Position numbers and translations under genes: made by a program
Shown: positions 1-64,000 of the stretch, one piece after another
Layout of the letters: every line of letters begins with the position of its first letter
How positions within the stretch are numbered: the first letter of the stretch is position 1
NCBI RefSeq assembly: GCF_002005145.1
Contig: NZ_CP019698.1
Coordinates: 3,100,001 to 3,164,000 of the forward strand
Direction of reading: 5' to 3'
Source: Desulforamulus ferrireducens
Lineage (GTDB): Bacteria > Bacillota > Desulfotomaculia > Desulfotomaculales > Desulfotomaculaceae
DNA: 64,000 nt
The notes under the pieces: model-generated
Told to the model about the DNA's origin: nothing
The model's database searches: none
What the model saw: the letters and a program-made list of their open reading frames with translations, nothing else

Positions 1-32
1 ATTTCTTTGGGGTCGGCCGTTGGCCCTAGGCC

Positions 33-848
33 TTAGGCCAATTCAGCTAAAGCCTGCTCCACCTGCTCGGGCTTGGGGGCGTTGCCATGCCAGCCTACCT
101 GGTTTTCCATGAAGGACACACCTTTGCCTTTAATGGTTTTGGCGATGATCATGGTGGGTTTGCCCTTGGTGGCTTGTGCTTCGGCAATGGCTTGCAGGAT
201 TTGACCAATGTCATGGCCGTCTATCTCAATTACGTGCCAATTAAAGGCCCGCCATTTTTCCGGCAGGGGGGCAACATTCATTACCACATCCACCGGACCG
301 TCTATTTGCAAGTTGTTGTAATCCAGGAAGACCGTTAGGTTATCCAGCTTAAAGTGGCTGGCAGCCATGGCAGCTTCCCAAATTTGTCCCTCTTGTACTT
401 CCCCGTCTCCCAGCAGAGCATAAACCCGCTGCTGGCCGCCGTCTAAACGTAAGCCCAGGGCCATACCGATGGCAGCAGATAAACCTTGGCCCAGGGAGCC
501 GGTGGACATCTCCACGCCGGGCAGTTTTTTCATATCCGGGTGGCCTTGCAAACGGCTACCCAGCTTGCGGAGAGTCTTTAACTCCTCCACAGGGAAATAT
601 CCCCTTTCGGCCAGGGCGGCATAGAGCACCGGCGCGGCGTGACCCTTGGACAGGACAAAACGATCCCGATCCGGCCAGTTTGGTTGTTCCGGATCTAATT
701 TCATGGTGTCAAAATACAGTACACTGATTATGTCCGCTGCCGAAAGGGAGCCTCCGGGATGTCCGGAGCCAGCTTCGCCCAGCATAGTTATAATGTGTCG
801 GCGAATGGCTTTAGCCCGCTCCTCTAGATTTTGAATTTTTTCCTTCAT
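33..848 (-). CDS. Transketolase, N-terminal subunit
   Basis: This is the thiamine-diphosphate-binding half of a split transketolase (271 aa), which transfers two-carbon ketol units in the non-oxidative pentose phosphate pathway. The N-terminus carries the [12 protein letters not shown] motif and a histidine-containing SKGHA segment. The ThDP/Mg motif [14 protein letters not shown] is followed by the NNLQIDG segment. The length is that of stand-alone N-terminal subunits, about 270 aa against about 650 for one-piece enzymes. A GGAGGG ribosome site lies just upstream of the ATG. The C-terminal pyrimidine-binding subunit should follow on the minus strand just outside the left edge, where only 32 bases remain. 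Confidence 0.95.
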
Positions 849-868
849 CCTTTTCCCTCCAACATTAT

Positions 869-1723
869 CTATTGATTTGGCGATGTTAATTCCTTAAAAC
901 CTTCCCCTAGCACTTCATGCACGTTTGCTAGGATAATAAAGGCAGTGGGGTCTTCTTCCCTAACAATTTTCTTTAACCTGGTTACCTCGGCACGCCCCAC
1001 CACCGATATGAGCACTTCCTGCTCCCCACCGCTGTACATACCCTTTGCTTTCCAGGCAGTTGCACTGCGGTCTAATTCTTTAATTATGGCCTTACTGATG
1101 GCATCCGCCCTTTTGGTAATAATCATAAAGGCTTTTGCTGAGTTGAAGCCTTCGATCACCAAATCGATAATCCAAGATGCCAGGAAAATAGTAATCAGGG
1201 CGTACATGGCCAGTTCTGCTGAACGGAACACCAAACCTGCCCAAATAACCACCAGGCCATCTATCACAAAGAGCAATTGCCCAATATTAATACCTACGTA
1301 GGTACGGAGGATGGCCGCCAACAATTCGGTTCCCCCAGTGGTACTATTAAAACGAAAGACCAGGCCCAAACCTATACCCATGAGAGCCCCACCGTATAAG
1401 CTGGCCAGCAGCAAGTCCTCGGTAAGTACCGGAATATAAGGTACCAGCAGGTCCACGAAAACTGATAAAGCTACGGTGCCAAAAATTGAATTGACGGTGT
1501 AACGCCAGCCCAACCGCAGGATGGACCAAATAAACAGCGGGACATTTAACACTAACATAACCAAACCCACCGGCCACTGAAACAGGTGGTATAAAATGGT
1601 GGCCACACCGCTTAGACCGCCGGCGGCAATCTTGGCGGGAACCAGAAAGGCATCCAGGGCAATGGCTGTAAGAATAACTCCCAAGGTTACACCCAGGTAG
1701 TCTTTTAACCAACGCAGAAACAT
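869..1723 (-). CDS. YitT family membrane protein (DUF161 + DUF2179)
   Basis: A 284-aa integral membrane protein of the YitT family. The first ~200 residues hold five or six hydrophobic segments, with the family-typical [15 protein letters not shown] and [14 protein letters not shown] stretches. The C-terminal ~80 residues (from [17 protein letters not shown]) form the soluble DUF2179 domain. The transported substrate is unknown for the family. A ribosome site AAAGGG precedes the ATG. The gene ends 20 bp upstream of the transketolase start, so the two may be cotranscribed. Confidence 0.9.
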
Positions 1724-1863
1724 AGTTAAACCCTTTCATTATTTAGTGTAACAGATACAGTTATCATGCCCCGAATTTTTACAGCCTATTTAGTGTTCTC
1801 TTTCTTAATGCTAATTCCTTCCAAGCCCCCAAAAATCCCTTTAAAATGTCGAAAAAAGAAGGT

Positions 1864-1932
1864 GGGGTCAGGCTTGCATAAGTGCATAACTGTGTAATTT
1901 GCACAGTTATGCACTTATGCAAGCCTGACCCC
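1864..1932. repeat. Perfect 31-bp inverted repeat with 7-nt loop
   Basis: The left arm (1864-1894) begins GGGGTCAGGC and ends AACTGTG. The right arm (1902-1932) is its exact reverse complement. The arms are separated by TAATTTG. The structure sits 14 bp beyond the prfB stop codon and could act as its transcript end, but there is no T-run. The outer GGGGTCAGGC sequence resembles the boundary hairpins of REP-type or IS200/IS605-derived non-autonomous elements. That assignment is inference. Confidence 0.85.
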
Positions 1933-1946
1933 GATGGTTACGATGG

Positions 1947-3057
1947 TTAGTTGGCGGAGCCTGCTTTGTATTTTAAGAAAGCGGCAATAAATCTATCGAT
2001 GTCGCCATCCATAACCGCCTGGACATTGCCGGTTTCCTCGCCGGTGCGGTGATCCTTAACCAGGCTATAGGGATGGAAAACATAGGAGCGAATTTGACTA
2101 CCCCAGGCAATTTCCTTATGGTCACCCCGCAAGGAGGCCAGTTCTTCCTCTTTTTTACGCAGTTCCAGGTCAATGAGCTTAGCCTGCAGTAGCTTCATGG
2201 CCGCGGCACGGTTGTAGGTCTGAGAGCGTTCGTTTTGACAGGCCACCACAATCCCCGTGGGCAGGTGAGTAATGCGTACTGCTGAGTCGGTTTTATTAAC
2301 GTGCTGACCACCGGCGCCGCCGGAGCGGTAGGTATCAATCTTCAGATCCTCCGGCCGGATATTAACTTCCACTTCATCCTCCACCACCGGCAGCACCTCC
2401 ACCGAGGCAAAGGAGGTATGGCGGCGACCGGCGGCATCAAAGGGGGAAATGCGCACCAACCGGTGCACACCCTTTTCACAGCTTAGGTAGCCATAGGCGT
2501 TGGGGCCGGATACTTGAATGGTGGCACTTTTAATGCCCGCTTCGTCCCCGGGTAACAAATCCAGCAACTCCACCTTAAAGTTGTGCTTCTCGCAGTAGCG
2601 GTTATACATGCGGAAGAGCATCTGAGCCCAGTCCTGGGACTCGGTCCCACCGGCCCCCGGATGCAGGGAGAGAATAGCATCTCCCCGGTCGTAGGGTCCA
2701 GACAGGAGCACTTCCAGTTCGGTTTCTTCAACGCCTTTGCTAAGTTTTGCCAGTTCTGTCAGCAGTTCTTCATCCAGCAGGGGATCTTGCTCCTCCTGGC
2801 ACAGTTCCCACATCACTTCCAAATCCTGTTGGTAGGTGAGCAAGGCATTAAAGGCAGCCACCCGATCCTTTAGGTTGGACAACCTCTGATTTACCTTCTG
2901 ACTGTGTTCCACATTGTCCCAAAAACCCTGCTGCATCATTTCTTGTTCCAGTTTTTCTATTTCCTCTTGCAGCTGATCGATGTCAAAGGGAAACCCTCAA
3001 ATCTTGGATACGCTTCCCCAGTTGTTCCAGGGTGCGCCTTACTTCTGCATCTAACAA
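1947..3057 (-). CDS. prfB: Peptide chain release factor 2 (programmed +1 frameshift)
   Basis: RF2 terminates translation at UGA and UAA. The GGQ catalytic motif is visible in RSGGAGGQHVNKTDSAVRI and the SPF stop-codon recognition tripeptide in VRISPFDAAGRRH. The uninterrupted frame starts only at MMQQGFWD. The upstream part is read from a TTG at 3057 (ribosome site AGAAAGGA) for 24 codons to an in-frame UGA at 2985-2983. The site reads CTT TGA C, with an AGGG Shine-Dalgarno-like sequence just before it. A +1 shift there joins the frames and gives a product of 369 aa, normal for RF2. UGA read-through by frameshift is the known autoregulation of RF2 synthesis. The gene follows secA, as is common in Firmicutes. 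Confidence 0.96.
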
Positions 3058-3079
3058 AGAAAATCATCCTTTCTCTAAT

Positions 3080-3106
3080 AAATGCCCCCTCATGGAGGGG
3101 GCATTT
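3080..3106 (-). terminator. Intrinsic terminator after secA
   Basis: A 12-bp stem (AAATGCCCCCTC with its exact complement) and a 3-nt loop lie directly after the secA stop codon on the minus strand. It precedes the prfB start by only ~22 nt, so prfB needs read-through or a promoter inside the end of secA. Confidence 0.8.
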
Positions 3107-3112
3107 TTATTA

Positions 3113-5722
3113 TTACTTCCCGCAACACTTTTTATATTTCTTGCCGCTGCCGCAGGGGCAGTCATCGTTTCTGCCAACGGATTGCTCTTTACGAACGGGC
3201 TTAGCCCCTTCTTCCTGATAGCGGTTTTCTACCATTACCCGCTGCTGTCTTATCTGGGGAGCTACATTCACCCGGAAGATATAGCGAACTAGATCATCCT
3301 GAATGTTGGCGATCATGTTGTTAAACATTTCAAAGGCTTCAAATTTATATTCAATGAGGGGGTTTTTATTGCCATAACCACGTAAGCCAACACCCTCCCG
3401 CAGTTGATCCATGGCATCCAAATGATCCATCCATTTTTCATCCACCAAACGCAGCAGTATGGCACGCTCAATTTCGCGCATAGTTTCCGCGCCAAGCTCC
3501 TGCTCCCGCCGCTGATAAAACTCCATGGCTTTTTCCAACAGTTCTTCCTTCAGGCCCTCACGACCCATATCCTCAAAATCGGTTACTTCCAGTTTATGAT
3601 TGGGCAGATAGAGGCTCTCGGCATGTTCTAATAACCCGGCTAAATCCCATTCTTCCTGGTGAACCCCCTCGGGACAATAAATACCGATGGAACGCTCCAC
3701 AACTTTAGCAATAATATCTTTAATTGTATCGGCCATGTTCTCACCAGTCAGTACTTGGCGACGCTGCTGGTAGATCACTTCCCGTTGCTGGTTCATGACA
3801 TCATCATAATCCAGTACGTGCTTACGAATGGAGAAGTTACGGCTTTCTACACGTTTTTGCGCAGTCTCAATGGACTTAGTAATCAAGCCGTGTTCAATGG
3901 GTGTATCCTCTTCCATACCCAAACGTTCCATCAGCCCAGCAATATTATCTGAGCCAAAGAGGCGCATTAAATCATCTTCCAGGGCAATATAGAACTGACT
4001 GGAACCAGGGTCGCCCTGACGACCGGCACGACCACGCAACTGATTGTCAATACGGCGGCTTTCGTGGCGTTCGGTGCCGATAATATGCAAGCCGCCCAGT
4101 TCCATGACGCGGTTCCGTTCTTCTTCGCATTGCTTTTTAAATTTATCTAACAATTGTTTGTATTCTTCCGGCGCTGTCTCCTCTGTCTGACCTTTTTTAC
4201 GCAGTTCGTTTCTGGCCAGAAATTCGGGATTACCCCCCAGTAAAATATCGGTACCACGACCGGCCATGTTGGTGGCAATGGTTACCGCTTTGAAGCGACC
4301 GGCTTGGGCAATAATTTCTGCTTCTTTATCATGAAACTTGGCGTTGAGTACCTGGTGTGGCACTCCCCTTCTTTTTAATAAAGCGCTGAGCAGCTCTGAC
4401 TTGGCAATGGAGATGGTACCCACCAAAACCGGTTGACCGGTTTGATATCTGGTTACCACATCCTCTACCACTGCCTTAAATTTGCTGGCCTCGGTTTTAT
4501 AAACCACATCGGGCAAGTCTTTACGAATCATGGGCTTATTGGTGGGAATCACAACTACATCTAAGCCGTAAATCTTACGGAATTCTTCCTCCTCTGTGAG
4601 AGCCGTACCTGTCATACCAGCCAGCTTTTTATACATACGGAAGTAGTTCTGGAAGGTGATGGTGGCTAAGGTTTGGGATTCCTTCTCAATTTTCACGCCT
4701 TCTTTAGCTTCAATGGCCTGGTGTAAGCCATCGCTATAACGACGACCAAACATGAGACGACCGGTAAACTCATCCACAATAACCACTTGGCCATCCCTAA
4801 CCACATAATCCCGATCCCGGTGCATTAGGCCATAGGCCTTGAGGGACTGATTTAAGTAGTGGTTAAGCTCCATGTTTGCTTCGTCATAGAGGTTTTCTAC
4901 ACCCAGCAGTTTTTCGACCTTATCTACCCCTTCTTCGGTGAGCAGTACAGTATGGGCCTTTTCATCAACGACATAATCGGTATCGCGGGTCAGTTTAGGC
5001 ACAATCTTGGCCATTTTATAGTACAGTTCGGTGGGTTTATCCGCAGCCCCGGAAATAATCAGGGGTGTGCGGGCCTCATCAATTAAGATACTGTCCACTT
5101 CGTCCACAATGGCAAAGTTTAGGTCCCGTTGTACCAACTGTGCCGGGTGGTGGGCCATGTTGTCCCGCAGGTAATCAAAGCCAAATTCGTTATTGGTACC
5201 GTAGGTAATATCTGCGGCATAGGCTGCTCGACGTTCTTCCGGTTTAAGGCCGTGGACAATCAGACCCACGGACAGACCCAGGAAGCGGTATAATCTACCC
5301 ATCCATTCACTGTCACGGGTGGCCAAGTAATCGTTGACGGTAACCACATGAACACCCTTGCCGGTTAAAGCATTTAAATAGACCGGTAAAGTAGCAACTA
5401 AGGTTTTACCTTCACCGGTTCTCATTTCGGCAATACGCCCCTGGTGTAACACCATACCACCGATTAATTGAACATCATAATGCCGCATACCCAGCACACG
5501 CTTGGAGGCTTCTCTCACTACGGCATAGGCTTCGGGCAAAATATCATCCAGGGTACGGCCGTTTTCCAGCAGTTGTTTAAACTCACCGGTTTTATTGCGC
5601 AACTCTTCATCAGTTAGGCTGGCAATTTGCTCCTCCAGGCCATTAATATCATCTACAATACGTTGCAGGCGCTTTATCTCTTTGGCGTTGTCATCAAATA
5701 GGTTTTTTAGAAAACTAAACAC
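3113..5722 (-). CDS. secA: Preprotein translocase ATPase SecA
   Basis: SecA (869 aa) is the cytoplasmic motor that drives unfolded preproteins through SecYEG. Walker A is visible as [14 protein letters not shown] near residue 100. The DEAD-type Walker B is [16 protein letters not shown] near residue 210. Helicase motif VI follows [20 protein letters not shown]. The C-terminus has the zinc-binding SEC-C tail [15 protein letters not shown] that recruits SecB or ribosomes. The start is GTG with the ribosome site GAAAGGTGG. A promoter and a leader hairpin lie upstream, and a strong terminator follows. Confidence 0.98.
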
Positions 5723-5763
5723 GGTTAACCACCTTTCAGGTTTATCTACTATTTACTAAAGGA

Positions 5764-5784
5764 AAGGAACCACAGAGGTTCCTT
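5764..5784 (-). promoter_or_regulatory. Leader hairpin between secA promoter and secA
   Basis: An 8-bp perfect stem (AAGGAACC with GGTTCCTT, loop ACAGA) lies in the predicted 5' leader of secA, ~45 nt before the GTG start. On the minus strand it is followed by TCCTTT, so it is terminator-like but weak. It could be a leader attenuator or a 5' stabilising stem. Its function is not known. Confidence 0.5.
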
Positions 5785-5814
5785 GCGATAGTCTAGAGTC
5801 TAGGCAATATTATA

Positions 5815-5843
5815 ATTTTATCACCAAGAGTAAGCAGAATCAA
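5815..5843 (-). promoter_or_regulatory. Sigma-A-type promoter of secA
   Basis: On the minus strand, TTGATT (5838-5843), a 17-bp spacer and TAAAAT (5815-5820) match the vegetative consensus in 4-5 of 6 positions at each hexamer. The predicted leader to secA is ~90 nt. The rest of the 5723-6022 gap holds only this promoter, the leader hairpin and the hpf terminator. Confidence 0.6.
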
Positions 5844-5977
5844 GAAATCTGCTTTCTTCTTTAATTTTCTCCTTTAAGCAGCCTTTTCCTTCTAGGTTGT
5901 AGGATTTTTATTGTGGTAATAACTATTTAGATTTCCATTAGGAGGTAGGCAATTGCTTTGGCAGGATCAAAGTAAAA

Positions 5978-6000
5978 GAGCGTCGCAACTAGCGACGCTC
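5978..6000 (-). terminator. Intrinsic terminator after hpf
   Basis: A 9-bp perfect stem GAGCGTCGC/GCGACGCTC with a 5-nt loop is followed by TTTTAC on the minus strand, 22 nt beyond the hpf stop codon. Confidence 0.8.
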
Positions 6001-6022
6001 CTTGGCTGCATGCTAAATCCTC

Positions 6023-6541
6023 CTAAAATTCCGGTTCGATTAAACCATAGTTGCCGTCTTTTCTCTTATAAACCACGTTGGTTTGCTCGGTTTCGGCATT
6101 GGAAAAGACAAAGAAATCGTGGCCCAGCAGATTCATTTGCATAATGGCTTCGTCCAAAGCCATGGGCTTAATGGCAAAGCGTTTGGTTTTAATAACGCGA
6201 GGCGCTTCATCATCAATTTTTTCGTTGTCTACCATATTGGGTAGGACACGGCCGTTACGGCGATTAAGTTTCCCTTTATAACGTTCGATCTGGCGTTCCA
6301 TTTTTTCTACCACCAGGTCGACAGAAGAGTACATTTCGGCGGTAGCCTCTTCGCCCCTTAGCAGCATACCGTTGACAGGAATGGTTACTTCAATTTTATG
6401 GGAGTCTCCCTCAACCACCAGTGTGGCAATGGCCTCTCCCATATTGTCTAAAAATCGATCCAACTTACCAAGGCGTTTTTCCACGTAGTCCCTTAAGGCA
6501 GGAGTTACTTCAATATTTTTTCCACGTACTTGTACTTTCAC
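6023..6541 (-). CDS. hpf: Ribosome hibernation promoting factor, long form
   Basis: Long-form HPF binds the 30S decoding region through its N-terminal domain and dimerises 70S ribosomes into inactive 100S particles through its C-terminal domain. The N-terminal part starts KVQVRGKNIEVTPALRDYVEKRLGKL. The C-terminal dimerisation part ends in ALDEAIMQMNLLGHDFFVFSNAET and NVVYKRKDGNYGLIEPE. I place the start at the GTG at 6541 (172 aa). It gives a good 8-nt distance from AAGGAG and the usual MKV-type N-terminus. An in-frame ATG lies 6 nt upstream but overlaps the ribosome site. The gene is single, with its own terminator. Confidence 0.95.
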   Translation of the reverse strand: MKVQVRGKNIEVTPALRDYVEKRLGKLDRFLDNMGEAIATLVVEGDSHKIEVTIPVNGMLLRGEEATAEMYSSVDLVVEKMERQIERYKGKLNRRNGRVLPNMVDNEKIDDEAPRVIKTKRFAIKPMALDEAIMQMNLLGHDFFVFSNAETEQTNVVYKRKDGNYGLIEPEF

Positions 6542-6638
6542 AAGCATCACTCCTTCCTGTGATCAAGGCATTTTGCCTTTTCATTATTATTCCCGAAATT
6601 TAGGAAAAATCCTTCTCCCTCTAAATAAAATTTCAAAA

Positions 6639-6658
6639 CCCTGGTCATAAGACCAGGG
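6639..6658 (-). terminator. Intrinsic terminator after the cold-shock gene
   Basis: An 8-bp stem CCCTGGTC/GACCAGGG with an ATAA loop is followed by TTTTG on the minus strand, 18 nt past the stop codon. Confidence 0.8.
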
Positions 6659-6676
6659 TAGAAGTTTTCAATATAA

Positions 6677-6874
6677 TTAACGCTTGTAAACGTTAGCAGC
6701 TTGAGGACCACGAGCGCCTTCAACGATATCGAATTCGACTTCTTGACCTTCAGCTAAAGATTTGAAACCTTCTTCTTGAATTGCGGAAAAGTGAACGAAT
6801 ACATCGCCACCTTCTTCTCTTTCAATGAAGCCATAACCTTTTTCCGCATTGAACCATTTTACCTTGCCGAGCAT
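6677..6874 (-). CDS. Cold-shock protein (CspA/CspB family)
   Basis: A 65-aa single OB-fold nucleic-acid-binding protein that melts RNA structure and acts in cold adaptation or as a general RNA chaperone. RNP1 is visible as KGYGFI and RNP2 as VFVHF, and the chain ends [10 protein letters not shown] as the family does. I choose the second in-frame ATG (6874), because AGGA lies 6 nt before it while the first ATG (6880) abuts the ribosome site. It is monocistronic, with a clear promoter and terminator. Confidence 0.96.
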
Positions 6875-6933
6875 TTTCATTCCTCGCTTTCAAAATACTT
6901 TCCAGAGAGCCTTAATAGAACTCACATGCAGAT

Positions 6934-6963
6934 ATATTACCATCATTATTTGATGACTGTCAA
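6934..6963 (-). promoter_or_regulatory. Sigma-A-type promoter of the cold-shock gene
   Basis: On the minus strand, a perfect TTGACA (6958-6963), an 18-bp spacer and TAATAT (6934-6939) give a ~50-nt 5' leader before the start codon. Confidence 0.75.
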
Positions 6964-7028
6964 GCATTTCCGCTACTGGCTAATGTCCGGTCCCTTGTCG
7001 AAAAATTCCTTGTTGAATAGCGTTTTCC

Positions 7029-7046
7029 TGTGGACAATGTGGATAA
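7029..7046 (-). promoter_or_regulatory. Two tandem DnaA-box-like 9-mers
   Basis: On the minus strand the sequence reads TTATCCACA (7038-7046, a perfect DnaA box) directly followed by TTGTCCACA (7029-7037, one mismatch). A weaker copy of the same motif, ATGTCCACA, is at 7081-7089. They lie ~65-85 bp upstream of the cold-shock promoter. The remainder of the 6875-7211 gap shows no gene. Confidence 0.45.
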
Positions 7047-7211
7047 GTCTGTTAATAACCCATCAAATAAGGTCTTTTACTGTGGACATCCCCTTAGGGA
7101 CATGGTATATTTTGTCAAATCGTAATTATAATTGGCATAAATTTTGTAAAGAAAAGTTATTTACAGTATTTTCCAGTTGGTATAACTCACTTTCCAGTTT
7201 ATTCCAATTAA

Positions 7212-7958
7212 TCAACTTTGGTCGAAGCTTTGCTGTTTTCCTGCGTTAGCCAGGGTGATTACAAAAATTTTGCCGGCTCCTGCATCCTTTAACGTCCTTG
7301 CTACCGCTGAGACTGTGGACCCGGTGGTGAAAACATCGTCCAGCAGCAAGAGGTTTTTACCAAGGATGGCTGATGCCGGTGCTTTAACCAAAAAGGCATC
7401 CTGGAGATTTTGTATCCTTTCTTCCCTGGAGAGTCCTGTTTGGGGTGGGGTTTCTTTATGTTTTATTAGCACATCCTTTAAAAGTGGCAGTTGTAAAACT
7501 CTGGCCACCTCTTCAGCCAGCAGTTCTGCCTGATTATAACCCCTCTCCCACTGACGCTGACGGGAAAGTGGTACCGGCACAACGGCCTCAACTTGCCCCA
7601 AAGGGGGCTGTTGCTGAATAATTTCCACCATTAAGGAGGCCAACAGTGGTGCCAGTGACTTTCTGCCCTTATATTTTAAGAGATGGATACCTTGCCGCAG
7701 GCCACCTGCATAGGGTCCCACCGCCCTGGCCAGGTCAAAGGGTGGTGGCTGGCGGCGACATGCCGGACACAGTTGCTGTTGCCTGTCGCCCAAGGGTCTA
7801 CCACAAATTAGACACTGGGGCTGCTGGGCCCAAGCCACCAACCCACCGCGGCAGCTTGGGCAAATTAATTCACTGTCACCCTTAGGCCCGCTGCAAAGCT
7901 GGCAGCCAGGGTGAGTAGGGAAAAAGAGCTTTACCAAGGCCTCCAGTAGGGGATGCAT
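7212..7958 (-). CDS. comFC: ComF family phosphoribosyltransferase-like competence protein
   Basis: ComFC (ComF) proteins are needed for late steps of DNA uptake in transformation and carry a phosphoribosyltransferase fold behind a zinc finger. Two Cys pairs, CQLC/CPSC and CLIC/CPAC, lie in the first ~70 residues. The PRPP-binding loop is LLLLDDVFTTGSTVSA near residue 210. The frame is open far upstream into the next gene. I start at the ATG at 7958 (248 aa), which has GAAAGGG at good spacing and begins MHPLLEALVKLFFP. No comFA helicase gene is adjacent. It lies 31 bp after a holin-like gene. Confidence 0.9.
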   Translation of the reverse strand: MHPLLEALVKLFFPTHPGCQLCSGPKGDSELICPSCRGGLVAWAQQPQCLICGRPLGDRQQQLCPACRRQPPPFDLARAVGPYAGGLRQGIHLLKYKGRKSLAPLLASLMVEIIQQQPPLGQVEAVVPVPLSRQRQWERGYNQAELLAEEVARVLQLPLLKDVLIKHKETPPQTGLSREERIQNLQDAFLVKAPASAILGKNLLLLDDVFTTGSTVSAVARTLKDAGAGKIFVITLANAGKQQSFDQS

Positions 7959-7989
7959 GAAAATCGCCCTTTCGCCGAAGTCTTTCCCC

Positions 7990-8400
7990 CTATTTCTCCA
8001 GCCGCCCGGCAATGTCCTGCCCGGGTCTTTGGGATAGTTTGACATCATTAACCCGTGCTTCGATATACTGGGCAACCACCTGTTCCACATCACAATAGCT
8101 GCGCTGCAAAGCCCGCCGGGCTGCTGCTGAAAGCTGGTTCAGCACCAGCTTTATGGCCTCCTGTTGAATAAGCTGCACCTGCTGTGGAGTAAGCCGTCCA
8201 TTTTCGTTTAAGGCTTTCCATTCATTCACCTTGGTCATCAGGGCTTTAACCGTCACCGCCACCGTTTGCTCCAACAGTTCCAGATAAAAGCCTCCCTGCC
8301 TGGTGGCCAGGAACCTATGCAGCAGTAAAGTGGCCCAGCCCAATATGACCGGTGCCGCTGCTAAGAAAACCTCCCATAAAAATTGCTCCAGTTCAGGCAT
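7990..8400 (-). CDS. Holin-like protein (LLH-family type)
   Basis: A 136-aa protein with one N-terminal hydrophobic segment (about residues 8-30, LWEVFLAAAPVILGWATLLL) followed by a long charged helical region rich in Q and A. This layout and length resemble phage holins of the LLH family, which make membrane lesions for endolysin release. Similarity is judged by eye, so the call is tentative. It is the fourth of five closely spaced minus-strand genes ending in comFC. No endolysin or structural phage gene is nearby. Confidence 0.5.
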   Translation of the reverse strand: MPELEQFLWEVFLAAAPVILGWATLLLHRFLATRQGGFYLELLEQTVAVTVKALMTKVNEWKALNENGRLTPQQVQLIQQEAIKLVLNQLSAAARRALQRSYCDVEQVVAQYIEARVNDVKLSQRPGQDIAGRLEK

Positions 8401-8414
8401 CCCTCGCGCCCCCT

Positions 8415-8624
8415 TTAAAGCCGCTCTGTTTGTAAATTAATAATTAAGAGAATTAATGAAGTAGCTACCCCGCCCATTAATGTGAGCAGCCACATCAGGA
8501 TTTGTTCCTGGCGAGCTGCTAACCGTTCCAGTGCCGCTGCCTGTCGTTCCTGCCACTGTTTTAAATGGCCGACATCAGCTTCCAAAGCGGAGACTTGTCG
8601 GGCCAGATTAATTTCCGTGGCCAT
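8415..8624 (-). CDS. Small XhlA-like coiled-coil/TM protein
   Basis: A 69-aa protein with an N-terminal amphipathic coiled coil (residues ~5-42, LARQVSALEADVGHLKQWQE onward) and one C-terminal transmembrane helix (~45-65). This is the layout of haemolysin XhlA, which pairs with a holin in the PBSX-type lysis cassette. It lies 14 bp upstream of the holin-like gene, supporting a functional pair. The family call is by architecture only. Confidence 0.5.
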   Translation of the reverse strand: MATEINLARQVSALEADVGHLKQWQERQAAALERLAARQEQILMWLLTLMGGVATSLILLIINLQTERL

Positions 8625-8692
8625 GGGAAAACCTCCTTTGCTATGGAGTATGTTTTGGGGTCAGGGGGCGGGGTATTCCCCGCCCCTCTTCC

Positions 8693-8911
8693 TTAGATCA
8701 GTTCCAGTTCTGCAACTTCGCGGCTGACCACTCTGGCACCGGCCACACCTACCAGACTACCGCCGGTGCTGGTAAAGATATCCTTGGCAATAATCTCCTC
8801 CATCACGGTCTTTACCTCCGCTGCCTGCAGATCCTCTCTGGGTTCTGTCACCCGGAGGGTTACTTTACTCCCTGCGGCGTTGACAAATATTAATTCCAGT
8901 GTCTTACTCAT
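8693..8911 (-). CDS. DUF2922 family protein
   Basis: A 72-aa soluble protein, MSKTLELIFVNAAGSKVTLRV onward, matching DUF2922 in length and in the LELIF...G...TL.V pattern and the TSTGGSLV.V.GARVV segment. Function is unknown. DUF2922 genes regularly sit beside DUF1659 genes in Firmicutes, as here. Its ribosome site is AAAGGAGGA. Confidence 0.75.
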   Translation of the reverse strand: MSKTLELIFVNAAGSKVTLRVTEPREDLQAAEVKTVMEEIIAKDIFTSTGGSLVGVAGARVVSREVAELELI

Positions 8912-8959
8912 ACTTTACTCCTCCTTTTCCTTGCTGTTTGTTAGTTGCTCACTGAAAGA

Positions 8960-9184
8960 TTACTGGTTGATTAACTGGCTGTCGTCTACCCGGTAGATGC
9001 CTTGTACAGGGGTGGTTTGCAGGCTACTGATAGACATGGCCACTTCATACAGTTCCTGGTCGTTGGCGGTGGTTTTCACCTTGGAGTAGGTGCGGTTAAC
9101 ATAAACCGGGTCGCCGTTACCGTTGACACCCTTTTGATAGCGCAGCTTCAAGCTGCAGGTATTGGGTTGTTTTACAACTGCCAT
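8960..9184 (-). CDS. DUF1659 family protein
   Basis: A 74-aa protein beginning MAVVKQPNTCSLKLRYQKG, with the family-typical GNPVY-like segment GDPVYVNRTYS and a YEVAMSISSLQ helix. It is the first gene of the small cassette DUF1659, DUF2922, XhlA-like, holin-like, comFC on the minus strand. Its function is not known. The ribosome site is AAAGGAGGA. Two terminators lie upstream and insulate it from the GGDEF gene. Confidence 0.75.
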   Translation of the reverse strand: MAVVKQPNTCSLKLRYQKGVNGNGDPVYVNRTYSKVKTTANDQELYEVAMSISSLQTTPVQGIYRVDDSQLINQ

Positions 9185-9272
9185 AATCCTTTCCTCCTTT
9201 GTTTTATTTTGGGCCGGCCCCTTGGTTTAGCGCTTGGCCTTATTGTAGCGGAGCCATGGAAAAAAAGAAAAA

Positions 9273-9324
9273 ACCGACTTTGGCTTACTTGCTGAAAAAT
9301 ATCCGCAAGTTGAGCCAAGTCGGT
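9273..9324 (-). terminator. Second of two tandem terminators after the GGDEF gene
   Basis: Imperfect 20-bp arms (ACCGACTTTGGCTTACTTGC against GCAAGTTGAGCCAAGTCGGT) with a 12-nt loop are followed on the minus strand by TTTTTTC and a further T-run. It lies just downstream of the 9339-9371 terminator. Confidence 0.75.
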
Positions 9325-9338
9325 TACCTATGGATAAA

Positions 9339-9371
9339 AACAACACCGACTTGGTGCAAATCGGTGTTGTT
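9339..9371 (-). terminator. First terminator after the GGDEF gene
   Basis: An 11-bp perfect stem AACAACACCGA/TCGGTGTTGTT is followed by TTTTTA on the minus strand, 27 nt after the stop codon. Its loop repeats the ACC(A/G)A(C)TTGG sequence also found in the second terminator. Confidence 0.8.
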
Positions 9372-9397
9372 TTGCATGAAGTATAATAATTGCACAT

Positions 9398-11137
9398 TCA
9401 ACCTATATTCTTCCCTAATTTAGCCCGCATCTGCTTAATCAGCTGACTGTAGGCAATGGTACGATCCCGCCCCAGTTCCTTAGCCCGGGCCACAGCCTTT
9501 TCCGCTCCCAAAAAAAGCTGATCCGGATCGCCGGTATCCTGGGGAAAGGTTGCTACCCCAACGGAAACCGTTACCGTTACCTGGTGCTGGGCTTCCTCGG
9601 GTACCAGGCGGCGATCCCTCACTTCAATACGAATCTGCTCTGCCAACCGCAGAGCCTCGGTGCTATCCAGTCCCGGTGCCAGCACCGCCAATTCACCGCC
9701 GCCGTAACGTCCTAAGATATCCGTGGGTTTGGTGATATCCCGCAGCACCCCGGCCACCATTTGAATTACCCCATCCCCTGCGCCATGGCTATGGCGGGAG
9801 TTAAGCCCCCTGAGATTATCGATATCTATTAACAACAGGGAAACAGGGTTTTCCCCACCGTTGGCCTGTATCAGGTGCTTAACCACCTGACGATAAAATA
9901 AGCGGTGGGTAAGAAAATCTGTTAACCGATCCGTGGCTGCAAGATGCTGTATTTTTTCTGCCAGCAAATCCCGGGCTATGACAGTACCTGCCTGGCCGCC
10001 GATAATACTGAGCAAAAGGACAGCTTTATCGTCAAAGGCATAGGGCTTCATCCCCCCCAATACCAACAGACCATTCACTTCTCCCTGGGCTAACAGCGGA
10101 ATCACCGCCACTGAACGAAACTGCTGGAAGGGTGCTGCTGCCTCAGGCAGCAAATTCCTGACATCTTCCAGGAGCACCGGTTCCTTAGTGGCAACGGCCT
10201 GTCCCACTACCCCTTCGCTGGCAGAGAGCAACAGGTTACTGAGTTCTTCCTTCTGTGGCCCCTGGGCGGCACCGGGTAAAAAGAGCTGCCTAGATTCCGA
10301 CCAGAAAAATATCACCGCCGAATGATAATCCACCACGCGCCTGCTCTCCTGCAGAATTTGATTGAAAAAAGTCGCCGGTTCAACACTTAGGCGCAACCCC
10401 TTGGAGACCTGAAAGAGGGCTGTTAACTGTCTATTAGAGGCGGCTAGCTGCACATACCGCCGCAGAATTAGCTGAACCACCGGCACCGGCAGGAATAAAA
10501 TCAAGGCCCAACCGACACCCAGCTTAAGATAAACCATGGCCAGCAGCGCCCCATAGGGTGCGGTAATTAAATATGTCAAACCATCCCAGCCCAGTGCCTC
10601 CCAGCCAAGCAAATCAGGATAGTCACTGCGCTTGGGCAGTAAATAAAAATAAACCAGCAGGTGGTTAATTAAAAAGTAGGCCAAGGTATAGACCACCAGG
10701 GGCAGAACGGTACCCGTGGTTAACTCAAAAAAAGTTGCCGCTCCGGTGGCGGCCAGAACATGCTGAGCACTGATGAACAGGGTGGTGCGCAGGGGATTTC
10801 CACGATTGGCAATGCCCAGACCAATGAGGGAGATCAGCGCCGCAACATAGGCCGTGGTCACACCACCGCAGATAAGCTGGCTGGCCATTACTATCACATA
10901 ACCACCGGAAAGATAACCCTGGGCAACGGGCACCGCCAACCATTCCGCTAACACCCCCAGTAGAACCAGAACGGCCATAGTGCCGCTTTGATCCAAATCC
11001 AAAGCAGGGAAAATCTGCCATAAACAACCAAAACCCAGGATAATGATTGTCCAGGTATATAATAAACCAAGACCGTTTCGTCTTGAGATTTCCACCACCT
11101 CCCCTCCTCCATTATTCGACAATAACTGGTAAATCAC
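9398..11137 (-). CDS. Membrane GAF-GGDEF protein with degenerate GGDEF motif
   Basis: A 579-aa signalling protein. Residues ~25-235 hold about six to eight membrane segments, ~240-385 look like a GAF sensor domain and ~410-570 are a GGDEF domain. GGDEF domains normally make cyclic di-GMP. Here the signature at 479-483 is GGGEL, lacking the third-position Asp/Glu that binds metal, and the RxxD inhibitory site is KPTD. Activity is therefore doubtful; a GTP- or c-di-GMP-sensing role is possible. The GTG start overlaps the stop of the upstream gene by 4 bp (GTGA). A GTG/GTG pair 15 codons in has a stronger GGAGGAGG site, so the true start may be near residue 15. Confidence 0.85.
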   Translation of the reverse strand: MIYQLLSNNGGGEVVEISRRNGLGLLYTWTIIILGFGCLWQIFPALDLDQSGTMAVLVLLGVLAEWLAVPVAQGYLSGGYVIVMASQLICGGVTTAYVAALISLIGLGIANRGNPLRTTLFISAQHVLAATGAATFFELTTGTVLPLVVYTLAYFLINHLLVYFYLLPKRSDYPDLLGWEALGWDGLTYLITAPYGALLAMVYLKLGVGWALILFLPVPVVQLILRRYVQLAASNRQLTALFQVSKGLRLSVEPATFFNQILQESRRVVDYHSAVIFFWSESRQLFLPGAAQGPQKEELSNLLLSASEGVVGQAVATKEPVLLEDVRNLLPEAAAPFQQFRSVAVIPLLAQGEVNGLLVLGGMKPYAFDDKAVLLLSIIGGQAGTVIARDLLAEKIQHLAATDRLTDFLTHRLFYRQVVKHLIQANGGENPVSLLLIDIDNLRGLNSRHSHGAGDGVIQMVAGVLRDITKPTDILGRYGGGELAVLAPGLDSTEALRLAEQIRIEVRDRRLVPEEAQHQVTVTVSVGVATFPQDTGDPDQLFLGAEKAVARAKELGRDRTIAYSQLIKQMRAKLGKNIG

Positions 11138-11595
11138 CTCCAGCCCTGGGAGAAAAATACACGAAAAACCTTTTCCGCTAAGAGGCTTGGAGGGAGTTTG
11201 CGTAAGTCCACCAGCCAGACCAGGGCATTATGGCAATGAAGCAAGCCGCTTTGCAAAGCCCGATCTCCTTGTTGTTCACTGGCCTGCCCTTGGCGATCCA
11301 GGGTAATAAGGCGGAAATTACATTTTGTCTGCAGGGCAGCAAGAATCCTCGGTGTATCGTCCTCTGAGCCATCATCCACCACCACAATATCCAACTCTGC
11401 CCACTGGTGACCGGACCAGGCTTGCAGCCGACGCATGAGATACTCCACATCCAGTTCCCGGTTCCGCAAGACCACCAACATACTCACCGGCGGCCCAGGA
11501 ATATAGCGAACTAATTTCAGCACATCCTGCGCCACATAATACACCCCGTAACAAGCCAAGATCAGCATGATTAAATATCCCACAGTTTCCCACAT
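11134..11595 (-). CDS. Membrane-anchored mini glycosyltransferase-2-like protein
   Basis: A 153-aa protein with an N-terminal transmembrane helix (residues ~5-25) followed by a half-length GT-A fold. VSMLVVLRNRE is the first strand, and DIVVVDDGSEDDTPRIL is the nucleotide-sugar motif of family 2 transferases. The chain stops before any acceptor-binding half, so it is too short for a normal GT2 enzyme (about 230 aa or more). It overlaps the GGDEF gene by 4 bp, implying coupled translation. Its ribosome site lies in a strong hairpin. Catalysis is not assured; a regulatory or partner role is possible. Confidence 0.7.
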   Translation of the reverse strand: MWETVGYLIMLILACYGVYYVAQDVLKLVRYIPGPPVSMLVVLRNRELDVEYLMRRLQAWSGHQWAELDIVVVDDGSEDDTPRILAALQTKCNFRLITLDRQGQASEQQGDRALQSGLLHCHNALVWLVDLRKLPPSLLAEKVFRVFFSQGWR

Positions 11596-11599
11596 AACA

Positions 11600-11644
11600 A
11601 CACCCCCTGTGCTCTAGAGTATGTTTCTAAAGCACAAGGGGTGT
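11600..11644 (-). promoter_or_regulatory. Hairpin sequestering the ribosome site of the GT/GGDEF operon
   Basis: On the minus strand, ACACCCCTTGTGCT (11644-11631) pairs fully, with one G-U, with AGCACAGGGGGTGT (11613-11600) across a 17-nt loop. The GGGGG ribosome site of the downstream gene (11603-11607) lies inside the stem, 7 nt before the ATG at 11595. Such a fold would block initiation unless opened. No T-run follows, so it is not a terminator. Confidence 0.6.
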
Positions 11645-11689
11645 GAGTGAGTTATCTACTATAAATTACTAAACATTTGCTACAAAACA

Positions 11690-11800
11690 CCAGTACCACG
11701 GGGTTGACCGTGAGCGTTTCTTTGGGACTAAAACCCTTTTAGTAGAAACTAAGTATGTTAAATATACAACGTATTTCAGCAAAGCCCCGATGGCTGACGG
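11690..11800 (-). promoter_or_regulatory. Possible structured leader RNA upstream of the GT/GGDEF operon
   Basis: Between the metK terminator and the sequestering hairpin are several short nested stems: ACTAAAA/TTTTAGT inside GTTTC/GAAAC, CACGG/CCGTG, and TCAGC/GCTGA around AGCC/GGCT. I do not recognise a known riboswitch class. It may be an uncharacterised leader or simply the promoter region. Confidence 0.25.
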
Positions 11801-11812
11801 CAAAAAAGAAAA

Positions 11813-11835
11813 GTCGCAAAACCGTAGTTTGCGAC
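11813..11835 (-). terminator. Intrinsic terminator after metK
   Basis: An 8-bp stem GTCGCAAA/TTTTGCGAC is followed by TTTTCTTTTTT on the minus strand, 31 nt after the metK stop. Confidence 0.85.
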
Positions 11836-11865
11836 ACTCACATTAGTATTAGGAAACCTCTTAAA

Positions 11866-13059
11866 TTATTTCAGTCCCGCCTCTGAGCGCAGTATTGCTG
11901 CTTTATCCAGCCGCTCCCAGGGCAAATCTAAGTCCGGGCGACCGAAGTGGCCGTAGGCGGCGGTTTGTTTGTAGATGGGGCGGCGCAAATCCAGGGACTT
12001 GATGATACCGGCCGGACGCAGATCGAAATGACGGTTGATGAGTTCGATAATTATCTCATCACTAACCACACCGGTACCAAAGGTTTGGACACGAATGGAT
12101 ACCGGGCGGGCTACACCGATAGCGTAGGCCAGTTGAACTTCGCATCTTCTGGCTAAACCCGCAGCCACTACGTTTTTGGCTACGTAGCGGGCAGCATAAG
12201 CTGCAGAACGGTCTACCTTGGTGGGGTCTTTTCCGGAGAAGGCACCACCACCGTGGCGGGCACGACCACCATAGGTGTCTACAATAATCTTCCGTCCGGT
12301 TAAACCGGCATCCCCGTGGGGGCCACCGATAACAAAGCGACCGGTGGGGTTGATGAAAAAGCGGGTCTTGTTATCCACCAGTTCCGCAGGCAGAATGACG
12401 CGGGCTACCTTTTCAATCATATCCTCACGGATCACAGCCAGTTCCACTTCCGGGTGGTGCTGGGTGGAAATAACCACAGTATCGATACGAGCGGGCTTAT
12501 CGCCATCATATTCTACGGTTACTTGAGTCTTGCCGTCCGGGCGCAGGTAATCCACCAGACCGGTTTTGCGCACTTCGGCCAACCGTTGGGCCAGTTTATG
12601 CGCTAAGGAGATGGGCAGTGGCATTAATTCAGAGGTTTCATCGGTGGCATAGCCAAACATCATACCCTGGTCGCCGGCGCCGATGGCTTCAATCTCATCC
12701 TCGGTCATTTCACCGGTTTTGGCTTCTAATGCCTTGTCCACACCCATAGCAATATCCGGGGACTGTTCGTCAATGGCAGTGAGTACCGCACAGGTGCTGC
12801 CGTCAAAGCCGTATTTGGCCCGATCGTAACCAATTTGCAAAATGGTTTCTCTGGTTACCTTGGGAATATCTACATAACATTGGCAGGAAATCTCGCCACC
12901 CACTATAGCCATACCAGTGGTAACAAAGGTTTCGCAAGCCACGCGAGCCATGGGATCCTTGGCTAAAATAGCATCTAATATGGCATCGGAAATTTGATCC
13001 GCCACTTTATCGGGATGACCTTCGGTAACGGACTCAGAAGTAAACAGTTTTCTACTCAA
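11866..13059 (-). CDS. metK: S-adenosylmethionine synthetase
   Basis: MetK (397 aa) makes S-adenosylmethionine from methionine and ATP in the cytoplasm. The ATP motif [12 protein letters not shown] and the P-loop-like [19 protein letters not shown] are intact. The N-terminus [19 protein letters not shown] is characteristic. It starts at TTG (13059) behind GGGAGGT. The gene is preceded by a SAM riboswitch with terminator and a strong promoter, so expression should fall when SAM is plentiful. Length and motifs are normal. Confidence 0.98.
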
Positions 13060-13112
13060 TTATCTAACCTCCCTAATAAATAACCTTTCCCTAAACCACC
13101 GGAAATAAACAA

Positions 13113-13253
13113 ACCTCTCCAATAAAGGAGAGGTAATTTTTCCCAGCTATCTCACAACGACCTCATCTGTCAGGATCCAGTATCCTGCAGGAATTGGCAC
13201 CTTCCATGTGGTTGCCGGGTTTCATCGGGCCAGTCCCTCCACCTCTCTTGATG
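13113..13253 (-). promoter_or_regulatory. SAM (S-box) riboswitch with terminator, upstream of metK
   Basis: The minus strand shows the S-box core AGAGAGGTGGAGGGACTGGC, then CCGATGAAACCCGGCAACC. The closing helix P1 pairs CTCATC (13248-13253) with GATGAG (13162-13167). The expression platform ends in an 8-bp terminator ACCTCTCC/GGAGAGGT (13113-13134) with a short T-rich tail. In this class SAM binding stabilises the aptamer and lets the terminator form, which turns off metK. Confidence 0.95.
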
Positions 13254-13281
13254 AGAAAAACCTATAAAATTGCCAAAACTA

Positions 13282-13310
13282 ATTTTAACAGAACAGGTAC
13301 ATTGTGTCAA
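13282..13310 (-). promoter_or_regulatory. Sigma-A-type promoter of metK
   Basis: A perfect TTGACA (13305-13310), a 17-bp spacer and TAAAAT (13282-13287) stand ~30 bp upstream of the S-box aptamer on the minus strand. Confidence 0.8.
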
Positions 13311-13321
13311 ACAAAATCATT

Positions 13322-13558
13322 TTACGTCTGCAGGTCCACCAACACGGTGTCCTGACCGAATTTTTTCACCGCTTCCCAGGGAATAACCAGATCCTTCCCT
13401 TGGCGCACCAGACCAAAATAACGGCGGGGTGCCTGCAGTACCAGGGCCACCACTCTGCCGGTTTCTATATCGATATGCAAATCCTTCACCGGCCCCAGTT
13501 TGGCACCGTCATTTATATTGACAATGTCCTTTAGTTCTAATTCAGTTGCCTTGATCAT
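13322..13558 (-). CDS. YlmC/YmxH family PRC-barrel protein
   Basis: A 78-aa PRC-barrel protein of the YlmC/YmxH family, a sporulation-associated group of unknown biochemical role. The visible pattern is KATELELKDIVNINDGAKLG followed by DLHIDIETGRVVALVL and IPWEAVKKFGQDTVLVDL. The ribosome site GGAGGTG precedes the ATG. It lies between murJ and the metK promoter and is probably read with murJ. Confidence 0.9.
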   Translation of the reverse strand: MIKATELELKDIVNINDGAKLGPVKDLHIDIETGRVVALVLQAPRRYFGLVRQGKDLVIPWEAVKKFGQDTVLVDLQT

Positions 13559-13614
13559 TCACGCCCACCTCCCCTACCCCAGATTATGCTGGGGCAAGAC
13601 TTTTGGTGCGGCAA

Positions 13615-15186
13615 TTAATCCCGGGAGGGACGCAGTCTTTTTATAAGTTTGCCGGTATAGAGGGTAACCAGGGCAGCTTCCTCCATTTTCAGGGCAAAGA
13701 TGGCTATAACCAGTACCAGCACACCGGCACCGATGGCCGCCCCTACCTGTATGGCCAGCCCCAGGGTACCCAGGGGAGCCAGTAAGCCAGACACAGCGGC
13801 ATTAACGCCCCAGGCAGCCGCAGCCATTAAGGCGGTGGCCAGGCCGGTTTGCAGCAGAAACTTGACGGCCTTGGCATTCCACATGCCGGGTATCTTTTTA
13901 TTTAAGAAATAGGTGAGCATAGCTGTGTTAATCAAGGCGGCGATGGAATTGGCCAGGGCCAAACCGCCATGCTTTAAGGGACCAATTAGCAGCAGGCTGA
14001 AGGCCAGATTTACCGCCACCGTCACAGCCATTAATCTAACCGGCGTTCGTGTATCCTGCTGGGCGTAAAATGCCCGGGTGAGAATAATATTAGCAGCCTG
14101 TCCCACCAGACCTATGGAGTAAAACATCAGGGCCAGGGCGGTCATTTCTGTGGCCAAGGGGGTAAACTGGCCGCGTTCAAAAAGCAGTTTAATGATGGGA
14201 GTGGCTAATACCATTAAGCCGATACCAGCGGGCAAAGCAAACAAAATCACCATCCGGATGGCCCGCAGCACTGTATCCGCCAGTTCCTGTTGTTTGCCCT
14301 GGGTGGCCAGGGTGGTGATGGTGGGATAAAAGGCGGTGCCAACGGCCAGCACAAAAAAGGTAATGGGCATAAGAATAATGCGGTTGGCATAGTTCAATGC
14401 AGAAATGCTGCCCTCCGCCAGGCCTGAGGCCAAAATACGGTCAATAATTAGGTAAATCTGGTTGAGGGAGGTACCAATGGCCACCGGTCCCACCAGATAA
14501 AGCACCTTTTTTACCCCGGGGTGTCTCCAATCCAGGGTAAATCTAAAGCGAAAGCCCACCTGACGCAGTTTGGGAATTTGCATTAAAGCGGCCAGGACAA
14601 AACCCACCACAGTTCCCGCCGCCAAACCATCGATGCCGTACAAACTCCCCAGGGTTAGGGCCGATACAATGATGGTAATATTGGTGACACTGACACTGAG
14701 AGCAGGGATGGCAAAAACCTGGTTAGCATTGAGCAGACCTTGGAAGACGGTGGATAAACCATAAAAAACCAGGATAGGTAGCATAATTATGGTCAGACGG
14801 GTGGCTAAGGCGGCCACGTCAGTACTTAATCCAGGGGCAGTAAGTTTTACCAGCCAAGGGGCGGCAAAGAACCCCCCCACTGTCACCAGGGAAAATATCA
14901 CGATGACTAAGGTAATAACGGTGTTAAACAATCGCCAGGCCTCATCCCTTTGGCCTTTGGCGGCATATTCACTAAAGACCGGTACCACCACGGTGGCCAG
15001 GGCACCAATGACAATGGCAAAGACCGCGTTGGGGATGTTAAAGGCTACCACGTAGGCGTCGGTGGTGGCGGTGGCACCAAACATATAGGCAATAACTTGC
15101 TCCCGCACAAAACCAAGAATGCGGGAAAGCAGGTTGATAACCGCCACCACTAAGGTGGCACGGGCAATCATTGTTCCGGTGGACAA
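13615..15186 (-). CDS. murJ: Lipid II flippase MurJ (MviN family)
   Basis: A 523-aa polytopic membrane protein with about 14 hydrophobic segments. It flips lipid-linked peptidoglycan precursor across the membrane. The N-terminal ATLVVAVINLLSRILGFVREQVIAYMFGAT segment, with the arginine and FG of helix 1, and the GPVAIGTSLNQIYLIIDRILAS segment are typical. The length fits (about 510-530). The start is TTG behind AGGAGG. In an organism of this type it may be one of several MurJ paralogues. Confidence 0.93.
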   Translation of the reverse strand: MSTGTMIARATLVVAVINLLSRILGFVREQVIAYMFGATATTDAYVVAFNIPNAVFAIVIGALATVVVPVFSEYAAKGQRDEAWRLFNTVITLVIVIFSLVTVGGFFAAPWLVKLTAPGLSTDVAALATRLTIIMLPILVFYGLSTVFQGLLNANQVFAIPALSVSVTNITIIVSALTLGSLYGIDGLAAGTVVGFVLAALMQIPKLRQVGFRFRFTLDWRHPGVKKVLYLVGPVAIGTSLNQIYLIIDRILASGLAEGSISALNYANRIILMPITFFVLAVGTAFYPTITTLATQGKQQELADTVLRAIRMVILFALPAGIGLMVLATPIIKLLFERGQFTPLATEMTALALMFYSIGLVGQAANIILTRAFYAQQDTRTPVRLMAVTVAVNLAFSLLLIGPLKHGGLALANSIAALINTAMLTYFLNKKIPGMWNAKAVKFLLQTGLATALMAAAAWGVNAAVSGLLAPLGTLGLAIQVGAAIGAGVLVLVIAIFALKMEEAALVTLYTGKLIKRLRPSRD

Positions 15187-15360
15187 GAAGGTACCTCCTA
15201 AGCTAAATGTTAAGGCCGGCTAAAAACATTGAACCTCTTGCTTATTATTCTTTTCGCACAAGGGTAGTATATTCTGCTTTGGTTGTCGATATCCTGCAGT
15301 ATTTGGGAAAAGTTGTTGGAAACTCCTCAATAGCCCGCGTAGCTGTCCATGCAGTAAAAA

Positions 15361-15464
15361 ACCTCCCTTTCCGAGGGAGGTAGCGGCTCCGCCGCCGGAG
15401 GGAGTGGGCATAATAGCAAAAACTCCCCCAGGCGCTTCGCGCCAGCCCCCTCAGCGAGGGGGCT
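15361..15464. repeat. Intergenic hairpin repeat, copy A (rearranged halves)
   Basis: Half 1 in reverse (15361-15405: ACCTCCC..GAGGGAGGT hairpin, then GCGGC-rich stem ending GGAGGGAGT) is followed after 15 bp by half 2 in reverse (15421-15464: AACTCCCCCA, GGCGC..GCGCC stem, then GCCCCCTC..GAGGGGGC). The outer ends of the unit face each other here, unlike other copies, suggesting two partial copies. It lies in the 15187-15514 gap, ~50 bp past the subtilase stop. The rest of that gap shows nothing recognisable. Confidence 0.75.
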
Positions 15465-15514
15465 ATTATAATACCATACTGTAGTTATGCTACACTCCTG
15501 ACAGGGGAGTCCCC

Positions 15515-18500
15515 TTAGTTATTCATTTTGTAGTTTAATAACCGCACCATAACTGCGGCGGCCTCGGCCCGGGTGGTGAGTTCTTTAGGCTCGAAGGTGT
15601 CCGGGCCTCTACCCTTCATGATACCCACCTGGCTAATAAGAGACACTGAACTCTTAGCCCAGGGAGCAATATTTGTCTTGTCTTTATAGTTTATCGTGGG
15701 TAATTCCACCTCGGGGAAGGCCTTTGAGCTGTTGAAACGGAGGGCTCTTACCAGCATGGCCGCCATTTGTTCCCTGGTGATGGGCTCGTTAGGGCCAAAG
15801 CTGCCATCGCCATAGCCGGAAACCAGCCCCATCTTGGCCGCTGTCCCCACCGCTCCAGCACACCAGTAATCGGCGGGGATATCCGTAAAGCTGTTGGCCC
15901 GGGCATCTTCAACGAGTCCCAGGGTACGGATGAGCATCACGGTAAATTGTCCTCTGGTCACGGTTTCCTGGGGACCAAAGGTTTCCGTGGTAATTCCCCG
16001 CACTATGTGGCGGGCAGCCATAATCTCAATGTCGGTCTTAGCCCAGTGTCCGGCAATATCACTAAAGGTACGACTGGCCTCCAGAACCGCCATTTTACCA
16101 AAACGCTTGGTGGTAAAGCTGGACTTCCCGGTATCGGGGTTGTAATCACTATTTTGATATTCCCACTGGCGAGTCATTTCATTTAATCGGTAAGTTCCGA
16201 TCCGGTGAATATTAAGACCGGCAGCGGCTCCCAAAGGGGAAGTGATTGTTATTTTAACCGGGTTTTCAATCTGGTTAATAATTAACTGGCTGCCATCTAA
16301 CCAAACAATGGAGGCTCTTAAGTCCACTACTTTGCCCACAGGCCTTAGATACATAAGCGGATCGCTGGCAGGTAATGCTTGTTCCCCCACGCTTTGCCAA
16401 CGCACCTGCAGCTTAAGTTGGGCACCGCTTTTAAGGTTTTGCAATTTGTTAAACTCCGCGGCAGGAACCTCCACGGTTAAGCCTGGCAATTTAAATTCCA
16501 CCGGTTTGTTATTACGATAGAGCTCCTCAGCCATGTCCACCGAAAAGGCCAGGGTAACAGGCTTGTCCTGCTCTCCATCCCGGCTACCGACACTGAGCAC
16601 AACCTTGCCGCTGGTGCGGGATTCCGTAATGGCCCGTTTGACAGCCTCATCGGTAATCGCCGAAGGTTCAAAGGGTGTCTGACTGGGTAAGGCCTGTACA
16701 TCAATCCGCCAAACTCTGCCGGTTATAGGGTTGACAATCATTTTCAGTTCTGACTCCAGGGGCAATTGCCACCAGTTAAGCTGGTTTCCACCCACATGGA
16801 TAGTAGCCCCTTCAGCCAAGGTCCAGCGGGTACCATCCAACAGGACAACCACATTGCCGCCTTCCTTGGACTGCAGCTTACTAACGACAGTGGTATAAAG
16901 CGCATCAATATGTTTGACACGGCCATCCAGATCAAAGGTAAGATAAACCTCCGCGCCTGCTGGTATATCAGTCAGCTTGCTTTTCGTCTCACCGGACTCG
17001 CCAACCACTCGCAGCGAGGTGTTACCCTCCAGTTTAACGATGTCGCCACTGGTAAAAACAAGTTCTTGATCCTTCACCTGGGCAACGGTGCCATGCTGGG
17101 GCAAGTGACCATAGACCAAGGCAAAGGGTTGGGGGCCATGGACCACCTGGTAGCCACTGACTTCAATGGTGTAGGTGGCTCCCTTTTGGGGGTTCTGCAA
17201 AATAATTGACTCAACGTTGTTTAAGTGATCCCCGTCAATATATCCGTTGCCCCAATAAATTTCTTGTCCGTCCGGGCCGCTAATCTTCAGATCCAAGTCA
17301 TTGATCAAATCCTTACCAAGGCCCGGGGTTTTAGGATAATCGGTATAAGCCAACACTGCTTTAAAAGGTTTACCATTACTGGTGAAGGTGTAGGTCACCT
17401 TTTCCCCAGTGTTTATACCCTTGGCATCTATATATTGTAAATCGCCCTTTTCCAAAGCCAGCAGGGTTTTCTCCGCGTCTACCCGGCCAAAGCCCTGATC
17501 CATTGAGGAAACTCCCGCCAAAGTACGGGTACCGAAGATAAGCATGGCCTTTAAAGCCGCGGCACTGGGGGAGTACCCCTGCTCTACCAAATACTGACGC
17601 AGGAGAGCCAAGGTGCCGGCAGTGAGAGCGGTGGACATACTGGTACCGCTCATATAACTGTAGTTTTGGTTATACATACCCAGATAGCTGTCTTCCTCGC
17701 TGGCTGTTGTTTTACGGGTGGAAAGAATCCACGTTCCCGGTGCCAATACCTCAGGTTTTATCCTGCCATCAAAGGTACCCCGGCTGCTGAAGCCAGCCAC
17801 CTGATCGGGATTATCCGAACCGCTGTCTACCCCGCGAATGCCCTCTGTGGAACCCACAGTGATGGCATTTTTAGCTGCGCCGGGGGAACTGACAAAGGGT
17901 TTCGCTGTTTTATAGCCATTGCCCGCCGATTTCAGCACCACCATGTCTGGGTGTTCCCAGACAAACTTATCTAAACTATAGGTATCCCAATCGTAGATAC
18001 CGTCACTAAAGCTGGCCCCCCAACTGTTCACATGAATCCGTGGGCTGCCCGGGGCATTATAGGCATCCTGCAGCAGGGCATAAACCGAGGGTATGTGCAA
18101 GCTTTTGTCATTTTCATTGTAAGTGGCTTGGAAATACAACCCGGCATCCGGGGCAATCCCCTTAATAGCTCCTCGGGAATTTGCTCCTGTGCCAACAATG
18201 CTACCGGAAATGTGGGTACCGTGACCATTGGGGTCGGCCCAGCCATCACCACTGAAATCTTTCACGCCAACCAAGCGCTCTTTAATATCGGGATTTAATG
18301 TGTCTAAGTTCCCACCGTCCAGACCGGAATCGGCAACGGCAACAACCTGTCCCTTACCGGTAAGACCTATGCCGTTACTCCCCTGAGACAAGGCCCACAG
18401 GGCAGGCACTCCCATAATGCCAGCTGCCAAATTATTTTCCAGGTGATAGGTTGCCTCCACTGCCGCAGCCAGGGCCGGCCAGGGCAGCATGACAATAATC

Positions 18501-18559
18501 AGCAAAAATACAAAGGCATATAGGAGAGGAATATGTCTTTTTCTTTTTATGTCAAACAA
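15515..18559 (-). CDS. Exported S8 (subtilisin-family) peptidase with three SLH domains
   Basis: A 1014-aa cell-surface serine protease. A signal peptide spans residues 1-~32 and ends ALAAA. The peptidase S8 domain carries Asp77 (VAVADSGLD), His113 (NGHGTHISG), an Asn in SAGNG and Ser307 (SGTSMSTA), so the catalytic triad is complete. A long beta-rich middle region follows. The C-terminal ~190 residues hold three SLH repeats (FSDIAGHWAK.., FTDIPADYWC.., YKDKTNIAPWAK..). SLH domains bind pyruvylated secondary cell-wall polysaccharide, which fits csaB 11 kb away. The start is TTG behind AGGTGAT. A terminator separates it from the hexomutase gene upstream. Confidence 0.93.
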   Translation of the reverse strand: MFDIKRKRHIPLLYAFVFLLIIVMLPWPALAAAVEATYHLENNLAAGIMGVPALWALSQGSNGIGLTGKGQVVAVADSGLDGGNLDTLNPDIKERLVGVKDFSGDGWADPNGHGTHISGSIVGTGANSRGAIKGIAPDAGLYFQATYNENDKSLHIPSVYALLQDAYNAPGSPRIHVNSWGASFSDGIYDWDTYSLDKFVWEHPDMVVLKSAGNGYKTAKPFVSSPGAAKNAITVGSTEGIRGVDSGSDNPDQVAGFSSRGTFDGRIKPEVLAPGTWILSTRKTTASEEDSYLGMYNQNYSYMSGTSMSTALTAGTLALLRQYLVEQGYSPSAAALKAMLIFGTRTLAGVSSMDQGFGRVDAEKTLLALEKGDLQYIDAKGINTGEKVTYTFTSNGKPFKAVLAYTDYPKTPGLGKDLINDLDLKISGPDGQEIYWGNGYIDGDHLNNVESIILQNPQKGATYTIEVSGYQVVHGPQPFALVYGHLPQHGTVAQVKDQELVFTSGDIVKLEGNTSLRVVGESGETKSKLTDIPAGAEVYLTFDLDGRVKHIDALYTTVVSKLQSKEGGNVVVLLDGTRWTLAEGATIHVGGNQLNWWQLPLESELKMIVNPITGRVWRIDVQALPSQTPFEPSAITDEAVKRAITESRTSGKVVLSVGSRDGEQDKPVTLAFSVDMAEELYRNNKPVEFKLPGLTVEVPAAEFNKLQNLKSGAQLKLQVRWQSVGEQALPASDPLMYLRPVGKVVDLRASIVWLDGSQLIINQIENPVKITITSPLGAAAGLNIHRIGTYRLNEMTRQWEYQNSDYNPDTGKSSFTTKRFGKMAVLEASRTFSDIAGHWAKTDIEIMAARHIVRGITTETFGPQETVTRGQFTVMLIRTLGLVEDARANSFTDIPADYWCAGAVGTAAKMGLVSGYGDGSFGPNEPITREQMAAMLVRALRFNSSKAFPEVELPTINYKDKTNIAPWAKSSVSLISQVGIMKGRGPDTFEPKELTTRAEAAAVMVRLLNYKMNN

Positions 18560-18581
18560 AGTATCACCTCACATCACAAAA

Positions 18582-18614
18582 AAAAAGCCACCAGAAAAAA
18601 TTCGACGGCTTTTT
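18582..18614 (-). terminator. Terminator-like hairpin between hexomutase and subtilase genes
   Basis: AAAAAGCC pairs with GGCTTTTT around a 17-nt loop, and a ten-base T-run follows on the minus strand. It lies ~140 nt past the hexomutase stop and just before the subtilase start. The stem is short. Confidence 0.55.
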
Positions 18615-18755
18615 AGACAATTCCTTTTTTATAACAAAATAACTTCAAGCATTTTTTGTAAGAAAGTTGATATTAGCACTCCCTCAGCGAAGGGCTGAGA
18701 GACAAGCCGCTGAGGAAGATACTTTGGGGCAAGCAAAACTACAGGTCTTGTCCTG

Positions 18756-20213
18756 TTAATTTAATTGCAAAATTTCTTTGATCTCCTGCTGCAGTTCAGC
18801 TTTCTGCTCCCGGCTGTTGGCTTCCACATAGATGCGGAATAGCGGTTCAGTGCCGGAGGGACGAATTAGAACCCAGGCTCCGTCAGCTAAAATCAGTTTA
18901 GTACCGTCCATGGTAATTTTATCTCTCACCGGCTGCCCTGCCAGCTTAGAGGGAGCAAAATCCTTTAATTGCTTAAGAATAGCTTCCTTTTGCTCCGGGG
19001 TGGTGTGGATATCCAAGCGTTCGCTGTAAAGCTGACCGAACTCCGCATAGACCTGCTGCAACAACTGGCTGAGGCTCTTACCATGATGGGCTACCATTTC
19101 CGCCGCCAGAAGGCCGGCCAGTATACCATCCTTTTCAGGGATGTGTCCTTTAATGGACAAACCACCGCTCTCCTCGCCCCCCAGAATGCAGCCCTTTTCC
19201 AGCATATTTTGGCCGATGTATTTAAAACCCACCGCCGACTCAAAGACCTGTTGGCCATACTTGGCCGCCATGCGATCCAGCAAATGGGTGGTGGCTACGG
19301 TTCTGGCCACCGGCCCCCGCCAACCTTTAACTGTTAGCAAGTGATAGTACAACAGGGGCAAAAACTGATTGGGGGTAATATACTCCCCGTTGGAGTCAAT
19401 AATACCAAAGCGATCCGCATCTCCATCCAGAGCCAAACCTAACTGGGCGCCGCCGGACTTAACCCTTTGCCGCAGTTCCTCCAAAGATTGTCCTGTGGGT
19501 TCGGGCAAAGTCCCACCAAACAGCGGGTCCCGGGTGTTATGAAATACCTCTATCTGCACACCGGCCTCTCCCAGGATGTGCTCCAGATAACCAATGCCTG
19601 CCCCATACATGGGATCAATAACCACCTTGAGGCCAACCTTACCAATTTCTTCCAAATTAATAATGGAGGAAATATGCTCTATATACGCCCCAAAGGGATG
19701 GTGTTCTGTGCAAGACTCTTTTTTAGGTTGCTCCACTAAACGACCGTAGCGTCCCTCGGCCGGTTCCAATTGATAAAAATCACAGGGCTCTCCGGCCTGC
19801 AATTTAGCAATATTTTCCTCTATTTTTTTGGTGATATGGGGTAAAGCCGGACCGGCATACTCCGGTATAAATTTAAAACCATTATAGGGGGGCGGATTAT
19901 GACTGGCGGTAAGCATCACTGCCCCGGCCGCCTGGTACAGCTTAATGGCATAGGCTGTTACCGGCGTAGGAGTGGCGCCACAGCATAAAAAAACCGGTAT
20001 ACCCTGCCCTGTTAGTTCCTCCGCCACCGCCTCGGCAAACTCCTCGGCCAAAAAACGGTTGTCCCGGCCCACCACCAAGCCCCGCTTGCCAAGGCCCAAT
20101 TCATTAATATAGGCTGCCACAGCCCGAGCCACCAAGCGTACGTTATCAAAGGTAAAATCTTTGGCTATAATACCCCGCCAACCATCTGTACCAAAGGAAA
20201 TTTTATGACTCAA
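18756..20213 (-). CDS. Phosphoglucomutase/phosphomannomutase family protein
   Basis: An alpha-D-phosphohexomutase (485 aa) that interconverts hexose 1- and 6-phosphates and probably supplies glucose-1-phosphate for GalU a few genes on. The phosphoserine loop is MLTASHNPPPYNGFKF near residue 100. The metal loop is ALDGDADRFGII near residue 250 and the sugar loop GGEESGGLS near 335. The phosphate-binding end is IRPSGTEPLFRIY. I start at the TTG at 20213, because AATGGAGGG lies at good spacing; an ATG 7 codons upstream has no ribosome site. Substrate (glucose or mannose) cannot be told from sequence alone. Confidence 0.93.
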   Translation of the reverse strand: MSHKISFGTDGWRGIIAKDFTFDNVRLVARAVAAYINELGLGKRGLVVGRDNRFLAEEFAEAVAEELTGQGIPVFLCCGATPTPVTAYAIKLYQAAGAVMLTASHNPPPYNGFKFIPEYAGPALPHITKKIEENIAKLQAGEPCDFYQLEPAEGRYGRLVEQPKKESCTEHHPFGAYIEHISSIINLEEIGKVGLKVVIDPMYGAGIGYLEHILGEAGVQIEVFHNTRDPLFGGTLPEPTGQSLEELRQRVKSGGAQLGLALDGDADRFGIIDSNGEYITPNQFLPLLYYHLLTVKGWRGPVARTVATTHLLDRMAAKYGQQVFESAVGFKYIGQNMLEKGCILGGEESGGLSIKGHIPEKDGILAGLLAAEMVAHHGKSLSQLLQQVYAEFGQLYSERLDIHTTPEQKEAILKQLKDFAPSKLAGQPVRDKITMDGTKLILADGAWVLIRPSGTEPLFRIYVEANSREQKAELQQEIKEILQLN

Positions 20214-20366
20214 GGTATCTCCCTCCATTGACATTAAATGTCATACAAAGCTTATTCTATGATTGCTCCCACTTAATTATGCACATTAAACCAGACCTGG
20301 CAAGGTTTATAATGTCGTATTTTGGGGAATACTATGGTTAGTTAAATAAAAGGAGCTAGAGTAATT

Positions 20367-20474
20367 ATGGCCAAGGTAATAGACATTAAGGCACTTAATG
20401 CCAGACGCAAACTATTGGATAAATATCTGGGAGCTTGCAAAGATAAAAAAGCCGGCAAATCCGGCAGCAAATAG
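20367..20474 (+). CDS. Small basic protein, 35 aa, unrecognised
   Basis: A plus-strand ORF of 35 codons, MAKVIDIKALNARRKLLDKY then LGACKDKKAGKSGSK, with an AGGAG ribosome site 11 nt before the ATG. Upstream is a TATAAT box (20308-20313) with only a weak -35. The protein is strongly basic, has one cysteine, a predicted amphipathic helix over residues 5-22 and a Gly/Ser/Lys tail. It sits alone between divergent minus-strand genes. I do not recognise a family. Codon choice and composition look like coding sequence, but it is short. Confidence 0.5.
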   Translation: MAKVIDIKALNARRKLLDKYLGACKDKKAGKSGSK

Positions 20475-20489
20475 CGTACAGACAAAAAA

Positions 20490-20535
20490 CCCCCCTCGGC
20501 GAGGGAGGTGGCTTGGCCCCCTCAGTGAGGGGGCT
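20490..20535. repeat. Intergenic hairpin repeat, copy B (core only)
   Basis: Two GC-rich hairpins, CCCCCTCGGCGAGGGAGG and GCCCCCTCAGTGAGGGGGC, lie separated by 6 bp. They are the inner halves of the repeat family without the outer ACTCCC ends. The copy lies 2 bp past the epimerase stop codon and probably also serves as a transcription terminator. Confidence 0.75.
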
Positions 20536-20537
20536 TA

Positions 20538-21458
20538 TTATTTTTGTGCCTTACGATAAAACTCTACCGTATCCCGCAATCCCTTCTCCAGGCTGAACTG
20601 GGGCTGCCAATGGAGCTGCTCCGCAGCCTTTGTATTGGCCAAATAACTATGTACAATATCCCCCGCTCTGGGAGGGCCATAGACAGGTTCTAAGTCAGAT
20701 CCTACCTCCCGGCGCAGCAGTTGATAGAGTTCATTCACCGTAGAAGCCTTGCCGGTGCTAATATTTAAGATCTGATTTTCTCCCCGCTCCAAGGCCAACA
20801 GGTTAGCTGCAGCCACATCTTTAACATAAACAAAGTCTCTGGTTTGCTCACCATCTCCATAGATGGTCGGCGGCTTGTTACTAAGCAGCTTATCGATAAA
20901 AATAGCTACCACGCCCCCCTCCCCCAGTGCGTCTTGGCGAGGCCCATAGATGTTGGCGTAGCGCAAAGCTGTCCAGCGCAGACCGCATAATTCCTGGTAC
21001 AACTCCAAATAACGTTCGATGGTGCGCTTAGAGATACCATAACCGGACAGAGGGCATAGGGTATGTTTTTCATCCACCGGCAGATAAAGGGGATTGCCAT
21101 AAACCGCCGCAGAGGAAGCAAAGACAAATCTCTCCACCCCATGGCTGCGGCATCCTTCCAACAAATTGAGGGTGCCCATGATATTAACAGAGGCATCAAA
21201 GAGCGGGTCCCGCAGGGAAACCGGTACCGCCACTTGAGCAGCCTGGTGAATAATAGCCTGGGGCTTGAGAGCCTTAATCAGTTGGCCGATGGCAGCATCC
21301 CTAATATCCAGTTCATAAAGGGGCACCCCGCTGGGGAGATTTTCCCTTTTACCGGTGGATAAATGATCCACCACAAAAACCTCGTGCTGGGCTGCCAATA
21401 AGGCCTCTACAATATGGGATCCAATAAAGCCGGCACCACCGGTTACCAATACTCTCAC
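20538..21458 (-). CDS. NAD-dependent sugar-nucleotide epimerase (GalE-like)
   Basis: A 306-aa extended short-chain dehydrogenase, probably a UDP-glucose/UDP-N-acetylglucosamine 4-epimerase. The Rossmann motif GGAGFIGSH is at the N-terminus and the catalytic SxxYGISK at ~145-150, after SSAAVYG. The region PRQDALGEGGVVAIF and YGDGEQTRDFVYVKDVA are typical of the GalE/WbpP-like branch. The start is GTG behind AAGGTGA. It lies 10 bp after galU and together with it can make UDP-galactose-type precursors. Exact substrate is not certain. Confidence 0.88.
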   Translation of the reverse strand: MRVLVTGGAGFIGSHIVEALLAAQHEVFVVDHLSTGKRENLPSGVPLYELDIRDAAIGQLIKALKPQAIIHQAAQVAVPVSLRDPLFDASVNIMGTLNLLEGCRSHGVERFVFASSAAVYGNPLYLPVDEKHTLCPLSGYGISKRTIERYLELYQELCGLRWTALRYANIYGPRQDALGEGGVVAIFIDKLLSNKPPTIYGDGEQTRDFVYVKDVAAANLLALERGENQILNISTGKASTVNELYQLLRREVGSDLEPVYGPPRAGDIVHSYLANTKAAEQLHWQPQFSLEKGLRDTVEFYRKAQK

Positions 21459-21468
21459 TTAATTCACC

Positions 21469-22335
21469 TTATTCCGTTACAATTTCTTTTAAATATTGCC
21501 GGAAAGCCGCTGCTAGATCCGGTCTTTCCAAAGCAAATTCCACCGTGGCCATAAGATAACCCAGTTTATCTCCTACATCGTAGCGTCTACCCTCGAACAA
21601 ACAACCGTAAATGGCCTCGGCCTGCACCAAGCGTTTGAGGGCATCGGTTAGTTGAATCTCCCCACCGGCACCAGGCTTGGTGGTGGCTAAAATATCAAAA
21701 ATGCGGGGGCTGAGGATGTAGCGACCCATCACCGCCAAACGGGAGGGAGCCTCAGCAATGGCTGGTTTCTCCACCAAATCGTGAACCCGGCAGACCCCTT
21801 CCCTTTCCGGCGAAGCCTCCACAATGCCATACCTATCTACGTGTTCCTGGGGCACCTCTTGGACACCCAGTACGGAATAACGGTACTCCTCATACAGGTT
21901 AATCAGTTGCTTCAAACAAGGCACCTTGCTGCGGATAATATCGTCCCCCAGCAAAACAGCAAAGGGCTCATCTCCAATAAATTTGCGAGCGCAGTAAACC
22001 GCATGGCCTAGACCAAGGGGTTCCTTTTGACGTATGTAGTGAATATCCACCATCTCGCTAATGTCCCGGACCAAGCCAAGAAGTTCCGGTTTTTGCTTGT
22101 TATTTAACTGATATTCCAACTCCAGAGATTTATCAAAGTGATCTTCAATGGCCCTTTTATTGCGTCCTGTGACAATTAATATATCCTCGATGCCGGAAGC
22201 AACGGCCTCTTCCACAATGTACTGGATGGTCGGAGTATCCACAATGGGCAGCATTTCTTTGGGTTGGGCCTTGGTGGCAGGCAAAAAACGCACCCCTAAA
22301 CCGGCAGCGGGAATAATCGCCTTGCGAACTCTCAT
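21469..22335 (-). CDS. galU: UTP-glucose-1-phosphate uridylyltransferase
   Basis: GalU (288 aa) makes UDP-glucose from UTP and glucose-1-phosphate. The nucleotide loop IIPAAGLGVRFLPATKAQPKEMLPI shortly after the N-terminus, LGDDII near residue 110 and VGDKLGYL near the C-terminus fit the family. The open frame runs 41 codons further upstream, but those residues are atypical. The ATG at 22335 with GAAAGGA 8 nt away is the true start. It lies in a run hexomutase, epimerase, galU and TagO-type transferase, a coherent wall-polysaccharide precursor set. Confidence 0.95.
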   Translation of the reverse strand: MRVRKAIIPAAGLGVRFLPATKAQPKEMLPIVDTPTIQYIVEEAVASGIEDILIVTGRNKRAIEDHFDKSLELEYQLNNKQKPELLGLVRDISEMVDIHYIRQKEPLGLGHAVYCARKFIGDEPFAVLLGDDIIRSKVPCLKQLINLYEEYRYSVLGVQEVPQEHVDRYGIVEASPEREGVCRVHDLVEKPAIAEAPSRLAVMGRYILSPRIFDILATTKPGAGGEIQLTDALKRLVQAEAIYGCLFEGRRYDVGDKLGYLMATVEFALERPDLAAAFRQYLKEIVTE

Positions 22336-22378
22336 TGCCCCCATCCTTTCTGAATTATTGTAAAATGGAAAAGCGGCC

Positions 22379-23479
22379 CTACATTTTGGAGGACCGCCGC
22401 TGTAAATTCTGTGATACTGAAACAGTGGACTGAATGCCCGTTTGAGCAGCCTTGCCAATCACTCCTATTTTGTTGGCGGCGACAATAATCACCAGAGCCA
22501 AGATTAACAGGAGCAACACTGCCTGACTGGTGGAAATAACAGTAAGCAGGAAAGCGCTGATACCCAACAGTAAACTCACTGCATAGATGGCCAGCACCGT
22601 TTGCTTGTGGGAAAAGCCCAAAGCCATCATGCGGTGGTGCAGGTGCTCTTTATCTGGCTGAAAAATAGGTCGGTGACTCTGGTAACGACGCAGGATAGCA
22701 AAGAATACGTCCAGCAGGGGAATCCCCAGAATTACCATGGGTACAATGACCGAAATGGCGGTGGCTGCCTTGGCTACACCCATCACGGCCAGGGTGCTCA
22801 GAGCATAACCCAGAAACATGGAACCTGTATCGCCCAGGAAAATCTTAGCCGGGTAAAAATTGTACTTCAGGAAACCCAGGGTAGCAGCAGCCAGGATAAG
22901 AGCCAAGCCCACCACTTCCAGGCCAAAACCACCCAAGAGGGAGGATTGTTGCCAGGTTACCGCTGCCAGAGTAAGGGCGGCAATAAAGGAAGTGCCCCCA
23001 GCCAGGCCATCCAAACCATCTATTAAATTGACAGCATTGGTTACGGAAATAATCCAAAAAATAGTTAACGGTATGCCCCAAAAACCTAAATAAACTGGGT
23101 CACCGCTAATGGGGTTAGTAATAAAGTCTACTTGAATGCCAAAGGGGATTACCACCGTTGCAGCAGCGATTTGCCCCAACAATTTCACCTTAGCAGGCAG
23201 TCCCTTGATATCATCTAAAATACCCAGTAAAACGATAACCAACCCACCAACTAGTAAACCAGTTATTCTTTCATCTAGTTGCTGAGTAAGTAAGGTAGCT
23301 GCCGCAAAGGCCAGATACACCGCCAAGCCACCCATACGGGGCATAATTTTGCTGTGCACCTTGCGCTGATCCGGCTGATCGATGGCACCAATTTTAAAGG
23401 CAGCTTTACGAACCCAGGGTGTTAAAACTAAGGCCAGTGCTAAAGCCAGTAATACCGCTATTAATATATTATATGACAA
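22379..23479 (-). CDS. tagO: Undecaprenyl-phosphate N-acetylhexosamine-1-phosphate transferase (TagO/WecA type)
   Basis: A 366-aa polytopic membrane enzyme of the MraY/WecA/TagO family that starts glycan synthesis by moving a sugar-1-phosphate onto undecaprenyl phosphate. The motifs NAVNLIDGLDGLAGG (Asp-rich, Mg-binding), KYNFYPAKIFLGDTGSM and the C-terminal HHRMMALGFSHKQ are intact, and about ten membrane segments are visible. The start is TTG behind GGAGGG. With the TagA-type transferase at 36.7 kb it would begin a ManNAc-GlcNAc linkage unit of a wall teichoic-type or secondary wall polymer. Confidence 0.92.
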   Translation of the reverse strand: MSYNILIAVLLALALALVLTPWVRKAAFKIGAIDQPDQRKVHSKIMPRMGGLAVYLAFAAATLLTQQLDERITGLLVGGLVIVLLGILDDIKGLPAKVKLLGQIAAATVVIPFGIQVDFITNPISGDPVYLGFWGIPLTIFWIISVTNAVNLIDGLDGLAGGTSFIAALTLAAVTWQQSSLLGGFGLEVVGLALILAAATLGFLKYNFYPAKIFLGDTGSMFLGYALSTLAVMGVAKAATAISVIVPMVILGIPLLDVFFAILRRYQSHRPIFQPDKEHLHHRMMALGFSHKQTVLAIYAVSLLLGISAFLLTVISTSQAVLLLLILALVIIVAANKIGVIGKAAQTGIQSTVSVSQNLQRRSSKM

Positions 23480-23662
23480 TGTCTATCCCTCCATGACAAA
23501 GGCAAATTGGCATAATTCAAGATCTTAATTATTCTACCTCAGGAGGTACAGGCCTGTACAGCAGTAAATACTAGTACATTTACTAACCAACAACAAAATT
23601 GTTATTTGTTCTTTGAAAAAAGCTAATATTCTTATTTATAATCCCAAATTCGTGAAAAAACT

Positions 23663-24091
23663 CTATTGCTTCCCCATGGCAAACATCAGCTCTGCTTCGG
23701 CGGCCAGTTCTTCTCCTACGTAGGCTTTGGCTGTGCTTTTGCCCACAGTACCCCGCAGCTTCAAAATTTCCACTTCTATGCGCAGAGTGTCCCCCGGCAC
23801 CACCTGGCGGCGAAAGCGCGCTTTATCAATACCGGCAAAAAAAGCAATACGTCCGGCATAAGCAGGCATACTAAGGATAGCCACTGCCCCAACCTGGGCC
23901 ATGGCTTCAATAATTAATACCCCAGGCATCACAGGAAAACCGGGGAAATGCCCCTGGAAATATTCCTCGTTGGCGGTAACATTTTTGATGCCAACGACTT
24001 TTTTTCCTTCTTCCATCTCTAAAATGCGATCAACCAACAGAAATGGGTAGCGATGTGGTAAAATCTTCTGGATAGCGTTTATATCGAGCAT
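23663..24091 (-). CDS. fabZ: 3-hydroxyacyl-ACP dehydratase FabZ
   Basis: FabZ (142 aa) dehydrates 3-hydroxyacyl-ACP in type II fatty-acid synthesis. The hot-dog motif [11 protein letters not shown], the catalytic His in the N-terminal half ([27 protein letters not shown], including the Glu) and the C-terminal [16 protein letters not shown] are all present. The ribosome site GGAGG precedes the ATG. It is not next to other fab genes. The 183-bp gap before the TagO gene shows no clear feature. Confidence 0.96.
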
Positions 24092-24206
24092 GGTAAACCT
24101 CCAATTTTTATGTATATACGCATCAATTCGGCATTATTATAGTGGTTCCTGCCGGAAAAGACAAGTTTTTGTGCTTTGGGGCGGTTTAAGGGCAATTGGG
24201 GGACAT

Positions 24207-24290
24207 ACTCCCTCCGTCGACTGCACCGCCACCTTCAAGTCCTTTTAAGCCCCCTCTCTGAGGGGGCCGTCGCAAAGCGACTGGGGGAGT
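24207..24290. repeat. Intergenic hairpin repeat, copy C
   Basis: An 84-bp unit from ACTCCCTCCGTCG to CTGGGGGAGT. It has half 1 (GTCGACTGCACCGCCACC), a spacer, the GCCCCCTCTCTGAGGGGGC hairpin, a TCGCAAAGCGA stem and the closing GGGGGAGT. The ends form a short imperfect terminal inverted repeat. It lies between the divergent fabZ and FAD-protein genes. Confidence 0.8.
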
Positions 24291-24341
24291 GGATTTGGCG
24301 CTTTCATGTTAATGCAAAATTAATATTCAGGAGGTCATCAG

Positions 24342-26081
24342 GTGAAAAAACTAATTTTAATCTTACTAGCCCTACTATTATCCCTTGGCGGATATTTTTA
24401 CAGCTCTCAGTGGCAGCGGGCGGATATCGTAATCATTGGCGGTGGATTTGATGGCTGTGCGGCGGCGCGGAGCGCGGCTGCGACCGGACCGGACAAGAAA
24501 ATTATGCTGGTGGTAACCGAACCTGTGCAAATGCTAGGAGGGTTGGGAACCGCCGGAGGGCAGAATTTTACCGATATTCGGCTGTGGCAGGGAAATCTTG
24601 TCACCCAGGGTTCCTTTGGGCGCTGGTTTGCCAGGGCGGGGCAGTTTTATAACACCCAGCGGATGTCCGAGATTATTAATGAAGATTTAGCCCAGTTCAA
24701 TAATATTAAGATTCTTTACAGTTACGATATTGAAGAAGTAAGGACTAATGGTAACGACATCAAAGAAATACAGCTAAGGCAAATATATCGGCAAGAAAGT
24801 GGCGAAATTGCCTGGGGACAAGATGTGGCAAGGATAAAGGGAAAAATCTTCATTGACGCCTCCATGGACGGGCGTTTAACCCGCCTTGCCGGTAATAACC
24901 TGAGTGTTGGGCGGGCGGACTGGCCGGCGGAGTACTTACCGGCACCGGAAAATAACAGCCTGGCCCGGCAGCAGGCAGCAACCTTAATGTTTCAGGTGAA
25001 GGGTGTTAAGACACCGAGCAAAAATATGCGCATTCAAGACTGGGAATTTGTCCGAGATGCCAAGGGTAGTTGGGGCCTGGCCGGAGGCAAAGGGGCTTTT
25101 ACCACTAATCCCAAGGTAATTGCCTTCAATGACAAGTACGGTCCCCAGGGCTTTGCCATTAAACCCATAAATGCGGCGGCCAATGGCAAAGACAGCGATA
25201 TTTGGTGGATTAACTGTTTGTTAATCTTTAATGTGGCCGGCCATGCCCAGGAACGGGACAAAGGCAGTGACCGTTTCCCCGAACAAAACTTGCCCCAGGA
25301 ACTTACCGTGGACCAAGCCTGGGTGCAGGCCCGCGAATTTCTAAAAAATCCCGATTTCTTAGCTGCCCTGAGGGAATTTAAAGTGCAGGACACGGTCAAT
25401 GGCAGTTGGTACGGTTTTGGGGAAGCTGAATTAGTGCTGGATAACCAGGGGCAGCCGGTGGTGGGAGAAACTCTGTATATTCGGGAAACCCTCCACAGTA
25501 TCCAGGGAGGGCCAAACAGTGCCGAGGAAACCTCTAACAAGGCAGGAAAAGAAACCAACCTAACAAAAGCTGCCTTGGAAAACAGTAAATACGCCATAAC
25601 CACCCTGGAAGCCCAGCTGGCCGCAGCCCATCCGTCCAATAGCGATACAACCACCGATGCCGATAACTACCACAACCGCATCGGTCTGGGCTACTACATG
25701 ATGGATATCAACGCCTTTATACCAGAGGATTTAAAAGCCTCCGGTTCCTATGATTGGCCGGTAACCCAGCACCTGCGTCCCGATTGGCAGCAAGCCGGCG
25801 GCCAACCGAAAAATCCGGTTTACTTACCCTTTGAAGCGCTGCTGCCATCCACAACCAATAACTTACTGGTTCCCGGCTATGCCGCCAGCATCTCCTCCTT
25901 TGCCTGGGCGGAGCTGAGGGTGCTGCCCAATCTGGCTGTACTGGGCGATGCCGCCGGTGCAGCAGCGGTAAGAGCCATAGAAAAAAATACCGTCCCCCGC
26001 TCCTTCGGAGAGCAAGATATTGCCTGGCTGCAACAGAAGCTTCGGCAATTGGGAGCCATAATAGACAAAAATCCGGTATAA
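24342..26081 (+). CDS. Membrane-anchored/exported FAD-dependent oxidoreductase
   Basis: A 579-aa flavoprotein of the FAD-dependent oxidoreductase type (FAD_oxidored). Residues 1-22 are a hydrophobic signal or anchor, followed directly by the dinucleotide motif IVIIGGGFDGCAAARSAA. A second FAD-contact region reads GYAASISSFAWAELRVLP then LGDAAGAAAVRA near the C-terminus. Substrate and electron partner are unknown. It starts at GTG behind AGGAGG and is the only large plus-strand gene in the first 37 kb. The protein resembles the minus-strand gene at 32957-35014 in layout. No twin-arginine motif is seen, which is notable for a cofactor-bearing exported protein. Confidence 0.8.
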   Translation: MKKLILILLALLLSLGGYFYSSQWQRADIVIIGGGFDGCAAARSAAATGPDKKIMLVVTEPVQMLGGLGTAGGQNFTDIRLWQGNLVTQGSFGRWFARAGQFYNTQRMSEIINEDLAQFNNIKILYSYDIEEVRTNGNDIKEIQLRQIYRQESGEIAWGQDVARIKGKIFIDASMDGRLTRLAGNNLSVGRADWPAEYLPAPENNSLARQQAATLMFQVKGVKTPSKNMRIQDWEFVRDAKGSWGLAGGKGAFTTNPKVIAFNDKYGPQGFAIKPINAAANGKDSDIWWINCLLIFNVAGHAQERDKGSDRFPEQNLPQELTVDQAWVQAREFLKNPDFLAALREFKVQDTVNGSWYGFGEAELVLDNQGQPVVGETLYIRETLHSIQGGPNSAEETSNKAGKETNLTKAALENSKYAITTLEAQLAAAHPSNSDTTTDADNYHNRIGLGYYMMDINAFIPEDLKASGSYDWPVTQHLRPDWQQAGGQPKNPVYLPFEALLPSTTNNLLVPGYAASISSFAWAELRVLPNLAVLGDAAGAAAVRAIEKNTVPRSFGEQDIAWLQQKLRQLGAIIDKNPV

Positions 26082-26095
26082 CCCGGATTTTTGTC
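26064..26095. terminator. Bidirectional terminator overlapping the FAD-gene stop
   Basis: A 13-bp stem GACAAAAATCCGG/CCGGATTTTTGTC has the TAA stop codon at 26079-26081 in its loop region. It has T-rich sequence on both strands, so it can also end the minus-strand transcript of the zinc-finger gene. Confidence 0.75.
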
Positions 26096-26112
26096 TTTAT
26101 AAATAAATTATG

Positions 26113-26319
26113 CTAATTTGGTAGCCCCGTTGACGGGCCGTTGCCTACAGTTTTATTCAGCAGCATTTTAATCAATTCTACTTCCAGATACTGCTCACCG
26201 CATTGCTGACATTCCATTACCTTCATGGGAATATGGCTAGATTGTTGTCCTTCGGAATACTTGGCAGTGATTTCTTTAGCCTTAATTTCTCCCTCACACT
26301 GCGGGCATTTACTACTCAT
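26113..26319 (-). CDS. YgiT-type zinc finger protein
   Basis: A 68-aa protein with two CxxC knuckles, CPQC (residues 5-8) and CQQC (~37-40), in the arrangement of YgiT-type zinc-finger domains. These occur alone or as the N-terminal part of MqsA-like antitoxins. There is no HTH domain here and no MqsR-like toxin beside it, so a toxin-antitoxin role is not supported. Its ATG overlaps the stop of the lipoprotein gene (TAATG), so the two are translationally coupled. Confidence 0.75.
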   Translation of the reverse strand: MSSKCPQCEGEIKAKEITAKYSEGQQSSHIPMKVMECQQCGEQYLEVELIKMLLNKTVGNGPSTGLPN

Positions 26320-26888
26320 TATTTAACTTCCTTTTCTAGGGCTGTTTCTAGTTTTTGCTTGTATTCATCATATTTTTCTACCATGAAGTTTTGATAAACA
26401 TCTTTAACCTGCTCATCTGTAAGATACTTTATTGTTTTGGTTTCGGCATCCATGATACCGTCCTGAGCCATGAAGATAAAGTTATTAACAAATTTTCTCA
26501 GTTCTTTACCATTGACCAGGCCATCCTTATACAGTTCCTGTCTCTTAAGCTCTTCAGGGAAGGGGTTTACCTCCATATGTAAATCGTAGTCTTTAAATAC
26601 ACCCTTTACTATTTCCTTTGGGCCATTGAGCCGCTCGTTAAACTGCTCCCTGGTAATTTTCCCCTGCTCCCAATCAGTATAGGCATTCTTTATTTCATCC
26701 CTGACCTTATCCATCTGGTTCAGCCATTCCTTCTCTTTGGTAATTAAGTTTTTCAGCGGATCTCCTTCCATGACAGCGGCCTGTTCAGGAGTAAGCACCT
26801 CATTCTTCGTCTTGCCGCCACCACAGCCAACAGCCACCAAGCTTAAAATTATAATTGAAATCAGCAGCACTAGTTTTTTATTCTTCAA
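26319..26888 (-). CDS. Putative lipoprotein, unrecognised
   Basis: A 189-aa protein with a lipoprotein signal. A hydrophobic stretch ends in the lipobox LVAVGC (Cys at ~22), followed by GGGKTKNE. The mature part is highly charged and helical, with EKEWLNQMDKVRDEIKNAY and QVKDVYQNFMVEKYDEYKQK suggesting a coiled or helical bundle. It is expected to be anchored on the outer face of the membrane. No family is recognised. It overlaps the zinc-finger gene by one base. Confidence 0.7.
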   Translation of the reverse strand: MKNKKLVLLISIIILSLVAVGCGGGKTKNEVLTPEQAAVMEGDPLKNLITKEKEWLNQMDKVRDEIKNAYTDWEQGKITREQFNERLNGPKEIVKGVFKDYDLHMEVNPFPEELKRQELYKDGLVNGKELRKFVNNFIFMAQDGIMDAETKTIKYLTDEQVKDVYQNFMVEKYDEYKQKLETALEKEVK

Positions 26889-26971
26889 ACTGACCCCCCC
26901 TTTGTTTCTACCTTTACCAATTCGTCATATTTAGATATATTCCTCTAGATTCTTTTTGGTATAGAAGGAAG

Positions 26972-27003
26972 ACTCCCCCAGTTGCTTTCCTCGGGGAGGG
27001 GCT
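26972..27003. repeat. Intergenic hairpin repeat, copy D (half unit)
   Basis: ACTCCCCCAGTTGC then TCCTCGGGGAGGGGCT corresponds to half 2 of the repeat in reverse. It lies ~20 bp past the stop of the propeller gene on the minus strand. Confidence 0.6.
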
Positions 27004-27023
27004 TTCAACCTTTACCTTCTCTC

Positions 27024-28058
27024 TTATTCTTTACTCCAGACCACCTTCATGCTGTCTCCAATCACCTCGGCCACCCGACTCCTGCCGGTAACCATGGTGG
27101 CGGAAATTAGCACATTGCCGTCTTCCCTTGGCTCAGCAAACCACAGGTCCGTCACCGCAGCACCTTTATACAACACAGCCCAGGTTTTGGCCTCCACAAC
27201 CTGCCCGGCCTTATCCACCACAAAGATCATATCCTGTTTTTTATCGGTAACCAGGGTGGAACCATCCTTTAAGCGCAGTGCGTCCAAGGGCTGCATCAGT
27301 GTAGGCTGTTGATTATCCCCGGTAGGGGCTGGGGCAGCGACAAACTGCCAAACAATCTTCTTCGCTGTAGATACTTCCAGAACCCTGCCGTTATTAGCAT
27401 ATCCTCTGTCCACAATCAGGGTATTGCCGTTAGCCAGGCGGTGTGCCCGTACAGGATGCGCCAAATAGCCGGCAGTGCCGGGTTTAGCCGGTTTGCCCAG
27501 GCCATATTGCCAAACCACCTGTTTTTGAGCATTTACCTCCCTGATCTCAAAGGGCAGCACCACCAGGGTATTACCATTTTTTAGTCGTTCGGCATACCTG
27601 GGCGCTGAGGTTAAAGAAGGCAGGACATACTCCCATACCTTCTTGCCCTCGGCATCCACTTCCAGCACCCTGGGTACAAAGGGCGCTCCGGGCGCGCCGG
27701 AATCGGCAATTAAGGTGTTACCGTTAGCCAGCCGCACCGCGCTGTTGGCCTGGATGCCGCGATAGGACCACACTTCACTGCCCTGAGCATTTACCTCAAT
27801 AACCCCTGGATCCCAAGCCCCCACTCGGCAGAGCAACAAATTGCCATTTTCCAGTTTTTGCGCATGCCGGGGTAAGTTCCAGGTGATGTTATCGATATAA
27901 TCCGATGCCAACCGTGGAGGAACCTCTTGCTCAATCTGTGCCGCCTGTTGATTTAACATCTGCTGCAATTCAGGGGGAATTATCTCCTCTGCAGCGGCTG
28001 GCAAGGTACCTAAGGTGATGCATAGTAAAAGTGCCAAAGCCAAAAGTTTTTTATTCAT
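27024..28058 (-). CDS. Exported beta-propeller-like repeat protein
   Basis: A 344-aa secreted protein. The signal peptide MNKKLLALALLLCITLGTLPAAA is visible. The rest is six or so repeats with the pattern L.NGNTLI.D......V.EV...GK.VW.Y, as in PQQ-like or arylsulfotransferase-type propellers. Clear copies include LENGNLLLC, LANGNTLIAD, LKNGNTLVV, LANGNTLIVD and LKDGSTLVTD. The function is unknown. I start at the ATG at 28058, which has GGAGGG 7 nt away. The start lies 8 bp inside the upstream glycosidase gene, so translation is coupled and the two proteins probably work together outside the cell. Confidence 0.7.
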   Translation of the reverse strand: MNKKLLALALLLCITLGTLPAAAEEIIPPELQQMLNQQAAQIEQEVPPRLASDYIDNITWNLPRHAQKLENGNLLLCRVGAWDPGVIEVNAQGSEVWSYRGIQANSAVRLANGNTLIADSGAPGAPFVPRVLEVDAEGKKVWEYVLPSLTSAPRYAERLKNGNTLVVLPFEIREVNAQKQVVWQYGLGKPAKPGTAGYLAHPVRAHRLANGNTLIVDRGYANNGRVLEVSTAKKIVWQFVAAPAPTGDNQQPTLMQPLDALRLKDGSTLVTDKKQDMIFVVDKAGQVVEAKTWAVLYKGAAVTDLWFAEPREDGNVLISATMVTGRSRVAEVIGDSMKVVWSKE

Positions 28059-29487
28059 CAGCGGACCCTCCCTGTACACCCTCAATATAAACAGCGGGGC
28101 CGTTGGTGGTAACATAATTCACCTTAGCACCCAAGGTTTCTCCCACAAAGCGCAGGGGCACCAAGGTACGACCAGCAATAATTTTAGCCGGCACATCCAG
28201 CTTTACTTGCTTGCCGTTGACCAAGCAGGTGGCATTACCTATGGTTAGCTCGATGGTCTGCTCTCCCTTGCTGGCCACAACAGTTTTACTGACTTCATCC
28301 CAACTAATCTCGGCACCCAGTCGTTCAAATATCTTCCGCATGGGTACCAAGGTCCGGCCTTGCTCAATCACCGGAGCTACGTCCAGGTAAAGACGTTGAC
28401 CATCCACATAAACAGGCATTTGCTGGATAATCATCAAACCATTCCCCAAAGGCCTTTCCTTTTTATCTGAAGGGCTATTTAAAATCTGTCCCTTGACCCA
28501 GATTTCACTGGAACCACCGCCGTCCAGAGCTACAGCACGTACTGCTCCCAAATCAATCATAATATAACTGAGTTCCTCCAGGGTAACCCCGGCGCTTTGC
28601 TCCTGACGACCGTCGATAACCACTAACAGCACCTTACCCTGGGCTGTCACACCCAAAGCAGTACGGGGAGCCACTTTAAGCACACTGCCCCAGAGACCTT
28701 CATTCACAGCCTGATCCACCGGCAGACCGTTTTCCACCAGGATAGGACTGCCGCTTAAGCCATGACGCAGGTTACTCCAGTCCGCAGGCAAGCTGGTTAC
28801 TACCTTTACAGTGCTCCCAGTCCTAATACCCATTAATTGACTGGCTGCACTACCCCAGCCAACCAACACATAGCCCCCGGCTGGCACACCTGAACTACCT
28901 TCCACCACCTTGTATGTGTCATCCGCATCAGGCTTTAACGCCAACTGAGCGCCGCCGGGTATACTCTTACCCCAGGCCTGGGTATATAAAACCAAGCCAT
29001 CACTAACCGGATTTAGATTAATACCCTTAACCGGCAAATCACCAACACCTGCAGCCTCTATCTTCACCCGAGGGACCAGGTAACCTATCTTAAATTCTCC
29101 CCCGTAAGTAAAAGCAAAGGTAGTCCTTAAAATATCGGAGATGTACTCCGCCCTGCCATCAATAAAAAGATTTCCCACCGGCACGCCTGTAGCGGTATCA
29201 AAAAAACCACCGTTAATGGCCGCCACCGCACCGGTGCGCTGAGCCATACTACTGAGAGTTTCCTTTTGACCAATAACATCATTCCCCAGCACAGGCCTAA
29301 TTTCGGTAAACTTTTGCTTGGGGTCCACTTCTAGCACAAATATATTTAATGGCTTGCCTTCCCAGTTGGTTCTCTGCACCTGCCAGTGACGAACCCCCGG
29401 CGCCACCTGTTCCGCCGCCAGCGCCGGCAAAGCCCACAACAGGGATAGGCATAAACAAACATAAACTAAGTATCTTCTTACTGTCAT
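28051..29487 (-). CDS. Exported phosphodiester glycosidase-domain protein with stalk domain
   Basis: A 478-aa protein with a signal peptide (1-~25, ending ALAA). A phosphodiester glycosidase (NAGPA/DUF2233) domain spans ~45-355, with the family marks AINGGFFDTATGVPVGNL, ALGVTAQGKVLLVVIDGRQ and VRAVALDGGGSSEIW. Such domains remove terminal GlcNAc-type residues from phosphodiesters. The C-terminal ~110 residues form a two-repeat stalk domain (copper amine oxidase N-like), with the TLVPMRKIFERLGAEISWD and TLVPLRFVGETLGAKV repeats. It is probably extracellular and wall-associated. The downstream propeller gene overlaps it by 8 bp. Confidence 0.88.
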   Translation of the reverse strand: MTVRRYLVYVCLCLSLLWALPALAAEQVAPGVRHWQVQRTNWEGKPLNIFVLEVDPKQKFTEIRPVLGNDVIGQKETLSSMAQRTGAVAAINGGFFDTATGVPVGNLFIDGRAEYISDILRTTFAFTYGGEFKIGYLVPRVKIEAAGVGDLPVKGINLNPVSDGLVLYTQAWGKSIPGGAQLALKPDADDTYKVVEGSSGVPAGGYVLVGWGSAASQLMGIRTGSTVKVVTSLPADWSNLRHGLSGSPILVENGLPVDQAVNEGLWGSVLKVAPRTALGVTAQGKVLLVVIDGRQEQSAGVTLEELSYIMIDLGAVRAVALDGGGSSEIWVKGQILNSPSDKKERPLGNGLMIIQQMPVYVDGQRLYLDVAPVIEQGRTLVPMRKIFERLGAEISWDEVSKTVVASKGEQTIELTIGNATCLVNGKQVKLDVPAKIIAGRTLVPLRFVGETLGAKVNYVTTNGPAVYIEGVQGGSADE

Positions 29488-29557
29488 TACTTCACTCCCT
29501 TATTGGCCATCGTTGTTTGGCTTTTTGTTATGCTAGGGGATTGTGAATTTCAAAGCC

Positions 29558-29651
29558 AACTCCCCCACTCGCTTCGCTCCTTGCCCCCTCAGTGAGGGGG
29601 CTGAAAGGCCTCTCTCCGTGGGAGGTGGCGGCGCAGCCGTCGAAGGGAGTT
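29558..29651. repeat. Intergenic hairpin repeat, copy E (full, inverted)
   Basis: A 94-bp full unit on the minus strand with AACTCCC at both ends (terminal inverted repeat). It contains a CGGCTGCGCCG stem, an imperfect CCTCCCACGG..GAGAGG hairpin, GCCCCCTCACTGAGGGGGC and a GAGCGAAGCGAG stem. It begins 2 bp past the csaB stop codon. Confidence 0.8.
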
Positions 29652-29653
29652 CC

Positions 29654-30790
29654 CTATAAGTAACCCGCCACCGGTTTCTGCCGATTCAGGCTCTGATCCA
29701 GCACCTGCAAAGCAATGGCTGCGGTACTTTGCGCCCTTTGCCTAAGTGGTTCCACATCCCGCATGAGCTGCTCCCGAGCCGCCCAGGGTTCACAAATAAT
29801 CTCCTCCACGGCCCGCCAGAGATCTTCATAAGCCGGTGCCGTCACCTGGGTAGCCGCCTGCTTGCCTAAAAGTCCCATAAAGCGATCTATCTTAGGATCG
29901 TAAGACAATGCCACCGGCGGCACATGCATAACCGCCGCCAAAATTAACGCATGCAGCCGCATACCCAGGAGTAAGTCCATATTGGCAATTAGGCTGGCCA
30001 TTTCCACCACCGAATACTTATCGGTGAGTACCACTCCTGGTTGCTCCATAAGAGCCAGCACTTCCTCGGATGTCTTTAAATCGTCCGGGTAGTGCATGGG
30101 CAGAAAAACCACCTGGTAGCCTATGCGGGCCAGCTTATCGCACACCTCGGCCATAACCTGCTTATACTCCGTGAGCCCCTGCCATTCCCTGACAGAAATA
30201 CCCACTAACTTTCTTTCGATGGATAAATCCAAGCCGGCCTCCCCTAATATTTTGCGGCCAATAGACTCATCCACAAACTTTTGCTCCAAACCCAATACAG
30301 GATCTGCCACCACTTGCATGGGTGGTTTAGTGATCTTCATCTCTTCCAAATCTAACAAAGAGGACTCATCCCTTACGGTGATGTAATCAACCCTGTTAAC
30401 TATCAGTCGCATCAATAATCTGCCCAGGGGGGTATTCACCGGCCCAATGCCCTGGGCATAAAAGAACACCGGCTTGCCCAGCATTTGGGCTAACCAAATA
30501 ACTCCTAGATAATAGAGCAAGCTTTTCGTACCTGTAACATCTTGCAGCAGGCTGCCACCACCGCTGATGAGCAGATCGCTTTCCTTGATAGCCCGGTAAA
30601 CCTCCTTAAATTTCCAACGGTTGGCGGCGGTTACCGGGTAAACATCTTCGGTTGCTTCGGGACGGTGGGACAGTACCTCAATGCGCAGTCCGATGCGCAA
30701 ATCCCGCAGTGTTTTTATAATACTAAAAAGCACTGCTTCATCACCCAGGTTATCAAAACCGTAATAGCCGGATATACAAACCTTAGCCAT
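29654..30790 (-). CDS. csaB: Polysaccharide pyruvyl transferase CsaB
   Basis: CsaB (378 aa) adds ketal-linked pyruvate to the secondary cell-wall polysaccharide, which creates the ligand for SLH domains. The N-terminal SGYYGFDNLGDEAVLFSI motif, SGGGSLLQD and the C-terminal GMRLHALILAAVMHVPPVALSYDPKI are diagnostic. It overlaps the DUF5693 gene by 8 bp, an association often seen in Firmicutes. The SLH-bearing subtilase in this window is a likely client. Localisation is cytoplasmic or membrane-peripheral. Confidence 0.95.
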   Translation of the reverse strand: MAKVCISGYYGFDNLGDEAVLFSIIKTLRDLRIGLRIEVLSHRPEATEDVYPVTAANRWKFKEVYRAIKESDLLISGGGSLLQDVTGTKSLLYYLGVIWLAQMLGKPVFFYAQGIGPVNTPLGRLLMRLIVNRVDYITVRDESSLLDLEEMKITKPPMQVVADPVLGLEQKFVDESIGRKILGEAGLDLSIERKLVGISVREWQGLTEYKQVMAEVCDKLARIGYQVVFLPMHYPDDLKTSEEVLALMEQPGVVLTDKYSVVEMASLIANMDLLLGMRLHALILAAVMHVPPVALSYDPKIDRFMGLLGKQAATQVTAPAYEDLWRAVEEIICEPWAAREQLMRDVEPLRQRAQSTAAIALQVLDQSLNRQKPVAGYL

Positions 30791-32711
30791 TTAGCACCCT
30801 TCTTCCCCAGCCAGCGGCCAGTTTAATCAGATAGTATAACACCAAGCCCAATAAGATGCCCAGCCAGACACCATGGAAGGCCCTTATTAGTGAAATAACC
30901 AGCGGTGTGTGGATGTGGGCAAAGGTATTGACTAAAGATGCTTGACCAATGGCTGCCAACAACAACAGCGGTAAAAACCGATTATCACGATAACCATAAA
31001 GAAGCAACAGCAGCAAAGCCGGGTGGCCCAACAAAAACTCCTTGGTACGAGGCCTTACTCCCAGGACTTGGTCTAAGAAGCTGCGGAATTGCAATTCCAG
31101 CCCACTGACCGTCATCCCCTCATTGCCGGTACGCATTACATAGATGACCACTGCCACAGCCATTAAGCTGCCCAGGAGGGCAATGCCCAAGACAATGGGC
31201 TGATTTAATAGGCCCTTCAATTTTTCCTGTACACCCGAGCCTTTGGCCACCAGTAGGGAAAAATACAGCAGCAGAATCATTAGCGGCAAAACATGGGCCA
31301 ATTTGACGCCAATAAATTGATCGAGCTTCAGCATAAAAGCGGCATCCGCCAAAAGTCCCACCATAAACAGGGCGCCTAAGAGGGAGAATAGACATAGCTT
31401 AAGAAAAGCTAGCACTGCCTGTCCCGGCGAGCGGCCTTCCTGCCGAACAAAAACCAGTAAGGACAGTGTAGGAAAGACAATCACTGCCGCCAAGGCCATG
31501 AGCTTACGGGCCAGCACAAAATCAAACCAAATTAGCGCCAACCACAGTAATACCGCCACTGCTCCCAGCACCGTCAGCAGGCGCTGCCATCTTAACTTAT
31601 CTAAAAGCAGCAGCCCACCGGCAATAACTCCCAACCCGGTGAGGAACACCAAACCACGGGAAACCGGCACCGGCGGCAATTTACTGGCATCACCTAAGGT
31701 TAGTCCCTCTTGCTCCAATCTTTGGCCTAAACTATCCAAAAAGTCCAGGTTCTTCTGCAGCAGCCCGTCCCCTGCCAGGGAAGGCCGATAATACAAAATC
31801 CGTTGGTTGCGTTCCGCTGCCGCCAGGGCATAACGATCCAGCGCCTCGGCGGTGGTCATTTTCTTTAATTCATCCGGGGAAATGGTGTGGAGGCGAATCA
31901 CCCTTTTGTCCAACAAAATACCCAACTTATTAAATCCCTGTTGATTAAAGAACTCCACCTGGGCCAGAGCAGCATCGGACTTTTTCAATTCATTGGCTAC
32001 CTCTGCCAATAAATATTTACTGGTGTAACCAGGCAGGGTATCATCATTAAATAGGACGATGTTCACCCCTGGAATGTTACGGTAAAGGTCAAAGACCTGG
32101 GAAATATTTTTTTGATCCGCCGGCCAGGTACGAATTTGGGGAATTGGTTTTAAACCTGCCTGCAACACATCATCCAGAGAGGTTTGGGTAAAGCCAACAC
32201 CCAACCACTTTTTTATGGACTCCTTTGATTCTATATACGGAGCGCTTGTTTCGATTATGTAGGTACCGGCAGCAATTTCATAACCTTTAACCCCAGTCAG
32301 CTTAGCAGACATATGGGCTAAAATTTGCCTGTACAAGTCTTCGCTATAAATAAGGATATAAGTATGCTCCTTAACAATGGTCGGTGGTGAGGCCATGGGC
32401 CGGCCGGTCATGCGTTCTAACAAAGCCTGGCCGGTAAAAACCTCGATCCTCCCTGCGGCAGCTAAGTCCTCCAGTAAGGGTTCCCTTAAAACCACCGCTG
32501 TGACCCCGTGTTTTTTAAACTCGCGCAGTCCTTCCACCGGGGACAGCCCGGCCAAGCCGGACAGGGCTCTGATTTCATCATAATTCACCGCCAGTTCCAC
32601 CTGGCGGAAATCCTTCTCCACCATATACCGCTGCCAAAAGGCCACATGGGCCGCAGCCAAAACCGCCACAATAATCATTGCCCAGAGGCCATATTTTAAC
32701 TTTTTATCCAA
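30783..32711 (-). CDS. DUF5693 family membrane protein
   Basis: A 642-aa membrane protein. One N-terminal transmembrane helix (~8-26) is followed by an extracytoplasmic domain (~30-345) with alternating helices and strands (VEGLREFKKHGVTAVVLRE.., PGVNIVLFNDDTLPGYTSK). Seven to nine transmembrane segments fill the C-terminal half. Length and the csaB neighbour fit the DUF5693 family. Given the fixed pairing with csaB, a role in export or assembly of pyruvylated wall polymer is a reasonable inference but unproven. Confidence 0.8.
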   Translation of the reverse strand: MDKKLKYGLWAMIIVAVLAAAHVAFWQRYMVEKDFRQVELAVNYDEIRALSGLAGLSPVEGLREFKKHGVTAVVLREPLLEDLAAAGRIEVFTGQALLERMTGRPMASPPTIVKEHTYILIYSEDLYRQILAHMSAKLTGVKGYEIAAGTYIIETSAPYIESKESIKKWLGVGFTQTSLDDVLQAGLKPIPQIRTWPADQKNISQVFDLYRNIPGVNIVLFNDDTLPGYTSKYLLAEVANELKKSDAALAQVEFFNQQGFNKLGILLDKRVIRLHTISPDELKKMTTAEALDRYALAAAERNQRILYYRPSLAGDGLLQKNLDFLDSLGQRLEQEGLTLGDASKLPPVPVSRGLVFLTGLGVIAGGLLLLDKLRWQRLLTVLGAVAVLLWLALIWFDFVLARKLMALAAVIVFPTLSLLVFVRQEGRSPGQAVLAFLKLCLFSLLGALFMVGLLADAAFMLKLDQFIGVKLAHVLPLMILLLYFSLLVAKGSGVQEKLKGLLNQPIVLGIALLGSLMAVAVVIYVMRTGNEGMTVSGLELQFRSFLDQVLGVRPRTKEFLLGHPALLLLLLYGYRDNRFLPLLLLAAIGQASLVNTFAHIHTPLVISLIRAFHGVWLGILLGLVLYYLIKLAAGWGRRVLNG

Positions 32712-32776
32712 AACCTATCTCCTCCCATGACAAAATCCTCCATTTATTATAACCCCGTTGACCCCTGCGGACAAAT

Positions 32777-32801
32777 AAAGCCGTGCAATTTGCACGGCTT
32801 T
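32777..32801 (-). terminator. Hairpin terminator downstream of the second FAD protein
   Basis: Twelve-base arms AAAGCCGTGCAA/TTGCACGGCTTT meet at a single central base. T-rich sequence follows on the minus strand (TTTATTTG). It lies ~155 nt past the FAD-gene stop, beyond repeat F, and ~65 nt before the DUF5693 start. Confidence 0.65.
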
Positions 32802-32842
32802 GGGTGGAAAAAATGTTTTGCTCGGGATTAGTTTTACCTGCT

Positions 32843-32942
32843 AACTCCCTCCGGCGGCTGCGCCGCCACCTCCCTCAGAGAGGGAGGTCTTTTACATTAA
32901 GACCCTTCTGAGAAGGTCTTATCGAGAAACCACTGGGGAGTT
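32843..32942. repeat. Intergenic hairpin repeat, copy F (full)
   Basis: A 100-bp full unit with AACTCCC at one end and GGGGAGTT at the other. Half 1 is strong (CGGCGGCTGCGCCGCC stem, ACCTCCCTC..GAGGGAGGT hairpin). Half 2 is diverged (AGACCCTTCTGAGAAGGTCT). It lies 14 bp past the stop of the FAD gene. Confidence 0.8.
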
Positions 32943-32956
32943 CGTACACCAACTGT

Positions 32957-35014
32957 CTATTCCTCTGCAGACTCCGTTACCTGGGCCGGTTGTCCCAGAG
33001 GATTAGCCTTTAGCCAATCGATAAAGTCCTTACACAGCATATAACCGGCCCCGATGGTCACCACACCGTTGTTTTGGTTGACCTTTTCCAGCAACTGGGG
33101 TTTCCAAAAACCAACGCTGGCAAAATAATCATAGGCCTGCTGCTTGGTCACATTCATACCCAGATAGCGTGCCATCATATAGGCGGTATCCTCGATCCTC
33201 AGCTCATTGCCCTCAGCATAGAGCACCGGACGCTCCTTCACCTGTACGCCGGTGAGCTTGGTAATCCAGATCAGACCATTGATAAACTGCATCTCCGGCA
33301 TGTTTTGATCCAAGCGATAGTCGTTGTTATAGCCCCCGGCAGCCAAGCCGTAGTGACGCATGAATTTCAACCCTTCGTAAGCCCAATGCTTAGTTACGGG
33401 GGGAGCCGGTACATTAATGGGCTGTAAATTAACCCCTTGATTAATCAGACGCTGCTGTAACTGACCAATCAGGTAGGTATTCTTGGCCATGCTCTTAAAG
33501 TCAGAGTTGGTTTGCAGGCTAAGGGCCGCCGCCACACCGGCTGCCTGTCCTGTGGCCATGCCAATGGGAATTACCCTGGCACTGCCGTGGGGCAGTGAAT
33601 CAAAGCTGGCTGCCCGGCCCACCACCAACAGGTTTTCCACCTTTTGGGGGACAATACATCTAAAGGGTATGGCGTATTGAGTGGGCACGCCAATCACATT
33701 GCCCCTAAAGTCGGGGTCAGTAGCTTGAATGTCGATGGGATAAGAGCCAAAGGCAATACGATCGGGAAAATCCCTGTTTTCCAAAACATCATCAACAGTT
33801 AATCGATACAGCCCTTCAATATGCCTGGTTTCCCGTACATAAAGCTCCGGTGCGGTATCCACTAAATAGGCATTACTGAAACCCGGAATGTTATCATTAA
33901 TATAGGAAACGATATGGGGCAGTTCCTTCATGGCTAGTTCCCTGGCCCGCTGGCGATCGCTCAGCTTTAAACCGTCTATGCCAAATACCTGTAGAGCATT
34001 AATAAGAATAGTGCCGTCATTTTGGCGGCCAATATTTAGGCCCCGCATAGCTACCTCGGGAACATTGGACTTATAACCCTTCATGTGGTCCCCAAAGCCC
34101 CAGGCACTAACCAGGTTCGCCCCGGTCTGCGGCTTGCCGCTGGTATTGAGATAGAGCATCATCTTTAGCCAGTCGGCTTTGCTGACGCCATCCAGCTTAA
34201 ACACCAGGGTCACAGCCATTATCTTATCACCCCGGCCGTAATCCTCTTGCCCATAGGTAAAGGGAACTCCGGCTGCGACGGCAATATCTGCATCCTGGGT
34301 GGCATCAATCACCCTGGCAGCACTAATATCCATGGTTTGTCCACCGGCCAGGGCCACCCGGATACCGGTAACTACCGGTTCCTTGGGTTCATTTTCCTCA
34401 GATTCCTCCTCGGCCGATTTTTCCTTTACTTCCTTTTGATCATTTAAGGCTTTAATATCATCTGGTATGCCCTGGTAGGATTGGGCCACCTGGTTGACAG
34501 CCACAGATTGTCCAGGGCTGACCAAGGGCTTTACCTCCCCATTCACCATAGGGAAAATGGCCTGGGCATTAATTAAGACATCCAGGTTTGGTTCACTATT
34601 AACCATTTGGTGAAATACATTGGCCGCGGTCGTTACATCAAAGGAATCCCCTTCGATTTGATTAAAAAACTCCTGAAAGATGCCCTTGTTTAATATCACC
34701 CGGCCTGGTCCATAGTTCATATCCAGACTGTTGAGCCAACCCTGGGTCATTAACCCACCCAGTACAGGCCTGGTATCCACCAGCAGAGTTTTTACCCCGC
34801 TGCGGGCAGCAGCCACTGCCGCGGCAACCCCTTCCGGGTCACCCCCTACCACAACCACCTCGTAGGAATCCTTAATATCCGTATTGGTCAGGGGACTAAC
34901 AACATTGCTGGCACTGCTGCAGTCCGGTATAAACAACCAGACCATCCCGGTTAACAGGAACGTGGCGCAGAGGGACAACAAGAGATAACGCCACTTCTTT
35001 GGACGACGATTCAA
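32957..35014 (-). CDS. Exported FAD-dependent oxidoreductase with SLH-like C-terminal region
   Basis: A 685-aa flavoprotein of the FAD_oxidored type. A Sec-type signal peptide (1-~36) is followed by VVVVGGDPEGVAAAVAAAR (Rossmann motif, slightly variant GGDPEG), a GGLMTQGW segment and VIGVPTQYAIPFRCIVPQK...VVGRAASFDSLPHGSARV for FAD contacts. An acidic low-complexity insert (EKSAEEESEENEPKEP) interrupts the middle. After ~530 the sequence HWAYEGLKFMRHYGLAAGGY looks like a degenerate SLH repeat, suggesting wall attachment. Substrate is unknown. There is no twin-arginine motif. Repeats flank both ends of the gene. Confidence 0.75.
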   Translation of the reverse strand: MNRRPKKWRYLLLSLCATFLLTGMVWLFIPDCSSASNVVSPLTNTDIKDSYEVVVVGGDPEGVAAAVAAARSGVKTLLVDTRPVLGGLMTQGWLNSLDMNYGPGRVILNKGIFQEFFNQIEGDSFDVTTAANVFHQMVNSEPNLDVLINAQAIFPMVNGEVKPLVSPGQSVAVNQVAQSYQGIPDDIKALNDQKEVKEKSAEEESEENEPKEPVVTGIRVALAGGQTMDISAARVIDATQDADIAVAAGVPFTYGQEDYGRGDKIMAVTLVFKLDGVSKADWLKMMLYLNTSGKPQTGANLVSAWGFGDHMKGYKSNVPEVAMRGLNIGRQNDGTILINALQVFGIDGLKLSDRQRARELAMKELPHIVSYINDNIPGFSNAYLVDTAPELYVRETRHIEGLYRLTVDDVLENRDFPDRIAFGSYPIDIQATDPDFRGNVIGVPTQYAIPFRCIVPQKVENLLVVGRAASFDSLPHGSARVIPIGMATGQAAGVAAALSLQTNSDFKSMAKNTYLIGQLQQRLINQGVNLQPINVPAPPVTKHWAYEGLKFMRHYGLAAGGYNNDYRLDQNMPEMQFINGLIWITKLTGVQVKERPVLYAEGNELRIEDTAYMMARYLGMNVTKQQAYDYFASVGFWKPQLLEKVNQNNGVVTIGAGYMLCKDFIDWLKANPLGQPAQVTESAEE

Positions 35015-35052
35015 TGTAACTTCACCCTTTTTCTTTATTATAGTATCCTTTT

Positions 35053-35138
35053 ACTCCCTCCGTCGGCTACGCCGCCACCTCCCTCAAGGGGTAGGTTTAA
35101 CTAGCCAAGGGGGCGTGTCGTTAGCCACCGAGGAAGTT
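35053..35138. repeat. Intergenic hairpin repeat, copy G (diverged)
   Basis: Half 1 is intact (ACTCCCTCCGTCGGCTACGC then CGCCACCTCCCTC). Half 2 is decayed (AGCCAAGGGGGCG.., ending AGGAAGTT). It lies 8 bp past the stop of the LCP gene. Confidence 0.75.
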
Positions 35139-35146
35139 AGTTTCTA

Positions 35147-36475
35147 TTAAATCGGCTGAGTGGGTAACCAACTATTAGAATCGCTACCGGTACTGTTCTG
35201 TTGAGTTCCACCGGCACTGCCCTGTTGGGGTTTATTTTCCGCAGCCGGGGTTTTATCCCCTGTGGAAGTACCTGGTGGATTAACAATGATCTCTACTTCA
35301 ACATTATCCTTATTATCTTTAGAGCTTTCTGGGTTCTTGGTGGTGCTACCATTAGAAGTGTCCTTCTTGGTACCACTGTTCTTGGTGCTTCCTTTATCCT
35401 CTGACTCCCCAGATTTCTTCTCGGAGTTATTTTTGCTAGGAGTATTGGTATCCGGTTTAGTGGGAAGATAGTTGTTATCACTAGGCTTGGTGGTGGTTTC
35501 GGCAGCCACCTGGCGAGTATCTATATTTTCTTCCCCTAGTACCACATCGTAGACCTTACCTTCTTTAATAATGGACTCAGCCACCATTTTAGCCTGCTGA
35601 GGATCAATGCTCCAGTAGCTGACACCGTTCATGTTTAAGAACTTGCCCGGCATAGTCTGGGTAACAATCTCTACATTACCCAAGTTTTTACCGGCATTGG
35701 CTAAAGCAATCATTTCTGTTAAGCTCAAGTTAGTGTCGACATACTTGTTAATGGTAGGCACCAACTTGGGCAGTTTGGTAATGGTGGAAGGCTGCAACAT
35801 TTCCTTGGCTAAAGCCTTTAAGAACTTCTGTTGACGTTCGGTACGGCTGACATCACCCAGGGCATCACTTCTATAGCGCACATACTGCAAAGCTTTATCA
35901 CCATTAAGCTTCTGCACACCTGGCATAAGGTCAATTTTCTGCAGATCCGGTTCATCATAGGGGTCGTAATGATACATCCTTTTTTCCACATCGATGGTGA
36001 CCCCACCCAAGGTATCCACAATATCCCGGAAGCCCCGTACATTGGTGGTAATATACTTATCTATCTTTAAGCCCACCAGATCGGAGACCACTTCCATGAC
36101 CATCTCCGGTCCACCATAAACATTGGCAGCGTTAATCTTATCATAGCCGTGACCGGGTATCTTTACCCGTGTATCCCGGGGCAAGGAGATCATGGCAATG
36201 CGATTGTGTTCTTTGTCCACACTGACCAGCATTAAAGTATCGGTACGGGTATTCTTTTCCCCCTCACGGGCATCAACCCCCATTAAGAGAAAGTTTACCC
36301 GTTCATCTAAGTCAGCTTCTTGGGTGGTTTCTTCGCCAAAGCTAATGATCGGCTCATTGTTGTTAAAGATGAACTGATTAGCCAGCACATAACCCACACC
36401 CAGCACTAAAACCAGGAAGGAACAAAATATCGTAAAAGGAATTATCTTTAGTTTTCTTCTTTTCTTTCTTTCCAT
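35147..36475 (-). CDS. LytR-CpsA-Psr (LCP) family glycopolymer ligase
   Basis: LCP enzymes move undecaprenyl-linked wall polymers onto peptidoglycan outside the membrane. The N-terminal transmembrane helix (~12-33) is followed by an LCP domain with the FLLMGVDAREGEKNTRTDTL, SLPRDTRVKIPGHGYDKINAA and YVRYRSDALGDVSRTERQQ motifs, including the lipid-phosphate-binding Arg residues. The C-terminal ~110 residues are a low-complexity S/T/N/K/G tail (STKNSGTKKDTSNGSTTKN and similar), likely wall-spanning. The start is ATG at 36475 (442 aa) after GAGGCGG; a 16-codon longer frame lacks a ribosome site. It is 185 bp from the TagA gene. Confidence 0.93.
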   Translation of the reverse strand: MERKKRRKLKIIPFTIFCSFLVLVLGVGYVLANQFIFNNNEPIISFGEETTQEADLDERVNFLLMGVDAREGEKNTRTDTLMLVSVDKEHNRIAMISLPRDTRVKIPGHGYDKINAANVYGGPEMVMEVVSDLVGLKIDKYITTNVRGFRDIVDTLGGVTIDVEKRMYHYDPYDEPDLQKIDLMPGVQKLNGDKALQYVRYRSDALGDVSRTERQQKFLKALAKEMLQPSTITKLPKLVPTINKYVDTNLSLTEMIALANAGKNLGNVEIVTQTMPGKFLNMNGVSYWSIDPQQAKMVAESIIKEGKVYDVVLGEENIDTRQVAAETTTKPSDNNYLPTKPDTNTPSKNNSEKKSGESEDKGSTKNSGTKKDTSNGSTTKNPESSKDNKDNVEVEIIVNPPGTSTGDKTPAAENKPQQGSAGGTQQNSTGSDSNSWLPTQPI

Positions 36476-36513
36476 ATAAGTCACCGCCTCTACATGAAAT
36501 GGCATACAAAGAC

Positions 36514-36543
36514 ATTGTATCACTAATAACAGACATTATTCAA
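36514..36543 (-). promoter_or_regulatory. Sigma-A-type promoter of the LCP gene
   Basis: TTGAAT (36538-36543), an 18-bp spacer and TACAAT (36514-36519) lie on the minus strand, about 40 bp from the LCP start codon. Confidence 0.6.
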
Positions 36544-36611
36544 CGAGTAATAAAATCCTTCTTCACAGATAACCCTGTAAACACACAGGGATTTATCAAA
36601 TAAGACGGTAA

Positions 36612-36641
36612 AACCGTAGAAAAAGTAACATCTCTACGGTT
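36612..36641 (-). terminator. Intrinsic terminator after the TagA gene
   Basis: A 9-bp stem AACCGTAGA/TCTACGGTT with a 12-nt loop and a TTTTACC tail lies 18 nt past the stop. A second weaker stem CCCTGT/ACAGGG lies at 36573-36590. Confidence 0.7.
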
Positions 36642-36659
36642 AAAAATATCACAAATGTA

Positions 36660-37391
36660 TTATATTTTTAAAACATACCGTTTTATAACCAAAGCTGCAA
36701 ACTTTGGCAGCACCAACTGTCTTCGCCAACGGTGCGGTTCCTTGATTAACCGTCCCAACCACTCCAACTGCAATTTCTGCAGCCAAGGGGAAACCCGCTG
36801 CACTCGCCCGGCTATCACATCCAAACTGCCGCCCACTCCCATGGATACCGGCACCTGCATTTGTTCTTTGTACTTGGCAATAAATTGCTCCTGCCGAGGC
36901 ATACCCAGTGCCACAAAAAGTAAGTGAGGTTTGGCTGCGGCTATTTGAGCCACCACTTCTTGCTCTTCAGCAGGCGGGAAATAGCCATGGTGAGCGCCTA
37001 CGATGTTTAATGCTAAATATTGCTTCTTTAGGTTTGCTGCAGCTTCTTCAGCTACACCGGGAGCTGCCCCCAGCAAATAGACGCCCCAGCCATGTTTTTC
37101 CGCCAAGGGCATTAGATTTAACATTAAATCAATGCCCGTCACCCTTTCCGGCACCGGGGTGCCTGCCATTTTACAAGCCCAGACAATACCTGCGCCATCC
37201 GGGGTGACAAGATCTGCATTATTAACTAAATCCAACCAACTCCGCTCACTTTGTGCACGGTAAAGATATTCTGGGTTTAAGGTAACTACCGATTTAGGTT
37301 TATCCCCCTTCTCTATGAAAGAAGATATTTTTTTAACTGTCTCTTGCATATTTATTCCATCTATTGCAGCTTCTAATAATTGAACACGCAC
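36660..37391 (-). CDS. WecG/TagA/CpsF family N-acetylmannosaminyltransferase
   Basis: This family adds ManNAc from UDP-ManNAc to lipid-linked GlcNAc-diphospho-undecaprenol, the second step of teichoic-type linkage-unit synthesis. The protein (243 aa) shows VVTLNPEYLYRAQ, TPDGAGIVWA, the GWGVYLLGAAPGVAEEAA strand-loop and the FVALGMPRQEQFIAK and SMGVGGSLDVIAGRVQRVSPW signatures. I start at GTG 37391, because GGAGGCG is well spaced and the product begins MRVQLLEAAIDGI as in homologues. An ATG 9 codons upstream is less likely. UDP-ManNAc could come from the WecB-type epimerase at 54.7 kb. Confidence 0.93.
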   Translation of the reverse strand: MRVQLLEAAIDGINMQETVKKISSFIEKGDKPKSVVTLNPEYLYRAQSERSWLDLVNNADLVTPDGAGIVWACKMAGTPVPERVTGIDLMLNLMPLAEKHGWGVYLLGAAPGVAEEAAANLKKQYLALNIVGAHHGYFPPAEEQEVVAQIAAAKPHLLFVALGMPRQEQFIAKYKEQMQVPVSMGVGGSLDVIAGRVQRVSPWLQKLQLEWLGRLIKEPHRWRRQLVLPKFAALVIKRYVLKI

Positions 37392-37422
37392 TCTTTTTCG
37401 CCTCCATATGTTTTCCACATAA

Positions 37423-37451
37423 ATTATACAAATATATTAACCAGCAGCCAA
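37423..37451 (-). promoter_or_regulatory. Sigma-A-type promoter of the TagA gene
   Basis: TTGGCT (37446-37451), a 17-bp spacer and a perfect TATAAT (37423-37428) lie on the minus strand, ~25 bp from the ribosome site. Confidence 0.7.
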
Positions 37452-37589
37452 TGGAAGATAAAAAAATTCACCGACAAGGGTAGGTAAAGAAGGATTTATT
37501 TCCCAAATATATAATTAATTTAGAAACTATCTTGAGGAAGGGGGTTCAAGTAATCTCTTACATTACTATAACAAAAGGAGTGATATGAT

Positions 37590-38489
37590 TTGAAAAGGTT
37601 TATTGGTATAGTCATAATGTTAGCTATTCTACTTTCTTTTAGCAGTGCAGCTACAGCCGAACCAATAAAAATAATGGTGGACGGTAAATACTTAAGTCCC
37701 ACCTCCAGTCCCACCTACATTAATGATCGCCTGATGGTTCCTATGAGATCCATTTTTGAGGCTCTCAATGCCAATGTTACTTGGTATAACGGCGCTGTTA
37801 TAGCCAGTCTGGGAACCACCGAAATTCAACTAAAACCTAATGAAAACTTCGCCAAAATCAATGGTCAAAAGGTAATTATGTCCGTACCCAGCACCGTAGT
37901 AAACGGAGTAACTCTAGTACCTCTACGCTTTATAGGCGAAGCCATGGGAGCAGATGTTGACTGGCTTAATGACTTACAAACAGTATTAATTACTTCTAAA
38001 CAGTTTAAGGAAGATAAAGAACGCTATAAAAGTTACGCAGAATTCCGCACCATGGCCACTGCCTATGAAACCACTAAAGACAAGTTCACATCTTTAAAGG
38101 CATCATACGATCAGTTTGCCGCAATCTTAAATCCGATTATTAATGAAATCAATCCGTTAATATCCAGTAAAAGCAATTCTGTAAAGACCCAAGCATCTGC
38201 TGAACTAAGCAAACTCAAAAATCTAGAAGGTTTAAGCTTAGATATTCAAAGCTTAAGTAATTCTACCATTGCATTAGCCCCTATCAAGAGGCCGATAAGC
38301 GACTTATATACTGGTCTAAAGGTAACCCTTGAACAGTTAGCTAAAGACGGTGTAAACTCAACTACAGAGTCCGGGTGGACTTATATGTTGGAGCAAAAGA
38401 AAAAAACCGAGGATCTTATCGAAACTACCAACCTAAATTTAGTTGAGGAACGAGCAAAGGTATTAGACTATTATAGTAAATATGTGTAA
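37590..38489 (+). CDS. Exported stalk-domain protein, C-terminus cut by IS66
   Basis: A 299-aa secreted protein starting at TTG behind AAGGAG. A signal peptide spans ~1-23 (ends ATAE). Two stalk repeats (copper amine oxidase N-like) follow, with RLMVPMRSIFEALNANVTWY and TLVPLRFIGEAMGADVDWL. The remainder (~150-299) is a helical, coiled-coil-like region (KDKFTSLKASYDQFAAILNP..). The stop codon TAA at 38487-38489 lies inside the left inverted repeat of IS66 (starting 38486), so the original protein was probably longer. The missing 3' part is not seen on the other side of IS66, where IS21 begins. Confidence 0.8.
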   Translation: MKRFIGIVIMLAILLSFSSAATAEPIKIMVDGKYLSPTSSPTYINDRLMVPMRSIFEALNANVTWYNGAVIASLGTTEIQLKPNENFAKINGQKVIMSVPSTVVNGVTLVPLRFIGEAMGADVDWLNDLQTVLITSKQFKEDKERYKSYAEFRTMATAYETTKDKFTSLKASYDQFAAILNPIINEINPLISSKSNSVKTQASAELSKLKNLEGLSLDIQSLSNSTIALAPIKRPISDLYTGLKVTLEQLAKDGVNSTTESGWTYMLEQKKKTEDLIETTNLNLVEERAKVLDYYSKYV

Positions 38490-38590
38490 GCGTCAAATCC
38501 TACGTCACCTGTTGCCAGCACTACGGGTATGCTAACATATATAAAAAGCGCCCAGGAATGGATGAGGGGGATATGGATAACTGGTTCCCC

Positions 38591-40420
38591 CTAAAAAAAT
38601 CCATCACGCAGGGCCGCTTTAAATTCGTTAAATTGTTTTTGAATTAACCTTCTGTGCCGGTCGTCCGACAGGCCCACTGCTTGGTCAAATCCTTCCTCAG
38701 CCAGGTAATAATTAAAGCACTCCGCAAGATCCGGATTTTCTCGTTCCATTTTTGCATAGTGCTTTATCAGGTAATGGTTGAAATCTAAATCAAAGTCTAA
38801 GCGACTACGCTTTCCGTCCAGATATTCCTGGACAAAAGTCATCATAAATTTAATTGCGGTGCCTCTGGACATCTTAGGCATTCTCCTTTGTAAATGCATA
38901 CGGCATTTTTCGGGGATAGCTTCGCCCCAAGGTAATAGGGCATCCAATTCCCCAACTGATGTAGATGGAACAGTTTCAAGTAGGAATTTCATATATTCAA
39001 AGGGCAGCAGCCCGTTTGCTTTGGCGGTTTCTATGATGGAATAAACTACTGAGCTCGATATAGCCCCTTTGACAGCATTGCAGAACAACCAATTTTTGCG
39101 GCCCAAGGCAAAGGGACGCACGGCATTTTCCGCGCGGTTGTTCGAGAGTTCAGTACGCCCGTCAAGGTAGACATTCATTAGCCATTCGCGCTGTTCCAAT
39201 GCATAGTGCACCGCCTTTCCCATAGCGGTTTTGGGAAGGACGGTCAACGTTTGCAGCCAGCCAAAAAAAGCCTCTGCCAGAGGCTTAGATTTCTCTAATC
39301 TCAGTTTGTAGCGTTCTTCAGGGGTTAAACTTTCCCACTGTTCTTCCAGGTGGAAAAGTAAGCCAATGCGCCTAACAGCATCGTTTGCTGATGATACAGC
39401 CCTTTCGCAATTTGGAATAGCCTTAAGGGCATCCTCAAATTTACGTCGCATATGAACCCAACATCCCACAACTGTGACCCCGGGTAATGTGTGATAGGCA
39501 GCATAGCCATCTGTGTGCAGAAAGCCCCTAAAACCCTTTAAAAACTGCCGCGGGTGGGTGCTTGACCGGCTGGGTTGATACTCAAAGAGAACAATCTGCC
39601 GTTTTGTATCCCCACTTGTCCTGTACAACCACATATAGCTGTTTGAAACGGCAGTCTTCCCAGGTTCCCGTAAAACCTGCACTGTACTCTCATCAGCATG
39701 AAGCACATCCTGTGTCAGCAATATGGCCTTCATTCGCTCATAAATGGGCAACAGCCAATCCTCACTGCAGCGGATGACCCAGTTGGCCATAGTCTGGCGG
39801 GAAAGCCGCACCCCCTGCCTTTTCCAGTCTTGCTCTTGCCGGTACAGTGGGATATGCTGAACATATTTTTGTGTTATGATGTGGGCCACTGCAGATGGCG
39901 AAGCAAGGCTGCCGCTGATTAGCAGCTTGGGCATTTCCGCCTTTACTATAGGCACATGGTCGCCATTTTTTTCGCAGTTCCGGCAGGATAGTACGGAACG
40001 TCTATGCTCCACAACCTTGACCTGAGGAGGAATAATTACAAGCTCGCGCCGGGTATCATGTCCCATTTCATGCAGCATCCCACCGCATTCAGGACAAACT
40101 CGTTCTTCTTCGGGAAGTGTATGTTCCACCGTCTCCACCGGCAATACTGACAGGTCATCTTTTCTTTTGCCAATGCGTTTGCGGCGGGCATAGGTAATTT
40201 CTTCGAGCTCCGGCTCGTTTTTTTGTAAATCAGCTTCTTTTTCAACCTCGTCAAACAGACCAAGCTGACCAGGCAAAGTACCCTTTTCGCTTGATGGCCC
40301 AAATTGGCGATGTTTAGAAAGCCGAAACTGTTCCTCGTAAAACTTTACGAGCATCTCCAGTTCGGCTATACGGGCATCCTTTTCAGCTATTATTTCGGTC
40401 CAGTTGTTTGCAGTTTCCAT
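38591..40420 (-). CDS. tnpC: IS66 family transposase TnpC
   Basis: The 609-aa DDE transposase of IS66. A leucine-zipper-like N-terminus (EKDARIAELEMLVKFYEEQF), a zinc finger (CPEC...CRNCE), and the IS66 core with DVLHADESTVQVL (first Asp), LHTDGYAAY (second Asp) and NNRAENAVRPFALGRKNWLF (catalytic Glu) are visible. It is full length and appears functional. The downstream 100 bp hold only the left end of the element. Confidence 0.95.
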   Translation of the reverse strand: METANNWTEIIAEKDARIAELEMLVKFYEEQFRLSKHRQFGPSSEKGTLPGQLGLFDEVEKEADLQKNEPELEEITYARRKRIGKRKDDLSVLPVETVEHTLPEEERVCPECGGMLHEMGHDTRRELVIIPPQVKVVEHRRSVLSCRNCEKNGDHVPIVKAEMPKLLISGSLASPSAVAHIITQKYVQHIPLYRQEQDWKRQGVRLSRQTMANWVIRCSEDWLLPIYERMKAILLTQDVLHADESTVQVLREPGKTAVSNSYMWLYRTSGDTKRQIVLFEYQPSRSSTHPRQFLKGFRGFLHTDGYAAYHTLPGVTVVGCWVHMRRKFEDALKAIPNCERAVSSANDAVRRIGLLFHLEEQWESLTPEERYKLRLEKSKPLAEAFFGWLQTLTVLPKTAMGKAVHYALEQREWLMNVYLDGRTELSNNRAENAVRPFALGRKNWLFCNAVKGAISSSVVYSIIETAKANGLLPFEYMKFLLETVPSTSVGELDALLPWGEAIPEKCRMHLQRRMPKMSRGTAIKFMMTFVQEYLDGKRSRLDFDLDFNHYLIKHYAKMERENPDLAECFNYYLAEEGFDQAVGLSDDRHRRLIQKQFNEFKAALRDGFF

Positions 40421-40474
40421 ATCTCCATATTCTCATGGAAAACTTTGAAAAGCAAGTTATTTTTTGCATATTTT

Positions 40475-40828
40475 TTATGTAATTCTTTTTCCCAGCAATT
40501 CTTCTCGCCTTAGCTTTAATGCCACCCTTGTCCCACCTAATAGGATTGACAATTCCTCACCTGTTAGCACAAGGGTCTGTTCTTCACCGGACGTTGGCCA
40601 CCGAAAATGTCCTTTTTCCAGACGTTTGAAGTGAAGCCAGAACCCGTCGCCATCCCATTCCAATATTTTTATGCGGTCGCGGCTTCTGTTGCAGAATACG
40701 AACAGTGCCCCGTCACATGGGTCAAGTTTGAAACTCCCTTCCACAATGGCCGCAAGCCCGTTGATGCTTTTCCGCATATCTGTGTGACCGCAGGCGAGAA
40801 ATACCCGTTTTCCGGCCAGGCTTAGCAT
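40475..40828 (-). CDS. tnpB: IS66 accessory protein TnpB
   Basis: A 117-aa IS66 TnpB (Orf2). The motif MRKSINGLAAIVEGSFKLDP then LFVFCNRSRDRIKILEWDGDGFWL is diagnostic. It is needed for transposition in IS66 elements; its biochemical role is unclear. It overlaps tnpA by 7 bp. Confidence 0.93.
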   Translation of the reverse strand: MLSLAGKRVFLACGHTDMRKSINGLAAIVEGSFKLDPCDGALFVFCNRSRDRIKILEWDGDGFWLHFKRLEKGHFRWPTSGEEQTLVLTGEELSILLGGTRVALKLRREELLGKRIT

Positions 40829-41214
40829 AGCTGTTTAAACAGGCCAAGCAGTGCGGCTATCTTTTCTACCGGATAGGCGCTGTCCGCAGCAATCCGCATT
40901 CCTCCAAGTTCAATGCGGATTTCACTCTGTTTGGCATCGTTGTGGACAGGAAACTTTTCAGGTGCGTCTGTAATTTTCAATTCGGCAAATCCTGGTGGGA
41001 CTAGGCAAGGCAGCTTTGCGTGCTCAGTTCGAATTTCTGTTAGTTGTTCACAGGCAGCCTCTCGCAGCTTCCTTTGCCAATAGTAGTAGGTGTTTTCACG
41101 GAATCCCTCGTTTGCACAGAAGGCTTTAATACTAAGGCCGCTTTCATTTTTTCTGCGCACGATCTGTGCCCAGTGTGCCAGGCGGTATTCCGCAGCAATT
41201 TCTCTAGTATTCAT
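40822..41214 (-). CDS. tnpA: IS66 accessory protein TnpA
   Basis: A 130-aa IS66 TnpA (Orf1) with an N-terminal helix-turn-helix (RRKNESGLSIKAFCANEGFRENTYYYWQRKLRE) that probably binds the element ends. It is the first gene of the IS66 operon. The 115 bp upstream to the right inverted repeat contain no other gene. Confidence 0.9.
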   Translation of the reverse strand: MNTREIAAEYRLAHWAQIVRRKNESGLSIKAFCANEGFRENTYYYWQRKLREAACEQLTEIRTEHAKLPCLVPPGFAELKITDAPEKFPVHNDAKQSEIRIELGGMRIAADSAYPVEKIAALLGLFKQLC

Positions 41215-41438
41215 ATTGCTGATACTCCTGTTCGTCTTGAATTACCACTAGTGGTTTTTCAAGTTTTTCATAGCCCAGTGTATCAGTTTTGTATGTGTGA
41301 TTCTAGGTGACGGCGGGTTTGTCGCTTACATGGTTTTGTCAACACAAAAGTTGACCACTTGTGATAAAGTAAAAGTTGACCGGCCCCGATATTAAATGGT
41401 AAAGTGACAGATAATTCTGCCTACAATAGCACTTATCA

Positions 41439-42215
41439 TTATTCATTATTAAGTTGTTGAGATGTGTTTGCTATGGATCTTTGCTGCAGGGTTTCACGAA
41501 AACGATAGCTTTCGCCGTTCATTAGATGGATATCAGCCCTGTGGGTTAAACGATCAATCAAGGCCTCGGTCATGCGCACATCTCCAAAAACCTCGGGCCA
41601 CTTTTCAAAGTCCAGGTTGGTTGTAACAATGATGCTGCCAAGCTCATGCCTGGTTGAGCAAAACTGAAATAATAGTTCAGCACCGGTTTTACTAAATGGA
41701 ATATAGCCAAGTTCATCCAATATTACCAGTTCGTCACGCATCCACTCCTTTTCCAGCTTTAGTAAACGGTGTTCTTCGCGGGCGGTTACTAACTCCTCCA
41801 CCCAGCGGGCGGCTTGATAAAATCTTACCTTGCGGCCTTGCTGACAAGCAGCCAAGCCAAGGGCAGTGGCTAAATGAGTCTTTCCTGTTCCGGAATTACC
41901 CATGAAAATTATGTGACGTTTTTCTTCTATGTATTGGCCCTGGGTTAAAGCCAATATACGGGTTTTGCTAACACTGGGTATCAGACTGAAGTCAAAGGTT
42001 TCCAGGTTTTTAACCTGTGGAAAACGTGCCTGCTTTATCCTGCGGGCTACGGTGTTTTCTTCTCGCTGGTCTAGTTCATATCGCAGTAAAACACTTAAAA
42101 ATTCCAAGTGGTTAAAATCCCTGTCCTGTGTTTCCCGCAGCAGATCGGACAGTGCCTTGGCTGCTGCCGGCAGTCTTAACTCCTTTAGATAATGGGAAAC
42201 CGTCATTATGTTCAT
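41439..42215 (-). CDS. istB: IS21 helper ATPase IstB
   Basis: A 258-aa DnaC/DnaA-like AAA+ protein that selects targets and activates IstA. Walker A is FMGNSGTGKTHLATAL and Walker B ELVILDELGYIPF. The C-terminus EALIDRLTHRADIHLMNGESYRFRE is typical. It is intact and overlaps istA. Confidence 0.95.
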   Translation of the reverse strand: MNIMTVSHYLKELRLPAAAKALSDLLRETQDRDFNHLEFLSVLLRYELDQREENTVARRIKQARFPQVKNLETFDFSLIPSVSKTRILALTQGQYIEEKRHIIFMGNSGTGKTHLATALGLAACQQGRKVRFYQAARWVEELVTAREEHRLLKLEKEWMRDELVILDELGYIPFSKTGAELLFQFCSTRHELGSIIVTTNLDFEKWPEVFGDVRMTEALIDRLTHRADIHLMNGESYRFRETLQQRSIANTSQQLNNE

Positions 42216-43738
42216 GCCCCAACACCACCTTTAAGCAAGCTGGCATAACGGTGCAGCTGGGTAGGGGCTATTTGACTTGGCGTTATGCTTACCGGTGTTC
42301 GGGCAATGCTTTCCGGTTTTGAAGGTGGCCTGTCGATAATATCCGCCAATTGTTCTACCTCTGCCGGCAACAGCCTGCTTTGTTCCAGTGCCAGAATTAA
42401 GGCGCTGCTTAATATGTGGACAGGATAGCGGCGCAGCAGTAACAATACATTTACAAAACGCCGGTCGCCTTCTGCCGGGTCAATTCGCTGTACAGCCTGA
42501 TGGTACTGGGCAAAGGGGGCGGGAAGATTAGCCTGCCGTACCGGTTTGGCTTGGCCAACAGAGCGAGGTTTTCTTTCTAGTAGTTTTAGGTAATGTTCCA
42601 GCCGGAACTTTTGTTTGCCTGCCTCGTAACATCGTTCATGGGTAGCCAGCTTGGTTTGTTGATAGTAGATTTCAATTTTATCTACATAGCCTTTGACGGT
42701 AACCATTTTACCTGTGTACTCAGTGGGCACAGAATACTGGTTTCGGTCAAACTGCACCAGGCTAAAGCGGTTTACTTTTGCCTCTTTTCTAGTGCAGCAG
42801 TCAAATGTATGAACAGAGAGGGGTAACAGCTTGTCCTGTTCAAGTGTAAAGGCTTCCCAGAAACTTTGCCGATTGCGGCCCCTTGGTTTTGTGTTAAGTT
42901 TCCGGCAGCGTCCCTCGATCCAGTTGTTAAGGGCATCTATCGTAGGAAATTCAGGTACCGGTGTAAAAATGTGCCACTTAACATAGCGAGCCAAGCTCTC
43001 AACGCCGCCTTTTTCATTACCCTTGGCACGGTTACAAAAGTCACTGTCAAAACCATGATGGGCGCGAAACTTGATAAAAGCATCCTGTTCTTCCCGTTTA
43101 CGACCTACCAGCATACGTTTAACGGCGGTCTTTAGATTATCATAAAGAATGCTTTGCGGGACCCCATTGAAAAATGCAAACGCCTTTTCGTGAGCATCGA
43201 AAAATGCTTCTTGCCTCTGATGTGGATAAAATCTGACGTAGAAAGCTTTGCTGTTGCTGAAGCGTATTAGAAATACATCGCCGTTAATATCCCGGTCGTT
43301 GATTTTAACCGTGGCAGGAGTCCAATCACATTGGGCACGGCCAACCGGATCATGTTCCAGGGGAACATATGTTTCGGCACGTTCGATATTCAGTTGTTGC
43401 TTAATTTCCCTGACCCAGCCCCGGACGGTTGAATCACAGCCGGTAAAGCCTTTCTCTTCTTGAAGGCGTTCAAAGATACGGCTGGCGGTGTAACGTTGTT
43501 TGGGTGGAGCATTAAGGTTTTCAACTATCCATTCGCGGATAATTGGTAAAAACTGTTCCTTAAGCGGTGCGGGTGGGGAAACTTTTCGTTTGTAACGTGT
43601 GACCTCTTCCACAGAACCATAAAGTATTTTGCGGATGGTCTGCCGGGCAAGACCAGTTTCTCTAGAAATTTGTCTTATTGATTTGCGTTCCTTGATGTGA
43701 AGATCTTTGATATACTTATAAGTGTCCACCTTGATCAT
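42212..43738 (-). CDS. istA: IS21 transposase IstA
   Basis: A 508-aa transposase. An N-terminal HTH (KERKSIRQISRETGLARQTIRKIL) is followed by an rve-type DDE core with CDWTPATVKINDRD (first Asp), SILYDNLKTAV (second Asp) and EKGGVESLARYVK (Glu). The C-terminal part contains the SLVQFDRNQYSVPTEYTGKMV segment of IS21 transposases. It is intact. Confidence 0.95.
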   Translation of the reverse strand: MIKVDTYKYIKDLHIKERKSIRQISRETGLARQTIRKILYGSVEEVTRYKRKVSPPAPLKEQFLPIIREWIVENLNAPPKQRYTASRIFERLQEEKGFTGCDSTVRGWVREIKQQLNIERAETYVPLEHDPVGRAQCDWTPATVKINDRDINGDVFLIRFSNSKAFYVRFYPHQRQEAFFDAHEKAFAFFNGVPQSILYDNLKTAVKRMLVGRKREEQDAFIKFRAHHGFDSDFCNRAKGNEKGGVESLARYVKWHIFTPVPEFPTIDALNNWIEGRCRKLNTKPRGRNRQSFWEAFTLEQDKLLPLSVHTFDCCTRKEAKVNRFSLVQFDRNQYSVPTEYTGKMVTVKGYVDKIEIYYQQTKLATHERCYEAGKQKFRLEHYLKLLERKPRSVGQAKPVRQANLPAPFAQYHQAVQRIDPAEGDRRFVNVLLLLRRYPVHILSSALILALEQSRLLPAEVEQLADIIDRPPSKPESIARTPVSITPSQIAPTQLHRYASLLKGGVGA

Positions 43739-43856
43739 CCTTTTCTACCTGCCTTTGCTGTTGTCTTGTCAACTCCAGCATAGCAGGTTTGATGGTCAGG
43801 GTGGTCAACTTTTTCTTTAGCATTTTCTTTTCTGGTGGTCAATTTTTATTCTAGCA

Positions 43857-44366
43857 AATACACTCACCCGTCCAACAAACTAGTACCACCAGATTCGGCC
43901 AGTCATTAAACAGTGGCTCCAAGAGATAAAAATTTCCTGCCAAACAACTCTTGTGCTTGCCAACTGGGTTACCCTGTACGGTTTTACACCGCCTCGGGGT
44001 TGGTTGCGGAACTGCTGTAGGTGCAAAAGGAACACGACTGGACAAGTTTGAAAAAAGGTGGTTAGGGTACGATCTGGTTTTGATTAATGAATTAGGGTAT
44101 ATAAGAGGGAGCCGAGTTGTTCTTCCGTTTTGTGGCTTCACGCTATGAACGGGAATCCGTGATGATTACGACAAACCTCGGGTTCGCAGAATGGTCCCAG
44201 GTGTTTGGTGATGAAATGCTTAGTCATATCTTGGTCATGAACAACGAAAGTTATAGATTCTGTGAGAGTATGAGACGCAGGAACGATGACTAACATTGCT
44301 CAATATATGCATCTGGGGTGGTCCCCTATTTCATGACTACATGGTCCCTTTTTGATTGACAAACAC
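43857..44366 (+). mobile_element. Decayed IS21-type remnant
   Basis: The segment next to the intact IS21 holds a broken istB-like sequence and an IS21-type end (plus-strand TTTTTGATTGACAAACA, i.e. TGTTTGTCAATC inward) with GGTCCC repeats before it. It differs from the intact neighbour, so it comes from another IS21-family element. The stretch 44367-44530 shows nothing recognisable apart from T/G-rich sequence. Confidence 0.6.
43964..44293 (+). pseudogene. istB-like pseudogene fragment
   Basis: Read across frames, the plus strand encodes VRFYTASGLVAELL, then pieces like KRWLGYDLVLINELGY (Walker B region), FFRFVASRYERESVMITTNL, FAEWSQVFGDEML and MNNESYRFCESMRRRNDD before a stop. These match the C-terminal two thirds of IstB, but an in-frame stop and several shifts break it. 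The Walker A half is missing. Confidence 0.65.
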
Positions 44367-44530
44367 AGTATCTACTGCATACAACCTAAGATACCAGGGT
44401 TGAAAGTACTTTCCAAATAAGAGAGCGAGGAAAACTATTCCCGAACCTAACAATAAACCGCCTCGAAGTGTGATAGGTTTTTGTTGTTGTAACGGTGGTC
44501 TACTTCACAATTAACATTGCTACTTGTGTT

Positions 44531-45772
44531 TTATATTAATTTTCTAAGCAATTGCGCTAAGTCCCTTGCAGTTTTTGTTCTTGAAAAACTGTTAATAACC
44601 AACTTATAGCCGTCTTTGCAATATTTCTTTAAAAGGCTTTTTTCTTTATAGAGTAAAATAATCTTGTTTGCCATTGCCTTTGGATTTTCTGGTTCTATAG
44701 ATAATCCCAGTTTGTTTTCTGTTATAAATTGAGCTAAATCTCCCCCCACGGATGCTAAGACTGGTTTGTTAAAATATGCATAATCAAAAATTTTATTTGG
44801 TAAGGCCGTTTTAAAGATTGGTATATCCTTTAGTGTTATTAAACATAAATCTGCACTCTTTATATATGTACCAAGTTTTTTTCGGTGAACCGGCCCAATT
44901 AATAAAACATTTTCCAACTTTCTCCTCTTTACTTCAAAAATTAACTTTTCTCTTTCCTGCCCGTCTCCCACTAATAAAAAAACAATATCTTTATACTCTT
45001 TAATAATCTCTGCACATTCAATAACTTGCTCTAAAGCATTGGCCGGGCCATGGGCCCCGGCATAAATGATAACAAATTTGTTAGTTATCCCCAAGCTTTG
45101 TTTTAGTGTTTCTACTTCTTCCTGGGACACTTCTGGATAGGTATCTTGGGCAATACCGTTTGGTATCATGCTTACTTTTTCTGCTGGAACGTTTTTATAT
45201 TCTACTAATCTTCTGGTAATTCCAGGTGTCAAACCTAATATTACATCTGAGTTCCTATATAACGTCTTTTCCATCCACAACAGGGCAGCTCGAGTAATTC
45301 TACCAGTACCGGGCTTCATGTCAAACAAGGTATCCGGCCAGAGGTCCCTAACTTCTAAGACATATTTAGTATTTCTAATCTTAGCCAGCAGTAGCCCAGC
45401 TAGAGGACAAAACATATGTGGTGAAGATGCTATAATTATATCAGGTTTTTTGGGGACAAAAAGTCCCCTGATAAACAGGTGTAAGGAAAACAATAGCATA
45501 TTAATAATTCTATATTTGTTGTTTAGTTTGTAAGAACTACTCCATAGCCAATACCATTGAGCAAAAGGTAGTTGTTCTATGTGCAGGCTAAAGGTCTTCC
45601 GAGCCTCTGGAACTACATATTTTTTAATAACGTGAACAAAGCTGCAAGCCCACACAACTACTGAAAAACCCATGGCATCCAACTCTTTAGCTAGTTCGTA
45701 ATGTCGGGTACTGGCTGGGTACTCAGGTGGTACATTATAATGATTTATAAGCCAGACCACAGGCTTATGCAT
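44531..45772 (-). CDS. Glycosyltransferase family 4 (WbuB-like)
   Basis: A 413-aa GT-B glycosyltransferase of the WbuB type, which adds amino sugars such as L-FucNAc to lipid-linked glycans. N-terminal marks are INHYNVPPEYPASTRHYELAKEL and YVLEVRDLWPDTLFDMK. C-terminal marks are MIPNGIAQD, VIIYAGAHGPANALEQVIE and the FDYAYFNKPVLASVGGD region. It is downstream of asnB-like gene 1 with a 311-bp gap. It probably acts in synthesis of the surface glycan made by the 46-64 kb cluster. The donor sugar cannot be told. Confidence 0.88.
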   Translation of the reverse strand: MHKPVVWLINHYNVPPEYPASTRHYELAKELDAMGFSVVVWACSFVHVIKKYVVPEARKTFSLHIEQLPFAQWYWLWSSSYKLNNKYRIINMLLFSLHLFIRGLFVPKKPDIIIASSPHMFCPLAGLLLAKIRNTKYVLEVRDLWPDTLFDMKPGTGRITRAALLWMEKTLYRNSDVILGLTPGITRRLVEYKNVPAEKVSMIPNGIAQDTYPEVSQEEVETLKQSLGITNKFVIIYAGAHGPANALEQVIECAEIIKEYKDIVFLLVGDGQEREKLIFEVKRRKLENVLLIGPVHRKKLGTYIKSADLCLITLKDIPIFKTALPNKIFDYAYFNKPVLASVGGDLAQFITENKLGLSIEPENPKAMANKIILLYKEKSLLKKYCKDGYKLVINSFSRTKTARDLAQLLRKLI

Positions 45773-46083
45773 ACTGTTTCAACCCCAGTAATTTTATTAT
45801 TGTATATTTTGTTGCCGCCCTAGTTACTGTCCCTGATACCAATCTTTAAGCGCTATTTTAAATTACCAATTCATTTTCTCTTAAAAAGGTTAACCCTGCC
45901 ACAAAATAACTTGGTTCATTTGTAAGGTATAACATTTTCATTTACTATCCAAATAATATCTGTGGTATCCCTAAATCTAAAGCTATGAAAAGGCTAATGC
46001 ACGATTAAGTAAACATTTCAAACCAAACAAACACCGGTTGTCACAGGTACTTTTTGATTAGACATTATTCTGAAATTTTAAGA
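45773..46083. other. Gene-free gap
   Basis: I see no gene, clear promoter pair or strong hairpin in this A+T-rich stretch between the glycosyltransferase and the asnB-like gene. It may be debris from the neighbouring insertion events. Confidence 0.5.
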
Positions 46084-47994
46084 TTATTTTCCCTTTTTTA
46101 GAGCGATATTCTTCAACAATTGGTCGTCATCTATGAAAATTCTAAACCACAATTCCACGTTTAACATGGCCCAAAGGTTCCAACTGTTATCGGAACTATT
46201 ATAGATCAAATTTTGTAATTTAGATTTTTCAAATATACCTCGTTTAATAGTTCTTTGGTCTAAAAGAATTTGTATTAAGAAAGGTTTGACTTCTCCCTTA
46301 AACCAAGCATTAATAGGAGTAGGGAACCCTTTTTTGTCTGTTCTTTGCCAAACCATTTCAGGGATTATGCCTTTAATAGCTTGTTTAAAAATATATTTAG
46401 GCTCCCAACCCTTTACCTTTAATGATGGTGGTATTGTCGCAGCATATTCAACAATGCGATGGTCAAGTAGCGGCACTCTAGATTCAAGGGAAAAAGCCAT
46501 ACTAGTTCTGTCTTCTACTTGCAACAGGCCTGGCAAATAGGTTTTTTGATCATGATATAGAATTTTATCAAATAGTTCAGTGGTACTTGCTTGCTCAATA
46601 TACTGGTAAAACCCCTTATCTAAATCATAACCATCGATCTTATTCCTTAATGTTGCTGTAAATAACCCCTGGTTGTCTAATGCTGTTGAGTATTTCTTCC
46701 ATCTCTCACTGGCGTTCCTAGGCCCTCCGCCGACATTCTTTAATACTTTCCTTGCTGTATCAGCAAAACCATTTCTATATAGGTTTGAGGTTACTAACAT
46801 TAAGCGTGTTTGTAACCTTTTCCAGACAGGAACGGGCTGTGCGTTTGAATCTCCTTCAATAGTCAAGAAATATCTTGAATATCCACCAAAAACTTCGTCG
46901 GCCCCTTGCCCTCCTAATACCACCTTAACATGTTCCGCTGCTGTTCGACAAACCATGGCCTGGGGAAATAGGCCCGGACCCATGGCTGGTTCATCCATAT
47001 GCCAAATTAGTTTGGGTATATACTCCATAAACTGCTCAGCAGTGGGTACTATTTCAAGATAATCCGTACCGGACACTTTGGACACTTCTTTGGCATATTG
47101 GCTTTCATCAAAGAATTGGCCTTCTTTAAATCTTCCTGTAAAGGTTTTGATTTTACCAGGGTAGTAAGCGGCAGCAATACTGGCCACTGTACTTGAGTCA
47201 AAACCCCCACTCAAGTGACAACCAACGGGTACATCTGCTCTAAGTTGGAGCTTAACTGAGTCCTTGATTAATTCCCTTAGCTCATAAATCGTTTCCTCTT
47301 CCGATCGTGTGTAATTATAGTTGTAATAAATATCCCAGTATTTGTTCTTAATCACTTGGCCATCTGCATAAACCACCATGTACCAACCAGGCATAAGTTT
47401 ATAGATATTTTCAAAAAAAGTGCTATCAGTGGGGTTGTACATATAGTATAGATAATAACCAATGGCCTGATAGTTTGGTTTTTTAGTTATTCCTGGTAAC
47501 ATTAAAAGACTCTTAATTTCAGATGCAAAAGCAAATTGTTCAGAATTAAAAAAATAGTACAATGGTTTAATTCCCATTCGATCCCTTGCTAAAAAAAGGG
47601 TATGCTTTGTCTTATCATAAATTGCAAAAGCAAACATTCCGTTTAACTTGTTAACAACATCTTTTCCAAACATCTCATAAGCTCTTAAAACCACTTCCGT
47701 ATCACTATTTGTTTTAAAAATACACCCTTTTTGCAACAGTTCTTTTCTAATTTCTTTGTAGTTGTAAATTTCACCGTTAAATACAATCTTAAGCATACCA
47801 TCATCATTGGACATGGGCTGATGTCCGGTTTTCAAATCAATTATGCTTAATCTTCGGAAGTATAAAGATATCTTTTCGTCCATATAAGTTCCTTCTTCGT
47901 CCGGACCCCTATGGTATATTAACTTACCAGCCCGAGAAATATCTTTATGGTTATTTTCTCCATTTAATATCAGGCGTCCAACAAAACCACACAC
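46084..47994 (-). CDS. Asparagine synthase family amidotransferase, intact copy
   Basis: A 636-aa AsnB-type enzyme. The class II glutamine amidotransferase domain starts MCGFVGRL with nucleophile Cys2 (GTG start behind GGAGG), with HRGPDEEG and FNGEIYNYKEI. The synthetase domain has the PPi loop LSGGFDSSTVASIA, LPGLLQVEDRTSMAFSLESRVPLLDH and the C-terminal KGFPTPINAWF. In glycan clusters such enzymes usually amidate uronic-acid sugars rather than make asparagine; the location favours that. It is a paralogue of the split gene at 50.7-54.1 kb. Confidence 0.88.
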   Translation of the reverse strand: MCGFVGRLILNGENNHKDISRAGKLIYHRGPDEEGTYMDEKISLYFRRLSIIDLKTGHQPMSNDDGMLKIVFNGEIYNYKEIRKELLQKGCIFKTNSDTEVVLRAYEMFGKDVVNKLNGMFAFAIYDKTKHTLFLARDRMGIKPLYYFFNSEQFAFASEIKSLLMLPGITKKPNYQAIGYYLYYMYNPTDSTFFENIYKLMPGWYMVVYADGQVIKNKYWDIYYNYNYTRSEEETIYELRELIKDSVKLQLRADVPVGCHLSGGFDSSTVASIAAAYYPGKIKTFTGRFKEGQFFDESQYAKEVSKVSGTDYLEIVPTAEQFMEYIPKLIWHMDEPAMGPGLFPQAMVCRTAAEHVKVVLGGQGADEVFGGYSRYFLTIEGDSNAQPVPVWKRLQTRLMLVTSNLYRNGFADTARKVLKNVGGGPRNASERWKKYSTALDNQGLFTATLRNKIDGYDLDKGFYQYIEQASTTELFDKILYHDQKTYLPGLLQVEDRTSMAFSLESRVPLLDHRIVEYAATIPPSLKVKGWEPKYIFKQAIKGIIPEMVWQRTDKKGFPTPINAWFKGEVKPFLIQILLDQRTIKRGIFEKSKLQNLIYNSSDNSWNLWAMLNVELWFRIFIDDDQLLKNIALKKGK

Positions 47995-48119
47995 AGGATA
48001 ACCTCCAAAAATTTAGGTTAAGAAAAATGCCAAGGGGAAAGACCTAGTAACATGACCTTACCTCGTTTTGATGGACACAGTGAATGGCTGGTATAATTAA
48101 CCCAGCGGAGGTGTTCATC

Positions 48120-48404
48120 ATGAAACGTTTTGATAAACAATTTAAATTAGAAGCTGTTGCTATGGTACTTGAGCAAGAACGTTCAGTACCAGTTGTTGCT
48201 AAGGAACTTGGTATCCATGTAAATACTCTTTACAAGTGGATTAACCAATTTGAAAATCATAAGGAAGATGCTTTCCCGGGCAGTGGAAACCTTCTACCAG
48301 AAAACGAGGAAATTAGGCGTTTAAAGAAGATGATTGCTGATCTACAGGAGGAAAACGCCATTCTAAAAAAGGCCACGGCCATCTTTGCAAAACACCAGAA
48401 GTAG
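48120..48404 (+). CDS. IS3 transposase OrfA (HTH protein)
   Basis: A 94-aa DNA-binding OrfA starting at the ATG at 48120, 6 nt after GGAGGTG. The frame extends 12 codons upstream without a ribosome site. HTH ([34 protein letters not shown]) is followed by a leucine-zipper stretch ([20 protein letters not shown]). It ends at TAG 48404. The reading frame of OrfB lies in the -1 frame and is open over the end of orfA. Confidence 0.9.
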
Positions 48405-48442
48405 CTTACAGATTTATTGTTCAGCACCGCTTCAGCTTTCGG

Positions 48443-49264
48443 GTGGAAAAGATGTGCCAAGTGTTTAAGGTCTCCCGAAGCGGATTTTATGCCTGGCTCA
48501 AAAGAGAAGAAAGTAGCCGAGCAAAACAAAATAAAGAGCTGCTGAAGGAAATCCATAATGTGTATAAACTTTCCCGAGGTACTTACGGTAGCCCGAGGGT
48601 AACTAAAGCACTTAAGAACCAAGGTATTACTTGCAGTAGAAACAGGGTAGCCCGTTTGATGCGGGATTATGGTATCTTTGCCAAAACCAAAAGGAGATAC
48701 AAGGCTACCACTAATTCAAAGCACAGTTATCCGGTAGCCCCGAACCTACTGAATCAAAACTTTTCAGCTAACCAACCAAATCAGGTCTGGGTAGCCGATA
48801 TTACATACATCCCTACTGATGAAGGTTGGCTTTATCTGGCAGCCATCAAGGATTTGTATAATAGGAAGATTGTAGGGTGGGCTATGGATAAAACAATGAC
48901 TCGTCAGTTAGTATTGGATGCCCTTAACCAAGCAGTAATGAGATATCGCCCCTTAGCAGGTCTAATACACCATTCGGATCGTGGCAGTCAGTACGCCAGT
49001 TATGAGTATCAACAAGCATTAAGGGGTTATGGGATAATTACAAGCATGAGCCGTAAAGGCAATTGCTACGATAATGCAAGTATGGAATCTTTTTTTGGGA
49101 CCATTAAGCGAGAACTAATTTATGGTAGCCGATATAGAACCAGAGCAGAAGCACGGCATGCAATTTTTGAGTACATCGAAGTATTCTACAATCGAATACG
49201 CCTACATTCATCACTAGGTTACATGTCTCCGGTAGAATACGAGCAAGCCAAAAACGCTGCATAA
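48443..49264 (+). CDS. IS3 transposase OrfB (DDE integrase-type)
   Basis: A 273-aa catalytic transposase with the DDE residues in [28 protein letters not shown] and [15 protein letters not shown]. The N-terminal HTH_21 region is [19 protein letters not shown]. The first ATG is at 48443, but the same frame is open back across the orfA end near 48390 (GCAAAAC). A -1 frameshift there would make the OrfAB fusion, the active form in IS3 elements. Confidence 0.93.
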
Positions 49265-49353
49265 CAAAATCTTGAGATAACAAAAGAAAATCCGCCATTC
49301 TTAATGTCTATTTTTATAGGGCAAGCTCAACATAATAAAAAAACTATGACATT

Positions 49354-50661
49354 TTATTCAAACAACATAACTTCTCTAATAAGAAATCTTGGTTGGCCAA
49401 AAGTATCATGGACTACTATTTTTATCATGTTTGTTTTTATTTCCTTCTCACTTACGTATTCAAAAATATGTTCCGAGGTAAAATTCGAACAATTCTTCCT
49501 CTCTACCAAAACTTTATATTTATCCTGTTGCTGGTCATAATATTCAATAGAAAAATTTTTCCCACTATTCTCTAAGGATTCCCAAAAGATTTTAAGACGA
49601 TAGAATTGTTGTTGTTTATCAAACTTTATTTCTATAACCTGGGGAAATCCATAAGAATTTGGAACTGCATAAGTTTTTATATCGCCATCAAAAGCTTTAT
49701 CTAATTCATAATTAGTTAGATAGTTTACATTAGATAATATTTCCGTGCCTTCTCCTATTATTTTATGGTCTCTATTATCTATATCATAATAATAAAGTAT
49801 TGAAGATGCGTTTTTAAAAAATAAAGGACTCATATAAGAGTTACTTTTATCAAAATTTCCTACTACTGTTTTTGATAGTTCTGGATTGTCTATCATTTCT
49901 TGTATACTATAGTTGTAATATACATTAAATGTTGGATCAAATGTATACCACTTCCCATCTATCTTAACTTCGACTCTGCTATGGTTAGCATTCTTAAAAG
50001 TACTAGTTACTCCTACAATTCTAGCTTCAATTCCTTTCTTTGCTAATTCTCTCATCATTAAATAACAAAAATCTCCACAGTGACCCTCTCCGTAGGAAAT
50101 AAGTTCTTTAGCTGGTACTTGCCCGCCCAGTCCTTTACCATATTTTAATAGTCCATTTACAAATTTATTTATACTTATCACATCTTCAATTGAAACAGAA
50201 TTCACCCGTTCCGAAATAATTATTTTGTCTTCATGCCAATGTACTTTATAGCCTAAAGCCTCTGCAATATACCTAGCTGGAAGATATACTCGTCCTGTTT
50301 TTTTACTATATTCAGTTTCTACATCAATATCTCTTGTCTCACCATTAATACTTATTTGCTTTTTGCCTACTTTAATTTCTATTTGAATATTTTCATGGTT
50401 AATATTTATGATCTGGTTTTCGGGATGCCAATTAACATTATTCTCCGATACCCCCAATGAATAGGCTAGAATTCTAAGCGGAACAAAAACTCTTCCCTCA
50501 CTAATATATGGTGTTGTATCCATAGTGTAACTAATATTATTAATTTTATATTCATTGTTTCCAATAGTAAATGATACGCATTTAGTTGTCTCGGCTTTAG
50601 CAATTGGCTGTTGAAAAAAAAAACAAAGAGCAAATATAATAGATGTTATTATTATTCTCAT
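49354..50661 (-). CDS. Exported stalk-domain/transglutaminase-like/discoidin-like protein
   Basis: A 435-aa secreted protein. A signal peptide (~1-23) is followed by two stalk repeats (VFVPLRILAYSLGVSENNVNW, VYLPARYIAEALGYKVHW). Residues ~155-260 form a transglutaminase-like cysteine-protease fold with a plausible triad Cys195 (GEGHCGDFCY), His227 (NHSRVEV) and Asp242 (WYTFDPTF). The C-terminal ~140 residues (LDKAFDGDIKTYAVP..YRLKIFWESLENSGKNFSIEYYDQ) look like a galactose-binding/discoidin-type beta sandwich. Substrate is unknown; cross-linking or cleavage of a surface polymer or protein is possible. It lies 16 bp after the broken asnB-like gene. Confidence 0.75.
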   Translation of the reverse strand: MRIIITSIIFALCFFFQQPIAKAETTKCVSFTIGNNEYKINNISYTMDTTPYISEGRVFVPLRILAYSLGVSENNVNWHPENQIININHENIQIEIKVGKKQISINGETRDIDVETEYSKKTGRVYLPARYIAEALGYKVHWHEDKIIISERVNSVSIEDVISINKFVNGLLKYGKGLGGQVPAKELISYGEGHCGDFCYLMMRELAKKGIEARIVGVTSTFKNANHSRVEVKIDGKWYTFDPTFNVYYNYSIQEMIDNPELSKTVVGNFDKSNSYMSPLFFKNASSILYYYDIDNRDHKIIGEGTEILSNVNYLTNYELDKAFDGDIKTYAVPNSYGFPQVIEIKFDKQQQFYRLKIFWESLENSGKNFSIEYYDQQQDKYKVLVERKNCSNFTSEHIFEYVSEKEIKTNMIKIVVHDTFGQPRFLIREVMLFE

Positions 50662-50677
50662 ATATTTTCCTCGCTGT

Positions 50678-52303
50678 CTAAAAAATTTTAAAAGCTCTTA
50701 TCCATGCCCCTAAACTCCAAATAGCCCATGTAACTCGTTTGTTGATTAATTCTTGACTCTCGCTAAGGATCTCATGTACTGGCTTTATAAATAAGCCCGT
50801 TTTATCCAATAACATAAAATCTTTATGTATTAGATCAGCTAGTTCCTTATCAAAAAGTTCCGTTGCTGGATACATAGTACCTGATTTAGACGGGTTAGCA
50901 GATACCATTCTAGGAAGCACAGGTTCCATTGCTTTCCTTATCATTCCCTTTAGTCCATCCCTAAGTAGAAAAGCCTCAGGTACTTGCCCTGCAAATTCAA
51001 CAACTTTCCTGTCGAGGAGTGGTGTTCTTGATTCCAGATTTTCAATCATTGATGTTCTATCTTCAACATGCAGTAAACCTGGAAGCAATACCTTAGCGTC
51101 AAGGTAAAGTAGTTTTTTCAGATATCCAGTTGTTCTGTTGGAGCACATATTTAAGAGTGAGTCTGATACACTGTAGTCTCCTACCGCACTACGAAATTCT
51201 GGATTTACATATTGCCATAATTCTTCAGTTCTGAAGAAAAGGCTCTTAATTATTTGTTTCTCATCGCCAAATACACTTTTCCCTAGAATCTGTCTTGCTT
51301 GTCTTTCAAAACCTACTAGATATTTAATATTACTACTATTAACTACCCTATTGCTGCCGCTTATGCTATCACTAATCTCTTTACTTAATACCGCGGCAAT
51401 ATATTTAGGATAACCACAAAAGAGCTCATCCCCCCCGTGTCCTGTCAGGACAACACGGGTATGCTGTCGAACTATTTTTGACATAATTCGGTAAGGTGCT
51501 GAATATCCTGCAATTGGCATATCTAGAACATATAAAAGGTCATCATGTGCCTTTATAATCTCTTCTTTAGGTAATATAACCCGGTGATGTTCTGAGCCAA
51601 TATGTTTTGCTACAGCATCGGAATAAGGACGTTCATCTTGGAACCTAGCTTCGGGAAAAATACTTGAAAAAGTATGTAAATTGGCTTGCACTTTTTTATT
51701 TAAAAATTGCTTAGCAATGGTGGCCACAGAAGAACTATCGAGTCCCCCACTTACATACGCTGATATAGGTACATCTGCACGGCACCAAAGCTTAACTGCT
51801 TCAAATATACGTTCTCTTAAATTAAGAATTGCCTCATCATAGTCTAGTTTTGCTTCTTCTTGTGGTAAATCCCAATAAACATGCTCAACAATCGTATAGT
51901 TTGCTAAATCCACAGAAAGAAACGCCCCGGGTCTGATCGACTTTACACCCTTAAAAAGGGTATGGTTCTGCGTGTATAATTGAATGTGAATATAATCACA
52001 CAGGCCAAATGGGTCTATCTCAGCAGACACAGCACCTGATTTTATTAATGCTTTAATCTCACTGGCAAAAGTAATAGAAGAAGTATTTACGTGATAATAT
52101 AAGGGTTTTATACCCAGACGATCCCTTACTAAATATAACTTATTCTTTGTGAAATCAACCAAGGCAAAGGCAAACATGCCATCGATTTTGTCCAAAAAAT
52201 CTAAGCCAAAGGCCTGATAGCTTTTGAGAAGCACTTCAGTATCAGAGTTTGTTTCAAACATATAACCTAATTCTAATAGTTGCTTTTGCAGCTCTAAGTA
52301 ATT
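50678..52303 (-). pseudogene. Asparagine synthase-like gene, C-terminal part (split by IS)
   Basis: This is the 3' part of an AsnB-type amidotransferase gene cut by the element at 52304-53812. From Asn-Tyr-Leu-Glu (NYLELQKQLLELGYMFETN) it encodes 541 aa with an intact frame, the PPi loop VSGGLDSSSVATIAK and LPGLLHVEDRTSMIENLESRTPLLDRK. It lacks the N-terminal 79 residues with the nucleophile Cys. Joined to the 5' piece after removing the element and one AATT copy it gives exactly 620 codons plus a stop in frame. A start codon created by the element's end (52369) adds 22 foreign residues, but such a product would lack glutaminase activity. Confidence 0.92.
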
Positions 52304-53812
52304 GAGCCTTTTGCAATTTTGTAATCCCGTAAATACCAAGGTTTCTAGGAGCATAAAAAAGGACTTCACCCCAAATACGGAGAATTTTCCAAGTGACCAA
52401 ACCCGAAAAATCCATAAAAGGAAGTGAAGTCACTTTGTATATTCTCCAACAAAACCTATTTTCCTTTGAACAATGGTTGGAAATTGAATCAGAATACCGG
52501 CTAGAACCTTTTTTTAGTGTATTGGACTTACGTCCGTATTCTCAAGCGCTTTGCTCTGATACGAAACGGGGAAGAAAGCCCGAGAACCGAGAGGCTATTC
52601 TTAGAGCGCTCCTCGTAGCACCTTTCGAAAATATCTCAGAATTCACCGCCCTTCGAGATCGCCTGGTCAGCGATATTCGTTTTCGGTATCAGTGTGGTTT
52701 CGAACTCGCTAAGCGGGTTCCTTCAATCTCTACATTCAGTCGGGTATTTGGTCAGATTATGGAAAAAGAAATAGCCCAAAAGTTATTTAATGACTTAGTA
52801 CAACAGTGTTTAGACGAAAAGATTATAGTGGCTGATACCATTGCAATTGACAGTACGGCAATTGATGCTTATGAGAAAAAGCAACCCAAGTCTAAAAGCC
52901 AAGAAACAGGTAATGCAACTTGGGGAGCCAAATACGATACGTTTAGAAACAAAATTACCTGGTTTGGCTACAAGATTCATTTAGCTGTTGATACATCAAG
53001 CGAATTACCTATAGCCCTTGAGGTTACGCCTGCAAATATTAATGACGGCGATATGGGGCCTACGCTGATTGAGAAAGTAGCGGCACAAATCCCTGAAGGA
53101 AGGTTAAAATATGTCATTGAGGATTCAGGCTACGATCAACAAAAGAACTATGAAGCTGCGAAAGCCCAGAGAGCGCAGGCAATTATCCCTTTAAACTTAA
53201 GGAATGCCCAGGAACCACCGGAAGGGTTTTCATTTAATGGAACTCCCAAGTGCTCTATGGGTTATGAAATGGTATATTGGGGTTGCGATAAAAACTTCCT
53301 TAAGTTTCGATGTCCACATGCACTGGGTAAAGTGGATTGTCCCAATGGAATGGCTTGGTGCTCCTCTTCAAACTATGGGATGGTTGTAAAGATAAACGTA
53401 AAGGACGATCTAAGGCGTTTTTCCCTGCCCCATAGAGGAACTAAGCGATGGGAAGAGCTATATGACAAAAGAACTTCTGTGGAACGTTGCAATTCTAGGC
53501 TTAAGGAGAATCTTACTGCGAATGACCTCCATATAAGGGGAATTAAAAAGGTTACGGCATATATTTACCTTAATGCCATAGTGCTATTAGCAACGGCTTT
53601 AGCATCCAAAAAAATAAACTGCTCACCCCAACAAAAAGTAGCTTAAAGCACTTAAAAAATCGGGTCGATCCAAAAATTCTGTACGTCTAACCATTCATTT
53701 GGAATAAAATGTAAATAGGGTTAGGGACAGGTCATTTTTTAATAAAAACCAAACAAAAGTGTCTTTAGATTGCCTTGTTTTTTTAAAAAAAAGCCAATTA
53801 TGCAAAAGGCTC
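52304..53812 (+). mobile_element. IS1182-type insertion sequence with AATT duplication
   Basis: A 1509-bp element bounded by the inverted repeat GAGCCTTTTGCA / TGCAAAAGGCTC. It is flanked by the 4-bp direct repeat AATT (52300-52303 and 53813-53816). One intact transposase gene lies on the plus strand, opposite to the interrupted host gene. Palindromic 4-bp duplications suit the IS1182 group; that family name is by protein appearance and is less certain than the boundaries. Confidence 0.9.
52393..53646 (+). CDS. Transposase, IS1182-type DDE
   Basis: A 417-aa transposase. The N-terminal DUF772-like region (EAILRALLVAPFENISEFTALRDRL..DIRFRYQCGF) is followed by a DDE core with TIAIDSTAIDAYEK, IEDSGYDQQKNYEAAK and RTSVERCNSRLKENL (Glu), plus YLNAIVLLATALA at the C-terminus. 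It begins with GTG at 52393, 89 bp inside the element. It is uninterrupted, so the element may be active. Confidence 0.88.
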   Translation: MTKPEKSIKGSEVTLYILQQNLFSFEQWLEIESEYRLEPFFSVLDLRPYSQALCSDTKRGRKPENREAILRALLVAPFENISEFTALRDRLVSDIRFRYQCGFELAKRVPSISTFSRVFGQIMEKEIAQKLFNDLVQQCLDEKIIVADTIAIDSTAIDAYEKKQPKSKSQETGNATWGAKYDTFRNKITWFGYKIHLAVDTSSELPIALEVTPANINDGDMGPTLIEKVAAQIPEGRLKYVIEDSGYDQQKNYEAAKAQRAQAIIPLNLRNAQEPPEGFSFNGTPKCSMGYEMVYWGCDKNFLKFRCPHALGKVDCPNGMAWCSSSNYGMVVKINVKDDLRRFSLPHRGTKRWEELYDKRTSVERCNSRLKENLTANDLHIRGIKKVTAYIYLNAIVLLATALASKKINCSPQQKVA

Positions 53813-54053
53813 AATTAAATATTTCCCCATTAAATACAATGCCAATTTTTTTTCCTGTTGTAAACATTGGCTGGTTACCAGAAGGGGTTAAGTCAATTAT
53901 CGACAGCCTACGGTGTACTAATCCTACGTTCTTATCATGGTAGTACCCTGAATTATCTCTACCCCTATGTTCAATTGCATTTCCTATAGATTCTAAAATT
54001 TTTCTAGCAACCGTTTTGCCGTCAAACCTAACTTGTCCACCAATACCGCACAT
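53813..54053 (-). pseudogene. Asparagine synthase-like gene, N-terminal part (split by IS)
   Basis: The 5' part of the same amidotransferase gene, 80 residues. It starts MCGIGGQVRFDG (nucleophile Cys2) and contains IEHRGRDNSGYYHDKN and IGIVFNGEIFN. The last codon AAT runs into a TGA formed at the element edge. The ribosome site AGGAG precedes the ATG at 54053, only 9 nt from the end of the PIG-L gene, so it belonged to that operon. Confidence 0.92.
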
Positions 54054-54062
54054 ATTTTTCTC

Positions 54063-54707
54063 CTATAAAAATAATCTAATTACTTCAAAACACTCAGCAA
54101 AAACTGCATTAGCTTGTACTCCTCTTACCCGGGCCAAGGATTCAAAAAACTGTGTATTAGAATAGTTACGGTGTAACTGGGATTTATAACAAGAAGAAGC
54201 TTTTAACTTTTTTTCCATGTGGTCATTATTAACAATCACAAGGCAGTCATGATTCATCGTCAATGTATTCCAAGGCAACTCATAGCCCAAAATACTTGTA
54301 TGCTTAAACGCACGAACCGTCTCCTCATAAATACAGTGATGGTCCTGATGAATGTCATTGCTATTTGGAGTAAATACCAATGCTGGATTAATCTCTTTTT
54401 TTAGCTTAATTAATACTTCTAATATGTCTTGCCTTACAGAGGGAAAATATCGTACAGGAAATTCAAAATTACCACAATTTTCAAGCCTTATCCCTAATAT
54501 CTTACGACTGGAATTGCATTCTTCTTTTAATTGGTTAATTGGAAGTCCGATATCACGTAGACTCTGTTCACATAAAGAAAAATAATAATGATATACCTTA
54601 ACCCCAGATTCCACCAGTTTATTTATTGTTGCCCCACAACCCAGCTCGTCGTCTGGGTGAGCACCTAACACTAAGGCTGGCCTGTTATCAACTAATCTCT
54701 CTAGCAC
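54063..54707 (-). CDS. PIG-L family N-acetylglucosaminyl deacetylase-like protein
   Basis: A 214-aa zinc-dependent LmbE/PIG-L family enzyme that removes N-acetyl groups from GlcNAc-type substrates. The metal motif AHPDDELGCG stands near residue 17, and the second ligand motif is HQDHH near ~120 (PNSNDIHQDHHCIYEE). The start is GTG behind AGGGGG. In this operon it probably de-acetylates an amino sugar so that another group, perhaps formyl, can be added. It lies 15 bp after wecB. Confidence 0.9.
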   Translation of the reverse strand: MLERLVDNRPALVLGAHPDDELGCGATINKLVESGVKVYHYYFSLCEQSLRDIGLPINQLKEECNSSRKILGIRLENCGNFEFPVRYFPSVRQDILEVLIKLKKEINPALVFTPNSNDIHQDHHCIYEETVRAFKHTSILGYELPWNTLTMNHDCLVIVNNDHMEKKLKASSCYKSQLHRNYSNTQFFESLARVRGVQANAVFAECFEVIRLFL

Positions 54708-54722
54708 GTTAATTCCCCCTAT

Positions 54723-55832
54723 TTATTTAAACCATCCATGGTTCTCTAGTAAGTCTACTATTTTGCTAGCAGCATTACCATCCCCAAATAAATTCGGTCT
54801 CCTATTTGTTGGCATATATGAACTTATAAGTTCTATCACTCTGTTAACATCAATACCGTTATTATCCCAGCAACACTTCTGCCAGCCACATGATTGTATT
54901 TGAGGCCAGGGGGTAGTATGGAATAATACTAATACAGGTTTTCCTGCAAAGAATGCTTCCTTCTGAAGTCCACCAGAATCAGTTAATACAATTTTCGCGT
55001 TATTAATTAACTCTAGAATGTCCAGGTAGCCTACTGCAGGTATAACTTTGGCATGGTTAATTGCTTTCAAGCTTTCCCAAAGTCCATGCCTTTTAAAAGC
55101 TGCTTCTGTACGGGGGTGAACCGGAAATACAATCTTCATCTTTGCATTTTCCAATACTTTTATAACCCTTTTAAGAGCATCTTCTGTATCGGTATTATTG
55201 GGCCTGTGGATGGTTAATAAAGCATATTCATTTGTATTAAGATTTAATGAATTAATAATTGTAGACTTTTCTCTTGCAACCTTTGAAAATATCAAATAAG
55301 AATCAAACATTACATCCCCGGTGAAATAAACACCGTTTAGAATGTTTTCTTTTGCCAAATTTTGAACTGAAACAATATCTGGGCAAAATCTTAATTTGGC
55401 AGCATGGTCTGCCACAATTCTATTAATCTCTTCTGGGGTATTAATGTCGTATATTCTAGGTCCTGCTTCTACGTGAGCTATAGGTATATGTAATTTCACT
55501 GCTGCAAGTGCAGCTGCAAGAGTACTGTTCGTATCTCCATAAATAATAACACCACTTGGCTTTTTCTCTTGCAATATTATTTCTAATTCCATTAACATTA
55601 AAGCAGTCATCTTTCCATGACTGCCGGTACCAAGGCTAAGACTTAAGTTAGGTTGGGGAATATTTAGTTCATCAAAAAAAACTTTACTCATATTATCATC
55701 AAAATGCTGCCCTGTATGAATAATATATTCTTTATATCCCCTTTTAGAGATTTCTGCAGAAACAGGAGCCATTTTAATAAATTGAGGCCTGTTACCTACT
55801 ATTGTGATTACTAGATTTTCCTTGTTAATCAC
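54723..55832 (-). CDS. wecB: UDP-N-acetylglucosamine 2-epimerase, non-hydrolysing
   Basis: WecB/MnaA (369 aa) interconverts UDP-GlcNAc and UDP-ManNAc. Visible motifs are VGNRPQFIKMAPVSAEI, HTGQHFDDNMSKVFFDEL, YGDTNSTLAAALAAVKLHIPIAHVEAGPRIYD and VFPVHPRTEAAFKRHG, then LTDSGGLQKEAFFAGKPVLVLF. The start is GTG after AAGGAG. It may be a variant acting on another UDP-sugar such as a deoxy-amino sugar, since it lies in a decorated-glycan operon. It would also supply UDP-ManNAc for the TagA-type transferase. Confidence 0.93.
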   Translation of the reverse strand: MINKENLVITIVGNRPQFIKMAPVSAEISKRGYKEYIIHTGQHFDDNMSKVFFDELNIPQPNLSLSLGTGSHGKMTALMLMELEIILQEKKPSGVIIYGDTNSTLAAALAAVKLHIPIAHVEAGPRIYDINTPEEINRIVADHAAKLRFCPDIVSVQNLAKENILNGVYFTGDVMFDSYLIFSKVAREKSTIINSLNLNTNEYALLTIHRPNNTDTEDALKRVIKVLENAKMKIVFPVHPRTEAAFKRHGLWESLKAINHAKVIPAVGYLDILELINNAKIVLTDSGGLQKEAFFAGKPVLVLFHTTPWPQIQSCGWQKCCWDNNGIDVNRVIELISSYMPTNRRPNLFGDGNAASKIVDLLENHGWFK

Positions 55833-55845
55833 ATTATCGCTCCTT

Positions 55846-56724
55846 TTATCGGTTCTGTTTTTCTAATAAAAGTTTTTTTAATTCTTTGTCATTAACTTCT
55901 GGTCCCAGGTATAGATTGATTAGTCCATCTTTACATGGAAAAGAAACGATCTCTGTATAGTCTTTACATTCCTCGATTCCATGTACTGGTCTTATTTCTC
56001 CATTATATATTATATAAGGTCTTGGCCAAGGCGGACATTGTGCCCGTAGTATATCTTTAACCTGTTTTTTAGAAAAGGATGTATCGATTAAGCCATGAAT
56101 CATCCTTCTTGGAGGGTATACCTTTCCTTTAGTTAAGTCCGGCGATTCTTTGGTAATCTGTCCATTAATAAAATTATGCCATAATATCTTAAATAGCTGG
56201 ATACCCTTAGAGAATATTTTATCCCTAACCTCCAGTGCAGTTTCGGTTTCTTCTACAGGAACAGTATCTTTTATCAATATATCACCAGAATCCACTTCTT
56301 CTTCCATCACATGCCAAGTTACTCCAATTTCCCTTTCCCCATTTGCTATAGCCCATTGTAGAACATTTGCACCTCTATACTCGGGGATTTTTCCTCCGTG
56401 CATATTCCAAATACCAAGCTCAAATATCCTTAGTGTAGATACTTTTATAATTTGAGAATAGTTCCATGATATGCCCAAATTTACCCCTTTATTTACTAAT
56501 GTTCTTTCAAATTCTTCTAACCCCTCAGTATATGGTTGCTCTATACATGGAATATTTAATTTTTCAGCCATCCTGATAACAGACTTAATTTTTTCAGTAT
56601 TCTTTCGGTTACGTGGATAAATGATCACAACAACCTCGGACAGATTCTTTATCTGACATATCTCGATAATATTCGCCGCTGAATCACTGGTAGTAAATAG
56701 TGCAATTTTATATTTTAAAGTCAT
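55846..56724 (-). CDS. Formyltransferase-domain protein (sugar N-formyltransferase-like)
   Basis: A 292-aa protein of the methionyl-tRNA formyltransferase fold that uses N10-formyltetrahydrofolate. The catalytic triad is visible as Asn and His in WNMHGGKIPEYRGANVLQWA and Asp in EEVDSGDILIKDTV. The C-terminal ~80 residues (MIHGLIDTSFSKKQVKDILRAQCPPWPRPYI..) resemble the tail of sugar N-formyltransferases rather than the tRNA-binding domain. With PIG-L nearby, N-formylation of an amino sugar is a good inference. It lies 13 bp after wecB's start. Confidence 0.83.
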   Translation of the reverse strand: MTLKYKIALFTTSDSAANIIEICQIKNLSEVVVIIYPRNRKNTEKIKSVIRMAEKLNIPCIEQPYTEGLEEFERTLVNKGVNLGISWNYSQIIKVSTLRIFELGIWNMHGGKIPEYRGANVLQWAIANGEREIGVTWHVMEEEVDSGDILIKDTVPVEETETALEVRDKIFSKGIQLFKILWHNFINGQITKESPDLTKGKVYPPRRMIHGLIDTSFSKKQVKDILRAQCPPWPRPYIIYNGEIRPVHGIEECKDYTEIVSFPCKDGLINLYLGPEVNDKELKKLLLEKQNR

Positions 56725-56748
56725 TTTTCATACCTCTTTATATCACAT

Positions 56749-57423
56749 CTATTTATTTAAGAGGATATCCCTAGACTTTTCTCCACAGTTAAATAACATA
56801 TCAATAATAGACAACCCAGGGATTGATTCACCCCATAATTGAGAATAAAGAGGGGGGGTAAAATCGTAATATTGAAATCCAAGTCCCTTACTTAGAAACT
56901 TATTTTCATCCTGGTACTTTGCCCCACCTCTACCAGAAAGGTACGAAGTACCCCCAATTTTGAGTATGATGTCTATTAGCCGGTCGTCTCCGGTCTGATT
57001 AGACCCTATTTCGGAAGATAGTACAAATTGACAAGGAACCTCTAGCCACTTTGCAATAACTTTCAATAAATTAATGTTAAGCTCGGCTAAATTACTTACT
57101 GGTTCAGTAAGCTTAGCAAAAAGTTCTTCTCTATACTTATTGTAATAAGGTGCTTTAGCATAATTACCGTCTAAGGTTTTGATGTGTTTAATTTGCCAAT
57201 CCTTTTTAGCAAAAGTGACTTCATTTATTTTATCTTTCATTGAAGCTTTAACTGGTACAGTAAGCCAAGATGCTCCATTTGGTGTCTTAATTCTATTCCT
57301 ATTAATAAAACTGTTCTTAGAATATTGAACGTCATCCAAGAAAACAAAAATATCACAAAAGAACATCTTATAGAAATAACCGGACCAAGGAAAGTAATTT
57401 GGTTGATGTATTGCTACACGCAC
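56749..57423 (-). CDS. WbqC-like family protein
   Basis: A 224-aa protein of the WbqC family. Typical marks are MRVAIHQPNYFPWSGYFYKM, FLDDVQYSKNSFINRNRIKT, WLTVPVK and TSYLSGRGGAKYQDENKF...G. WbqC proteins recur in O-antigen and surface-glycan clusters and are thought to take part in sugar modification, perhaps acyl or amino group transfer; the reaction is not established. The start is GTG behind GGAGG. It lies 10 bp after the glycosyltransferase gene, in the same operon. Confidence 0.85.
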   Translation of the reverse strand: MRVAIHQPNYFPWSGYFYKMFFCDIFVFLDDVQYSKNSFINRNRIKTPNGASWLTVPVKASMKDKINEVTFAKKDWQIKHIKTLDGNYAKAPYYNKYREELFAKLTEPVSNLAELNINLLKVIAKWLEVPCQFVLSSEIGSNQTGDDRLIDIILKIGGTSYLSGRGGAKYQDENKFLSKGLGFQYYDFTPPLYSQLWGESIPGLSIIDMLFNCGEKSRDILLNK

Positions 57424-57433
57424 AATGTACCTC

Positions 57434-59182
57434 CTATTGACTCACAAGTTTATTCAGCATTTTTATAAAGTACACTTTCTGGCTATCATAACCAAACTTT
57501 GACCCAATCTTTAAATATTGTTCTTTTACCATGTCCAAAACATTGTCTTTTAGTGCTCTACATATTGCTGTTCCAAGTTCTTCCGGATCTGAGCAATTTA
57601 CACAAAAACCAATATTATTGTTAGTTACAATATTCGCAACTTCCATAAGTGTGCCGTCACATAGAATTGGTATTTGCGCGGCATAGTATTCTAAAAATTT
57701 ATTTGGAACACTAAGAGCATAATAACTATTTAAACTTTTGTACGGAAGAATGCCTAAATGTGCATTTATTGTATATTCTAATAGCTTATTTTGAGGTACC
57801 CAACCTGCATAACGTACTTTTTCGGGGTTACCTTCTTTCTTTACTATTCTTTCAAATTCCTCCTGATATGGCCCTGCACCTACTACTACCAGATAACAAT
57901 CATTTGTTAGATATTTAGTTGCTTTTGCAAGATTATCAAGATTACGTAATGTGGTTAAGCTACCTTGAAATACTGAAATCCTCGCATCTTCCGGCAACCC
58001 AAATTCTGACTGCCAAAAATCACTTCTTCTATTAATAATATTTTCATGGTCTTTTGTAATGCAAGAGTAAATTACTTCAAACTTCTTGCCAAAGTACTCG
58101 GACATCTTTTCCGCTAGAAGCTGTCCTACTGTTATTCTCAAGTCGCAGATTTGATAAAACAATCGCTCATATTTATCCATTGCATTTATGCGAATACTGT
58201 TTTGAGGTTCCCAAAGTATGCTCTGTTCTTTCCACCACTCATGACAATCCACAATTAGTTTGCATTTAAAACTATCTTTTAGCATATACCCGATTGGTAA
58301 GGTAGGTAAATCTGCTACATAAACAATATCAGGTGATTGATTTGGATAATCGTTAATCTCCTGCTTTACTCGTTCCAATATTGGTGAATAATCAAATATA
58401 ATTTGGCGAAATTCAATAAAATCATAGGTATTTCCCATAAATTCATCCTTACTAATAGCTCGCAAAGGAATCCTTTTTTTCAGTATTACCGTTTCATTTC
58501 CGCTTTCATATTCATAAATGTCAGTTTCATCAACTTTTTTAACCTTAATAATAATTGACTCACCACTATGGGTCATACATTTTTCAATATCTGAATTCTG
58601 ACATTCCATATCAAGCAAATGCCCAAAAGGGACTAAAGAGTTATTAAATATTTTTTCCCTTTTTACCTTATATACCATATCATCTAACATATTAATTTGT
58701 TCAATGCTTTCTTTCTTAAGACTTCTAACTTTACCAATTAAATTATTATATACATACCATTCTCCGTTATAATTCTTTACTGCCATACTAAACCATTTTT
58801 GCGATCCAGCAATAAAGTAATAATCCAAGTCACTTGTAAATCCCGCCTTCTCCAGTTCCTCACAACTGGTGGGGTACCGTTCAAAATTAGCTTTGTACCC
58901 TTCAATGAAACTAATAAACTCTACAAAAAAATTATTTACATCGGGATCAGGGGTTTCACCAATTTGAAAAAGTTCCCTGTCTTTGTAGCATTTTATTGTT
59001 TTTTTCACTTCCGGTCTGCACACATAGTCAGGGTCAGAATTATCCAGCGCATCATTTGAGTAAGACGAAAAAAGTAATACCTTATATCCTAACTCTCTAA
59101 AAACATCCGCAAAAAAGAAAATCCTTCTATCTATATGATTATCATGGGTTAAGAGCCAAGCAATTCTCTGTATTATACCCAC
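57434..59182 (-). CDS. Long GT4-type glycosyltransferase with internal insertion
   Basis: A 582-aa GT-B transferase. The N-terminal half starts IQRIAWLLTHDNHIDRRIFFF. The C-terminal half has FQGSLTTLRNLDNLAKATKYL, VRYAGWVPQNKLLEYT and LSVPNKFLEYYAAQIPILCDG of GT4 enzymes. It is about 200 residues longer than usual. The extra part (~75-235, rich in Lys, Asp and Tyr) resembles a small mixed alpha/beta domain of unknown kind. Its GTG start overlaps the upstream gene by 10 bp. Donor and acceptor are unknown. Confidence 0.82.
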   Translation of the reverse strand: MGIIQRIAWLLTHDNHIDRRIFFFADVFRELGYKVLLFSSYSNDALDNSDPDYVCRPEVKKTIKCYKDRELFQIGETPDPDVNNFFVEFISFIEGYKANFERYPTSCEELEKAGFTSDLDYYFIAGSQKWFSMAVKNYNGEWYVYNNLIGKVRSLKKESIEQINMLDDMVYKVKREKIFNNSLVPFGHLLDMECQNSDIEKCMTHSGESIIIKVKKVDETDIYEYESGNETVILKKRIPLRAISKDEFMGNTYDFIEFRQIIFDYSPILERVKQEINDYPNQSPDIVYVADLPTLPIGYMLKDSFKCKLIVDCHEWWKEQSILWEPQNSIRINAMDKYERLFYQICDLRITVGQLLAEKMSEYFGKKFEVIYSCITKDHENIINRRSDFWQSEFGLPEDARISVFQGSLTTLRNLDNLAKATKYLTNDCYLVVVGAGPYQEEFERIVKKEGNPEKVRYAGWVPQNKLLEYTINAHLGILPYKSLNSYYALSVPNKFLEYYAAQIPILCDGTLMEVANIVTNNNIGFCVNCSDPEELGTAICRALKDNVLDMVKEQYLKIGSKFGYDSQKVYFIKMLNKLVSQ

Positions 59183-62100
59183 CCCCTTAGTTTTAGTTTA
59201 TGGTATATTCTTCTCAAACGAAGGAGATCACCTATAGATATTAAAAGAGGATACCTCTTGATAAGAATAATTAACCTCTTGCATATCTGTTTAATTATCC
59301 TTATTAAACGAGCCCTAAAGTTATCCTTATTCTTAATAGTAAAATTACTCTTATGAGGGATAACCTTCTCTTCTAATAAATTTATAAATTCCATAGCATT
59401 TTGCAACTGATTATCTAACATAAGATTCTTTTGTTCATATTCCAATCTTAGGTTATTAATTTTATCTTCGAGTACAATAATACACTGGAGAGCATCGTGA
59501 AGTTGTGCCTCTAATTGCTGTGTCTTCCCCAACAATTCTAGTTCTATAGATTCCTTGTTCCCAACATTTCCATGGTCATGTAAATTAATAGAAGGTATTC
59601 CTATATTTCCTTCGACTTCTGATTGTATAAGTTTATTTTTCTCAACCTCTATTCTCTTTAAATGAAGCTCTTTCTCTAAAAAGGAAATTTGTTTCATTAA
59701 AAACTTAATATGTTGAAATAAAATGTTATTGTAGTCTTCTTTTGGAGATTCATCAGCATGAGCTTTTTCTATCCATTGATCTAATTCTTCAGAAAAAAAT
59801 GCTAGGTTATCATAGGGCAGTGCCCATCTATACAATATGCCGTCCTTAGTTTTTTCAATATGTGAAAACTCACTAATAAAACTACCCTGGAATGTATAGA
59901 ACAACCTATTTGGGTTATTGTTAGAAACCTCTACTGAGTATAAGTTCAACTCAGAACCACCGCACCATATTATTCTAATAAAACCTTTAGCTTTTTCCAT
60001 TTCAGGAGGAATAATTATTTCTAGAAAAAAATCATTATGCACTAAGTTAACAGAAATTACAAATTCATTGTCTCCAGAAGAATAACCCAAAAAAGTTAGC
60101 TCTAGTTTATCGGAAGCATATCCCTTTACCTTTATAGTATCTCCACAATTTAATATCATTGGAAAGGCCATGGAAATTGATGCATTTTTCGCTAATTCAG
60201 ATTTAACAATTCTAATTTTATTAGTTTCTCTTATTACCGCAACCTGATGTGGAATTAAAATAGGGATTTGCTCAAAGGATGAGTAGCTATTACTTTCAAC
60301 AAAAGGCTTACTAAAATCAAGAATATTCTCTTGTATTACAATTGGCTTAGGAATTGCTTTAGCTTGCCCGCTTCTAGTACGTACGACCGGTTCAATATCT
60401 TTTAAAGGTTCTCCATCAAACTCAAATAAAATCCCTACTTCTGAGTACCTTGGAGTAAGTCTGCTACTAAATCTGGTAATTTCCTTAAATACTTGGTCAT
60501 TATGAGTTTCGTTAATTCCTTTTAATGTATGTCCGCAAGAAGCGCAATTTATGCCATCAGTGGAAAGATTAGATTGGCCTAAACTTTCTTTTAACCCGTA
60601 ATAATTAGGGGGAATATCAAAATATATAATATCACCCGTAAAGTTCACTGTTTTGGGAACCCATTTAGATGATAAAAGGTTAAACAAACGTTTTAGTGTA
60701 AAACTTTGCTTGTGATGATTTACATGCCATACGTTTTCGCAATTTGGGCATTTTATTTGTCCAGCTGCAAGACTTTCTGAAAAGGGAACTTGCAAGTAAA
60801 TATACTTTCTACTTACACGTTCCAACTCAGATATTGCCTTATGAATATCATCATCGGTTAGATGTTCAATTACATCGCAAGCCATTGCTAAATCAACACA
60901 TTTATCCTCAAGGGGTATATTTGTAATATCTCCCAAACACTTTGGTTTTGTAATTGGTAAAATAATCTCCTCATCAATATCCATACATAAAACTTTATGG
61001 AAAGGAGGTATTCTTCTGGACATTAATCCAGGACCACAGCCAATATCAAGTATCGTCTCAGCATCATTAGGTAGAACGCTTAAGAATGACATTATAGCCG
61101 TATCAATTGATGTTGCACCTAAGTTTTGGTTTGAAAAAATGTTTGTATATGTTGCAATCTCATCTTGGTTTTTAGAGTTCGTTTTAAACACTCCCTCTTT
61201 TAGTGACCATTTAAGATCTGCAAATAATCTATCCCATTCTTCATCCATTGATTTTACAATTTTGCCAAGTCCTGTTATTAATGCACCATCAGAGCTTGCA
61301 CGTTCTAGCATATACTCTAGTGGCTTAAAATGATTTGGGAAACTGGGATTGTCAATGACATGAACATGCCAATCTAATGTAATAATTCCACCGTTCATTT
61401 GAATATTATCAAATATTAGATCAATATTTTCCTTTCCTTTCCCTTCCCAAAACAAGTAGCTATTAGGGTCAAAAAAATGCTGATCTAAACAAGTAGTTGA
61501 TATAGTCCATAACTTTCGTTCAAAGCCGTCTGGGTCAGGAAATGGCACCGGAATATTTGTTCCGTTACGATTACCTGGAGTGTCAGGATATCCTAGGGAA
61601 GCATCGTATAAAAATCCTGCTCGTAACTGTTGACCCCAAGAACGTGGGTAAGCAAACCTATAATAGTGGCTCCTATGCCCATAAATTAGTCTTCCGGCTG
61701 TTTTTTCTAACCTCTCCTTTTGTTTCATTAACAACTCATAATCATCGTGTGCTAGATAACTGGAGTGGAGCCCGATCTCACTATCACTATCCCACAATGA
61801 TTTTAAAGAAGGGTCCTCAAGATTATATTCTGGGTCATAGATAGTTAATTCATCCTTGTCCGTTGCCATTACCATAAATGTCGGTTGTATAACTTGCCAT
61901 CTTTTTAAAAACTCAATAACTTTCTGTGGCTGTCCGGGAAAAAAACCGTCAACATCAAAAGTTAGTGCAACAATATAGGGCACCTTAGGATTAATTTCCC
62001 TAACAGAAATACCAAACAAATCCCCCAAAAGCCTGGCTGCATGGGCAATTAAATCAACAAATAAATGCTTCTGCCCCTGCATTGCTCTACTAGATTTTGA

Positions 62101-62499
62101 ACCTATAAATAATCCATACCTATCTCTAAAAAGATTTTCTGTTTCTTCAACTAAGTTGACATAATTAATTATGGGCGTAAAGATGTCCTCAGTAATAAAA
62201 TATTTTTCACCAATTTGCCTAATCCGAATTGCATTAGTAGAACTAACTAGATAAGTTTTGTTTTTAAATGTAAATTCCATTATTTTAGTGTCATTTTTCT
62301 TATTGTTTTCATTTCTTGGGCAAAATAAGGTTTTATTTTCACATGTTACTTGTAGACCATCGTATTCTCCAGAACTAAAAGCAATATGTTTTTTTAGCAA
62401 AAAACCAATGATCCGCCAGACATTTCTATCGATCGGTTTTATTGGATTATTAGTTTGTACACATATGCGGCCATTTGGCTTACTTTGCATAAAAACCAT
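59173..62499 (-). CDS. Polysaccharide deacetylase-like/SAM methyltransferase/coiled-coil fusion
   Basis: An unusually large 1108-aa cytoplasmic-looking protein with no signal peptide. Residues ~175-410 form a NodB-like deacetylase of the DUF7033-associated kind (ALTFDVDGFFPGQ, GLHSSYLAHDDYELLMKQKE, GHRSHYYRFAYPRSW). Residues ~475-650 form a class I methyltransferase with the SAM motif TILDIGCGPGLMSRRI (~483) and DVIEHLTDDDIHKAI. Two Cys pairs (CPNC, CASC) lie after it. A beta-rich region follows (~700-910), then coiled coil (~935-1065) and a basic C-terminus. The gene overlaps neighbours on both sides (20 bp and 10 bp). A glycan-chain modifying or length-setting role, as for WbdD-like coiled-coil methyltransferases, is possible but unproven. 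Confidence 0.78.
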   Translation of the reverse strand: MVFMQSKPNGRICVQTNNPIKPIDRNVWRIIGFLLKKHIAFSSGEYDGLQVTCENKTLFCPRNENNKKNDTKIMEFTFKNKTYLVSSTNAIRIRQIGEKYFITEDIFTPIINYVNLVEETENLFRDRYGLFIGSKSSRAMQGQKHLFVDLIAHAARLLGDLFGISVREINPKVPYIVALTFDVDGFFPGQPQKVIEFLKRWQVIQPTFMVMATDKDELTIYDPEYNLEDPSLKSLWDSDSEIGLHSSYLAHDDYELLMKQKERLEKTAGRLIYGHRSHYYRFAYPRSWGQQLRAGFLYDASLGYPDTPGNRNGTNIPVPFPDPDGFERKLWTISTTCLDQHFFDPNSYLFWEGKGKENIDLIFDNIQMNGGIITLDWHVHVIDNPSFPNHFKPLEYMLERASSDGALITGLGKIVKSMDEEWDRLFADLKWSLKEGVFKTNSKNQDEIATYTNIFSNQNLGATSIDTAIMSFLSVLPNDAETILDIGCGPGLMSRRIPPFHKVLCMDIDEEIILPITKPKCLGDITNIPLEDKCVDLAMACDVIEHLTDDDIHKAISELERVSRKYIYLQVPFSESLAAGQIKCPNCENVWHVNHHKQSFTLKRLFNLLSSKWVPKTVNFTGDIIYFDIPPNYYGLKESLGQSNLSTDGINCASCGHTLKGINETHNDQVFKEITRFSSRLTPRYSEVGILFEFDGEPLKDIEPVVRTRSGQAKAIPKPIVIQENILDFSKPFVESNSYSSFEQIPILIPHQVAVIRETNKIRIVKSELAKNASISMAFPMILNCGDTIKVKGYASDKLELTFLGYSSGDNEFVISVNLVHNDFFLEIIIPPEMEKAKGFIRIIWCGGSELNLYSVEVSNNNPNRLFYTFQGSFISEFSHIEKTKDGILYRWALPYDNLAFFSEELDQWIEKAHADESPKEDYNNILFQHIKFLMKQISFLEKELHLKRIEVEKNKLIQSEVEGNIGIPSINLHDHGNVGNKESIELELLGKTQQLEAQLHDALQCIIVLEDKINNLRLEYEQKNLMLDNQLQNAMEFINLLEEKVIPHKSNFTIKNKDNFRARLIRIIKQICKRLIILIKRYPLLISIGDLLRLRRIYHKLKLRGWV

Positions 62500-63262
62500 A
62501 CTCTCCTTTTAACAATCTAGCTTTAAGCTCCCTTTGTATAGCTAGAGGCATTGCCGGTTCTAGACCTTTGTCACTACGAGTTCCTTTATAAACCTTACCC
62601 TCCCATATCCTTTGGATATTAGGTGCAAACCCTTCATGCATGATCTTTAGCAAAGAATACACAGCTAATTCAGCGGACGCATTCATAGCCTTAAGGTCTA
62701 TCTCTTCCAGAGTGTCCCCTAGGTTAATTTCATAATGCATTCTTTCAATAATCGGCCCCTCATCAATCCACGGGGTAACTACATGTGCACTAACTATTGG
62801 AGGCTCATCATTATAGAGAGCAAACCTTGTTGTCCAGTTTCCTCTATATTGCGGTAGGGGCGCTGCATGTATGTTCATAACACATAGCCTTGGCATATAA
62901 ATTATTGGCCCTCGAATAATGGGTCCTTCAGTAATAATAAGGATATCAATAGGATTTGCAGCTATAATATCTCTTGGTTGACGTCCATTGTGACTCGGAA
63001 CTGTTAGAAAAGGTATGCTTTCTTGACTGCAAACTGCACCAAGAGAGAATTCCCCTTCTTCCTCCTCTATTGCCCAATCTGATAAGTTTTGTTTTGGTAC
63101 AGGTAATTTCTGTGAATCAATAAAAACTGAGGAAACAGCAAGACTTCTTGGCTCATTATGTTCAATAATTACATATTTCGGTATAAGATTAAATGAAATC
63201 AATCTTTTGATCATAGCGACAGCATATTTACTTTTATTTATTCCAATCAGCGCAAAATCCAC
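62480..63262 (-). CDS. Formyltransferase-fold protein, second copy
   Basis: A 260-aa formyltransferase-domain protein. The Asn-His pair is in VMNIHAAPLPQYRGNWTTRF and the acidic residue in TPWIDEGPIIERMHYEI, where most relatives have D-S-G. The N-terminal ~95 residues are diverged from the usual folate-binding start (MDFALIGINKSKYAVAMIKRL). It starts at GTG behind AGGGGA and overlaps the fusion gene by 20 bp. It probably formylates an amino sugar different from that of the other copy; the diverged loop leaves this open. Confidence 0.7.
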   Translation of the reverse strand: MDFALIGINKSKYAVAMIKRLISFNLIPKYVIIEHNEPRSLAVSSVFIDSQKLPVPKQNLSDWAIEEEEGEFSLGAVCSQESIPFLTVPSHNGRQPRDIIAANPIDILIITEGPIIRGPIIYMPRLCVMNIHAAPLPQYRGNWTTRFALYNDEPPIVSAHVVTPWIDEGPIIERMHYEINLGDTLEEIDLKAMNASAELAVYSLLKIMHEGFAPNIQRIWEGKVYKGTRSDKGLEPAMPLAIQRELKARLLKGEYGFYAK

Positions 63263-63295
63263 TCTATTATCCCCTATCCTAGAATTACATTTACC

Positions 63296-64000
63296 TTAAC
63301 TTGACTTGTAATGATCTGTAGGGTCATAAGTCAAATATATATCTTTATATTGCCACGTACAGGAATGAGCAAATGCCCCCAACCCTTTCTTAATGCTTTC
63401 GGGCTGAGTTACCTTAAAGAACACCGCACGATCAACAACACAATACGATTCGTTTTCGCGTTCCACATTAAGGTCATAGTGTTTAAAAACACCTATACTA
63501 ACCATGTATTCACCTGAACCAATTCTTAATGGTTGATAGGCAGCATATATAGTTTCGCTACCTACTATCTCGTTAATACCTAAGTCTGAACTTTTACAAT
63601 AAACTTGTCCAATAGGTTTCCCCTCAGTGCTTAGAATACTTATAACCAGTACAAAAAAGCGGATCTTCTCTTTTGCATATAAATCTATTTTAAATCTCAA
63701 ATCTTCTCCTATAAAAAATAATCTTTTACTTGTGTTATTCTTATCCAAAATATCTACAGATTTTACAATAACTTCTTGAGTTCCGTAGATAGAATTATTT
63801 TCTTTAAATACTTCATATGAATACTCGGTCTTGCGGTTGTTTTCTTCAAGATCTGTATTTTCCACTACCTCAGAAAAATTATTTTCCTTCTCTAATTGTT
63901 GTACATCCTGATTTTCGGATAGATTTTTTCTCTCACCACCAATCCTAGAGATATACGGTGATAGAGAAATATCGAAAAAATCTTGACTGCTGTCAAGCGT
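63296..64000 (-). CDS. Wzt-like C-terminal glycan-binding domain (partial, runs off the edge)
   Basis: The frame is open to the right edge. From the ATG-less boundary it runs over TLDSSQDFFDISLSPYISRI and a linker to a ~150-aa beta-sandwich domain (VIVKSVDILDKNNTSKRLFF, LRFKIDLYAKEKIRFFVLVI, GSGEYMVSIGVFKHYD). The domain ends in VVDRAVFFKVTQPESIKKGL. This resembles the C-terminal O-antigen-binding domain of Wzt, the ATPase of Wzm/Wzt glycan exporters. The ATPase half would lie beyond 64000 and cannot be checked. An internal GTG (63865) could start a shorter protein. Confidence 0.65.
   Translation of the reverse strand, partial: TLDSSQDFFDISLSPYISRIGGERKNLSENQDVQQLEKENNFSEVVENTDLEENNRKTEYSYEVFKENNSIYGTQEVIVKSVDILDKNNTSKRLFFIGEDLRFKIDLYAKEKIRFFVLVISILSTEGKPIGQVYCKSSDLGINEIVGSETIYAAYQPLRIGSGEYMVSIGVFKHYDLNVERENESYCVVDRAVFFKVTQPESIKKGLGAFAHSCTWQYKDIYLTYDPTDHYKSS

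Follow-up and report, generated by a model that had tools for sequence, protein, structure and literature searches.

A Putative Diamino-Uronic Acid Surface Glycan Operon with a Probable Chain-Terminator Fusion in Desulforamulus ferrireducens

Results

Operon Organisation and Genomic Setting

The analysis of a 64,000-nucleotide stretch of the Desulforamulus ferrireducens genome (the window), together with the adjoining upstream sequence, identified an operon that, in a reading we consider reasonably probable, makes a polyprenol-linked, formylated, capped and exported diamino-uronic acid polysaccharide. The operon comprises 15 genes in ~20 kb, all on the minus strand, with a Shine-Dalgarno-like sequence before most of the starts. 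The intergenic gaps were measured at -29 to +33 bp, in keeping with the overlaps and small gaps described in an earlier note. The gene calls likewise agreed with the note's run of two formyltransferases, a PIG-L deacetylase, an epimerase, a WbqC protein, a GT4 and a fusion protein at 54063-64000. These genes are the downstream end of the operon, which continues upstream to C1:3173790. The Wzt-like C-terminal domain said to head the cluster is present, but it is the tail of a complete Wzt, with more of the operon lying further upstream. Extension past 64000, as the note had suggested, revealed the full Wzt (639 aa) and Wzm, as well as an initiating phosphosugar transferase (PGT), a Wzy_C-TPR ligase, WbpA, WbpE and a WbpB-WbpD fusion. 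By its G+C content the 20 kb operon is foreign-looking (35% in the island versus 48-49% in the flanks). A reading as unrelated gene fragments was dropped on the shared direction, the overlaps and the common low G+C. The features are as follows, with positions above 64000 given as window-equivalent.

71487-73790, minus strand: Wzy_C-TPR ligase, upstream end of the operon
70145-71515, minus strand: WbpA (6-dehydrogenase), UDP-sugar dehydrogenase with a GGxCxPxD motif
68946-70121, minus strand: WbpE, putative 3-aminotransferase of the DegT family (E=4.6e-104)
67409-68962, minus strand: WbpB-WbpD fusion (3-dehydrogenase and N-acetyltransferase), 517 aa
66059-67381, minus strand: PGT
65245-66042, minus strand: Wzm, adjoining Wzt
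63296-64000 in the window, minus strand: Wzt with a C-terminal Wzt_C domain (full gene C1:3163296-3165215, to 65215)
62480-63262, minus strand: FT2, formyltransferase fold (Formyl_trans_N), 260 aa
59173-62499, minus strand: fusion protein, 1108 aa, proposed chain terminator
57434-59182, minus strand: long GT4 glycosyltransferase, 582 aa
56749-57423, minus strand: WbqC family protein (E=2.8e-72)
55846-56724, minus strand: FT1, formyltransferase of the Fmt/ArnA/WbkC branch (Formyl_trans_N)
54723-55832, minus strand: WbpI-type UDP-2,3-diacetamido-GlcA 2-epimerase (Epimerase_2), earlier named 'WecB'
54063-54707, minus strand: PIG-L-type deacetylase, AHPDDE motif intact
about 53811-54053, minus strand: 5' part of asnB1 (glutamine amidotransferase half), cut by an insertion sequence (IS)
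52304-53812, plus strand: DDE-transposase IS within asnB1, terminal inverted repeat GAGCCTTTTGCA, target duplication AATT
50678-52303, minus strand: 3' part of asnB1
46084-47994, minus strand: AsnB2, intact AsnB-type amidotransferase, ~6 kb beyond asnB1
44531-45772, minus strand: second GT4, probably of the same island, behind IS elements
36660-37418, within the window: WecG/TagA transferase
35147-36523, within the window: LCP protein

Diamino-Uronic Acid Pathway and the Epimerase

The presence of WbpA, WbpE, the WbpB-WbpD fusion and a WbpI-type epimerase indicates 2,3-diamino-uronic acid chemistry. The LbH half of the WbpB-WbpD fusion had its best match in 3MQG (E=6.8e-61). With the three Wbp genes in the same operon, the most fitting identity for the gene first called 'WecB' is WbpI, which completes the UDP-ManNAc3NAcA pathway. 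A UDP-GlcNAc3NAcA specificity also fits better than UDP-GlcNAc in the structural comparison, where the closest match was 8SXV, a UDP-GlcNAc3NAcA 2-epimerase (312 bits, against 149 bits for E. coli WecB). Three residues are diagnostic of the substrate, Trp307, Tyr96 and Ala18 in T. thermophilus numbering (PMC10622841); in the alignment the operon epimerase has the equivalents of Trp307 and Tyr96 and a methionine at the position of Ala18. It also lacks the Arg302/Glu306 pair that the other aligned sequences keep. The substrate may therefore differ, given the loss of this pair and the methionine at position 18.

An ordinary WecB making ManNAc, with a plain ManNAcA-type polymer as the product of the operon, is highly improbable. 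The protein does pass the NCBIfam cut-off for WecB (283 versus 210 bits) and keeps at position 18 the methionine typical of UDP-GlcNAc enzymes. However, tryptophan and tyrosine occupy the other two diagnostic positions, 8SXV matches far better, WbpA/BD/E accompany the gene, and a canonical epimerase paralogue, with arginine and histidine at the Trp307 and Tyr96 positions, is encoded outside the operon. ManNAc synthesis was dropped on the diagnostic residues.

Formylation, Deacetylation and Amidation

The Asn-x-His...Asp triad is intact in both FT1 (N107/H109/D145) and FT2 (N130/H132/D167), and both scored below the cut-off of 201.5 bits for methionyl-tRNA formyltransferase (TIGR00460), at 98 and 34 bits, respectively. 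No close relative of FT2 was found among 398 genomes of the phylum. The family of FT2 could not be placed by this search because the matches were mostly general to the formyltransferase superfamily (~300-340 aa, probably Fmt). As a single query against viral contigs, FT2 found no relatives. The N-formylated sugars predicted earlier are plausible, given the two triads and the recurrence of formyltransferases in Wbp-containing glycan clusters. Wbp genes also occurred in 6 of the 8 loci of the close PIG-L subfamily.

The AsnB-like gene of the earlier note exists, but it lies outside 54063-64000 and is interrupted by the IS. Eleven full copies of the IS transposase gene in the genome are identical, so the insertion is considered recent; one further copy is fragmented. 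AsnB2 shares 42% identity with the AsnB of the syntenic locus L055, and neither AsnB2 (497 bits) nor the 3' part of asnB1 (287 bits) reached the WbpS/TIGR03108 cut-off of 817 bits. Amidation of the sugars, as the note had predicted, is uncertain because the operon's own asnB is disrupted, leaving the downstream paralogue as the sole intact copy.

Deacetylase-Methyltransferase Fusion

The 1108-aa fusion contains the following regions.

Residues ~175-410: VimE-like deacetylase of CE4 fold
Residues ~478-565: methyltransferase
Residues 584-587 and 652-655: two CxxC pairs (Zn ribbons)
Residues ~740-893: beta-rich region
Residues ~921-964 and 979-1046: predicted coiled coil
Residues ~1055-1082: basic amphipathic helix

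The predicted structure of the deacetylase domain showed a CE4 fold (pLDDT 80). Its match to VimE (NF053580; 55.9 bits, residues 222-387) is below the curated cut-off of 440 bits, and the domain is thus termed VimE-like only. Relatives of the domain, sought with a three-sequence alignment as a seven-sequence one was too diverse, were neighbours of WbpB in 23 of 66 loci. The whole fusion as a single query against the genome contigs found no relatives. The single-sequence AlphaFold model of residues 700-1108 was poor (pLDDT 43) and could not support a fold search, so only secondary structure was taken from it.

Homologues of the fusion that lack the deacetylase domain follow Wzt in L055 and L056; here, FT2 sits between Wzt and the fusion. 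The methyltransferase, four invariant cysteines and the predicted coiled coil are common to all of these proteins, although the coiled-coil score of the fusion, from a crude, uncalibrated predictor, is weaker than in the L055 and L056 proteins. The layout resembles that of WbdD-type chain terminators, as described for WbdD and ORF6-O7 (PMC11231755), and by this analogy the fusion is a probable chain terminator. The pairing of a deacetylase and a methyltransferase in one terminator was absent from the other loci compared and from the literature searched. Tentatively, and with rather more doubt than confidence, we suggest a new terminator type for a Gram-positive N-formylated S-layer glycan, in which the VimE-like deacetylase would free the terminal diamino-uronic amine, the methyltransferase would methylate that amine or a hydroxyl next to it, and the extended Wzt would read the cap.

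Export, Ligation and Host Envelope

The PGT, Wzm/Wzt and Wzy_C-TPR ligase genes are together in the one operon. Wzt carries an ABC ATPase with Walker and signature motifs, and its Wzt_C domain scored 54.5 bits against a cut-off of 30.4. The decorated surface glycan exported by an ABC transporter, as proposed earlier, is thus well supported. The ligase has the domain architecture of WsfB; the Wzy_C-TPR architecture has been assigned to the S-layer oligosaccharyltransferases WsfB/PglL (PMC2943079). The genome encodes dsrA and at least eight SLH proteins, and a search of it for Omp85 gave no match. 'Gram-positive clostridium', as the host had been described, is thus roughly right. A Gram-negative O antigen was dropped on the Omp85 result.

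Comparison with Similar Clusters and Known Systems

The core order WbpA-BD-E-Epi-Wzm-Wzt-MT is kept in L055 and L056, which come from another family, and L160 has ligase-PGT-WbpA-E-BD-Epi-GalE-AsnB-Wzm-Wzt-MT-GT-formyltransferase in one run. Firmicute clusters that hold most of the parts are L055, L056, L160, L161 and L129. The search of gene order in other Firmicutes that the note had proposed found similar clusters in which Wbp genes are accompanied by formyltransferases, AsnB, PIG-L or WbqC. The claim that this is not a described pathway holds for the full combination only; its parts recur in these clusters, and Gram-positive glycans with diacetamido-uronic acids have been published (PMC2571106, citing Schaffer 1999).

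All of the WbpA, B, E, D and I activities of the Wbp/Wlb UDP-ManNAc3NAcA pathway of Pseudomonas aeruginosa, Bordetella and Thermus appear to be encoded here, although B and D are fused, the operon is of Gram-positive type, two formyltransferases, PIG-L and WbqC are added and the active-site wall of the epimerase is altered. The Wbp/Vim linking-sugar pathway of Porphyromonas gingivalis (PMC7468200) shares the Wbp enzymes, a VimE-like deacetylase and an AsnB-type amidotransferase; here, however, no VimA was found, formyltransferases replace the aminoacyl transferase, the deacetylase is fused to a methyltransferase and there is no type IX secretion setting. WbdD and Klebsiella O7 ORF6 (PMC11231755, PMC3482155) share with the fusion, on its predicted layout, a methyltransferase head, a coiled coil and a C-terminal amphipathic helix, and likewise belong to an ABC-transporter system, whereas the fusion has a deacetylase in place of their kinase, Zn ribbons and a chain-length role that is predicted only. 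The slg S-layer clusters (Geobacillus WsaE/WsaB, Paenibacillus WsfB; PMC2943079) share the PGT, Wzm/Wzt, a multidomain methyltransferase enzyme, a Wzy_C(-TPR) ligase and a Gram-positive host, but their chemistry is rhamnose or Gal/ManNAc rather than diamino-uronic acid and formyl groups. The Bordetella wbm locus (PMC2279256) makes an O antigen from a 2,3-diacetamido-uronic acid, in that case for Gram-negative LPS.

Discussion

The role of the fusion could be read differently, with the VimE-like half deacetylating a UDP-sugar and the methyltransferase O-methylating a repeat-unit sugar. VimE has been proposed to act in this way in the Wbp/Vim route to the linking sugar (PMC7468200), and in Methanosarcina-type loci (L081), which showed no terminator module, stand-alone relatives of the deacetylase come immediately after WbpA. 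We consider this somewhat unlikely, as the methyltransferase-Zn-beta-coiled-coil part occurs after Wzt in L055 and L056 with no deacetylase, and known terminators have this layout (PMC11231755). The same sugar pathway and export could also yield a secondary cell wall polymer, joined to peptidoglycan by LCP-type ligation, instead of a protein-linked S-layer glycan. LCP and WecG/TagA genes are present within the window, and diacetamido-uronic-acid wall polymers of Geobacillus stearothermophilus have been published (PMC2571106, reference Schaffer 1999). However, both genes lie in 49% G+C DNA outside the 35% G+C operon, and the operon's own ligase has the S-layer oligosaccharyltransferase architecture; wall attachment is therefore rather unlikely. 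Decay of the locus, inactivated by IS insertions and making no functional glycan, would account for the split asnB1 and the several other transposase genes downstream (38591-49264). It is very unlikely, as the 14 upstream genes are open, with catalytic motifs intact where checked, the IS is recent and hits the last gene, and AsnB2 is intact.

From the genes, motifs, operon, synteny and subfamily residues observed, we infer the sugar structure, substrates, formyl positions, cap chemistry and acceptor of the favoured diamino-uronic acid polysaccharide. In this Gram-positive-type sulfate reducer, WbpA, WbpB-WbpD, WbpE and the WbpI-type epimerase would convert UDP-GlcNAc to UDP-2,3-diacetamido-mannuronic acid or a closely similar sugar. 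PIG-L and the VimE-like domain would take off acetyl groups, FT1 and FT2 would formylate the freed amines, and an AsnB paralogue would possibly amidate the carboxylate. The chain would be started on undecaprenyl phosphate by the PGT, lengthened by the GT4 enzymes and ended by the 1108-aa fusion. The coiled coil and membrane helix of the fusion would keep its deacetylase-methyltransferase head off the membrane, and it is proposed that, therefore, only long chains are capped. Wzt would bind the cap, Wzm would export the chain, and the Wzy_C-TPR ligase would transfer it, with an S-layer-type protein as the likeliest acceptor.

If this is true, a monoderm would combine diamino-uronic acid chemistry of the Wbp/Vim kind with chain termination by a coiled-coil protein, with formylation added, and the enzymes of the operon would provide testable tools for rare formylated amino-sugar acids.

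Layout and origin of the operon

The genes named in the earlier note were all present on a common strand, and the Wzt and Wzm that it sought past position 64000 were found there; the named genes make up only the downstream half of a larger operon. The operon (minus strand, from ~53811 in the window to C1:3173790 on the genome contig) comprises 15 genes over ~20 kb with intergenic gaps of -29 to +33 bp, and a 227-bp gap with a hairpin lies on the upstream side of its first gene. The order, 5' to 3', is a Wzy_C-TPR ligase, WbpA, WbpE, a WbpB-WbpD fusion (WbpBD), a Bac_transf initiating transferase, Wzm and Wzt, followed by FT2, a deacetylase-methyltransferase fusion, GT4, WbqC, FT1, an epimerase, PIG-L and asnB.

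54723-55832, minus strand: epimerase
55846-56724, minus strand: FT1, formyltransferase fold
59173-62499, minus strand: deacetylase-methyltransferase fusion, 1108 aa
62480-63262, minus strand: FT2, formyltransferase fold

The G+C content of the operon was 35.0%, compared with 49.3% and 47.9% in its flanks. The extended Wzt was absent from all eight same-genus genomes searched and present in only three of 113 genomes of the order, a count that includes Desulforamulus ferrireducens itself (3.24 Mb, single contig). The window corresponds to C1:3100001-3164000 of this genome. The simplest reading is that the operon was acquired horizontally.

Sugar pathway

WbpA, WbpBD, WbpE, the epimerase, Wzm and Wzt occur together, in that order, in the syntenic clusters L055 and L056, which belong to another family of the same order (identity 63% for WbpBD and 59% for Wzm). 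The closest match of the LbH half of WbpBD was 3MQG. The epimerase, called WecB in the earlier note, scored 312 bits against UDP-2,3-diacetamido-glucuronic acid 2-epimerase, 263 against 4NEQ (Methanocaldococcus) and 149 against E. coli WecB. According to PMC10622841, the substrate classes can be told apart at three positions, which hold Trp307, Tyr96 and Ala18 in one class and Arg, His/Gln and Leu/Met in the other. The window epimerase carries Trp, Tyr and Met, so that residues 307 and 96, with the bit scores, favour the diacetamido-glucuronic acid type; the genome's second epimerase (C1:3192304-3193392) carries the canonical Arg, His and Met. Among the aligned sequences, all 19 that fall on the WbpI side carry Trp307. 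In the window epimerase the Arg302-Glu306 pair, kept by every other aligned sequence, is replaced by Phe and Pro, hinting at a changed substrate, which we would expect to differ somewhat.

Fusion protein

An AlphaFold model of fusion residues 140-415 (38 sequences, pLDDT 80) gave CE4 deacetylases as top Foldseek matches, and family-invariant residues are retained, among them D-x-D, G-x-H-x-x-Y and R-x-H-Y-x-R. The remainder comprises a methyltransferase, two CxxC motifs, a region rich in beta structure, helices rich in heptads and an amphipathic helix that is basic (moment 0.75, charge +6). In both L055 and L056, the gene directly after Wzt encodes a protein that has the methyltransferase and all four cysteines in common with the fusion and shows a clearer coiled coil; the L055 protein ends in a GT4, and both proteins lack the deacetylase domain. 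As such a layout is a hallmark of the chain terminators that act in glycan assembly with ABC transporters (PMC11231755), the fusion is inferred to be a terminator of this kind that carries an extra deacetylase.

Among 66 loci with relatives of this deacetylase, many of them from Methanosarcina and hence non-independent, the neighbours included WbpE (30), WbpD (26), WbpB (23) and WbpA (20), against 13 for GalE and one for GalU as controls. Six Methanosarcina loci (L081, L085, L088, L100, L104 and L112) hold WbpD, WbpE, WbpB, WbpA and a VimE-like deacetylase together, contiguously in L081, suggesting that archaeal surface glycans contain deacetylated diamino-uronic acids.

Predicted decoration and possible amidation

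The AHPDDE motif is intact in PIG-L, as is N-x-H...D in FT1 and FT2. Close PIG-L relatives (44-48% identity) were found in just eight further genomes among 398, with Wbp genes nearby in six of the eight loci. The Wbp loci with formyltransferase-fold genes are L057, L058, L160 and L161, the last with two such genes; WbqC adjoins Wbp genes in L057, L129 and L147. The best analogue of the operon is L160, in which a ligase, PGT, WbpA, WbpE, WbpBD, epimerase, GalE, AsnB, Wzm, Wzt, methyltransferase, GT and formyltransferase form a single run. All these are raw counts, with no adjustment for relatedness or for the choice of loci.

The asnB gene is interrupted by an insertion sequence whose ends are GAGCCTTTTGCA and which is bordered by AATT duplications of 4 bp; the flanks, when rejoined, gave a single open frame. 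The insertion is recent, since the 11 full genomic copies of the transposase gene are identical (one further copy is fragmented).

52304-53812: insertion sequence within asnB
46084-47994: AsnB2, intact paralogue, 42% identity with the L055 AsnB

Amidation is possible, short of established, because AsnB2 scores under the TIGR03108 cut-off. Further transposase genes, which look IS66-, IS21- and IS3-like, crowd 38591-49264 around AsnB2 and a second GT4 (44531-45772).

Each of the components is already known on its own: Wbp sugars in polymers of Gram-positive bacteria, slg clusters, deacetylation of the VimE type, and terminators with a coiled coil. Neither their combination nor a deacetylase-methyltransferase terminator was found described in the open-access literature, which is weak evidence given that this literature alone was covered.

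Host and glycan acceptor

In genome searches, dsrA exceeded its family cut-off, Omp85 gave no match and at least eight SLH-domain proteins were present; the host is a monoderm Firmicute that reduces sulfate or sulfite and carries S-layer-type proteins. Despite the lack of an Omp85 match, a gene for a TolC-family outer membrane efflux protein (PF02321) lies just upstream of the operon (L003:4018-5085, C1:3174018-3175085). Also directly upstream is a probably secreted 739-aa protein with a C-terminal Cu_amine_oxidN1 domain (L003:5183-7402, C1:3175183-3177402), a possible surface or S-layer component. A secreted Cu_amine_oxidN1, transglutaminase and F5/8 C protein (49354-50661), encoded 16 bp below asnB, possibly belongs to the surface island. 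Two FAD_oxidored (PF12831) proteins (24342-26081 and 32957-35014) are encoded near pyruvyl transferase, DUF5693 and LCP envelope genes.

The operon ligase has the same architecture as the S-layer oligosaccharyltransferases WsfB and PglL (PMC2943079). The main rival reading is that the glycan is a wall polymer instead of being protein-linked; given this ligase and the SLH proteins encoded in the genome, protein O-glycosylation would be the likeliest destination of the glycan.
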